Below are positions 1 through 64,000 of a stretch of 64,000 nt of DNA, one piece after another. The notes beneath the pieces are model-generated. The model had not been told where the DNA came from and ran no database searches. It worked only from the letters and a program-made list of their open reading frames with translations. The DNA lies in assembly GCF_036669915.1 (NCBI RefSeq), contig NC_089313.1, positions 16,383,075-16,447,074 on the forward strand, in the 5' to 3' direction. Numbering within the stretch: the first letter of the stretch is position 1; every line of letters begins with the position of its first letter. The position numbers were made by a program, and so were the translations under genes. This stretch comes from Pocillopora verrucosa (lineage: Eukaryota; Cnidaria; Anthozoa; Scleractinia; Pocilloporidae).

Positions 1-545
1 AAGCGTTGAATCGTGTAACCTTTCTTCTAAGTATTTTGTAATTGTCAGTTCTATATTATCATTTACTCATACATTGTGGTTGAAATGAAGTGAAGATATT
101 CATGCTGTCGGTTGTACGTCTATATTGAAAGTTGCCGCTTGAACGAAGTGATATTTTTTTGTTTACTGTTTGATTATCGAGAAGCGGATCAAGATTACTA
201 CTTTAAGATTTTCCTCTATCAAAAGTGTTAGTGTAAGAAGAGACAAGCGTGAAAAAATCGAAGTTGTAACAATTAATTTGTATGCGCTAAAAACCTGCTA
301 TGACGTTGGCGCGTTCGGCTGTCTAATGCATTACTTCCGCAAAGTTTTTTTGATTGGCCCGCGGGGAGGAAAAAACGTGCGATTGGCCGACAAGCTGAAT
401 ATAAATCGAGCGGATTTGCATTATAGTACAAAACAGTTTGCCAAGTCACTTTGACGTTCCTCCTGGCAGCGGAAAACAATTGAACGTTCATGCAAATTCG
501 GTTCAGTTCGTTTACGCAAAACATTACGTCTGTTCTTCTCTTGTC
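1..545 (+). promoter_or_regulatory. Upstream region / probable 5' UTR of the BICD-like gene
   Basis: No coding potential is supported here. The open frame of the first BICD-like exon runs upstream to about position 438, but it has no ATG before 546. This stretch is therefore most simply promoter plus 5' UTR. GC rises locally at 300-480 (GCGCGTTCGG, GCCCGCGGGG), as expected near an animal promoter. No TATA box was identified with confidence. Confidence 0.35.
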
Positions 546-3500
546 ATGTGCGAGGTCTTATTGATGCGTGAAAATTATGGCGGTCGGCTGGCATTGAAGC
601 AAATGAAGATCCCACCAGAAATCGTTTACTCTTTGGATATGAATGGATATGAAATTGGTGAAGGAAATTTTCACGGTGATAAAGATGTGAATGGAGAGGA
701 TTGTGACGGATTTGAGCGGGATTTCCATTGTAATGCGTCAGACGAAGATGGAGAGATTTTCGCCGGAGACGATGACGGAGCGGATGATGTCTATCGGCAG
801 TTAGCGCAAAAGGAAAAGGACCTTCTCTTGGCTGCAGAGCTTGGGAAAGCTTTGTTGGAGAAGAACGAAGAGCTCAGCCAGAAGTATGAATTATTACAGG
901 AGGAATATTCTCAAGCAGTCGAAGTACGTTTTTGTTGTTTTTTTGTTGCTAGATCCGCTTTTAGTTTTACACGCGCGAATGAATTTGTTGAGAGCAGGTT
1001 GCGGTAAGTTCGCGTTCGATTTTTGTCATCACGGAATTTTAACCTCTGAGTTTTTTTTCTTAGGCACTGGAACAAGATAAATACGAGCTTAAACTCAAAG
1101 TGGAACGTTTGCAAAACGGGAGCGATTCGAGAGTTCATGAACTACAAGCAGATTTGAGAACGCTGCGAAATGAATTGAAAACACTCCAGTCCGACACGAA
1201 CAACGACAAACAAAACAAGAGAGAAACGTTCGCTGGTCTCACGGAAGAGAATGAACAACTTCATCTGGATCTACAAAAGGTAAGTATTTCCTTGTTTTTT
1301 ACGTGACGAGATTTTTTTTTCTTCGGCTGAAAGAGAGTTGGAGGTGAACTGATTGCCTTGTTAGTTATGTTTATTTTTAATTTTGAAACAGGAATGCATC
1401 CAAGATTAGAATTTCCATAATGAATTGAAACTTGTATGAAATTTAGTTCCGAAATCCATGTACATAACAAATGTTTTATTTTATACCGGAAATTTCACGT
1501 TTTAAACTACTTTTAGCCCACTGAAACCCGATCAGCTTAGGTAATCCGAGAAGGAATCAGTCCACAGGGAAGTGGTAATGGCTGAAGCGTTAACTGAATA
1601 ACGTGTTTCAAACAAGACGAGCTACGTGCACGTAAAAGATAGCTCCGATCGCATTTGATTGTCCAGACAATTTAAAATGCCTTTAAAATATTTTTAGGAC
1701 TAAATTGTTTTCGGTTTCGGTGGAGTACATCGTGAAATTTCTGGGAAAGTTTTCGTTACGGGCTAAATTATTTTGGACATTTAACTGTCAGCAAATCCTA
1801 TTTGCACCTTGTCGAAATCGTTTACACTATCTTACACGCTAGTGGTGTCTGACTGAGACTATGAGACGGAGTCATTTCGCTTCATGTCAATGCTGATTTG
1901 ACACCTTCAGCGAAAAATTCGTGGTAACTACAATATAGCCGCTTATTCGTCATGCCTTTAGCTGGTGGAAGCAACCTTGCTGTTACGTTTGATCGTTGAT
2001 GTCACGGGGAACATTTCCTCATCGACATTATAGAGTGAACGAAAAAACAGGGCAACGTGTCTTTTCGACGTTACAATCAAGCTAATGGCAAAAAAACTTA
2101 GGGAACAATTACTGAAGCGAGGTCTTCAGCGTGTCAGTCAAATGTGTTATTGCGAATCACAATGGAAATGACATCTAAGGAATGGAAGTGGTACTTCAAC
2201 TAACAGGCGGGAATTCACGAAAATTCACTCCGCTAAATTATCTAGGTGTGAATGTCTGCACAAGCGCATGAATTATACACGGACTTGTACCAAAACAGAT
2301 CTTTTGTACTATGCTTTATTTAGTTTGAAGTGATCGACCATCGATATATTCTTAGTTTTGTGGTAAAGAAAACTGAATATTGGCTTCAGAATGGAAGGTT
2401 CGTGAGCCAATACGTGTTTTTCTAATATAGTCGGGTTTTCTAAAAAACAGCCTATCTTTCATTGCGAAATCTCTCTTCTTGCCGTTGTCAACAAAGAAAA
2501 TTGAATAAGTCTATTTCATAAACAAAAGATGTGTATACTGCTGAGAGACTTTTATAAACCATGTGCCTAAAGATCTTTTATTATAATGCTTCACAATACT
2601 GTCTCCCTGTAGGTAAGTACTTGACTAGCCTTAGGTCAATACGCTTCAAAACTGTCGTCAGAAAGTGTGCAAATATTTGTTTTTTTCCACTGTGTAATGA
2701 CCAAGAATAGACTTTCTAGTCATTTCATTTTATACCCCAGATTGAAAAACTGCGAGAGAAAAGTGCAAATTTTATTAAATGGACAGAATTTGGGATAAAT
2801 GCAAATTAAGTTTTTTTCAAAATTAAGCGTCTATCAAAGAAAAATTGACCATGGGGTGCCCTTGTGTTTTGTAAGTTTAGGCTAAATAGGTCACGCAAGA
2901 AAAATTTCAATAACTTGGACAAAGATTTCTAGAAAATGTACATCAAAGCAATGGAACTTTCCATGAATTATTTTAAAATTGTTGTCATTATTTCAGTTGC
3001 CGGGAGAAATGATATTGACCTGATTGTTTTCTAGAATGGGTTGCATAACCATGGCCATAAATTGAAGGTTTCAGCTGCCTTGAATGTAGACTGAGTTACA
3101 AAGTACTTTGAATTTCTTGAAGTTATTAAATACCTGGGTGCCATGGGCCAAATGAGTATTTTTATCAACTTACATCAGATTGTAATTCTAACTATACTGT
3201 TTCAGTCTGAACAGTCTCCGCAATCATGATGTAGATAATTTTGATATTTTGTCACCAAATAAACCGCCTGACATATTTTAGTGACAACATGTTGTCTCTG
3301 TGGTTTTAAGGCATTTTGAATGACACAGGTTGACAGAATTTTAAGGAAAAAACTATTACACAAATAAATTGCATTGGGATAATTAATGCTTTCAATTTTG
3401 CCATATTCTCAGAAAGTTAAGGTAAAAATAGTTCCAAAACGATATGACGAAGTGATAAAGAAGAGCTGATATAATATCTCTAAATAACAAGTGTTTGTGG

Positions 3501-6500
3501 GTTCTCCTTGTCTTTGCTGTTTTACTCAACTCTGGATTGGAGCATATCTTGGTTAGGGCTAACTGTAAGGTTATGTTCTATATCAGGTTTCAACCTAATA
3601 CAATTTTTTGACGTGAAGAGGCGAACGAGAGTACTCAACTTCATTATGTAATGATCTGTCTCTTCAGGAAATGGGTTTCTGAGCTATTAATTCTGAACCT
3701 AATGATGTCTCCATCTCAAGGTCAATGGGAAGAAAACTTAGTCATCTCTCCATTTTTTTCGGTCGCGCAGAAAATGAGACAGTTTTGGGTTTCTATTCAT
3801 TGTAATTGAAACTTCAGTTTGTTCAATATCTTGTTGAGATAATTGTTTGAATAGAATAGCAAGTTGGAATTACTCAACGCAATTCAAGCAACCAATAGTC
3901 TGATTACCACACCTTGTTTATCTTTGATGACCAAGTTAGTGAGCAAGTTCCAAGTCAGACTGTAGTCAATATGTCAGTCTTTGCTTCTGTTTTCTGCATC
4001 ACATGGTCATAGAGGAGTGGATATCAAGAGAAGTGCCAGCTTATCTGGCATCAAAGTCCAACTCCAGTGAATCAGAAAGCATTAATTTCTCACTTATCCT
4101 CAGTACCTTATCCTAGTCCCAAAAAAAATTAGTCTGAAATGTCACATGGTGAATGAATTCAGTCATATCCTTTTAATCTCATAACCTGCTTTATTTTAAG
4201 CCTCCAAGCTGACCCAGGTGTGAGATCATTTAAAATTTTAATCCTTCACAGCTGTCCTCTGAAGTGTATAGAAAGGGATTTAAAGTTGTTTGTTCAGCGA
4301 AGCGTTAATCATCCCTCAGCTTTGGGCATTATTCTATTGATCAAATTTGAAATTCACAATTTTGGTGATACAGTGTTTAGTAATGATTATGATATTTTTT
4401 AGGATAGAAAAATCCAATTCACATAGCTACCGGTCCAAGATGTTCTAAAATAACAACCCTAACTTACTTTCTCTGTCATTTAATCAGTGCGAGAAATCAG
4501 CAGAGAGAAATTTGATGTAAAATCTCACTTGTGATGCAAATCATTCAATACCTGTTGTCTACTAGAGTAAATATTTTTTATCAGGAAAAGTTATAACATT
4601 TTAAAGGCAAATGATTGTATTTTTGCTATAATCAATATGACGTACCAGAAAATGTACAGTTATAATAGCATACTGATCAAACTTTGACCCACTTTAAGCT
4701 TTCTTAATTGTCCCTATCTAAGTTTTACAAGTGCAGAGAGAAACATTACTGATATATGAATGGAAACAAAACAAGGAGCACTATTTGTGTCAAATATAAA
4801 TGATGCAGACCACATGATATTCAAATTCGAAATGAGTCAACTTTTGTCTCTTGAAAAAATTTCTTAAAATCTGCATCCACCTTTCTCGAAGATGTTCAAA
4901 ACATGTGATGTACTAGTAAGCTTGCCAAAGGGAAATATTTGTATTTACCTCAAAAACCACTCATTAAATCATTGAATATTCATGGATGTAAAACCACGTT
5001 CCCATTTGTAGTTTATAAAGGTAAATTAGTACTTCCTAAGAATTGTGATGTCAGCTTTGAAAAATTAAATCCAGAAAACCGAGAAATCTATTTGTGTAGT
5101 TAAGGTTTTGTTTAAAGACGTTTTATTTTGAAGAAAAAGAAATGTCTTCAACAGTGTTAAATCATTCATGAGAATCATTGGGGAAGTTGTAGTCATTAAC
5201 GAAGTAGGCATGTTAGTGGGAGTTGAGAGTTGAAGGAAGGAATCAGACACAGATGACTCAGAAACAAAAAACTGAGTTAAACTTAACTAAAGTATCTAGG
5301 TGAAAAATGTATTTATATGTAAGAAAAACAGTGAATCAAGCCCCTTGAACTAAATTTCATTTGAATCTCGGCTAGGTTTTGTGGTTTGGCTTTTCCTTTG
5401 TTAATGGCAGGTTATCTTATTGACAATTTCAGATCTTAACAACACATAAACTTCATAGAGGATATATTGGTACCTAAAAGTTACCAAAAAATTGACAATT
5501 TCACATCTTAAAACCACATAAACTTTGGTATATATTGTATTGGTACCTTAAAGTTACCCAAAGTTTGAATGAGCAATATTGATGTCAAATTTTTAATTAG
5601 CCATGTTAAAACTAAGCTGACAAAGGTGAAAATTAATTTCCCCTGCCAATTTTTTTGGTAATGCACTTCATGGTTACAACCTTTTGTCTTCAGATTTCTG
5701 GTTTTATATTTTGTGGCTTCATTTTTTTGTTTTCAGATTTCACAATGTTGGCTACTTTATAACCCAAAATATTTACAAACAAAAGGAATATTATCATCCA
5801 CATCCAAATGGATGTGGCTGATGATGATAAAAAAGCCTCCAATTTCAATTTTTGTTGATTCTACTACTACTTTAGATTGAAAATTTTACGACTTTTGTAC
5901 AGCTTGATATTAATATTTATTATTTTCAGGCAAAGGGGGAGAATGAACAGCTTCGAAGAGATGTTGTCCTTCTCAGAAAACAAGTCAGCAGAAAAATCAG
6001 CTTTGATGATGATCAGGAAGACGAAATTGGTGAACTCTGGGAGAAGGTAACTGATGTTTTACAGTTCTCTTACCAGATAGAACCTCTTTACCCCTTTGAA
6101 CCCAAAGAGTAACCAGCATCTCATTTCTCCCTATGATATTTACCCCCGAACCACACATCAAGGTTAGGAGAATAAAGGAAATGATCACCAGTTAAAGAAG
6201 CTATTTGATTATTCAACAAATTCTCCTTGTCGGCACCATAGAAAATGCATAGAGAACAGTATAGAGAATATGCGTATTGTTGGGTGATTTTAAGACTTAA
6301 GTATAGTTGACCTTGGGTGGTTTTGTGAGGCAGTAGTACAGGAAATTTACGATTTACTCAGTGCACCAGCAATGAAGGGATGAGTGTTTAATAACAGTTT
6401 GTATCCTTTATTTGTTCTCTGCAGCTCACCAGGCTAGAAGAGGAGAATGCAAGCCTAACAAAAACCATGGCTGATCTTGAAGCAAGTAAAGAAAATCTCA

Positions 6501-9500
6501 CCAAAGAAGTGGAGGAGCTGACTGCGAGGAATCTTTCTTTAGAGAAGAAACTGACTTCAAGCAAGAGTCAGGTTAGAATTATGTTTGAACTGAGTTCATT
6601 TTGCAAAACATTGTACATAAATATTCAACATAGAAGATAATGTATTGTGAAACCCTTATTTTGACACCAAAAGTTATTCATGATTGGTTTATTTTATAAT
6701 AAAAAGGGAATTTTTGAGGAAATTCTTATATTTAGAGAATGTTTTTAAAAAATTTTGGAAAGATATTTAGGCAAATTTCTCTGAGGTTGTAAAGGTCAAG
6801 GCTCCAGTTGCTTTCTTTGATGGGAAACGTTCTGTCCTTACCTGCTTGGAAATAGGAATTCCGACTCTGTGGGACTCAGTAAGACCTCAAGGGAGACCCG
6901 TGTGGGTGTATCGTGTCAACCGGAAGTTTTGTCTATATTCTGAATTTATTTATTTTTACTCTTCTCAGCTTGCAAATTGTGAAGAAGAACTCAATGAGTC
7001 CAAAGACCTCAATGCATTCCTTCAGGAGCAGATTGAGGAAATTAAGATGCAGGTAATACAAATATTTCTACTGAAAAAACTTCATTGTGGGAGGTGGGAA
7101 TAGGGTATACGCTCTCCCAGCTGGAGAGGGAATGCAAAGCGGAGTAAAAATTTTCCATCCATTACCAATGGTATTTTGAATAAAGGTAAAGTTTATCCAG
7201 ATGGACAGAGCCCAGTCGTCTGAGTGCAGGCTGTGCAATTTGTCCTCAGAGGAAGAATGTTGCGTGGTGGGCACGGGCATTTCGTGAATCAGAGAGATTT
7301 TTCAATTATCATTAGTATTTCTTTATCCTCAACTTCTTCTTTCTGACTCTTATCCGCAGGCATCAGTGGATCATTTGTCCAGGACGTCGCTATTTTCCGA
7401 GCTTTCCGATCTGTCCGTGACAGATATAGATGACGGTGATCACCACAAAGTTATTGAAGCGACCGGGCCAAGAACGGTGAGTTAGGACCCAAAGCCCAGT
7501 CCCCTCAGTAGCAGTTGTCTATCGGGTCGTCACACAACGCTTTCATGATAATCTTTGTCACGTTATCGCTTCTCTTGTCTGTTGTGTCACCTAAGGGGAT
7601 TGCGCTCTATGAAACGCTGTTGAAGTTCATAATCAACTGTTGAATGGTCTCGTCACACAACGGAGAGAGTGATCGCGTTGCATGACCAGATCAAACAAGG
7701 TCCTCGCGGGAAGCCAAACCGGATACTGCCGACACCATAAAGATTTCTTCCTCAACCCACCCCACCACACCACACCACACCCCACCCCTCAAACGACTTA
7801 CCAGGTCATCTGCGCATTAAGAACTTCCGGTTAAAATGTCACGCAAGCTCTGCAAAATTATTAATTAGTCAAAAATGTGCTAAGCAGTTCAAGCGTGATT
7901 CACGTGATTCGTGATTCGACGAGCGAGAAAGCTTGAAGTTTTCGTCTGATATCGATATTCTTTTCTTAGATGGGAACCGAGCCAAGACCCGTTTCCAGTC
8001 TTCATGGTATTCCGAAGCCGTTACAAGCGTCTTCGTCAGTAGGCCTGGGACAGAGCTCTAAGAAGCGCCATCGGCCATACAGCAGTGTCAGCAGTAGCGA
8101 GTCAGATGACAGTGATCTGGAATATGATGAGGAGGAAATCGAGGGTGACGTAGTGACAAGAAATAGAGATTTTTATGCTCAGCTCGAAGAAGAAGAGAAA
8201 GCCAACTCTCAGGTAACACTTATGTGAGGATCGAGATGTTAAGTCTCCCCTCTGAGTTGCGTTCATTGCCTTGAAAAGTCGTTGTGGGAATTAATTATTA
8301 CTCACATGTGGTGGAATTTTGCGAAACAAAGAAAGAAGGATTCGTTAGCTCCTCTTTTTATGATTTGTCATTAGTTACTTGTGTCATTAACGTTTCTGTT
8401 CTCATTTTCCTTTTCAGCTAAAAAGGGAGATTTGCGAAGCGCACGAGGAATTGCGAGCCCTCTACGAAGAGCTCCGAAGTTCCCACGAGAGCTTGGATAC
8501 GATTGAGGTGGATGGTTTGGAGCCCAATTCAGGTTTTAAACCTGGTTGCCTCACGACTTTCGTGAAGAGTTTTAGAGAGGTTTTAGAAGAAATGGTCAGC
8601 GATAACAGTACGAAAACTACGGTAAGCTCCTTTTTTCGGCAAGGGTTTGTGGACCTGTCTAGCAGAAGGCACAAATTTAAAAGTATGGCCAGATAGGGAG
8701 CAGGACTGGCACTAGCTGCAGTGGTTACAAAATCGTTCTATTTATGAAGGTAGAACTAAAGCCGTTATCAGGGCAGGTGAATTATGTTGGGAAAAATTCA
8801 AGCTTGATCATAAGTGCATAATTCTCTAGTTCAAGGCATTAATCAGGAGTTCTTTAAGTTCAAAGTCGATGTCTTATAATTTCTTGATACTTTTTTAGGA
8901 TTTCAGACAACAGCTATGTAAAGCCCATGAAAGCATCAACAGCCTGGAACAAGATCTCGAGGTGGCGAAATCTGAATTGAAGAAGAGAGAAGAAGAAATT
9001 GTTAGCTTGAAGGAGACATTGAATGAAAAAGACCAGGAAATTGCTAATGTTAAAGAACAACGGAACAAATTAGCCAGAGGGGAATGCGAAGAACAGTTGG
9101 CGCATGATATCATGTATAACGAAGCTGTTCTAGAGAAGATAAACGCAGAGGAAAGGTAAAACTTCCATCTGAACGTTGTTACATCCTAGCACCAAGTTAT
9201 TGTCTTCTACTTCGTAACAACAAAGCTATTTGTGTTCGGTGTCTTAAAACCAAAACTAGAGAAGTCACAATGGCCTATCGGAACAAGGGTCAACATAACA
9301 AGAAGCCAATGAGGTCTCGAGTAATAAACACTTGACCGATTGGCTTTAGTTTTGCATCTGATTGGTTGAGAAGGTGTGGCGCGAGTTCTCCAGACCGATC
9401 ACGGAACGTTACCCATTGGCATAAACGAGCCAATCAGAAGGCGAGACAAGCATGCTCCAGGTGTGCCTGAGATGGGAAAACGTACAAGCAATTTTTAGAG

Positions 9501-10576
9501 CTGGAAAGCAGACTAAAACATACATCCAGTAGGCATTGCATGATGATGAAACGTATCTTTATGGTCTCTTCTTTTAATACATATGAAAATTAAGACTCTT
9601 ATGACTTTCTTGTATCTGCTCTAGGGCGAAGAGACTGGCTTCGGAATTAATGCGGTCCAAAGAAGATCGAGAAGAACTTGACAAACAGCTCAAAGAGGCA
9701 ATTGAGCAGAAGATTAGTCTTTCGAAACAACTTGAAGAGTGGCAGGCAAGTGCAGACGTTTTATTTTCGTTAATGTAGACAGAAAGGAAAGAACTTATGA
9801 TACTCCTTGAACTTCATAAGATCAAATAGCCTAGATTTTTGGTGGAGGACAATAAAATGTCTAAAACTGTATGCACTCAACGTGAGCGACTAAGTGAACG
9901 AAAAACATGTGTAACTGAAATCAAGCAGTTTGAAGGACGATTGTCAAATATGAAATTAGAACATGACCAGCTCATCAGAGAGTTATGTCCCTCGAAATGA
10001 GACAACAACAACGACCTCAAGAATCTTAATTGTGTGCTCTCTAGATTTACAAAATAATATTAACAATTTAATATGAGGGGGAAAGATAATGGAAAAATTT
10101 TCAATTGAGTGGCAAAACTAATCCGGGAATTCTGTGGTTTTGCTTTACTTCGTTTTCTGATTGGTTCAGAATATTTGCGCCTGTCTTTTTAACCAATCGT
10201 ATTTAAAACATAAACCAATCGTGACTTGGTCACCTCCCTCCCCTTCCCCTGTCACCGCGGTCTCTTCCTGAGCTCGAATTATACTTTGCAGTCTCATTGG
10301 TTCGTTCTAACATTTTCCGCTATTTGAATAGAAATGCGATATGATACTTATTGGATAAACCATGGGCTCCCCACAGAGAGGAAAATAATCAAATATTCAT
10401 CTTCTTTTCCTCAGTTTGACATGGCATCGCTAATAGATGACCAAGTGCAGAGGCAAATGAAATCAGCTGCAAAGGAACACGAGGTTAACGCCAGGAGGCG
10501 AAGAATGACGGCTTTTCCCCAACCAAAACGGTGGTATTGGAACAGTGGCAACAGTAGACGACCTAGTTTGTTATGA
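546..10576 (+). CDS. BICDL1: BICD-family-like dynein/dynactin cargo adaptor (BICDL/BICDR type)
   Basis: Eleven exons: 546-923, 1064-1279, 5930-6046, 6425-6571, 6969-7052, 7360-7476, 7970-8212, 8418-8621, 8899-9155, 9625-9745, 10415-10576; 681 aa. The protein is mostly coiled coil. Exon 1 ends in a CC1-box-like segment (KEKDLLLAAELGKALLEKNE, AAELG at about aa 96-100), the element that binds dynein light intermediate chain in BICD/BICDR adaptors. Exon 6 carries SRTSLFSEL (aa 321-329), resembling the Spindly motif that contacts the dynactin pointed end. Both match activating adaptors that link Rab-bearing cargo to dynein. Start 546 is the first in-frame ATG; 564 and 603 are alternatives. Exon 10 uses a GC donor (CAG|GCAAGT). 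The first long intron (1280-5929) holds only repeats. HAP1/TRAK is the main alternative family, less likely given the CC1 spacing and Spindly-like motif. Confidence 0.75.
9830..10000 (+). CDS. Possible alternative terminal exon of the BICD-like gene
   Basis: After AAATAG, an open stretch of 56 codons plus a TGA lies in phase with exon 10 (phase 0). It encodes a coiled-coil-like sequence with many Glu, Lys, Arg and heptad hydrophobics (for example RLSNMKLEHDQLIREL). If spliced here instead of at 10415, the adaptor would have a different C-terminus, which is where such adaptors bind cargo. The intron would be only 84 nt, with the same GC donor and a weak polypyrimidine tract. It could instead be a decayed former exon. 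Confidence 0.35.
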   Translation, partial: PRFLVEDNKMSKTVCTQRERLSERKTCVTEIKQFEGRLSNMKLEHDQLIRELCPSK

Positions 10577-12711
10577 TGGTACTCCAGAAAGTACTTGATA
10601 ACTTAGTTATATCATTACTTTCCCTCGTAGCAGTCGATCGTACTTCCAAAAGAAGATTTAACTTAAGATCGCTATTCACATCTTCAAAACGGACTGTCTC
10701 GTAGCCTCGTTCCCGCGTGAGTTGCTGAAGGGCTGGACTCTAAGGTGGTTTGCCGGGTGAGGGAGTACGTTATTGAGACCGTCCGAGATTTCGCTTCTGA
10801 AATGTGCTCTTTCGTGTTAACGATAAATTCCTCTTTATGGTTTTTTTTCTTACCGACATTCTAAACAGGTAATGTATCATTTTAAGATATGTTCATTTTC
10901 ATCAAAATGTGATGATAGGAAATCTGCCATGTTGCGAGTGAAAATGGGTTTCCTCCGTGTGGCTTCTACAGATTGGACATTACGAGGATGAATGACAGGT
11001 CAACTATCCAATCAGATTCCTCCCCTTATTTTTTCTGTGTCATGTCACTTGTACATTAGAATGTGTAATTTAATTGACAGAACGTCATTAAAGTAATAGT
11101 AATATTATTAAGATGATTAAGATGAATTGGTAACATCATTACGTGGAATTAAATTACATTCTACGGAAATTCTACGTTCCCTATTCATACATTCAAGAGT
11201 AAATTTTAGAAGTTCAACATATTTATTGGCCAAACGATCTTGTTCCACGAGTATACACTCAAAATGTTTGGCTGTATATGCGTGTAGGTTCATTGACAGA
11301 TTTAATTAATCTCCAGGAATCCTACTTAACTTTCGGGGAATGTAAATATCTCTTTGTAGGAGGACACGAAGATTTTTAAATCCGGTTTTGGTGTGGTTTC
11401 TTTACTATGGTAATTTTTGTTGTTGTTTTGTTGCCAATAATGAGTGTTTAGTCGAGATCTCTTCCCCACAGTAGTAACCTTTAGACATGCTGCGTGCATG
11501 AGATAGACCAGGAAGGTTGGAAACAGAGTAATTTTAAAGTCTGACCAGATTCTTGGTATTATTTCGTGGGAAGTGACTGTGGCGTAGGGATCAATCGATT
11601 ATTGTCACTTAATTTTGAATTTGTTGTAAAAATTTGCTTTATTTAATTACCTCATTTTTGTAGTAAAATGTTTCAACTGAGGTGGCGGACTTAATTTGCT
11701 TTTTTGTTTTTTTTTGTTTTTGTTTTTGTTGTTGTTAAGTTTTTAATTATTTTAGAACCTGTGATGCAACGTTTCAAATCTTACAATGCACGTTAAAATA
11801 CAGTCAGTTGATCGTTCGTTCCGAAGAGTGTAAATGAAATCGTTGAAAGATTTATGGTCTCGTACAACTTAGTTTTATCAATAGAAGTAAAGAATAAAGG
11901 AGTATTTTGACAGTGAACCGCTCTGTTGTCATTATTGTGCTCTTCCGTATTCGATTTATCTCCAAACCCCTCTTTTTATGCTGGGAACCAATTACTAGCC
12001 GATTTTCTATAGTTTTCCCCCCCTTTATACTTAGTTGGAAACGACAGATCCCCTCGAGTTCCCCCTGAAACCGTGTGACCCTACCCCCCTACCCCCCTTC
12101 CCCCCCCCCCCCCCATAAAATCCTCCGACCCGCTTCCCCTGTCGATAAATGATCTCTGGTGTTGATGCCAACCTCTGCTGTTTTTCGCTCACCTAATGCG
12201 GTTGTGAATATTGTGCAATTGAAAAGCGGGATGTTAATTTCTTCTGATAATTCTCAAATTGACAGCTCTGATCATCGAGTGGAAAAATTTCCATATTAAG
12301 TTTTTGTTATAATTGGCCTCCCTTTGTTTATTTGAGTCAGTTTTTGAAACGAATAATCTGGATTGATTGTTTAAGTTTTTGATTTTACTCGAGCTACCAA
12401 AAGAGGTCACTTTGATCTCTTGATCGACTGTATGCAGAATCGTGCACTTTTTCTGTAATGTCTATTTGGGTTGAAGACTTTTAGGTATAAGATTAGGGTT
12501 ACAAATATTACGATGTTAATAGACGCACCAAATACATTTATTTATTGAGTAAATCTTCATGCAATCTTACAAGTACTAATTACAAATGATAACTATATAA
12601 ATTCGGTAATTTCAACCTGAATGCTTAGGACGCAACAGACACGAGCAAACTGCACAGAGGGTCGTGTTTCGTCCTCTCGGAATAAGAGCCACACCTAACT
12701 ACGATTGTGTC
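10577..12711. other. Convergent intergenic region with 3' UTRs
   Basis: This space separates the stop of the plus-strand BICD-like gene from the stop of the minus-strand kinase gene. A plus-strand AATAAA lies at about 11893-11898. A minus-strand AATAAA (TTTATT on the plus strand) lies near 12538-12546, about 170 nt past the kinase stop and well placed as its poly(A) signal. A run of about 17 C lies near 12100. No coding region is supported. Confidence 0.4.
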
Positions 12712-19496
<6,785 letters not shown>

Positions 19497-20276
19497 TTCG
19501 AGCCTCGCAATGTCATTAAAAGCTAAATTTTGAAAATTAGAGCCTCAAATACCATTTGTAGAGCTGCTAAATTCGATCGATCTTTGCATTTAAAGAGACG
19601 CTCGCACACTGAAAACACATTCGTGGAACGCTTCGCTTTTATGACGTGTAGGCATACAAAGGTAATGTATTCCAGCGCGCGCTCTTTGCTTAGATCCTGG
19701 TCGTAAGTTGCTGGGCTAACTCTAAAAAGACAGCTGAAATACAAGGTTAGAGACAAAAAATTTATGAGAATAACAGAAGAGGAAAAGTTCATAAACGCAC
19801 ATAAACTCATAAACCATTCTATCTTCTATCCTATATCTGGCTCTTGACGTATTGGACTAGATTTTTCCTTAGCTCTTTGGAGCCGGTTGAATTTGGATTT
19901 TGTTAGATAAATTTTCCTATAAATTCTGCCATATTAAAAGATTCCCAGTAAAAACGATGTAACAGTGCTTGTTTTTCTTCTGTTTTTGTGTTTTATTTTG
20001 ATTTTTTAGTGTTGTTGTTGTTGTTTTTTTTTTGTCCTTTACTGTCTTTTCCTCTCTGGAGTTTGGAGCCATTTAAAAGTAGTTTGGTGTCTTGTGATTG
20101 GGCAATATTAATCTGGCTACTGATTTTTGACGTTTTCCCACGGTGCACTAGAATGGCTTACTCCCTACTACGTAGTCAAAAGAGCTGCCATGTAACAGTA
20201 CTGTGGTGAGCTAGTTCTGTTAGCAGATGAAGGTCTAAAATTGTTCGCTCTACAAATAACACCTTCTTTTATCCAT
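19497..20276. promoter_or_regulatory. Divergent promoter region between TSSK-like kinase and SMARCB1
   Basis: The kinase gene (minus) and the SMARCB1 locus (plus) are head to head, with about 780 bp between the kinase ATG and the ATG of the upstream SMARCB1-like exon. This may work as a shared promoter. No specific binding site was identified with confidence. T-rich stretches lie at about 19970-20040. Confidence 0.35.
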
Positions 20277-20806
20277 ATGGCGAACGAAACTCTTCAAGTG
20301 AAAAGTAGGAATCCGGCGATTTTTCAATTACAAGAAGGCGGCGAGTTCTATATGATTGGAAGCGAAGTTGGCCATCGAATGGGTTTCATGAAAGGAGCTC
20401 TCTACAAGAAATTCCCTTCACTATGGCGCAGAGCTCCGACGATCGAAGAAAGGAAAATTTTGCTTTCTTTAAATGTTGGCTACAACAGTATGTCAAATTC
20501 GAATATTATGCTGGTAAAGGCATCTGAGATTGAAAAAGTAATCAGAGGTAGTGGAGAGCAGTATATGGAAAAGTTACCCAACTCGCCAACTGACCGAAAG
20601 ATGAAAGACATTGCTCAGCGTTTTAGACGACCAAATTTTCCTGGACCACTTCATTTTCCAGGAAATATTTCTCGAGAAGCGCTTAATTCTTCAGTTCAAC
20701 ATCTTAGTGCAGTTTCTTACCAAACAAGAAACAACAGCAAGTCTTGCAGCAGGTTTAGTTGGAAGGCTCGTGAAGAACTACGGAAAAAGATCTTGCCAAG
20801 TCTAAG
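20277..20806 (+). CDS. Diverged duplicate of SMARCB1 exon 1 (candidate alternative first exon)
   Basis: The 176 codons from ATG 20277 match the SMARCB1 N-terminal winged-helix domain ([20 protein letters not shown], then YKKFPSLWRRAPTIEERK and a SNIMLVKASEIEKVI segment). The tail is diverged but aligns in layout with the linker before the core SMARCB1 repeats. The frame is open to a TAG at 20808-20810, but a good donor (CTAAG|GTAGGT) at 20806 lies in phase 2. That is the phase of genuine exon 1 (ends 22240). Joined to exon 2 (22567) it would read straight into YDDHD. It could therefore be an alternative first exon, a separate short gene read to its own stop, or a decaying duplicate. The reading frame has no breaks. 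Confidence 0.65.
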
Positions 20807-21776
20807 GTAGGTTAAAGTGGACATAGTTCCAATCATCCATCTTGTATGACTTTTAATCTCAGAAAACCTTGTTGTATTTAAGCTTACCAGACTGATTTCT
20901 ATAATAAATATTTTAGCGAGAAACCGCTATATGGAGAGCAAAGATAGCTAGTTGATGTGTAAATTTGAGACACAAATTAGAGATTGCGGTCTTCCTGAAA
21001 CTAGCAAACAATATTTGGGGTAATTTAACTTCACAATTCTCCAAAAAAACTAAAACCCAGACATTACAGATACATTTCCTCTTCATCATTTTTCCATAAA
21101 ATTTATGTCATCATGAAATGAAATACGTCTGTTTAAAAGTGAAATATACTTGGCCGGGTATAATCCGGTCAGTTTCAATTAAAGAAACTCTTTCTTTACA
21201 AAAAATTATTGTAATACCAAACTTTCATTACATAAACATTTTTTAAAAAGTTTAAACGCTGTGAATTTTAATTTCAAGTACGTTTTTCTTTGTTAAATGG
21301 TTCCTTGAATTGAAAACCACATGAACGGTATAGCTCACGTACATTTTTGACAGCCTTGCCCATTGATTCTTCGCTCTATAAAAAAATTTATTCCTGTGCC
21401 CTAATATTTGAATATTTGGCAGTAATTACACACTTTCCAAGTTCTTCGATAACTTGTGTTTTGTTTAAGTGAAAGAGCCACTGAAAATTTTACTGCACCA
21501 TCTAGGTTGTTTTCGGAATTTAAACGTTTGACAAAAAAAGGGAAAATCGTAAATCGTTAGCCACACTCTAACGCTGTGGAGTTTTCTCATTGAATAGAGT
21601 TTTAATGATTAATATGTGGCACTCGAAATGAATTCAAACCGTAAAAGTGTTGAAGGTGATACGAATGGAAACGAAAAACATCAGAAGAAGTTCAACGCCG
21701 TTTCAACCGTGAGATACTGAGTATGACTTGAATCTCTCGAAGCACTGTGGGTAAACGTGATAGAGAGAAAAGAAAG

Positions 21777-24700
21777 ATGGCGGTTCGCACATATGGTCAA
21801 AAACCGAGCTCTTTTCAGCTTGGAGATGGAGAGCAATATATGATCGGATCCGAAGTGGGAAACTTTCTGCGAATGTTTAGAGGATCCTTATACAAAAAAT
21901 ACCCTTCTTTGTGGCGAAGACTTGCAACACTTGAGGAGCGAAAACAAATTGTACAGTTAGGATTAGGACACAGTAGCATAGCTACAAATGTCACTTTGTT
22001 AAAAGCTACTGAAGTGAATGAAATCTTAGAGGGAAAAGACGAAAAGTATAAAGTTTCCACGGAAGCACCCGATGCAGCGTCAAGGAATGCGGGTGGTAAA
22101 TCAAAACGGAGCAATCAGCCGACTTGGGCACCACAAACATTGTTTTCGAGTAATTCCTTCCATCTCGATGCTGTACCATGCTCGTCTACAGTGAACAGGA
22201 ATCGAATAGGACCCAAAAGGATAAAAACATTTCCCACTTGGTAAATGACTAAATGTTTGAAAACTCTGTCGCGAAATTTTAACCTATTCAAGGTTAATCG
22301 ATGATAGTAGCAAAGAGGTCGATTTTTTTTTCTAGTTTTATTTTGTTTTCAGTGGAACTTGGCATTTGTTGTTAATATGGTTTCAGATAAATGAGAAACT
22401 AACACCACTGTTGATAAACAAACAACAGCTGATTACAAGATAGTGTTGTATTTTGGGTGCCTCTTGATAACATTGGTTACCTTTCACCCACTTAGTAGAA
22501 AAGTTCTTTCTCATGAGTATTCCAGTTTAATGTTATGCCAAGTAATGCTTTGTTGTTGCATTTAAGTTATGACGACCATGACATGGCTGCCATCCATGAG
22601 GCTGCAAGTCAACCTGAAGTGTTGGTGCCTATCAGGCTGGACATAGACATTGATGGACAAAAACTTCGGGATACATTTACATGGAACAAGAGTGGTAAGT
22701 GCATGATAATCTTTGCGTAAGGGTGATCAAAATGACAGAGGGAACCGAGGCTTACAGTTTTTAAAATCAAGAAGAGTTCATAAGGTATTCCTGACTGATC
22801 TCTTAGGACAACAAAAAATTGTCCTCAGAACAAAAAAATTAATACCCACTTTGAGAAGGATTTTTAGTTGTGGCCTAGCCTTACAAACAACTACCTGCAA
22901 TTTCTTTTCTGAAATTGGTAATCAGTAGGGAGAAAACCCTTCTCAACTGTTTCATGGAGACCCACTTGATGGAGTTGCATGCAAAGTCATGGCGAGACAA
23001 ATGCAAGTTGATACAAGTATTAAATCTTCCCATCTAACTGCATGTTGAAGTTGTTGATGTGACACATGCACTGTCACAAAAGATTGTGCCATTGGTTGTT
23101 CAGTTTTAGTCCTTCTTAGATGCCTAAATTTTTTTTAGTACATTGTTTTTGTATGAACATTTCAATGGCAAAAAGGAAAAAATTACCTTTTTGTAGAAGT
23201 GAGGATAGTGTAGAGTAACAAGTTGCATAGTCTATGTGGTTTTCTGTGTGAAGTGAGCAAAGGTACAAACACTTATTGAATGAAGTTGGCAAAGTGCTTT
23301 CAGCACTCATACAACCATGTCTGTCACTTTGCTTCAAGTTGATTATGTCACAAGAAAAAAAATACATCTGATGCATTTTGATAACTCAGTTTGTTTGCTG
23401 TTTTTTTTAAAATTATTATTCAAGCTTCCCTCCAAAGGTCATGTTAAAATCTTTGATGTTACACACACTCTTTTATTTATGACTGTGCTGTTTTACTTTT
23501 TGATTTTTGTTCACTCAGGTGGCCCTTTGTTGTTTTTTTCATTCTATAGAGACACTAATTTCACCAGAGGTGTTTGCAGAAGTGTTATGTGATGATCTTG
23601 ATTTGCCTGCAGCAGCTTTTGTGCCTGCTGTTGTCCAGGCCATTAGGCAGCAGATCAAACAGTTTGACTCAGATTCTGAAATAAGCCTGGACAAACAAAC
23701 AGATCAGAGAGTTATTATCAAGGTAGGGTGCTTGGAAGTTTTAGATAATTCTTTGCTCTTAAAACTTATTATACATGTATTTGTGCTTGGAGAATAAATG
23801 AAAATGGCCTAATTGTTGTTATATGCCATTTGTGTTCTTTTTAACCATCACAGCTGCTATTAAGTCATGGAAATTCCCTTTGCACTCAGTTTTGAGATCT
23901 GTGAGTTATAGGAAGAACTGCAGTTGAAAAGCAGAAGTTTTTTTCTATAGGGAATGTATTTCTCAGGGTAGCATTAAATCACAGACCTCAGGAAAAAGTC
24001 ATTTTTTGTCTCATTGTCCCTTAGTATGTGACAAAACTTGCATCACCAACTTAGCGCTTGTTTCATTTTCAAGTGCAGGCAGTATTCCTTTGTATGTAAT
24101 GTCTTAAACCAAAGCAGTCAAAAGTATAATCTCTTAGCTCTGTGTACTTAATTAGTGATTTCAATAGCTTTTTAAGGAGGTGTCATAGTGTGATAAAATA
24201 TATGACAGTTCATGTACCTTCTATGAAACATTCAATTGATGATCAAGGCAAGAATAGCTGTAGTGTGTCTTCAGGTGTGGAGGGGATAGGAGATGTAGAA
24301 TTGGTGTGTTTCATCAAGACATTCCTCTGTTCAGTCTCTTCTTGTCTTAAGTTCTTTCCCTATGGAGAGGAAAGCAGAGGGTGTGAAAACTAGAGGGTTA
24401 TTCAGCCTTGCACTTCTCAGTTTCAGTAGAATTTTTGCCAACTGAGTTGAAGTTGGTGATGTCAAATCTGGGTACAGTCAAACCTTGATTATCTGAATTT
24501 TTTGGTTATCTTTACTTTTTCTCTGGTCCCATTTTTGTCATGAATATTTATTAGTCTTGATCAAGATCCATAGCCATATTCTTTTTAAAACTATAGCGTT
24601 GAAAAGTGAAGTAAAGGCGAGTTTGTTTCACTTTCAAAAAGCAAAAGCAGCACTCATATGCATTGTAACCTATGAAGAACATCCGGGGTCCAATTGGCTT

Positions 24701-26053
24701 AGAGTTGCTTTGTTGCTATGTGAAGCTTTGCACTCTCTTAGCTTGTTCAGAATGTTATGCGAGATAAACAAGCTACACAGCGTCACAAATGTTTGTTCCT
24801 CGTTAACATTCATATTCTTGATTATCCGGACCCTTGATTATCCAGACCATTTTATCAAGTCCCAATAAGTCTGGATAATCGAGGTTCAACTGTATTCAGT
24901 TGAAGTGTTTCAAAGAATTGACAGTGAAAGAGTAGAACAGCACGTGTCTACAATTTCAGCACCAAACAGCTACAAAAACAGCTGTAGCAATGATAACCAC
25001 ACACACAACTAAAGTTGAAAGTTTGCTGATTTAAAGAATTCTCTTGCAAATGAAGGTAACAGCTTAGTGATGGGTTGATTTTTAAAGTTGAATTTGGTAG
25101 GAGTACATGCATGTCCCTTTTCTGGTATTGGTTCAGACATTGAGACACTCTCTGGGTCCTTCAAAGATCTTCTGAGCTCTTTATCAGGGAGAAATTGGAT
25201 GTCAGTCAGCTTATTTGAAAGCCTTCAGCTCCTGAACTATGCCTCTGGTCTCAATTTTGAGTGACCATGTTCCTTTGTTAATTTCATCCAAACAGCTTAA
25301 TATCCATGTTGGTAACATTTCCCTAATGGACCAGTTTGAGTGGGACTTGTCAGAACCTCTTAACTCACCTGAAGAATTTGCATTAAGCCTCTGCTCAGAC
25401 CTGGGCCTGGGTGGTGAGTTTGCCACAGCCATTGCATACAGTATTCGTGGTCAACTTAATTGGCATTCAAAAACATATGCCTTCAGTGAGGCACCCCTCC
25501 CAAGTGTCGAAACTGCCATAAGATCAGGGACAGATGTTGATAATTGGGGTCCTTACTTGGAGACTCTGACTGATGCAGAAATGGAGAAGAAGCTTCGAGA
25601 CCAAGACAGAAACACTAGGTTTGTATTGTATTGTATTTGTTTTTTTTCTGACAGTTTCATCACCAATTATGTATCAATGGATTGAATTGATAAGTATGCT
25701 TATTTTCTTACAATTTCGGCAGCTGCTCTCAAGATGTTGAAGAAAAACTTTTTTTTTATAAGAATTTTGGCAGCTTATTCCAAAACATTAAAGAAAACCT
25801 ATCCTATTTGTTGGACAAAAGTAATCCATTTGCCTTCCATTGGCTCTTTGTCATGTTTTCTCTTTGAATGGCAGTTTTGATTACCTTAGTTTTAGCTTGA
25901 CAGCAATCAACAAAATGTACTTTATTCAATGCAATTTGTAATTTCTTGACGTATTTTGGGGATATTGTTAGAGAAATGGTTTAGTAAGAGTTGTATCTGT
26001 AATTCTCTTACAGACGAATGAGGCGTCTTGCCAACACAGCTCCTGTCTATTAG
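21777..26053 (+). CDS. SMARCB1: SMARCB1 / SNF5 / INI1, core subunit of SWI/SNF (BAF) chromatin remodeller
   Basis: Exons 21777-22240, 22567-22694, 23550-23722, 25296-25618, 26014-26053; 375 aa, close to the 376-385 aa of vertebrate forms. In order: the N-terminal winged-helix domain (about aa 8-115; [20 protein letters not shown]), a linker with [21 protein letters not shown]5 repeat 1 (from about aa 165; [20 protein letters not shown]), repeat 2 (from aa 256; [20 protein letters not shown]), and the basic C-terminal helix ([15 protein letters not shown]) that contacts the nucleosome acidic patch. Repeat 1 binds the SWIRM domain of BAF155/170. It acts in the nucleus. The ATG is at 21777; upstream in-frame sequence lacks ATG. 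A poly(A) signal AATAAA lies at 26289-26294. Confidence 0.95.
24475..24892. mobile_element. pogo/Tigger-like MITE
   Basis: Starts CAGTCAAACCTTGATTATC and ends GATAATCGAGGTTCAACTG, which are near-perfect terminal inverted repeats of about 20 bp. It is flanked by TA on both sides (24473-24474 and 24893-24894), the target duplication of Tc1/mariner-pogo elements. No transposase is present in the 418 bp. It lies in SMARCB1 intron 3. Confidence 0.75.
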
Positions 26054-26671
26054 AGAGTGGCTCTGTCTTTGCAGAAACATTGCATTTAGGATTTATTATA
26101 CAATAGTTACGTTCCTTGTTCTTTGTAAATAACTTAACTTAATGTAGAGGAAAACAAGGACTAGTTTGGGTATTGAAAGAAAAGAAAATTGTTCAGATTT
26201 AGTGAAGAAGGCTTTTCGGTGTTCATTGGACTTGTTTGTGTGTTTGCATCTTTTGTTGTTGGATATATTGCTGTGAAAAAGTTTTATGAATAAAGATTTT
26301 AATACTAAATAACTATTTAGTGAATTTCAGATTGATAATAGGGCTATACAAGATGTTCTTTTTACTGAAATAAGGGGTTTCTAACGGCATAAATGTATTC
26401 CACATCGTCCTGTGGTCAACCACAAAATGAGATAGTGTCCTGTGGTCAAGGGTGCAAGCAACTTTAAGATCCTGTTTTTGTATACATGTATCAATGAGCT
26501 ATGACTCTTTTTCCCTTTTCCTGATAGAGAACCACCCATGTCAACTTAAGAACAATCTTTGAATTGGACCAGTCTTGTTGAAAAAAATATAACTTGTATG
26601 TTTACATATGAAAATTTCCTTCATGTATCGAAGTGTTATCAATCAGTCCTTTTTCTCTTGATCTAATCCTC
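26054..26671. other. Convergent 3' UTR space between SMARCB1 and RASAL1
   Basis: About 620 bp separate the two stop codons. SMARCB1's AATAAA is at 26289. On the minus strand an AATAAA lies near 26091, inside the SMARCB1 3' UTR, so the two transcripts may overlap at their ends. No gene is seen. Confidence 0.4.
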
Positions 26672-29600
26672 TTATTTTCTAATAGCTTTCTCCTCGAATG
26701 TTTGGTGAGTCTTTTCGAGTTCATCTATTACCTCCAACAGCTTCGTAGCCATAGCTCTTTCGGCTGTTGAAGACGTATGTGAGTCCTTTACTGATATCTC
26801 TTCATCTTTCGCTGTGTCGTAGGATTCTTGAGAATGTTTCCGCTGCTCATTAATTCCAAGAAATTTCTTTCGAATCTCGTCTCGACTTTGAAGAAGCTGT
26901 GTAAAAATCATCTGCGCTTCGGAGTCTGGGTCCAATGGATCTCGCCAGTCGCTCAAGGTCACGTGTGTATGTGTCCGCTGACAACCTCCAGCTGAAACAG
27001 GGCGTAGAAATTTTTTGTTAGTCTTCACAAGCTGGGGTTTAAAGTATTAAGGCGCAATCAACCGAGCCTTTCCCACTTTCTTATTGCAAGGCACGAGTGA
27101 GGCATGTGGGTGGGTTATAATCGACCTGCTTCACCGCTAGAGCTCTTCCTAAGGTTGGATTGGTTTTTATAACCCTTTTACAAAACACGTGATTGAATCC
27201 ACTGACCTGATTGAATAACTCGCTTGCAGCATGTCCATTTGTTTTTGTGAAAGACTCCCGGATGGAAGTAATTGAGCAGATTAGTATTAGAAATGGTGGT
27301 CTTCCTTATCGCTGAAAGCCACTGATTCATTTCGTTCACATCCTGAAGACAAAGTAAAAAGTTATCAATTTTTTTGTTGCCTGCAGCGAGGCTCTTGCTT
27401 GCGGGCTCAGCAACAACCTTTGTGTAGCATACAAGCTGTCGGGGCAGGCGTGGTTTATTTTTCCACGAAGAATGCGCACAGTTTGCATTATTGCATGAGT
27501 TTCTGACGTGACGATAGTATAATTTACCTGAGCGGCGAGGTAGAGAATTTGCAGAGCTTCATCATAACCCTTACTGACCACTTGAAACACGTTGGGTTTT
27601 TGAAAAGCTGACTCGTCAACTCGTTCCACGGCAAGAATTTTTCTGGTTGGAAGAAACTGCCTTGTCTGTAAAGTGGAAAGGTCAATTAGACAGAATATGG
27701 GAGTGGCACACCCCCTTATTTTGTTACATCATACATTTATTACCATTACGATAGAAGCTAATGGTTGAACGCAGAGATCACGTCGAACTAAGTTATACCA
27801 TCTGATTGGTTTCCGTATACATTTCGTCTTAATACAAAACTAATTCCGGACCAGCTGCTGAAGCGCATCTCGGTTTATATGTCAAGTTGCCTCCCCCCTC
27901 CCCCAATTCGCTCCTTTCCAGGCTTGTCGTGGTTTTTTTCGACTATTAGACGGTACCCGTGTAAGTCTTGGGGGTAGGAGGGGGAGGGGGGCAATGCGAT
28001 GGTTACATGTCTTTTATAATAACACAACATCATGACCGAGGATAGGGATTGCACCTGCATCTTTTGGGTCAGCCATAAGAGTGCGGTGTCTCCGATGCCA
28101 TTTACCGATATTTGGAAATAAATCTCACCACAGGTCTATTGTAATCTTATGCAACGCCTTGCTTTGATAATGTGTTACCTGTGAATCGTTTGTTTTGGCG
28201 TAAAGGAAATTCTCAGTGCTGAGCCAACAATGGCGCTTTTTGAACTTGAACGGCTTTGGCAGCCTGGTGTCCCTGTAGCGACTTTTCTTGAGAGAGCCTT
28301 CCTTGATGATCAGTGAGTGACTGAATACGGTCCTCCTGTGGTCACAACCTGGAACTGAAAATTATAGGAGACAGAGAATAAAAGAAGGAAACAAAAGTAT
28401 TTTTAATTTAGCAATCAAAGAAACACCAGGAGAGCCTTAAAGGTAGAGAATCATCCGCGAAGATTTGCTCCCCTTTCGAGTGGTGGTGAAGAGGAGACTA
28501 CATTTTTTGACCAATGGAATACGCCCAAAGTGTGCCTAAGCCGTCATTCACATACCACCTCCAATCGAAAATTCGTTATTTTTTCACTGTTTCATTCTTC
28601 GAGTCAAGACTGTTTTTCTGACTAAAGTTAGGATATGGCGAATGCCCTGCTATCAAAAGATAGTTACCTTCTGTATCTTCCACGTCTGCAAGCTGATCCA
28701 GGAAGTCCTTTACTTCATCAGTGTACAATGCGATCCATTTGTACAGTGGTCCCATCCATTCCTCCTTTCCGTTTTGAAGAGGGAGTTCTATGTTGCCAAT
28801 CTTCTGGACAGTCTAACAACAAAGGCAACAAACAAAAAAGAACAATCAGAAATATTTCTTGCGGTTTGACGACAAAAGAGATTTCACGTTGTCCGGGAAC
28901 GTTTAAAGAAAATTGCATCGTCGTGAATTAATTCTGATTGGGAAAGTCTTAAATTCGCAAATCAATGAAACCAACCCTTTCCCCTTCTCCTTCTTAAGTT
29001 TGACAGGCACACATTCTTATTTGTCGTCATCGTCCTTCTCTTCTTAAATACAGACCTTTGCTAGGATGGTTAGGGTGCGTGATACATTTTTGTCGGCGTG
29101 GTTTTCACGCAGACCGAAGAGCTTGGGTCCAAGTATTGCTGGCACATAGAATCGTAGAAACAGGAAACCACTCACGGCTGTGTACTTAGAGTCCTGAGAA
29201 AGGAATGATTTAGTCATTTCTAACATTTGAGATTGTATTAGCTACGATTAAATCAAGGCTGTGGTGGACTGAGGAGCAGTCTTTGCGTGCCTCTTTAGTT
29301 TCCAGGCTACACTGTGTCAATATACGCTATCTGAAATATCTTCAGTTTTGCGGACTTTGACATCTTCACTTTGCGCTTTATTTTCATTAGTTCTCCCGAA
29401 AGATTTGGGCTTCGGCTAACAGGATGAAAGATGGCGATTTTAGGAATTGGTTATATCACATAGAGGAATTTCCAATTCACCCTCCTAACCAATAAAAAGC
29501 AAAACTACAACCAACAGTGACTTGTCCACTTGTATTTTCCCGCGCATCCGGCAGGTTGCTTGAACTTAACTTTGAGCTCTGATTGACTCCTTGTGATATT

Positions 29601-32600
29601 TTCTATGATCTTATTGGCCGCTATGATTACTTTGGTTATTTTGGTTTTACGACCAATGCATACCATCCAATCTCTTTACTAGGAGATTGTTTTAAAACCA
29701 CAAGCTTCTTAGAGGGACTGGCATCCAATTTCTTAAAGTTTCACCGCTGAAGCAAACACTGAGGTCATGGAAATTAAGGAAATGGAAATGTATTGTGAAT
29801 AGTATGGAAAATATGTATGCTGATGTTCAAGTTTAAAGGGTTAATGGTGAAAACTGGAAATCAAGCTACAAATAAGCATTTCTGGTGATTCACCTCGTAA
29901 TCAGGTATATCACCAAAGCGATCCGAGACTCTCCGAGCGAGATTCCTGAAGGCCGCGCGCATGTAGCTTGGACATTCTTTGACTGAGTTCAGGATTGACA
30001 TCATGACTGTTTCTAAGTAAGTGGTCAACACTGACAGGCTCTTGTCTTGCTCGTCAACTGGCCTCAAGCTTAGGCGTCTGCAAACAGGTCAGGAAACTGA
30101 ATTCATAGGTGTTATAATTTTCATAGGGGGTTTTACGAAAAGCAACGTCTCCGTGAGTGTTTCTCAGAAACGGTACCTAGTTTATCGTCTGCATCTGGTA
30201 CCATCCTCGATCCTTTTTAGGCTACCATAAACGAATATGAGCGTTCCATTAACCCCTGTTCCTTCTTAAATGAACTCTGAACCTCCCCACTAGAGCTTCA
30301 AATTTGTAATAATCCATCTCCCCCTTCCCCTTCTCCTTCCCCACCCACTGTTCCTTCAATCTCGCCCCTTAAACAAACGTTCCCAAATAAAATTGTAGGT
30401 AAACCGAGAAGTCAAGTCAGTTAAGAAATACTGCTCAATCAAACACCAACTTCTCTGAGCCATTATAGTAATACTTGGAGAAAAAAAAATCGAAAAAAAA
30501 AAATCTGCGGTATCCGATGGTCTGATGTACGATTCTTAACGAGGACTCAGAACTTTTTCTTTATCCCGCGCTCGTGACAAGACGAAAAACATTTTTCTCT
30601 ATGTCTTTACCGAGCTCAAAACTTGCCATCTCTGTTATTCTAATAGTAATACTTGTATCGCAGACAATGCAAATAATTGATATCTTGATCTGGGAAGGTA
30701 AATGCGTCCTTTTAATCACATGTTCTGCTAATCTCGTGTCTCTACTATTCCTTCCGATATGGTTTGTTTGTGGGGCCTAAGTTTTCAAAGGCTTTTATTT
30801 GTCAGTGATGATTGGTTCAAATGACCGACTAGTATACCTCACCTGAGAGCGCTTTGTTTCCGTTCCGCAGCTTTGCATGGATCGAGTTCGCAGTATTTGC
30901 GTTCTTCAAATATCTTGTCGAGAACTGGTTTCAATGTTTCCGAAAGGTATGGCATACCTACAATCTTACAGTGGAAAAACGACCTCAGTAGTCAGAAAAT
31001 TTTACTGAAAAGAGGAACGATAGCAAGGTATCCAGGCCATAAAGCCATAGACGGTAAAGTTGTGGCTGAACCTCTGTGGAGACCTCGCATCTAAAACATG
31101 CATTTATTTCGTGTCCGAGCACCATACGTTTTTCGATGTTAGTCACCTGGATTGCTTGTTAAATTAAGATGATATTTCCTCGTTGATCATCTCATGTTTA
31201 GTTGAGCACTGTTTACATTACCTTCATGAATTGTTCCATACACTTGGCTGCCAGACTGTTGCCTCTAAACAGAGTCCTAGGACAACCTATAAACAAGAAA
31301 ACAGCAACAACAAAAACGTTGTGTGGTTGGTAAACAAGTGAACTCTTCTGAGGAAAGTTTCTTGAGAGAGAATCCCACTTCTTCAAGATCTTCTATTTGC
31401 GCGAAATTCACATTCCAGATTTTTCATTTTTGTTTATATCCTCAAAGGGGTGGGGGGGGGGGGTGGAGAGTCGAGCTCTACTGTCTATTAGCACTTGAGG
31501 GCGTGAAAAGTTGATTCATGAAAAGAGTAAGGCAAATAGAGGCAATGACCCCTCCCCCCTTTTTCCTTAGCTTCCCCCTCTGGTCCTGAAGCAGGATTAT
31601 ACGATGGACTGGCTTTTGGATATTTCTATTGAATGCTTAGCATGAAGGCAAAGCCGAAGTTGCGATGGGTTCGTAGTAACTCCTTCTCAGCTATTTGATA
31701 ACCTACGCTCTTATCAAAGTCTTTATCACATAAAGAAATTAAAGTACAAAGCCATTACTTATACTTGTATTCCTTATTTCGCGAAGAGTCAGATAGTCGA
31801 GAAACGGTATAACGAGATCTTGGCCAATAAACAGACGAACAAGCTGGTGAGCCAGAATTGCTTGGTCAGCGGCAGTCAGCTGTTCTATTAAGCTCAACGC
31901 TGTGGGATCCAGGCTCTCCGGGTCCTTAGCGGAGTTGACAAGAATCTCTATTAAAGACTGGTAACATTTCTGCGGTAAGACGCGTTCTTGAGTCAGACGG
32001 ACCTTCATTCGGATACTACCGAGATTCTCTCTGTCGAAAGACGCAAAAGTGAATCCTTAACACTGAGTTAGAAAGTGATGAACATGATTTGTGTGTATTT
32101 CTTGACCGAACAGTTGACTCAAATAAATCTTCTCAAGCGATTGGCACAATTTCTATATGCATGGAGGGAAGACTGGAAAGCTGGTTTCGGAATATAAAGG
32201 CGAGATTTACTAATAAATCCTGAGAGATAATGCTTATTACTGAAAATTTATGGATACAAAGTTCTCTGTCGTAGTTTTGATTATTTCGTTTTTTCGTTTT
32301 CCTTACTTCTCACAAGCTCCCTCCGATAGTAAGTTACCAGAGAACCTCGATTTCATGCACTTAGACCCAGGTCCGCGTCCAAAAAAACATAAATAGACCC
32401 TAATTGGTATGATGCATGACTTACGTCTTAATTTCTTTCAACTGAGGCATCGGGAGCAGCTTGTACCAACAGTCTCGGGTTTGTCCTGGCTTAAGCTTCG
32501 ACAGGAAAGTCGTGACCTGATAAAAAACAAAGGTAAATAAAGCCAAACATTGTAAGATTGTGCGGTCTTCGACTCTCGTTTGTAAAAACTGCTACAGCAA

Positions 32601-35600
32601 ATTGGAGCAATTCTTTTTTAATGGTTGCCGAAAGTTATCTGGGATTACATTTAGTTTGCCTTACATCGCCCTGTGATTGGTCCAAAAAACTCATGACATC
32701 ATATACACCAATCAGAAAAGATGTGGAAATAAATCAGGAGCCCATATAATGGGCTCCTGAATAAACTAATTACAACTTGACGAAAGAATATCAACTGATG
32801 ATTGGTGTCATTGAAAAGTTTCTGAGTGTAAAGCGCTTGGACGGTTTTGTACTCTGTATACAGAGAAAACATTAAGTTCGAAATTTTTGGCTGCCTGGAA
32901 GTGCTTGAGAATTGTAAATAAAGGCAGAACATTTTCGTATAAATATTTTTTGGATTTCGAAGAGAAATATGGAAAAATATCGGACTTCCGGACGTTTAGT
33001 TATTTTAAGACCGTGTCCGGCTGCCGGACGTTTAGTCACTTCATTTCAGAAACGTCGGCGACACTGACAGCTTGCGTTACAATTCTTATTTGCTGCTTTG
33101 CATGGACAACAACCTCATTCACTCTTTCGCGCGCAAGCTCCTCTCCGCGGGCAGGAAACTTCAACTGATCCTTGGTCCTGTTTAACAAGGATGGCAAACT
33201 TCAATCAAAAAAATTGATGTATAAATGAAAACGTGGTGGATCAACATTTTCACCTTCCTCGGAATGCTCGCAAGGATTTTCGTGTTCCTGAATAAGTAAT
33301 TCAGGGTATCGAAGTTGTGTATCAAACTCAGCAGGGAGTGGACCATGATTTGTTTACTGCTTATCGCCTTTGGGACGCTTCTCTCTGATTCGGGCTTCGT
33401 TATAGTAACCGAAGCACAACAAGCCAAGATCCTACTGCACTCAGTGAATAACAAAAGTTCGCCGAATGCATTTGAGCTGAACCTTGATGTTTTGAAAGAG
33501 ATATCACAGATGGAGCGACCGATCCGAGTTATCGCCGCCGTTGAAAATGCTCGAGTTGGAAAATCAACCTTCCTAAACGTATTCAGTTCTATTATCAGTC
33601 GAGAGGGAAAATCTAACGCAATTAAAGAGGTTTTTAAATCTGGTGCCTCGTTGGATCCTGTCACTCGTGGTGTGTGGGCGCACATAATACGACATCCCGA
33701 TAAAAATGGAAGCATACTTTTGCTTGATGTGGAAGGTACAGATCTAGGAAATGATAGTGTAACTGATCGCCTTAGTATGTTTACAGCCATGTTGTCTTCC
33801 GGACTGAATAGATTTGCGCTACAAGTCGTGAAAAACGGAGATATCGACTTCGTTTACCGCATAGTACGCTTGAGCGAGCTTGTCTTCGAAGGAAGAGATA
33901 TTCCAAATAATTTCCCCAAACTTCGAATCGTTTTACGGAAAAATCTAGACGTCCCCTTGAAGATTATATCCTTCAGAAAATCTTTCATCCTGACGGGCAG
34001 AGCATGGGAAAGGAGAAAACGATCAAGAAATACTTTACAAAAGATCGTATTTCAGTGAGTCACATCCCTTCGGTGGATAATCCCTCCGAATTATTCAGAG
34101 ACCTAAAGCAATTGCAAAAAGAGTTCTGCTTGGAATTTGTTCGAAAAGTTGGTGCAGAAGATGAAGGACAGCCCTGTAAAAAATACTTCTAAAGGCCTTC
34201 CGATTGACGGTGAAGCACTTCGTGTCCTCACTAAAAAGCTCGTTGAAGCAATGAATAGTGCTAATGTTTCTTGGAAAGATTTCGGAGATGTATATGCCGT
34301 CATAGAAAGGTATATTTGTACAAGAAGATACGAAAAGTATATCAAGTCTGTCTTACTGCAGCAGACCTCGAGAGAAATGGAAGACAATATGTTGAAAGCT
34401 TTACGTAAATTTGAACAGGAATGCAGTCTACTAAGCGAGATAGAAAAGGCGGAGGAAGCACTTACGAGTACGCTGAAAGAGAAAAGAAAGCGCGAGGAGG
34501 AAGAAAAAAAGAAGACAAGAAGAATGGAGAAGATTGGAAAAACAGAGAACAAGATATGAAGAAGTAATAAGGACAATAATGGAATAAAAAGGAGACTAGA
34601 GGAAGGAAAAAAAAGACGAGAAGAAAAAGAAAATTGGTGGGAATATGCTAAGAGCGCTGCTAAGTATTTAACCCCACTCCTCGCAGGTGCCTACTTTTTC
34701 AGCGACGAAGATCTGAAAGACAATGTAACAACTCTTTCCTGCTCCGAGTTCAACGATATCGGCCTGAGGGGGGTCTGCTGGAAATGGAATGAAAACGCTC
34801 AGAAGACCTTCGGACTGACTTGGGAGGACTGCGGAGTGATTGCTCAGGAAGTTAAAGTTCTATATCCTTGGGCTGTGACAGAAAGAACGGATGGCTATCT
34901 ACGAGTGCACTATGGCATTCTGCATGAAATGATCAACGTTGCCCACAGCAAAAGGCAGTCATCTCGTTTCTTTTAAGTTTTTATAGTTGTATCAGTCAAT
35001 CTGGAATCCCTAACCTAGACTTGTTTACTTGTTTCAGTTGTAGCGCATAGTCAAAACCAAGAGAATGGAAACATCTTATCATAATGGATGTAGGACGGAA
35101 GCCAGGACCCCCAAAAAGAGTTCCGTAGACTGATCGAGTGAGAAAAAATATGATAGTGGATTTTGATAGAAAAATGCTGGCTGATTAATGTCAAGTAGTT
35201 TGAAGTTGTTTTGTTGTATAGGTTTTATATCAAGGGACTGTATCTATACGCCACTCCTTTAAATCGTGGAAACGAGGCGCAGCCATTAAACCACTGATAT
35301 TGCCTACACTTATTATTGCCTACACGGAAATCTTCAATTAAAGTTACATCTTTACAACATGAATCTCAAACATGGTTGTGCAAATTGAGGTCACGTAACT
35401 GAGCGCCATTTATTCGGCCTTTGTAGCATAAATGGGTGAAAGGTGTTTATTCTGTTATTTTATATGAAAGGGCCATACAATCTACAGTTCTAACCAAATT
35501 TCAGGTTATTTAGCTCTGTATTACGCGACACCGTATTAAGCGGGTACCCTGTAACAAACGGTCGATTTCGACAGGTCCAGAATTTTTTTCCCTCAAATGC

Positions 35601-38600
35601 TGTAACTTTTGCCTCTATCATGGATAATGATCAGATGAAATAGCGTTTTTGACCTTTTTTTTTATGACTTACCTCTGTGGCACCTGTATTAAGCGATCAT
35701 ACCGCCATTCTTCGTTAATGACTGCTGAACACAGGTTCGACTGCACCATTTTCGTCCCATTTACGGTTGGATATTAAACGAGGCTCACTAAGGTAATCAC
35801 TGTTTACATCCATTCTTTATGCATTCATGCAGAACAGCTACTGATATATCGTAAGCTGTTTATGACAGGGCCAGCCATGCTAAACCAATGCAAAATATGG
35901 CCACGTGATTAGGCATGTGAACTCCGAAGAGGCCTCAATCGCTTTTGCGTAACAAACGAGTGAAATTGTACGTGTATCTGTGTTATCCTTCGAAATATCT
36001 AGTTTTTACCACATTCTAACTCAGTGAGTTGCGTACTGGGACGAAAAACACGATGTTATTGTTATTTTGTTCTTGTTCTTAATCATTTATCCGATTTATT
36101 GTAGGGATGATATTTTACGAATTCTCGCACCTCACTATAGTTCAGTAAGGTACATTTTAAGACTAGAAGACGCGAAATCATCACTGATTTTGACCTGTTG
36201 AGCATGAAAGTGGCTTATCTTGACGTTACTCGACAGAAAGCGAACCTTTCAAACATGGACGCCTTAAACGCCAACTATTTTAAAGTACTTCTGTAACTCT
36301 CTATCCTCATCACTTCCTTCTGAGTCACTGACACAGGTCAGAGCGCGGGGTTCTTGAAGGCTTCATCGTCTGCCATGCAGAAGTACCCTTCTGTGCAAGC
36401 AAGTCCTGTGTTGGCATGCTGGCATGCTGCTGCCGGTGCTTTTGTGATGAGCAGTGGCACGGGAAGCCCCCTGTCCCCCAGCTATCCATGACCCTCCCTA
36501 CATACTTCGCCCCTTCGGTTTCATAACGAAAGTGAAACCGCTTATACTGCATCTTTGATCAGGAATTAATGTGTTTTGCAACGTTTGCAAGGCTTGAAAC
36601 GCCCCGGAAAGAATGAAAACCAACGAAGGTAAAATGAAGCAGACTTTTCCATACTTAACAACAGTTAACGTGTAGGTCTTTAAATGGAGACCATAGAGAC
36701 CATAGAGATAAGGAAAATCTAGTATCATTTAGCATTAGTAAAATGCAAATTACTCTATGGCTTCCTGCTTGACCGAAAGTGATTTCATGAATTTTAAACA
36801 GGTGTTTCACCCACGTGGTCTCACCGAATAAATGATTTGGGGTAACGAATTTGTTAATTAAACTCCTTTCTTTGAATAGCAGGGAGTGAATCATGATTTG
36901 CCTTCTCCTTATCGCTTTTGGAACGCTTCTCTCTGATTCGGGCTTCGTTATAGTAACCGAAGCACAGCAAGCTAAGATCCTACTGCGCTCAGTGAATGAC
37001 AAAAGTTCGCCGAATGCATTTCTGCTGAACCCTGATGTTTTGAAAGAGATATCAGAGATGGAGCCACCGATCCGAGTTATCGCCGCCGTTGGAAATGCTC
37101 GAGTTGGGAAATCAACTTTCTTAAACTTAGTTGGCCATATTTTGGATGAAAAGAGAACATCTTCTGTAATTGAAGAAGTTTTTAAAACCGGCGCTTCAAT
37201 GAAGGCAGTCACTCGCGATGTATGGGCATACGTTATTCGCCAAAAAGAGGGAAGCATGCTGTTGCTTGACGTGGAAGGTACGGATTTAGGAGACGACACT
37301 GTCACTGATCGCCTAAGCATGTTTACAGCCATGATGTCTTCCAGATTGAATGTTTTTGCAGTAGACTTTGTGGGAAACGCTGACACTGATTTCCTTTATC
37401 GAATGGCACGCTTGAGCAACCTTGTGTTCAAAGATAAAAACATTTTAGATCATTTCCCAAAACTGCAAATCGTGTTGCGGACTAATCTCGGTAGTGATGG
37501 CGATTATAACTTCGAAGAAATTATCAGAGGTGAAACTTATAAAGGGAAGGAAGATAAAATGGAAACGATCTATAAATTTTTTCCGAAGGATTCCATCGCA
37601 GTCACCCGGATTCCGTATGTTCACAATGCCGCTCAACTATTCAGAGATCAAAATGTGTTAGAAAACAGCTCTGCTTGGAAAGCGTTCAAAACCGCGATCG
37701 AGAAAATTAAGGAAAGTCCAAAAAAAAAAACTTTTGAAGGAAGTTCTATCGACGGTGAAGCGCTTAGCGACCTCGCCGAGCGGCTGGTTCAAATAATGAA
37801 CAATAATTCATGGGAATATTTTGGAAACGTGTACGAAACCTGGGAAAGAGATATTTGTAGAAAGAGTTACAAAGAGCACATTGAGCCGGTTTTAAAGCGG
37901 AGAACCTCAATCAAAATACAAGACGAGATGATAGAGGCCTTAGACAAATTTAAACTTGTGTGTAACCTACAAGGAGAAATAGACCATGCGAAGGAAGAGC
38001 TCAAGCGTACAGCAAGGGATAAAAGAGAGTTTGAAGAACAGGAACACCAAAGGAAAGAAGAAAGAAGAATACAAGAAGAGAAGAGAAAAAGAGATGAAGA
38101 AAGTTGGTGGGAATATGGAAAGACCGCTAGTAGTTATTTAGGTACATTTATCGCAGGTGCATACATTTTCAGTGATAAAGATCTGAAAGACAACTTAACA
38201 ACCCTTTCCAGCTCCGAGTTCAACAATATCGGCCTGAGGGGGGTCTGCTGGGAATGGAATGAAAACGCTCAGAAGACCTTCGGACTGACTGGGGAGGACT
38301 GCGGAGTGATTGCTCAGGAAGTTAAAGTTCTGTATCCTTGGGCTGTGACAGCAGGAACGGATGGCTATCTACGAGTGCACTATGGCATTTTGTATGAAAT
38401 GATTAACGTTGCCCACAGCAACATGAACTTGTAGCGTTCATATTGAGTTTTCATTGTTGTATTAGTCAATCTAGAATCCATTATCTTGACTTTTTAACTT
38501 GTTTTCAGTTGTAGCACTTATTCAAAACCAAGAGAATTGAAACACCTAATCATGACGGATGTAGATCGGAGGCCAGGACCCCCCAAAAAAGGGTTTCGTA

Positions 38601-41600
38601 AAATGACCGAGTGAGGAAAGATTTGATGGTGGATTTTGATAGAAAAATGCAGGCTGATTAATGTTAAGTAGTTTGGAGTTGTATTGTTGTATAGGCTCTC
38701 TGTAAAGGGACTGTATCTATACGCCACTCCTTTAATTCATGGAAACGAGACACAGTCATTAAACCATTGATATTGCTTACACTTATCGCTTATTATAAAA
38801 ATCTTCAATTATAGTTACATATTTACAACATGAATTTCAAACGTGCCCAGGTTGTGTAAATCGAGGTCACGTGACCGAGCACCGACTAAAATAGCCTTTT
38901 AGTGCTGTCATGAGCACATTTATACGGCCTCTGTGGCATAAATGTGTATTTGTGTTCTGCTATTTTATATGAAAGGGTCGTACAATCTACAGTTCTGACC
39001 AAATTTTAGGTTATTTAGACCTGTATTACGCGGCACCGTATTAAACGGTCACCCTGGAATAAACGGTCGGTTATCAATTTTTTCCCTTCAACTGCTGTAA
39101 CTTTTTCTTCCATCATGGATAATTATCGCATAAAATAGCGTTTTTGTCCTTTTTTTTACATACCTCTGTGGAACCTGTATTAAACAGTCATACCGCCATT
39201 CCTCGCGGGTGACTGCTTAACACAGGTTCGACTGCACTATTTTCGTCCCATTTACGGTTGGACATGAAACAAGGCTCAGTCAGGTTAACAATGTTTACGG
39301 CCATTTCTTATGTTTCTAACATATCGTAAGCTCTTAATGACATAAGGCCAGCCATGCTCAGCCAATGCAAAATATGGCCACGTGAACAGGCACGTGACCT
39401 CTGAGGAGGCCTCGATCGCTTTTGCGTTATACGTGTACCTGTGTTATCCTTCGAAATTTTTTTTTTTAACAACATTCTAACTCAGTGAGATGTATACTAG
39501 GACTGAAAAATGCCTTATTATTATTATTATTGATATTTTTCTTCATTAAGTTACTTAATCACTTATCCGCTCTAAAATTCTTTTGAAATGAAGCTTTTCA
39601 CGATAAGCACCGGCAGCAGCATGCCTTGTCGAGCCGAAGACGAGCTAGTGGAAAACGTCCGCCTGTCAGCGAAACTGCTCCTGTAACAACACAGGACTTG
39701 CTTGCACAAAAGGGTGGTTCTGCATGACAGACGATGAAACATTTAAGAACCCCCACGCTCTGACCTGTGTCAGTGACTCAGAAGAAAGTAATGAGGATAG
39801 AGTATTGAAGAGAAACTTTACAATAGTTGGCTTTTAAGACGTCCATGTTTAAAATGTTCGCTTTTTGTCGAGTAACGTACGAGATAAGTTACTTTCATGC
39901 TCAACAGGTCAAAATTAGTGATGATATTGCGTCTTTTAGTCTTAATATGTATCTTAATGCGATAAAGTGAGGTGCGAGAATTCGTAAAATAACATCTCTA
40001 CAATGAAACTTTTGTGATGAGCGGTGACACGAGAACCCCCCTGGTTCCCCAACCATCCATGGCCCACTGGTGATTCAAGTTCCTTCATAGTTCGTCCCTT
40101 CGGATTCATAAGGAAAGTGAAACTGCTTAAACTGCATCTTTGACAAGGAATGTGTTTTGCAACGTTTGCAAGGCTTGAAACGCCCCGGAAAGAAAGAAAA
40201 ACTATCGAAGGTAAAATGAAGCAGACTTTTCCATACTTCAGAACAGTTAATTTCTGAGTCTTTAAAAGGAGACCATAGAGATTAGGAAAATGCAGTGTCA
40301 TACTTCATTGGTAAAATGCAAATTACCTTATGGCTTCCTCCTAGACCGGATGTGTATTTCATGAATTTTAAAGAGGTGTTTTTCCCTCGTAGTCTCACCG
40401 AATAAATAATTTAGGTTATCGAAATAGTGTATCAAACCCTTTCTTTGAACAGCAGTGAGTGGACCATGATTTGTTCACTGCTTATCGCCTTTGGAGCGCT
40501 TCTCTCTGACTCGAGCTTCGTTATAGTAGCCGAAGTACAACAAGCCAAGATCCTTCTGCACTCAGTGAATAACAAAAGTTCGCCGAATGCATTTGAGCTG
40601 AACCCTGATGTTTTGGAAGAGATATCACAGATGGAGCGACCGATCCGAGTTATCGCCGCTGTTGGAAATGCTCGAGTTGGAAAATCAACCTTCCTAAACG
40701 TATTCAGTTCTATTTTCAGTCTAGAGAGAAAGTCTAACGCAATTGAAGAGGTTTTTAAATCTGGTGCCTCGTTGAATCCTGTCACTCGTGGAGTGTGGGC
40801 GCACATAATACGACATCCCGATAAAAATGGAAGCATACTTTTGCTTGATGTGGAAGGTACAGATTTAGGAAATGATAGTGTAACTGATCGCCTTAGTATG
40901 TTTACAGCCATGTTGTCTTCCGGACTGAATATTTTTGCACTACATGTCGTGAAAAATGGAGACATCAACTTCCTTTATCGCATAGTACGCTTGAGCGAGC
41001 TTGTCTTCGAAGGTAAAGAAATTCCAAATAATTTCCCCAAACTTCGAATCGTGTTACGAACAAATCTGAACGTCCCCGATGATGACAGCCTTGAAGATTA
41101 TATCCGTCAAACAATCTTTCATCCTGACGGGCAGAGTATGGGAAAGGAGGAAATTATCAAGAAATACTTTCCAGAAGATCGTATTTCAGTGAGTCGTATC
41201 CCTTCGGTGGATAATTCCTCTGAATTATTCAGAGACATAAAGCGCTTGCAAGAAAGTTCTGCTTGGAAATCGTTCGAAAAGTTGGTGCAGAAGATGAAGG
41301 ACAGCCCTGTGAAACATTCATCAGGAGGCCCTCCAATTGACGGTGAAGCACTTCTTGTCCTCACCACAAAGCTTGTTGAAGCAATGAATAGTCCTAATGA
41401 TTCTTGGAAAGATTTCGGAGATGTATATGCCGCCATGGAAACATATATTTGTACAAGAAAATACGAAAAGTATATCAAGCCCGTCTTACTGCAGCAGACC
41501 TCGAGAGAAATGGAAGAAAATATGTTTAAAGCTTTACGTAAGTTTGAACAGGAATGCAATCTACAAAGCGAGATAACAAAGGCGGAAGAAGAACTTATGG

Positions 41601-44600
41601 GTACGCTGGAAGAGAAAAGAAAGCGCGAGGAAAACGAAAAAAGAAGACAGGAGGAAGAAAAAAGAAGACAGGAGGAAGAAAAAAGAAGACAGAAGGAAGA
41701 AAAAAGAAGAGAGGAGGAAGAAAACAAAAGACGAGAAGAAGTGAAGAGAAAACAAGAGGAAGAAAGCTGGTGGGAATATGCTAAGAGCGCTGCTAAGTAT
41801 TTTGCCCCATTCCTCGCGGGTGCATACTTTTTCAGCGACGAAGATCTGAAAGACAATGTAACAACGCTTTCCTGCTCCGATTTCAACGATATCGGCTTGA
41901 GGGGGGTCTGCTGGAAATGGAATGAAAACGCTCAGAAGACCTACGGACTGACTGGGGAGGACTGCGGAGTGATTGCTCAGGAAGTTAAAGTTCTGTATCC
42001 TTGGGCTGTGGCAGAAGGAACGGATGGCTATTTACGAGTGCACTATGGCATTTTGCATGAAATGATCAACGTTGCTCATAGCAACAGGAACTCGTCTTGT
42101 TTATTTTAAGTTTTCATCGTTGTATTAGTCATTGTAGATTCAATGATTTTGACTTTTTTACTTGTTTTCAGTTGTAGCACTTAGTCAAAACCAAGAGAAT
42201 TGAAACACGTAATCATAGGGCTCATAGAGAACTCCATCAACTCCATCAAGCGCAGAATACTGCTTCGATGAACGTTTTTGTTTCGCGTTTTATCGGCTGA
42301 GAACATGTAAATGCTGAATTTTTTCAAATCTGTCGCTTGGAGCCATTTAGAAAAATCTTTCACGTTATCACAAAATTATAAATGCCTGTAACCCCTGTAA
42401 CTGTTTGAAAATTAAACCAAATATTTTTGTTACTTCTGAAAGGAATGGTGGACATATTACGAATGAAAATCACCATCATTATATAAACCCCACAGTTTCA
42501 TTGATTACCTGCCCAAAACAGCAGAGTGCATCAGATTCAATCTTCACTTCAGCAGTCATCTTTAGTTCCTGTAGCGGTTCTTTCACGTCCACCTCTAAGC
42601 ACTTCTGTTTTGCAGGAATCCACATCTTTTTGTGCCCCTGGAGAGATAAAAAAAAGATTTTAAGGGATCATTTCATCTCCCTCAGACAAATTTATGAGGC
42701 CACCGTAATTAAGGTTCCCATAAGTCATGTTCCTGTCCAAGTTTGCTCGAAATTTGAAGCTTTTAATATATTAATACTGGTGGATTATCCGTAAGTTTTA
42801 CAAGTTATGGTAGTTATGGAAGTTTTTATGACCATGAGAATGTTGGAATGATGGGTGGGGGGGGGGGGGAAAGAACCGGGAGCAAGGAAAGAGGTGCCCC
42901 CCCCCCCTTATTTCCCCTCTCAACCACAAATAAAATACTTCTTTGTCAGCGGAACTCAGGTGAAGCCTTCATGTAAGATACCAGTGGAACACGAACGCTG
43001 TTTTTGGATGGGACACTTTACTCTTCACCTTAAAGGCCGTGGATTTTATTCCATTAATTGCCGCCACCCCTGGATTGACTAACCATTTCCTACACTCTGC
43101 TGTAAATTTTTACCTCTGCGAGTTTGACGACTGTTTCTCGTAATGATAATCGCATCTGACCACCGCCTGTACTTGATTCCCTGAGGGTGAGCTTTACAGA
43201 TGGCTCTAAAATGCTACGGCCTGTCTCGGGAAGGTCCCTAGAGGAGATAGATGAACATGTAACTTCTCCTCAGCAATTTTAATACATTATCCAGCAAACA
43301 GGTGACGAGAATAGACAACGATCTTAGTTTGAGGATATTCTGTTGAGAAAACACCAAATTCTCTTGACTAGTTTACAAAGAAATATGTGAAGGTCAGAAG
43401 TGAGAATTTCTAGTCAGATCTAGGACACTTTATTGATTAAAATTAGGTACATGATCTGAGGTCCAATTACCTGACTTCTACAACTTTTGCTCTGATTTTC
43501 TTAACATCTCCCTGGTTGTAAAGAAGGGGAAAAAAGCATCCTGTTACAAATTATTCTCTTTGAATTCCACCCATCCAGGAGCACAGTAAAAACGCTACGT
43601 TAGACCCTGAAATGGGAAGACGGTAACAAGTATACTATTCCGTCCCGGAGGTGAAGAGGAGTAAGATCTCCACCTTCACTTGCTTCAGTGCTCTCGTAAC
43701 ATTTTTAATTAAAAATTAGTTACTGCTATTGTGTTGTTCCTCGTTAGTCTTCGTCGTAAAATAGTTAGTGGTCGTGATTTCTTCGGGACATTTGGTAAAA
43801 ACTTAACTTTGTGGCTTTAGGTACTCGTGAAATTTAGTCGTGTTGTGCGACTTTTCCCTTACCTTTTCGAAAAGTGTTGTTTCAATTCTGATATCACCTT
43901 GAATGTCTGAGTAGTTGTGCATATCGGCTAAAGACACGGGAAACCATTTGTCCAGTCCCTTGGAACTTTGCGCCAATGTCTCGCGGTCAAATGTCACTCG
44001 ACCAATAAGATCATCGACCCTAGCGAAAAAAAGAAAAGCACTTTCGAAGTTACCAACTAAAACTGGGTAACATTTGTGATGATTCAAAATTGTGTGTGGC
44101 AGCAGATGAACCTTAGTTAACCTAACTGCCAATGAGAACTCAATACATTTTGACCGTTTGAAGCGCGGGAAAACGCAAGTGTCAAGACGCAGAGGGTAAC
44201 TGTTTGCTTTTGATTGGTTCAGAGGGCGGCACGAGCTTTCTAGACCAATCACAAAAAAAGAAACACCAATACAATTTTATATTTCTATCGACAGTCAAAT
44301 GAAAATTGCCGTTTGCGCGGAACGGTCTTTTGAAACATGGTTCATTACATAATGTCAGTTTTGTCGGTCGAAAAGCATTCGAACGAGAAAAGTGCAGCTA
44401 TTATTACCCAATGGTGTCCTCATCATAAACAAAAACAGACAAATTCGTAAAACCAACTGGAAGAAACATAGTATACTCTTCTCCCCAAAATGGCTCCAAA
44501 TCTCTCCAAACTGTGGCAGTTCTACAAAAGAGGAAAAAGTGTCACAACTTAGGTGATAAGTTATTTCACGAGAAAAAAAATTAATGCACAAGCCAAATGT

Positions 44601-46334
44601 TGTTAATATCAATGTTCCTTAGGTTCCGAGGAAATGTCTAGGTGTGCTTGAAAATGTTAAAAGGGAAATTGAATTTTAACCTGGCCTAAAGGGTATCGAG
44701 AGCGTTGACAAAAATCCTTTATTGAGACAAGGTGAACAGAGCGAGCAAATCAAAACAAGCGATTTTCAACCCCTCTAGTTTGATTTTAATAGTGGTCTAG
44801 GAGTTCAGAAGAAAAAAAGAATCAACAGTGTGTCGTGCTTACTTTATGATCTTCGCGACAAAACTGTTTTTATTACAACATTAAGTTATTGCCTAAAAAA
44901 GGCCTTGACATGTTCCTCCAGATCAGGCCGCTACCATAATCAATTTAGTTATTCAATTACCCAAGGAGACTCAAAAGTTTACCGAAATGTTTTGAATAGA
45001 GTCATTACGGTTGGTACTACCTGGCGTGAAGAATTATTCATTCTGGGCCGAAGGATTTGTCACAAGATTTGCATTTATCTCCCACGCAAAACTGAATTCA
45101 TTGAACCGATTCGAGCGGGCAAAACGGACGGAAATTGATTTATATCTGTTGATGCGATCTTCAAGACCCTTTCCCTTCTCATATCCGTTTTGAACTAGGT
45201 ATAATAGCCTCGTGAACGACAAAGAGCCCTTTGTTCTTTCACCAGATTGATATTTTAGAAATTAAAATTATTTTCCGCTTTGCTCGATCAAACTAAACGT
45301 TGTCTTAAATTGACCTCAACTCAAAGTTAAAATGGTTCAGTTAATTATCACCTTTAATTAACTGCTTTTTTACACCTCGCAAGAGTCAATTACACCAGAT
45401 GGTCTCTGAGCAATAAACATCTAATTAGGGTATAATTTTTCTACTATGATCTTCGACTTGGAAGAATGAAAAAAAAAGTGGATCGATGACCTTTTTTCCC
45501 GTTTTTTTTTTTTTTTTTATATACCAAGCTTTGTTTATATTTGAGTCAGTATGTAGATTTTGGTCAAATCACTTTTACGAATGTGATCGGGTTTATTCGA
45601 TATACACTGCTTGAACAGATCATAGATGTCGCCTGCTTTCGGATCGTAAGCGAAAGAATCGTAACTAAGGGGCCGAAAAGCAATTTGTAATGTAACCACG
45701 TCCGCTAGGTGCCTGATTTCGTCTGTGCATTTTTACAAGGAAGTAAGTTTTATTCAAAGATTTGTCGCGAGATTAAATCAGCTGTCATGGCGTTGTTCAC
45801 TTACTGTTTACTTTGTTAAATTTTGGACTCTACACTTTCTTGTTTATTCCCGTCAGATATTTAAACATTGGAAGCGGAAAACCCCGTAAAGTATGTGGCA
45901 ACTAAGCAATTTTAACTTAAAATCATACAAAGTTACTTGCGATTTTCATAGATTGTAACACCTTTTAGCAATGATTTACTTTCATCAAAAGACTTGACAC
46001 TCGTTGTTAGTACAGTATAAGTCAATTAGCAACAGAAAAAGCCCAAAGGTATTTACTTACCTCGCTACAGGCTCGTTGTCCACTTTCACGATGCAGTATG
46101 GATCACTCTTTCCAGAGCTATTTACAAAATAAAATAAAACAAAATCAAATAATTCCCGAGTGAACTAACTGAACATTGACCGGGACAAAATTCCTTTCTT
46201 TCAAAAGCGTTAATAACGTGCGAAAAACAAATATATTATTTAAGAATGAAATCGTCCGCTCCAACTCACATGTCCTTCCGAGGTAAATTCTTTCCCTCGC
46301 CAATGCGAAGATACAAAATAGTGCTCTTCGCCAT
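26672..46334 (-). CDS. RASAL1: RASAL1/RASA4-type Ras GTPase-activating protein (C2-C2-RasGAP-PH-BTK)
   Basis: Eighteen exons, transcript order: 46334-46270, 46117-46061, 44521-44408, 44019-43863, 43511-43471, 43237-43114, 42637-42509, 32516-32425, 32030-31765, 31286-31222, 30964-30843, 30077-29894, 29193-29056, 28812-28668, 28354-28179, 27665-27528, 27342-27207, 26991-26672; 822 aa (human about 805). C2A (aa 1-131) has SGKSDPYCIVKVD and YDEDTIGVDDLIG with Ca-binding Asp. C2B (132-255) has lost them. RasGAP (about 260-565) keeps the arginine finger segment TLFRGNSLAAK and FLFLRFYVPAILGPKLFGL. The PH domain (570-690) has KPFKFKKRHCWLS. The BTK zinc motif is HPGVFHKNKWTCC plus GGC in the last exon. 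The C-terminus starts DWRDPLDP. The protein should switch off Ras at the plasma membrane after Ca-driven recruitment. Intron 7 (32517-42508) holds three GTPase genes on the other strand. Confidence 0.92.
33345..34976 (+). pseudogene. GBP-like GTPase / S74-domain gene, copy 1 (broken)
   Basis: Same layout as the intact copies at 36893 and 40466, and closest to the latter. Four lesions are visible. A 13-nt deletion near 33956 shifts the frame and leads to a stop at 34056-34058. A 1-nt insertion near 34115 returns to the original frame. A TGA at 34557-34559 falls in the charged coiled coil. The first P-loop glycine is Glu (ENARVGKST). Downstream, the frame stays open to the end, through the S74-like domain with FSDEDLKD and VIAQEVK preserved, ending at 34976. 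The good preservation outside these lesions suggests recent inactivation or repair by gene conversion. Sequence error in two or more places is possible but less likely. Confidence 0.8.
36105..36445. repeat. Segment present in inverted orientation in the neighbouring duplicate
   Basis: This stretch between GTPase copies 1 and 2 matches the reverse complement of about 39595-40008, for example ACAGGTCAGAGCG here against CGCTCTGACCTGT there. The flanking sequence (TTTTGTGATGAGC...) is in the same orientation in both places. One of the two has flipped since the tandem duplication. Confidence 0.65.
36893..38434 (+). CDS. GBP/atlastin-like large GTPase with C-terminal peptidase-S74 (ICA) domain, copy 2
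   Basis: Single exon, 513 aa. N-terminus MICLLLIAFGTLLSDSGFVI is signal-peptide-like. The G domain has P-loop GNARVGKST (aa 67-75), switch I VTRDVW, and switch II DVEGTDLGDD (from about aa 127). At the usual (T/R)D base-specificity site it reads LRTN. A helical region follows, then a charged coiled coil (about aa 355-405), then WWEYGKTASSYLGTFIAGAY, and finally a domain matching peptidase S74 / endosialidase chaperone: FSDKDLKDN (Ser427, Lys432), CGVIAQEVKVLYPWAV and DGYLRVHYGILYEMI. Known ICA domains trimerise and self-cleave just before the Ser of a Ser-Lys pair, as in phage tailspikes and MYRF. A membrane-associated or lumenal GTPase that sheds or matures through ICA cleavage is my inference. 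Copy 2 has a shorter coiled coil than copy 3 and a diverged middle. Confidence 0.8.
   Translation: MICLLLIAFGTLLSDSGFVIVTEAQQAKILLRSVNDKSSPNAFLLNPDVLKEISEMEPPIRVIAAVGNARVGKSTFLNLVGHILDEKRTSSVIEEVFKTGASMKAVTRDVWAYVIRQKEGSMLLLDVEGTDLGDDTVTDRLSMFTAMMSSRLNVFAVDFVGNADTDFLYRMARLSNLVFKDKNILDHFPKLQIVLRTNLGSDGDYNFEEIIRGETYKGKEDKMETIYKFFPKDSIAVTRIPYVHNAAQLFRDQNVLENSSAWKAFKTAIEKIKESPKKKTFEGSSIDGEALSDLAERLVQIMNNNSWEYFGNVYETWERDICRKSYKEHIEPVLKRRTSIKIQDEMIEALDKFKLVCNLQGEIDHAKEELKRTARDKREFEEQEHQRKEERRIQEEKRKRDEESWWEYGKTASSYLGTFIAGAYIFSDKDLKDNLTTLSSSEFNNIGLRGVCWEWNENAQKTFGLTGEDCGVIAQEVKVLYPWAVTAGTDGYLRVHYGILYEMINVAHSNMNL
39595..40008. repeat. Inverted counterpart of the 36105-36445 segment
   Basis: Lies between GTPase copies 2 and 3 and matches the earlier segment as reverse complement. 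It includes GACCTGTGTCAGTGACTCAG and the ACGTCCATGTTT stretch. It holds a short decayed coding-like stretch (LTCVSDSE followed by acidic residues) that I could not assign to a family. Confidence 0.6.
40466..42109 (+). CDS. GBP/atlastin-like large GTPase with C-terminal peptidase-S74 (ICA) domain, copy 3
   Basis: Single exon, 547 aa, start at ATG 40466; upstream in-frame codons contain no ATG. Signal-like N-terminus MICSLLIAFGALLSDSSFVI. P-loop GNARVGKST at aa 67-75, switch I VTRGVW, switch II DVEGTDLGND (aa 128 onward), LRTN at the base-specificity position. Guanylate-binding proteins show the same GVW and D-x-EG landmarks. Helical domain about aa 235-350. Charged coiled coil about aa 355-440 with four near-identical RRQEEEK-type heptads. 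Short hydrophobic AAKYFAPFLAGAYFF just before the S74-like domain, which has Ser457-Asp and Lys462 (FSDEDLKDN), GVCWKWNENAQKTYGLTGED, CGVIAQEVKVLYPWAV and DGYLRVHYGILHEM. The dyad spacing of five matches self-cleaving ICA domains. Biological role unknown; GBPs act in cell-autonomous immunity and membrane remodelling, so an immune or membrane role is only a guess. Confidence 0.82.
   Translation: MICSLLIAFGALLSDSSFVIVAEVQQAKILLHSVNNKSSPNAFELNPDVLEEISQMERPIRVIAAVGNARVGKSTFLNVFSSIFSLERKSNAIEEVFKSGASLNPVTRGVWAHIIRHPDKNGSILLLDVEGTDLGNDSVTDRLSMFTAMLSSGLNIFALHVVKNGDINFLYRIVRLSELVFEGKEIPNNFPKLRIVLRTNLNVPDDDSLEDYIRQTIFHPDGQSMGKEEIIKKYFPEDRISVSRIPSVDNSSELFRDIKRLQESSAWKSFEKLVQKMKDSPVKHSSGGPPIDGEALLVLTTKLVEAMNSPNDSWKDFGDVYAAMETYICTRKYEKYIKPVLLQQTSREMEENMFKALRKFEQECNLQSEITKAEEELMGTLEEKRKREENEKRRQEEEKRRQEEEKRRQKEEKRREEEENKRREEVKRKQEEESWWEYAKSAAKYFAPFLAGAYFFSDEDLKDNVTTLSCSDFNDIGLRGVCWKWNENAQKTYGLTGEDCGVIAQEVKVLYPWAVAEGTDGYLRVHYGILHEMINVAHSNRNSSCLF
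41634..41725 (+). repeat. 21-bp coding minisatellite, about four units
   Basis: Tandem units of AGACAGGAGGAAGAAAAAAG type encode repeated RRQEEEK heptads in the coiled coil of GTPase copy 3. Copies 1 and 2 lack the full array, so coiled-coil length varies by whole heptads between copies. Confidence 0.8.
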
Positions 46335-48043
46335 TTTACCGGGTTGATTTTCGTCTACAAGGCGGAACTGTTGGCAGAAACAAGTATAACAGAGGAAAAC
46401 TGATGCAAGATCAACGGTGGTGTTAGCACCCTAACTTTTTGTCGGGAAACAACGGAAAAACTCCTCCCTTACGAGTAGAACTCTCAGTTTAAAAACCGAT
46501 TCATTAACGGTCCATGTGACTCCCTGGGCGCCGAGTTGCGTAAAAGCTATCAAATAATATCATAATATATTGTCTGACCCGCGGACCATCAAAGGAATTT
46601 GTTTATCTCTAAGCCTATTTGCAGGTTAGCATATCATTAAATTGTTAAAAATAACAGACAGCCTGTATCTGACAATAAGCGAGCACTCTCAAAATTTTGA
46701 GCAATGAATCTCATTATCCTCTGTGCGAAAATTGTGTTGATCTATAAAACTCTCAATTAAGGTCCCATACGTTCGAATGGTAACTAAGAATATGGTTACT
46801 TTCGTCGAAATTATCATTTTTTTTAAATTTTGGTCTCAAACGTCTTACAATATCGCTGTCTATGTTGTGTGACGTTTTGTTGTTTTTTCTCTCCATGGCT
46901 GAGCAACTGCGTCATTCATGAGATGAAATATAGGGGGCAGTCCTGAAACAAAATATAAGAGCAGCATTTACGTTTGTTATAATACTTTTCACTGTCACAA
47001 AAACGTTATCAAGTCATCTGCTCCATTCATGGTTACCCTTGGAGCATCCTTAGATAAGAAGAGAACAAAAAAATTATTAATTAAAAAAAAAAAAAAAGAA
47101 AAAGTATTATAGTCTCCTACGACGTACGAAATTTTGGAAGACAACTTTATATGCTTTGTTGCAGACTTATTTAAGAGTTATAAAGCAGCGGACTGAAAGT
47201 GTTGTGATCATAAAATCTTAATAGTTCCTTGTCTGATTGTCTGAGGTCTCCCACGGTTTAGCGATAGAGTTAATCGCAACTGAAACTCGGGGATATTACT
47301 TCAAATGAGAATATTTTTTCTGGGATATCCATTACTAATGTCTTATAAGAACCAATTTGTTAAGTTTTGTGTAGCGGCACCTACCTGATTTTATATGGGA
47401 TTCGTTTGCGATATCCAAGGTAATTGAATCGAAGCGAAAATATCTCTTATTAATTTCCTATTTCCTTCTTCCTGTTGCTGTAAGTTGTTGTAGCTTTTTT
47501 TAGCCCAACTCAGATATTATATTTCACACCCATTTGGAGCCCTCCTGATGACGTAACATAGTTACGGGGTCACTAGGTTTAATTTTTAAATGTTTTTGGA
47601 TATTCAAGTAACAGATACAAAAATAAAACATTACTATGCATCAAATTTTATTAAGAATTTTTCTAAAAGTCAAGAGAGTTAATTTAAAGCGCACTTTAAA
47701 ACCATTGAATGTTAAAATCCTTGTGCCGTTTTGAGCCACTAATTTGCTCAAAGTTTTAGCTTCTTTTTATTGGAGGTGTTGATGATCGGTCATTTCCATT
47801 AAAAGTTTCCTTTAAAAACTGGAATTGTCGTATCGGGACATTTCATTGCACCTCAATCCCACTCTTAAATGATGAGCGTAGACTGGAAACGAGTAACTAT
47901 ATCCAAAATGGCTCCCAAGTGAAGTTGTGTTGGGCTGAGGTGGTTGGTGTTTTTTTCCTTTGAGCTCGAGCCAATATTGGACCATCAAACGGGAAAAAGT
48001 ACATTAATAAATATATAACCAGCTCTTCACTGTTTTTAAAGAC
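46335..48043. promoter_or_regulatory. Divergent intergenic region between RASAL1 and MZT2
   Basis: About 1.7 kb between the RASAL1 start codon (minus) and the MZT2 start (plus). A TATA-like AATATATAA lies near 48010-48018, about 30 bp before the MZT2 ATG, so it could be a core element only if the 5' UTR is extremely short. A long A-run lies at about 47083-47098. No coding region is supported. Confidence 0.35.
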
Positions 48044-48469
48044 ATGTCGAGATCGCAGTCCTCACCGGATATTTACAAGGTGTCTGTAACTCGGACGAGC
48101 TCCAAGAGCTTGGACGAAGAACTTCTCGAACTGTGTAATTTGAGCGGAGTCACTTTAGATCCTGATGTCTTCAAGATATTGCTGGATTTGATAAAGCTTA
48201 ATGTTCCACCGCCTTCGTTAGTCACAGTTCTTAAGCAAGTCGCTTCTACTAAGGGCTATCGAAACGAAGGTCATCCCGCTTTGTCAGCAAAGTCGAGTAC
48301 CGGTTCCACTAGTTCGGCAGGAAGCGCTTCAAGTTATGAGTCTTTACAATCTTCACAAAGTACCATTGCTTCTGGAAGTAGTTTGGGATCGACTCAAAGC
48401 CCGAGACTTGAGAGAATTCCAATTTCTAGCCGTCTGAGGGAAATGAAAGCCAACGCTATGCCGCAATAG
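48044..48469 (+). CDS. MZT2: Mitotic-spindle organizing protein 2 (MOZART2) homologue
   Basis: Intronless, 141 aa including the start at ATG 48044. The core LCNLSGVTLDPDVFKILLDL followed by IKLNVPPPSLVTVLKQV matches the helical MOZART2 core (vertebrate IDPDVFKILVDLLKLNV). The rest is a Ser-rich, low-complexity tail, as in the vertebrate protein, ending RLREMKANAMPQ. MZT2 binds the N-terminus of GCP2 in the gamma-tubulin ring complex at centrosomes and spindle poles. It is near the usual size (about 158 aa). Vertebrate genes are spliced, so a single coding exon could reflect retroposition or intron loss; no poly(A) tail remnant was recognised after the stop. Confidence in the family is high because the core motif is distinctive. 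Confidence 0.88.
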   Translation: MSRSQSSPDIYKVSVTRTSSKSLDEELLELCNLSGVTLDPDVFKILLDLIKLNVPPPSLVTVLKQVASTKGYRNEGHPALSAKSSTGSTSSAGSASSYESLQSSQSTIASGSSLGSTQSPRLERIPISSRLREMKANAMPQ

Positions 48470-48677
48470 TCTGACTTTATCTTCGTATAGAGACAAACCA
48501 ATGCCTGGCGTACTTTTCATTGCAGACACTAAACAAAGATTTTGTAATCCTTGCTTATTTTTTTTTCAGATTTTAAAACTTTTTAAATGCAAAATTAATT
48601 GTAAATGTGTCACTGCATGCAAGGTTTGGTTTAATTATCCTGAGTGTATGTTAATCTCACAAAGTGTGACTACAGTC

Positions 48678-48750
48678 AGACCCTGATGTTTTCAAGATAT
48701 CTTTGTTCCACTACCTTCGATAGTAGCAGTCCTCAAGCAAGTGGGTACAA
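48678..48750 (+). pseudogene. Small decayed duplicate of the MZT2 core
   Basis: GACCCTGATGTTTTCAAGAT here matches GATCCTGATGTCTTCAAGAT in MZT2. After an internal gap of about 24 nt, TTCCACTACCTTCGATAGTA and CAGTCCTCAAGCAAGT match the VPPPSLVTVLKQV coding stretch. In-frame stops are present. It lies about 210 bp past the MZT2 stop in the same orientation. Confidence 0.65.
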
Positions 48751-49714
48751 ACATGCTTACTGTCAGTGTAGTCACTCACAGAAAATTGTATGACTTCAAA
48801 GAAAAAGCGACAATTCTTTTACAACCTCTGTTATATTAGCTTGCATTGGTCCTATGCAATGACTGACATAAACTAGATTTTACTTGGAATCATTGTTTCC
48901 TGCAACATGCTCGATCAACTTTGCTTCATCTTGAACCCCTAACAGTGACTAACAGCTAAGAATTCCCTGTAATATTACCCCTGAATCAAACAGACACTAG
49001 GGTCAGAAGAATTAAGGAAATGACCACCAGCTGAAGGAGCCCTTGACTGTTAACCAAATCTACCTTGTGGGTACTATAAGAAATGTATAGAGAACAGTCT
49101 GGAGAATTACGATGTTAGGCTTTAGTAAAGTGAACCCATTCACTGTAGTAGCTCCTCACTCCGAGAGGGAATTAAGCTATAATTTCTCTTTGCATTACTG
49201 AGGGGAATGGGGGTGGGGGCTGTAATGAAAATAGATCAATTTTTCAGCTGGAGGTTGTAACTTCAGCTTGGCATGATTTTGCAGAAGATGGGATTCTAAT
49301 TGAATTTTGCGAATGCAAATATAATAGCAAATATGAATATATGTGAATGGGTTACACCTAACATACCCTCTACAGCCATTTTAAGTTCTCCAATATACCT
49401 AAAAACGGGTTAGAGTGAAATGTGAGATATCTGTATATATTTCTAGTAATCAATGTTAATTGCATGTATTTGATTTCCAAATTGCATACAACAATTTGCT
49501 CAAAAGAGAAACCATTCAGGCTTTTTTATATAACACCTGTTTTATTGTAATTTGAAGCTGTTTCAAAGTGTAAATAAGTATATAACAGTCCAAGAAAATA
49601 TTTTCCTATCATATAACAACTAATCAACTGAAATTCACAATCTGTTACTCTCAACAAACATTGTCTAAAGTAAGCTTACAAATTATTGATAATATAAATA
49701 AATATAGTCTTTAT

Positions 49715-52617
49715 TTATGGGTCCATATCATCATCATCTTCAAAACTGAAAGTGCTACATTCACCAACAATCTCAACATGATGAACCCTGTGAGGAATAA
49801 TCAGAAATATTACATATTAAATAACAGAGTTCACATTCAATACTTACCTCTCAGTAAAACAAGTAATGGCAACACTGGTAAAATTCTTTACCTCAACTGT
49901 GTATCTCTGGTTTTCAAACTCTCAAATTTTGTAATCAGGTAGTAGTTAATTTGTTCTATTTCAAAATCATGAAACAACTGCACAGAAAGTCAGGAAGAGA
50001 AAGATGGGTAGCATACTCACACTGTCTCTGTAAACTCACCCTTTGTCTTGAAGCTGGTCCGTCTCAGGTAGACTTTCCATGATCAGACTGCTGCATGTGC
50101 TGCTACTATTACTATTTGGCAGGTCTACATTGTTTTCCTAACATGAAGAATATGAGAACACACATGCTTAGGAAACATACTTATTTGCAACAACTGATAA
50201 CAGGTATTTCATAAAAATTATGTAACTCATCCACCCCAGTCCACCACACCTTTCTGCATTCACATTTGATATGACATCTTTGTCACACCACACGAGAAAC
50301 AATCAAAAACAAGTTTTTCACTGTTGAACTACAAATTTCAACTGTGTGCTTAATTTTCACTCAAGGAAGTGATTTACATGAAACTTCTCACAGTATTATC
50401 CAGCAAACTGATTGAGAAAGCTTGGTAACAGTGAAGTGAGTTACTTAAATATATGATAAGTTCTCTAAACTAATTTACAACAAAATGTATAGCAGCTGAG
50501 AAGGGGGAAGTATGCATCAGATCTCTGATTACCTGGCAAACCTCCTTGCTATCTGTTGATAAAGAAAACCCATCATCAGGACTCTTCCAAGGAACAACTG
50601 CCAAACAAGGCTTACTTCTGCAAAATAAATAAAAAAGAAATAAACTTTTGATTTCATGATGTCAGACATACACTAAGCCTAGTATAAACATGTGGAGTAA
50701 CTTAAAAGGTATTAACAAGCGATTGTTATAGTTTTTCCTTAAAAAATATGCCTAAAACCAAATTAGTTGCATTGAAACTGAAATAGAGATATTGAACTTA
50801 CATCTGATTGTAGATAGCTTCTGGAATGATTGACTCTTGTTTGGTGATAGCTTCCTTCACATGTGTCGACAAAACAAACCTTGGCAAATTGTCTTGCCGG
50901 CTGAAAAATAAAACAAACCACTAAGTAATAATATTGTAAAGTTCTGCAAAATATCCACAACTTTCAAAGAGTAGCAATGGTATTTATTTAAGGGCTTGGT
51001 ATTAGAGGCCATGTACCACAGATGTTAAATGTGATGGGTGTCCTTAGACAAATAATTTTTCTGCAGAAAAATGATAAAGGAAAAACTTGGACATGTCACG
51101 CAGTCAAGGTAATTGCTTACTTTGCCAAAGGTCTTTAACCCTCTACACCCTAACATCAGTATGCATATTCTCCACACTGTTCTCTATACATTACCTAAGA
51201 AGCTGATAGGGAGAATTTGTTTAACAATCAAGAACTTCTCTAGTTAGCAATAATTTCATTTTTTTCTCATGACCCTAGTGTTTGATTACGGGTTCAATTT
51301 AGATACTAGTCTCCCTTAGGGTAACAAAGGATTAAAACAGAGAGATAAAAATAACTTTAACTCACTTTTGCATTGCATCTGTATTTTTCACTTCATCATC
51401 ATCACTGTTATTATCATTGCCTTCAGATATTTGACTGTCAGAGGTGCCAACTGCCTGATTTGCCATTAAACTTTGCATGATATTTACAGGATTATTATGA
51501 TTGTTACTTATCCTTAGATTGTGCATTCTTGCTGCCATTCTTTCTGACAGATACCGTTTACTTGATGGTCCCTCTTGTCTTCAATAAAAGAGATAAGTAG
51601 AACTTAATTGAGTTGACTATACCTACTTAAACATTATTAAAGAAAATTAAAACAAACCACTGCTTACCCATCATCACCTTCTGATAAACTACTTTTCCGT
51701 TTTGCTTTGTGTGCATGCAAGCTTTCATTTCTCCTGCCACAGTAAAGAAAACTGTAAGGATTAAATTGTGCCAATTGTACCATATGCCCTAACATCAGTA
51801 TGCATATTCCCCATACTGTTCCCTAAAATTTCCTAAGGTTCTGAAAAGGAGAATTGATTGAACAATCTAGAACTTCTTTAGTTTGTGATCATTTCTTCCA
51901 TTCTCATAACCTTTAATTCAGGTTTGATGGTGATATTGTAAGGATAAATTATGTCCTTGTCACTCTTACAGGTAAAAGGGTTAAAGTGGTATTTACTTTT
52001 ATTTCTTAGAGGTCATTTATACTAACTTTTTGACATTCTAAGTGTGACAACAACAACATATTATACACTTACCCCCTACCATTAAGTCCTCGGGACATCT
52101 CTACATTATTATTGCGAGAATGATGACCCTGCAGTAACATTGATGTTATTGCAGGGTTACCAGAACTTGACCCTGGTGTAGGATTCGAGTATAATGAAGG
52201 AAAAGCTTGGCCTTGAAAGCTTGTACTTATGTTTTGATTGTTTGAAGTCTGTGATTCTTGTAATGGAGTGTGCATTTGTATATGCGATGTGTTCTGTGAA
52301 GGTCGCAATGAGAAGTATCTTTCAAACGGCGGTGAATTTGAGTTGCTTGATTGCTGGAAGTTTGATTGTGTCGTATCGCCTCTAGGTAACCGATTAGCTA
52401 ATTCTGAATTTCTGGAAATTCCAACGCCATGAACTCTTTGTTGTGGTGGAGGAAAATGCGGACCTCGTAGAGAAAATCTCAGGCCATTGTTGGCCGTTGC
52501 ATTCTGAGGTCTTAATGAAGGGTTTCTTATAGTCTCCCTTCGCTGATTCGTCGGGCCAAAGGAATCTTCGTTGTCCCAAGATATCGATCCGTAGGGTATA
52601 TTGTTGTTGTTATCCAT
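49715..52617 (-). CDS. CCDC117-like nuclear protein
   Basis: Seven exons, transcript order: 52617-52073, 51733-51668, 51578-51366, 50900-50802, 50617-50533, 50137-50040, 49787-49715; 392 aa. The first exon encodes a long Asn/Ser/Gln-rich disordered region. Exon 2 has a basic HKAKRKSS nuclear-localisation-like cluster. Exon 3 has SERMAARMHNLRIS. Exons 4-5 hold the most family-like part: DNLPRFVLSTHVKEAI, then IPEAI and SKPCLAVVPWKSP. This resembles the LPxLVLS ... RPxxxLVLWKP core of vertebrate CCDC117. The end is acidic (FEDDDDMDP), comparable to the acidic tail of CCDC117. CCDC117 has been linked to DNA replication and the iron-sulphur assembly factor MMS19. Similarity is short, so the family call is tentative; the gene itself is well supported by splice phases. 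A minus-strand AATAAA overlaps the stop codon. Confidence 0.65.
51135..51335. repeat. MITE-like dispersed repeat, TTAACCCT family
   Basis: Runs from TTAACCCTCTACACCCTAAC to GTAACAAAGGATTAA. Shares CATCAGTATGCATATTCTCC with the copy at 51786-51985 and, in reverse, with copies near 6100-6290, 49000-49120 and 58258-58420. It lies in an intron of the CCDC117-like gene. Confidence 0.6.
51786..51985. repeat. MITE-like dispersed repeat, second nearby copy
   Basis: Begins GCCCTAACATCAGTATGCAT and ends AGGTAAAAGGGTTAA. Same orientation as the copy at 51135-51335, in the next upstream intron of the CCDC117-like gene. Confidence 0.6.
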
Positions 52618-53100
52618 GTCCGATGATTGTCAAGAGGAGGATGAAAGCCAGTCGTTTAAAAACCCCTTGTTCATTAAAAAGCTGGCCTAATTAATATCCA
52701 GGGAAAGAGATGTTGTCCTCCAAACTTGCTTGACTCATCACCGAAGCTAAATCTACTTATTAATTTGGAAAGGTAAATCCTCCATTGTGCTTCATATCCA
52801 GGTCGTGTAAGAAATTTCAAATAGTCGCACGCAAAATAAATCGATTTTGTTAGGGAGGGGAGGGTGAAAGGAGCACTTTTGATCTCCACTAAACGTAAAT
52901 TATCTCTCATAGAGGATGAAAAAATATAATTTCAACTTGTTTATCAAATAGAAAAAAACAATTTGATTTATGCACTATAATTCATACTCGGAGTTTTACT
53001 TCAGAAATTCCACTTGTCTTAATTCTCCCTATAGGGATCCCCTACACGAAGAAGTCAAAAGATTTCCTCTGTGTAACTGCGGGCTCGTGAGACATCCAAC
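52618..53100. promoter_or_regulatory. Bidirectional promoter between CCDC117-like gene and Sel1-repeat gene
   Basis: Only 483 bp separate the two divergent start codons, so a shared promoter is likely. ACATGGCCGCAAAGATGGCG at the right edge (53098 on) overlaps the Sel1 gene start and contains an AAGATGGCG motif, which is YY1-like. No TATA box was recognised. Confidence 0.4.
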
Positions 53101-56100
53101 ATGGCCGCAAAGATGGCGGCCTTATTTCGTTGTTATAGAGTTTCTTTGGCTTGTCGGCCTGTAGTTACGGACGAAATTAATTTTTTAATGCGGAGACAAT
53201 GTGTATCATTCTCACGCAGATGTGATTTAAGTTGCTTAGCGACAGAAAATGGCATTTCACCCATATCGAAAAATACATTTGGATACCAACAGACCTCACT
53301 TGTGGGATTGCAGGAGAAGAGATTTTTTACATCTTCCTCCGTCACCCCTAATGATAACCCACAAATAAGTAAGTCATAAACGTGGCTGTTTTTAATATTA
53401 ATATTAATATTAAGAGAAGGTAAGTTACCATTTCCTCCCAAAAGCCATGCTTAATCGCTTCTCATTCCACACGACCCTAGTGGGTGTTGGGGAGGCGTGT
53501 TCAAGTGGGTTAGGGTCTAGTGCAGTGGACAACAATTGGGTTCATGAAAAATTAATTTAATGATGCTTTGATTTAGCCTTAATACTGCTTTCACTTGCTT
53601 GCTTCTAAGTAAAACAAAATCTAAAATAAGCACCCAAACCCCAGTTTGCAGAGGGTGGGGGGAGTGCAGGTACAATCTTTCCCCAAAGCACTCGGTAGGA
53701 ATGTGAGAGACGTGTTTGCCTAATGATTAGTGTGCTGGACTCTGGGTTGAGAGGTCTCAAGACCTGGCTGGGTAATTGTGTTGTGTTCTTGGGCAAAACA
53801 CTTCACTCTCATTCTACCTCTCCCCACCCAGGAGTATAAATGGATATTGGTGGAGTGTAAGGGAGGCCTGATAAAGTGCTAAGGGAAGCCTTGTGGTGTA
53901 CCAGCATCCCATGCAGTGGAGAGAAATAGTCTTGGTCCCTTTAAGTATTAAAACCAGGAATAAACTGAGTGAAGACTTTACTGTTTTATTTACTTATTCT
54001 GAATTCCAGAATCAGAGAATTAATTTTTGTGCCCAGTAGCTTTGAAGCTAAGTGTACATAGACCAGTATATTTTAAGTGCTGTATACTTGGCTTAAAATG
54101 GTTCTGCATGCGTGAGAATGATTGTCCTATTTTTTTCATATCTGCAGTCTTGGCCAACCTGATTTTCACTTGTATTTCCTACAACTGGCATCAGTTGTTT
54201 AGAGTACCTGATAATTAGAAGGCTTTTAAATTTATTCTTGTCTGCATCCCTGGATGTGTATGAAAAAAATTAACCTATCAGATGAGCCCTATGAGCCTCT
54301 AGAAAAACCCCTAACCCCTCAACTCCCATGAGTGACCAAGACAGAATTTCTCCTTACAATATCAATACAAAATCAATGATATCAGTGACGATGATAAAGG
54401 AAAATGTCAATTAGGGGATTACTAGCTGATTCATTACCAAATTCTCCAAACTAATATCATAAGAATTGTATGACAGGAAGGAGAATTACTGTAATAAAAA
54501 AATGTAAAAACTTTCAGGAGCTTGTGATGACTATTTTTAATTAATTTTGTATTTAGAAGGTTTTAGGTTACCTAATTACTTCTTTGGTCTCTTGCAGCAT
54601 TTGAAAGCCTTTCCGATCTGATAAAAGACAAACTACAAGAATCCCTTAATCATGATTCCTTGGCAACACACTTGAAAGTTCTTGAAGCTTTGATCAAGCA
54701 TTGGAAAGGGGAAGTGCTATCTGTGTCTGTCACAAGAACAGCAGCAGAATGTAAGTCTTCATCATTGTTAGATTGTAAGACCTTGTTTATTGAAAAAAAA
54801 TCATATTATAATATTATATTCGATATGAACCATGACTTTCTATCATGATAGTATTATATGATAAATTATGCACAAATCTTGATTGGTTCTTGCTGATAAG
54901 ATATTGACGGGCAGATGCATAGATGACTTCACTTTTAACAAAATTTTGCTTTTTTATCATGTAAAACAAAGAGTTTCCATGTTGCTGTGAGTCTGTACAG
55001 TAATAGATCACAGAAGATGTGAAAGTGTGGGAAGGACATCAGTGATGTATTTGAGTGTGCCTTGAGTGAAGTTTTTGTTCTTACCACATTTTGACATCTT
55101 CTGTTATCTATTACTGAACACTGCTTGGCAACATGGAATCTATTTGTTAATAAACCCTTTAACTCCCAGATCAAATTTGTAATTCTCCTTACTGTCAACC
55201 ATACAATTCTTATAATGTTAATCCAGAGAATTTTATTAGTATTGGATCAACTAGAATTATCTCCAAATTGATATTTTTCTTAGTTCTCATCACTTTGCTG
55301 GTTGACATGGTACTGATATTGTAAGGAGAAATTCTGTCCTGGTCACTCTAGAGAGTTGAAGCGTTAAGCTATGATCATAATAACAAATAACAGCAAGTGG
55401 TTTTATGTACCATGAACTAGCAATCCATGGATGCTATATTCTGCAAGTAGCTGCAAGGAAGGGTTGAAAATGTTCTCGAATCAACTAGATTTGACTCAAA
55501 TTGGATGATTAATGCCCTTAAAAGTCGACACATCATACCAGAAGTCAATTTGCAAGACACTTATATCATATTCCACAACTTGCTATGAGGGAGGGTTGAA
55601 AATGTTGAAATGTTGAAAATGGAATTGTGTGACGTGGACTTTGTATGAATTTTATAATATTGAATTACCTTGAAATTTTTATTATTTCAGTATCTTCAGA
55701 GGATGTTTATAGACTGGCATCACTTATCTTTGAAACCCAAGAATCAGGTGTGATAGAGAAATTTGTGAACTTTAAATATTTGCTATCACAATTGCATCGT
55801 CCCATAGGAAACTCTAGAAAATCCAATGTACTTCATCAGTGTAACAAGTTGGGGGTCTTAGTGCCACTATCTACCTATTCCCCAGAGGCTTAAAGCAATG
55901 TTAGCAAGTTGTACTAACAAGCCATACAAATACTAAATGTCTGATATTACCCTGTTTATAGTTGGAAAGGATGCAGTTGAATTGGCTGCTCCACTGTTCA
56001 GATTTTCTGCAATGGCTGGAAATCCAGATGGAATGTATAGCTATGCAAAACTCCTGGAAACAGGTTGATTACTCTTATCTGGATAATAATATTTGTATTC

Positions 56101-59100
56101 ACTATGCTTGTGACATAATTAAGTATGATGTTAAGAGAGGTCTTCCTAGCATAGAGTGGTTGTCCCTTTTTTCTTTCTTTGATTTTATATCATTCATTTT
56201 CTCTTTCTTTTTATTTCATTCTATCCCATCTTGTCCCATCTTATCTCATCTGACCTCATCTCATTTCCTTTCACCGTATCTTTTCTCATTTCAGTTTGTT
56301 TTATTTGTGCTTTATATTTCTTTTATCTGCATTTTCTCAGGAGAGGGTGGAGTAGAAAGAGACCCCATTGAGGCTGGAAAGCTTTTCTCAGAGCTTGCAG
56401 ACCAAGGTCATCCATTTGCTCAGGTTAAAGGCTTTATATAGATTATGGCATAATTTAATCCAGTTTAAGTTTAAAACATTAATGGAGTGTATGAGGAATT
56501 AGGGAGGTTTCTAGAGTACATTAGCAAGTGCTCATGCTTTTTCAGCTTTGCTGCTTTCCTTGCTTTTTTTCCTTCCCTTTCTCACACATTTGGAGATGTA
56601 TTCATCCCACACACATTTTTTTAAAGTCATGATCACAGGTGCCCAGTTCTGACAAAACATGAAATTACTTTTCTTTTCTTTTCAGTTTACTTTAGCACAT
56701 TTTTATCACAATGGAATTGGAATGAAAAAAGATTTACAGATGGCCCTTGAGCTTTATGAGGTACCATTCTACTGTGCTTGTTCTACCATTTCAATGTTGC
56801 ATTGATATAATGTCATTGTGTAAAGTGATAGTTTGTGCTCATCATTTTAAATATTCTGGTCAGATCTCAAATTTAGAAATTGAAAAAGTTTTACAAAGAA
56901 AAATTTGAAATGGAAACATTTTCGATTTTAAATTAATAAGTATTTTTAACCCTCAGATCTTCAGTTAACAGGTTGTTCCTTTTAATGGCACCCTTGTTTT
57001 GTCTAAAATTAACATGATGTGGCCTGTTTTTAGGATATATATATAAGACAGTATTGAAATTCTCTGTATAGGAATATGTTGGTTTTTTTTTTTAATTTTG
57101 TTTTTATTGAGAACAAGTTAAGTTGACACATGTGATGTGTTAATCCTCTTCTTAATTTCAGGCCAGTGCAAAGAAGGGTGTGAGAGAAGCTAACACTATG
57201 ATAGGTATGTACATAAATGACCACTGTTACATGTTAGAGCAAAACTTAAATTATTTGCTGAACTCGATAGGGCTCTGGGCTTATTGTGTATCAAGCTGGA
57301 TTTTGCATTTAACCCTTCATCTTCCAGAAGTGATTAGCAAGTATTTTCTCCCTATGGTGTCTATACATTATCCAGCAAACAGATAATGAGAATACTCAAA
57401 ATTATCAAGTAGGAGTTGTTATATTGATCTAATGTCAAATTCTCTGACTTTTTTGCAAGGAAATGTGTAGTAGCTAGAGAGGAGAATTAGCAATCAGATC
57501 TTGGAAGTTAAAGGGTTAAGTCCTTTGTACTCATGATTATAGGCCAGATTTCAGTGTTGTTCCCTGGGTCTTTTCCTTTCCTCCTTTTCAGCCACTGATC
57601 TTTTCTCCTCTTTCCCTCCTTCACCCCACCAGTGTGCACCCCAGGCAGCAATATACTGCTAGTTACTGGGGGTGTATCGCTGTCTGTAAGACTTAGCACC
57701 ACCCACTGATTAGCCTGTTAGCAGGCTCTCCTGTTCAGGTTTTGCTGCCACCTATTAAACCATCAGCAGCTGCTTATGTTAAAGGTTATTGAAACCCCCA
57801 ACCCCAAGAACCTGGGAAATAAGCTCATGAGGTCTCTGATTTTGATGACATAAGTAGTTCACTCTAATTCTACACAAGAATAACATTTATTAAATTTAAT
57901 AAAAAACATGATGTGCATTTGATATTCATTCATTAAATTTATTAAAAAACATGATCTACATTTAATGTACATCATTTCTTTTGTTTTTTTTTAAGGAAAC
58001 ATGTATACTACTGGAGAGATAGGAAAGGTAGATCTAACAAAGGCAGCCAAGTATTTTACAAAAGCTGCTGAAAAAGGTTTGTTTTTATATGAATTATGAA
58101 TTACATGTTAAACTTTTTGCAGAGAGATGAAAAACTGACTAATGAATTTTCTTATTGGACAATTTATGATATAAAAGGATGGTGTATCATATGAAAGGCA
58201 CATGACTGGTGTGCACACATGTCATGTGGAATCATTGATTTAGTGGTATAGTAATAGCCCTGAATCAAGTATTAAGGTCACTATAACAATGGGAACAATC
58301 ACCAACTAGAGAAATTCTTGATTGTTAAACAAACTCCCCTTGAGTTTTCAGCATCTTAGGAAATGTATAGAGAATTGTGTGGAGATTATGCATACAGATA
58401 TTAGGGTGTAAAGGGTTAAGGATTTACTTGTTTGTCATTCAAGGAGGAGTATTGAATAAGGCCAAAATAGGGGAAGATGCAAGTTAGCCTTGCAAGGCAG
58501 GAAAGACCTTGTGAAACCCTTTCCGGTAATTTTATTACTAAGAAATGTGTAAGTCTGTTTGAGAAAGAGAGAGAGAGAGAGTGTGGCCTGGGAGAGAGTG
58601 TGGGCTGGATTGTATCTTCAGTGTTTTGGTATTGGAGTTATCATGAGGTGAAAAGCTTCCCTGATTTTGAAACTATAAAGTGGTCCACTTTCATTAAGGT
58701 GATGTGCCAGCTCTCATGTCACTTGGTGCATTTTACAGTCAAGGCACTGGTGTAGAAAAGAATTTTCAAAAGTCATTCAAGTGCTACAAAGCAGCAGCTG
58801 ACCAAGGTACATATGTCATAAGCTTAAATTCTGCAATGTGGTAAGGGCAAAAACATACTTAGTGTAACATAACCGTGTTATTTTTGGTTTGTGTGTTAAC
58901 TCGTAGTCTGTCTGTTTGTCAGTCTGTCAATCAGTTATTTACAATTATGATAGTCAATCAGTCTGTCAGTGCAACAGTAAGTCAGTCTAGATCAGGGAGT
59001 CAGTCAGTCAGTCAGTTAGTCAGTCAGTCATCATCTATCAACCAGTCTGTGAGTCAGTTGACTAGCAGTTCAGAAGTCTGCATGATTATTTTACAATTCC

Positions 59101-59816
59101 ACCATCCATCCATCTATTAGCTGGTCTGTCAATTAACGATTGATTAATTAAGGTATTTACCAAGTTTTTTCACCTCTTGAATGGGGCTTCTATGTACTCT
59201 TCTTTGTCTGATGAGGCTTTATTCTCCACAAGAAGAAGAAGGAACAATGATAGTAACTATAATAATGCTGATGATGTCTGCTCACCAGGCCACCTAACAG
59301 CCCAGTACAATGTTGGAGTCAACTATTTTGCTGGAAAAGGAGTTGAGAATGACATGAAGAAAGCAGCTTATTACTTTAACCTTGCTGCTCAACAAGGACA
59401 CGTGTTTGCTCAGGTATATTGATGCACCAATAATCACCCAGTGTAAACCCAGATAAACTTTTCTCTTGATTTGGGAGAAGTACTGAGTGAAGGGTCTGAC
59501 ATAAGGAAGTTAAAATTAAAGAAGTTAAAAACTTTATTGTTAAGTTGCAACTTGCTGTTGAGATCATAATTCAATTCTTCCTTACAATATCCATGGATTT
59601 CTAGATTGACAGTGCACCGATTTGTTCCCTCTTTGTTTTCTGTTGTAGATCAATCTTGGAAACATGTATTACTTTGGATATGGTGTGGAGAAAAACTGGG
59701 AGAAATCAAGACAGCTTTACAGGGAGGCAGCAAAAAGCAACCAACATGCTGAGCTTTTGCTTCAAGAACTTGAGCATGAAATGGAGAACCTGGACAAAAA
59801 TGATGACCCTTATTAG
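53101..59816 (+). CDS. Sel1-like repeat protein, probably mitochondrial
   Basis: Eleven exons: 53101-53368, 54598-54750, 55691-55840, 55962-56063, 56341-56423, 56686-56760, 57162-57204, 57996-58076, 58699-58806, 59289-59413, 59649-59816; 451 aa. The N-terminus MAAKMAALFRCYRVSLACR is basic, lacks acidic residues and contains hydrophobics, like a mitochondrial presequence. A non-repeat region follows (about aa 60-190), then about seven Sel1/TPR-like repeats, for example AQYNVGVNYFAGKGVENDMK, KAAYYFNLAAQQGH and INLGNMYYFGYGVEKN. Many repeat borders coincide with exon borders. The C-terminus is acidic (LDKNDDPY). Sel1 repeats are protein-binding solenoids. Mitochondrial Sel1/TPR proteins in animals include DELE1 and COA7; DELE1 is the closer match in layout, but I did not recognise a specific orthologue. 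The donor of exon 3 (CAGT|GTAACA) is the least certain junction. Confidence 0.75.
55153..55367. repeat. MITE-like dispersed repeat, TTAACCCTTTA family
   Basis: Begins AACCCTTTAACTCCCAGATC and ends AGAGAGTTGAAGCGTTAA, so the ends are inverted copies of each other. It lies in an intron of the Sel1-repeat gene. Confidence 0.6.
57308..57519. repeat. MITE-like dispersed repeat with clear terminal inverted repeats
   Basis: Starts TTTAACCCTTCATCTTCCAG and ends TTGGAAGTTAAAGGGTTAA. The paired ends (about 20 bp, a few mismatches) make this one of the best-defined copies of the family. It lies in an intron of the Sel1-repeat gene. Confidence 0.65.
58258..58420. repeat. MITE-like dispersed repeat, truncated copy
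   Basis: Contains the family phrases AGGAAATGTATAGAGAATTG and TTAGGGTGTAAAGGGTTAA. The right end is intact and the left end diverged. It lies in an intron of the Sel1-repeat gene. Confidence 0.55.
58905..59060. repeat. Short imperfect (CAGT)n array
   Basis: Interrupted CAGT/GTCA units (GTCAGTCAGTCAGTTAGTCA and similar) in an intron of the Sel1-repeat gene. It has the same tetranucleotide composition as the large array at 13330-13915 but is much shorter. Confidence 0.75.
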
Positions 59817-62800
59817 TCACTGTAAAAATGATTAAAAGCGTTTTAGGTGACATCACTGAAATGTGAAGCAGGGTTTGCAGATCGTTTGTCACCTTGGTTA
59901 AAGTGATCTAAGGAATAGATTGTGGGTGGAAAACAAGAGGTTATTCAGGTGTTAACTTTGCAATGGATTGGAACTGGGAATCAAACAGCTCAAGTGCCTC
60001 TGTGAATCTAATTGAAGTCCAGGATTAAATGAACAGGTACATTATCCGGTTAAATGACGCCAAGGGATATCAGCTGTGTCTCAAGGAGTAGACATGTTGC
60101 CAGGCAACAATGTAAATTAAATTTAAAATGGCAATATCATTAATTTGTGTAAAAAACGTTTCTTCTTGCTTGGACTGTGTAAACTCTCATGTGAGATGAG
60201 CATAGGTTATATACTTGAGGAAGAAAAAGCCATGCATATGTGGAACTGTAGGGCTTTCTGATATTTTGCCAACCTTGACTTAGTATTTGAGAAGTGTTTC
60301 AAGTATGTAATTATAGTATGTGAACATCAGAGTGGAAAGAAAGGAAAGCTGAGAACATAGAGGAGAAAGTGATGGGAATATTGGTTCTTACCATAATGTA
60401 ATTCCTAACGACAAAAAAGTTTACTTATTTGCTTAATTTTCATGATCAGACAATTTAAGAGAGGTGCAAGTTCTACGTCACTGGTTCAAAGTATTTGAAT
60501 TCTGTCCAGATGATAAAAATGTCTAAAAATTCAATTTTTTACAATTTCTCGTAAGCAAAAAATTATACAATTCAACCTTGAAAGTGTGATGTCCTGACAT
60601 TTTCCGCTTTTTGATTACAAAAGGCAGCAGCAAAATTGTGAGTATGAACACCTAGTTCATTCAGCTACCTCAGATGGGTCACGCCCTTTATTGCCCTTCT
60701 AATTTTCCGTCCCTTTGAGTTAGGAGTAAAAAATTCGTACTCTTTGGCTTAATACTAAGTCAGTCTTATTATATATTTGGAAAATCATCATTTCACTTGA
60801 CCCAGACGAAAACAGTCGACTGTCAAAGGTTTTCGTCTTCATCTGAAAGAGAAGCCACGTTACAGGAAATCTACTTGTGCGCGGTATGTACTCCTAACTT
60901 GTTTTATTATTTCGCCTCTAAAGAAGGCCTTCACATGTTTTTGAAAAAATTGAAACCGATTTTCAATACAACAGTATTGCAAGCATAACATACCCTGACG
61001 TGATGCTTAAGATAAAGTGCTTTGTAGAAGTTGTTCATGAGGAGTGAACCGAAAAAGCTTTACAATTGAAGAGTACAAGTCATTATAATTTTGATATTCT
61101 TTTTATGTGAAATATTAAATAATCTCTCTCTCACAGAGTCTCTTTCTTTAGAGTGAAAGTCGACAGTAATTACAATTTAAGTATGCGCTTCGCTTTGTGT
61201 ACGATGCCCCGTGTTTCATAACCATCACTTTTCGTTGATTGGTCTCATTTATTTCGTCTTTGCTTCAATTTCTTCTGGTGTATTTTTGTTTCTTTTTTTC
61301 TGTTTGTCGGGTTTCAAATGAAAGCCCCACCCTCCCCTCTCCCCCCTTCCCCTGTATGTCTCACCTATTGAATCGACCCTGTGCATAATTAGCTATTTTA
61401 TCTGCATTGCAAATGGTTTTCTCGTTGAGCTCATTTAGTATGCAGTTGCACCATTACGTTTGCGAAGAGTTAAAAAATATGGCGTTGTTCGTTGAAAATA
61501 CGCCGACCGCTTGGTTGTGGCTGAACATGAAGCAGACAGAGAACCGTTTCCATGCAGCTTTGAGTCTCTTCGTTCGGAAGAAAAGTCGTCAACACGTGAA
61601 TTTGGGAAAGGCTGCAAACGCTTTAACGACTTAAAGTGAGGACGAAAGTGGCATGGCTTCTTCGTTTTGGTATGTCGTCGAATTGTGTTTTATATTGTAT
61701 AGAACATAATAAGAATTGTTACGACTATATGGTGGAATATGCCAAATTTTGTTAAGTAAACAGATATTTCTCCTTTCCATAGAGAGTTCGTGAATGACCT
61801 CATGGGTTAGATTTATACTCCTGTTTTCGTACTTTACCCAAGGAATATGTTCTTACCGTGATTAGGAGTTCACTCCGTTGGAATTATCTCTGACATAAAC
61901 TACATAAGTACCGAGTTTTTTTCAAGGTTGATTATTGAGATAAATATTCCGACTTTAGAATAACTCGGCTAAAATAAATTTTTGCTTCGGGTTTCCTAAA
62001 CCAAGACATTGTCTGCTTTAATTTCCTTCAATAGTTTCCTACTGTACCCACGCGTACAAGTTATGTCGAAGTAAAAGACTTCCAGCAAACACATCCAGCA
62101 AACACAGATGTTCTGAATGGTAGGATTGCTCCAGCGTATTCATTTTCAAAAGTGTTGGGCGTTTAAATATCAAAAGTTGTAAACTTTGGGAAATGCATGG
62201 TTTATTCGTTGAAATTTCAGGGACTAATCAAGGTCTCTATCGTACCATTATGATAAAAACTAGTTGTGACATTATTTCTCGCCTTGCAACGTGAATCCAA
62301 CAAGCTTTTCTATATCCTTTATTGCTAGGATTCTATACATAAAGTTCCTTCGATTGTCACTTCAAGTTAAAAAGTGGTTGGATTGAATCAATGGGCAAGC
62401 GAATGGATTGAAATCGAACTGGCAGATGAACTGAAAACAAATTGGAAAATGGACATGTGACTGGAGTGGAGTTAAAGTGGATATGGACAAGTATATAGAA
62501 TAAAATCAAGCGTTCATGTTTCAAAGGTAGAATCGTAAACTAGATCAGCTCAAACATAAAAAATTAAGCCGCGAGGGTGCATTTTAAACGCAATTATTCC
62601 GCTCAGTTACAACCAATTTTGAAAGATTTCAGAACGATTTGGACGATTTGTTTAAAAAATTTGCAGTTGAAAATTTGCAACGATATCAATCACCGAATTT
62701 TGGGAACCAATCTGACGATCAATAATATAAATTTTCTATCAAATTTTAATTTCAAGATGGTAAATGAGACTTGCCTATTATTTTTCGTAAGTATCGAGGC

Positions 62801-64000
62801 AAAGAGATTTTGAAGAAACATTTGCAGACGAAGTTTGACCATGCAGACTCGATTTTTAGACACAAGCTCACGATTAGTTGTGTGAACTGTGCGCCTTTGG
62901 CTTGATCAATGTAGGAAAGTATTCAGAGAAAATCAAGAAATTTTTTCATTGAAAATTGCTTTGATAAACGTTAAACACAAGATCAGTAAGAATGAGATGA
63001 TTTCTACGAATGTTCACATTTTTTAAGAAAAAAGTTAAGGTGAGGATTACAATTATCTGCCACAACACATCATTTCAGTGGGCCAATTGAAGGAAATTGT
63101 ACAATCAAAATTGTTTGGAATTAGCATGGAACAGCAGATTCAATAAAGTAAATCTTACCTTGTTAAAAAAACTTTTTCATTTATTTGTTCAAAAACGAGC
63201 AGTGCTAGCGTTTATTTTGCACCTTCGCTTATTTTTTTGATCATTTAATTGCGTCACTAAGTCAAATTTTCATCTACTTCAGTAGTGGACAGAATTACTT
63301 TCAGCGATTTTCGTAATAAATACTCTACTAGATAGATCGCAAACTTGTAAATTTTTCTGTCAAATTAAAATTTTTCCGCCAAAAAACTTCGAAGCTCTGT
63401 AAGTAACAGCTGTTTAAAACGAGACAGTTTTCCCGCCAAAAAACTTAGAAAAATACGGGCGCCCAAAATACGCATGCGCCGTTTTTTTTTTTTTGTTCAT
63501 AATTGTTATTGATAAAAGTCAACAAACTCTTTGTATTGTTCACTGCTTTATTTACGTTGTAAAATATTTCAGTTAATAAATGTTACAAGTATTCTCTTCC
63601 AATAAATTTAATTAGTTGAGTGATTTGCCATCAAATAATCGAAAAGGTGACAAAAAAAATTCGTTCAAATATATACTAAGACTTTTGGCGGGAAAATTTG
63701 GATCAATTTGCACAGAGTTTCCCCTGACAAGATGTTCAACAAAAGATTAAAAATGGCTTCCCTTAGTTTTCCGCCAAAAAATATGTGAACATCACCTTGT
63801 GCAAAAATTTTAATAACAAAATCTATGAACAGTCCTTCGTTCAAATTTCTTTTCGAATTCTACTCTTCAAATAGACAAATTTTTCAAGCAAAGATGCTTT
63901 TGTGGTCTCTTAAGCTTTTTATGCACAAGGTGATGTAAAAATATCTTTAGCAACATGGCAAACTAAATTTAATCTGCTTGTTCCTTGCCAATTAGTTCCT
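59817..64000. other. Gene-poor right flank
   Basis: No convincing coding region was found on either strand. The longest open stretches (60797-60988, 61407-61634, 62577-62813) lack splice context, family motifs or coding-like composition. The last 650 bp hold clustered E2F-like and NRF1-like motifs and an inverted repeat, which may belong to the promoter of a gene beyond the window. Confidence 0.4.
63371..63781. promoter_or_regulatory. Cluster of four E2F-like sites plus an NRF1-like site
   Basis: E2F-type cores occur as TTTTTCCGCCAAAAAA (63371-63386), TTTTCCCGCCAAAAAAC (63428-63444), TTTTGGCGGGAAAA (63683-63696) and TTTTCCGCCAAAAAA (63767-63781). CGCATGCGCC near 63470-63480 resembles the NRF1 palindrome. 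These are typical of promoters of replication and cell-cycle genes. No such gene is visible inside the window. Confidence 0.4.

Follow-up and report, generated by a model that had tools for sequence, protein, structure and literature searches.

The window, a 64,000-nucleotide stretch of the Pocillopora verrucosa genome, contains a tandem array of three paralogous genes, two of them intact and one broken (Table 1). The last of these, copy 3, stays open for 547 codons before its stop, and Ser457, Lys462 and all of the motifs quoted in a preliminary description of this DNA are present in it. That description had proposed that a GTPase resembling the guanylate-binding proteins (GBPs) is joined in one frame to a domain of the peptidase S74, or ICA, type. 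Domains of this type process themselves and are familiar mainly from the fibres of bacteriophages. The fusion is confirmed in two intact genes: copy 3 scores above the curated Pfam cut-offs both for GBP (PF02263; 42.6 bits against 21.1, E 5.3e-11, aa 42-180) and for Peptidase_S74 (PF13884; 29.7 bits against 22, E 8.3e-7, aa 457-514), and copy 2, which is 64% identical and has the same architecture, reaches 28.4 and 32.0 bits, respectively. Because this paralog has both domains above the cut-offs, a chance open frame is excluded. Copy 1 also retains an S74-positive piece (31.3 bits, E 2.5e-7). Between copies 2 and 3, about 147 of 324 synonymous sites differ, compared with 241 of 1214 non-synonymous sites (dN/dS 0.33; Fisher p 3e-19), and this computation shows purifying selection on the two intact copies. 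That the S74 domain, as the best conserved part, is also the most constrained was considered and rejected, as its dS is equally low (0.18) and its dN/dS is 0.33. Neither a tRNA nor an Rfam match was found within the window.

Table 1. Features of the tandem array, in window coordinates; amino acid numbers refer to copy 3 unless copy 2 is named.
Feature	Position	Strand	Basis
Copy 1, broken	33345..34976	+	out of frame ~33955 to ~34107; stop 34557-34559; Glu at Gly67 position
Copy 2, intact paralog, 513 aa, both domains	36893..38434	+	open frame; Pfam
S74 domain of copy 2, aa 427-513	38171..38431	+	PF13884 E 1.6e-7
Copy 3, GBP-like GTPase with C-terminal S74 domain, 547 aa	40466..42109	+	open frame; Pfam GBP and Peptidase_S74 above cut-off
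N-terminal hydrophobic segment, candidate signal or anchor sequence, aa 2-22	40469..40531	+	Kyte-Doolittle
GBP-type GTPase domain (Pfam extent), aa 42-180	40589..41005	+	PF02263 E 5.3e-11; GBPs in PDB
P-loop GNARVGKST, Arg70 at arginine-finger position, aa 67-75	40664..40690	+	alignment to GBP2; motif definitions PMC9839784
DVEGTDLG, switch 2 / G3, aa 128-135	40847..40870	+	alignment
VLRT replacing G4 motif X(V/L)RD, aa 196-199	41051..41062	+	alignment to GBP2
Charged helix, 72% E/K/R, aa 366-434	41561..41767	+	composition and heptad count
Aromatic/hydrophobic stretch just upstream of S74 domain, aa 435-456	41768..41833	+	sequence; low-confidence helix in model
SDEDLK, putative cutting site with Ser457 and Lys462, Asp460 replacing Arg, aa 457-462	41834..41851	+	alignments; MyRF S587/R590/K592
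S74/ICA domain, aa 457-547	41834..42106	+	PF13884; model and structural matches
Shortened helix alpha4 without leucine zipper, aa 527-547	42044..42106	+	model helix; ends at MyRF 691 equivalent; a/d residues

When the full protein was searched against the PDB, the 13 top matches were all GBPs (E 1.4e-7 to 4e-5), followed by a phage protein (E 0.0055) aligned across the coil and the S74 part. Copy 3 shares by sequence with GBP1, GBP2 and GBP5 a P-loop with arginine, the switch motifs and a G domain that is followed by a longer C-terminal part. Both intact copies have the GBP P-loop GxxRxGK(S/T) with its arginine finger, as GNARVGKST, and DxxG, as DVEG; the G4 motif, defined as X(V/L)RD (PMC9839784), is instead VLRT in copies 2 and 3 and VLRK in copy 1, with the Asp lost. 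In mGBP2, both GTP activity and oligomerisation are affected when this Asp is changed to Ala (PMC9839784), and GTPase-driven assembly may thus itself be impaired here. A structure model of the GTPase part, built from 5 closely related rows, was unusable (pLDDT 39.9), and short-pattern searches of viral and prokaryote collections found no relatives of this part. Its homology to GBPs makes the GTPase possibly immune-related, and the protein may contribute to cell-autonomous defence. In mammals, GBPs such as hGBP1 and mGBP2 carry a lipid anchor at the C-terminal end, although the CaaX anchor of these two is not a feature of every GBP. Copy 3 differs from them in its G4 motif, in the absence of CaaX (the chains end in SSCLF in copy 3 and SNMNL in copy 2), in a C-terminus made of a charged helix and the S74 domain, and in a hydrophobic N-terminus (top 19-residue Kyte-Doolittle mean 1.97, and 2.11 in copy 2). 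A signal peptide at this position would place the GTPase in the secretory path.

The C-terminal domain is predicted to have the ICA core fold. An AlphaFold2 model of aa 430-547 (mean pLDDT 85.4) presents its elements in the same order as the MyRF ICA domain, and in a Foldseek search of the PDB its top three matches are chains of the MyRF ICA crystal structure 7dc3, at a probability of 0.97-0.99 though at E values of only 0.013-0.032. VIA-align ranked 7dc3, 3gw6 and 3gud first among 908 aligned chains, all three being ICA/intramolecular-chaperone entries. NCBIfam gave no match above a cut-off. Together with the alignments, the structural matches bear out the Ser457-Lys462 pair and the ICA fold of the preliminary description. 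Ser457, Asp458 and Lys462, which make up the SDxxxK dyad motif, are present in all three copies, and both intact copies keep them along with Trp483/Trp485, Gly501, Ile503, Gln505 and Val525. They thereby retain the aromatic pair and the GVIAQE pocket, and the kept pocket residues correspond to MyRF residues that matter for cutting. The Arg at the +3 position of SDxRLK is replaced by Asp in all three copies. It corresponds to R590 of the MyRF cutting site (S587, R590, K592), where, according to PMC8326128, R590A leaves cutting weakened and misplaced yet not abolished. For a cutting bacterial S74 family, PMC10769870 requires no catalytic motif other than SDxxxK. Since SDEDLK fits this motif and the other checked pocket residues are present, self-cutting before Ser457 is still possible.

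What the domain lacks is the main means by which MyRF assembles. The main driver of MyRF trimerisation is a C-terminal four-heptad helix, in which single mutations block trimerisation and cleavage, L692A alone being enough to block cleavage (PMC8326128). The chain of copy 3 stops at the equivalent of MyRF 691, one residue short of the L692 position, and the five a/d positions that remain in its alpha4 are H, I, H, R and C; this absence of a MyRF-type zipper refers to the frame as read and does not extend to possible spliced ends. The surroundings of the domain also appear to differ from those in known systems. MyRF (7dc3) has a DNA-binding domain and a beta-helix stalk before its ICA domain and a zipper and transmembrane segment after it, and phage fibre and tailspike proteins such as endosialidase (3gw6) and the GA-1 neck appendage (3gud) have a trimeric beta-structured stalk, of which none is seen in copy 3. 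No trimeric beta-helix was recognised upstream of the S74 domain, where the composition is that of a charged helix and a hydrophobic stretch. A coiled coil had previously been proposed at this position; in any register, hydrophobic residues occupy at most 5 of the 20 a/d positions of the charged segment, which looks more like a single alpha-helix than a coiled coil, and a trimer formed through it is unlikely.

The combination of a kept site and a lost zipper is also found among phages. A first S74 scan of viral contigs gave no matches, and relatives were recovered after phage rows were added; of at least 214 relatives in at least 600 stretches, the best 80 were kept, so that class proportions are those of a sample picked by likeness to the query. 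The zipper is absent from 28/88 of the sampled phage/viral domains, which nevertheless keep Ser and Lys, and a zipper-like helix follows the domain in the 58 long phage domains sampled. Among domains outside the SDxxLK search pattern, Ser and Lys are present in 33/33 of those alignable, including 8/8 without a zipper. The +3 position is a different matter: Arg is found in 26 of the 28 zipper-less phage domains, and Asp in none of the 87 phage/viral domains that could be aligned there. Zipper-less phage proteins, such as Pseudomonas phage AH02 gp11 and a Vibrio phage PVA1 protein, resemble copy 3 in their short end past the conserved Val-x-Tyr and in a hydrophobic or Gly/Ala-rich stretch ahead of the Ser, with identity of up to 46% over the domain; they have no GTPase. 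Membership of copy 3 in this class by sequence is unsupported, as class HMM scores are near equal and BLAST scores alike (p 0.13), its core being no nearer to these proteins than to the long class, and the likeness is one of anatomy. The gene for the PVA1 protein adjoins injection genes.

We hypothesize, with a probability of roughly 0.4, that copy 3 encodes a GBP-like GTPase whose S74 domain does not trimerise by itself, and that any cleavage depends on assembly of the GTPase part. Where mammalian GBPs have their lipid-anchored C-terminus, this protein would have the charged helix, then the short hydrophobic segment and an S74/ICA domain of phage type. The S74 core would fold with its Ser-Lys site kept, without the zipper that MyRF and the long phage domains use to trimerise; because this zipper is missing, the domain would most likely not trimerise and cut alone, unlike that of MyRF. 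Any ICA trimer, and hence any cut before Ser457, would need the GTPase part to gather several chains.

It is also possible that nothing is cut: a GBP-like protein would have retained S74 as a folded C-terminal module for interaction or folding, and structural demands would account for the persistence of Ser and Lys. The absent zipper and the lack of a recognised beta-helix are consistent with this, as are the Asp at +3, a residue seen in none of the viral domains aligned there, and the lack of a membrane or other domain downstream of S74 for a cut to release. Against it stand the invariance of Ser, Asp and Lys across the array, that of Ser and Lys in viral domains found without the pattern, and the retained pocket and aromatic pair.

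The preliminary description went further, proposing trimerisation by way of the coil and the ICA domain, followed by constitutive self-cutting that releases a trimeric GTPase. The fold, the Ser-Lys pair and the example of the bacterial family, for which SDxxxK alone is required, speak for such a course, but we consider it unlikely in a protein with no zipper, a poor coiled coil, Asp in place of Arg and no recognised beta-helix, and trimerisation with release by self-cleavage is left unsupported. A further scenario, which we regard as more doubtful still, is that of an immune GTPase whose self-cutting is licensed by assembly: clustering, as might occur on the membrane of a pathogen, would unite three S74 domains, and the cut would uncap aa 435-456 as an irreversible effector switch. 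With the domain's own trimer zipper lost, only GTPase-driven clustering would bring the three together, and a phage folding sensor would have been turned into a clustering sensor in animal immunity. Least probable is that no functional protein exists as drawn, whether through decay of the array, for which copy 1 is broken but two of three copies are open for more than 510 codons at a dN/dS of 0.33, or through different true exons, such as another start or a spliced 3' exon that adds a zipper. Every copy has acceptor-like sites, ~10 nt upstream of its ATG and ~60 nt downstream of its stop, which might point to such exons. Against them, an in-frame TGA two codons upstream of the copy 2 ATG supports that start, and the DNA common to the copies ends ~107 nt past the copy 3 stop, which makes a spliced zipper exon shared by all copies unlikely.

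The layout had been put forward as undescribed, and we likewise found no GBP with an S74/ICA domain among the matches listed in searches of open-access papers aimed at the pair. The animal S74/ICA domains in the literature searched are those of MyRF and a few other Ndt80-type proteins. Use of the module in an unrelated animal protein, a GTPase from an immune family, would demonstrate at least two separate recruitments. With its zipper missing, the domain further offers a clean test of whether ICA cutting follows from self-trimerisation or from any forced proximity. Were cleavage nucleotide-dependent, it would be a processing switch without description for GBP-like GTPases among the matches listed in the literature searches.

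As to the source of the domain, derivation from MyRF is not favoured on comparison with Pfam families and PDB structures: Pfam gives Peptidase_S74 and no MYRF-named family (10 families, E up to 1). When the C-terminus was searched against the PDB as a single sequence, no MyRF appeared up to E 5; this is weak evidence, as phage S74 structures were likewise absent. Phage domains match this C-terminus at up to 46% identity, and its PHROGs families are those of tail/fibre and ejection proteins. A structural search with the S74 model gave 44 viral models at E <= 1e-3; algal viruses and one Megaviridae sample are among the best of these, so the donor need not have been a phage.

A guanylate-binding protein (GBP) GTPase and a Peptidase_S74 domain (S74/ICA, the self-processing domain of phage fibres, tailspikes and MyRF) are genuinely fused in a single frame. 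The gene of the finding, copy 3, matches both Pfam families above their curated cut-offs (GBP PF02263, aa 42-180, E 5.3e-11; Peptidase_S74 PF13884, aa 457-514, E 8.3e-7), as does its intact paralog, copy 2 (GBP E 1.2e-6, S74 E 1.6e-7), which bears out the fusion put forward in the preliminary description. Copy 1 loses its frame from about 33955 to 34107, contains a stop codon at 34557-34559 and carries Glu at the P-loop Gly67 position; its fragments retain matches to GBP (8.4e-10) and S74 (2.5e-7). The three copies are direct repeats spaced at about 3.5 kb. No published description of the GBP plus S74/ICA architecture was found among the matches listed in a literature search.

Features of the fusion-gene array and its surroundings
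Feature	Position	Strand	Remark
Copy 1	33345-34976		broken third copy
Copy 2	36893-38434		intact tandem paralog, 513 aa, 64% identical to copy 3
Copy 3	40466-42109	+	547-aa frame
Region past copy 3 stop codon	42110-42216		splice-acceptor-like sequence
Inverted repeat pair	36095-36413 and 39687-40007		about 320 bp, 87% alike, either side of copy 2
SNF5/SMARCB1 pieces	20196-20807 and 25236-25682
BTK-motif piece	27178-27558	-
MOZART2	48011-48466
Sel1-repeat pieces of a further gene	59144-59419 and 55962-56441	+	55962-56441 match below curated cut-off
HAP1 N-terminal region-like piece	405-1004	+	30.9 bits, cut-off 33.9

Copies 2 and 3 differ at about 147 of 324 synonymous and about 241 of 1214 non-synonymous sites (dN/dS 0.33, Fisher p 3e-19); taken alone, the S74 part gives p 0.02 and the N-terminal 24 codons a non-significant p 0.13. 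An in-frame TGA two codons 5' of the copy 2 ATG and an acceptor-like CAG about 10 nt ahead of the ATG, common to the three copies, would fit one coding exon downstream of a leader intron. About 60 nt past the stop codon, a splice-acceptor-like TTGTTTTCAG is kept in the three copies (TTGTTTCAG in copy 1). Synonymous divergence between copies 2 and 3 is a mosaic (0.15-0.34 at aa 1-58, 0.18 in the S74 domain and >2 at aa 201-432), a pattern that gene conversion or an exchanged middle part might leave.

In a provisional residue register against MyRF, both intact copies retain S457, D458, K462, G501, I503 and Q505 (copy 3 numbering), with W483 and W485 standing for MyRF Y615 and Y617 and V525 for V669, and the MyRF R590 position is Asp460 in the three copies. 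MyRF is reported to be cleaved between P586 and S587; the cut is abolished by S587A and by K592A and is lost from its normal site with Y615A + Y617A, and R590A leads to incomplete cutting and new sites (PMC8326128). The same source gives the alpha4 coil, a C-terminal leucine-zipper helix behind the ICA domain, as the main driver of trimerisation and reports that zipper changes, L692A included, block cleavage (PMC8326128). The window protein stops at the MyRF 691 equivalent: its last residue, Phe547, aligned to MyRF 691 (VIA-align), and L692, I696 and L699 of MyRF have no counterpart in the frame as read. At the a/d positions still present, copy 3 has H531, I534, H538, R541 and C545, and copy 2 has Y, I, H and M.

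Among 88 aligned phage and viral S74 domains (L001-L008 and L009-L088), comprising 8 phage records and 80 IMG/VR contigs, the best 80 of at least 214 relatives, one class has a C-terminal zipper (58/88) and another does not (28/88), both with the Ser-Lys pair. These classes were defined by the number of residues that follow the conserved Tyr, a tail of at most 15 being short and one of at least 19 long and complete, with 2 domains in neither; the long class has Leu at the MyRF 678, 685 and 692 positions in 56, 43 and 48 of 58. A class boundary of 20 residues splits the same sample into 31 short and 56 long domains, and with this split the 20 residues before Ser are richer in Gly/Ala in the short class (0.39 against 0.23) and poorer in polar residues (0.27 against 0.44). 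The short S74 domain of phage PVA1 lies directly ahead of a DNA injection gene, and the S74 domain of phage AH02 (tail 18) adjoins a P22-like injection gene. Because one search pattern itself required SDxxLK, the conservation count was restricted to those loci, 34 of the 80, with a domain that departs from this pattern. Ser and Lys were each present in 33 of the 33 alignable domains, including 8 of 8 without a zipper (among the best 80 of 214), and zipper-less S74 domains therefore retain the putative cutting pair. The third residue after Ser was Arg in 23 of these 33 and Asp in none. In core sequence, the window S74 domain is no closer to the short than to the long class of this sample.

The charged segment ahead of the S74 domain (aa 366-434 of copy 3) is 72% E/K/R, pairs Glu with Lys or Arg at i,i+4 in 33 of 65 possible cases and has hydrophobic residues at no more than 5 of 20 a/d positions; judged by sequence, its composition and pairing are as in single alpha-helices. 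The earlier proposal of a GTPase trimer freed from its ICA domain by self-cleavage requires a trimerising element that is not visible and leaves the Arg-to-Asp change at Asp460 out of account. We favour a reading in which the S74 domain is unable to trimerise alone, and therefore the GTPase part would decide whether three copies come together. Almost as likely, the S74 domain is a non-cleaving module; Asp460 and the missing zipper end are compatible with this, and the retained Ser457 and Lys462 weigh against it.

As for the GTPase part that would bring the copies together, two PDB searches both returned GBPs, and Arg70 of the P-loop occupies the arginine-finger position, with DxxG also present. 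Its predicted structure was a failed model (pLDDT only 39.9). The GBP G4 motif is given as X(V/L)RD, and changing its Asp to Ala in mGBP2 affected GTP activity and oligomerisation (PMC9839784); in contrast, the window GTPase has Thr (VLRT, both intact copies) or Lys (VLRK, copy 1) in place of this Asp. A CaaX end is absent from the C-terminus of both intact copies. Residues 2-22 form a hydrophobic stretch (highest mean over 19 residues 1.97 in copy 3, 2.11 in copy 2) that may be a signal or anchor, in which case the topology changes altogether. Any immune relevance would be by family only: in Nematostella and Stylophora, GBP homologues are reported to increase upon antiviral stimulation, which does not imply identity with the window gene (PMC13319465).

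Animal-type genes are also present in the window, represented by the SNF5/SMARCB1, BTK-motif and MOZART2 matches. The inverted repeats around copy 2 are possibly a mobile element.
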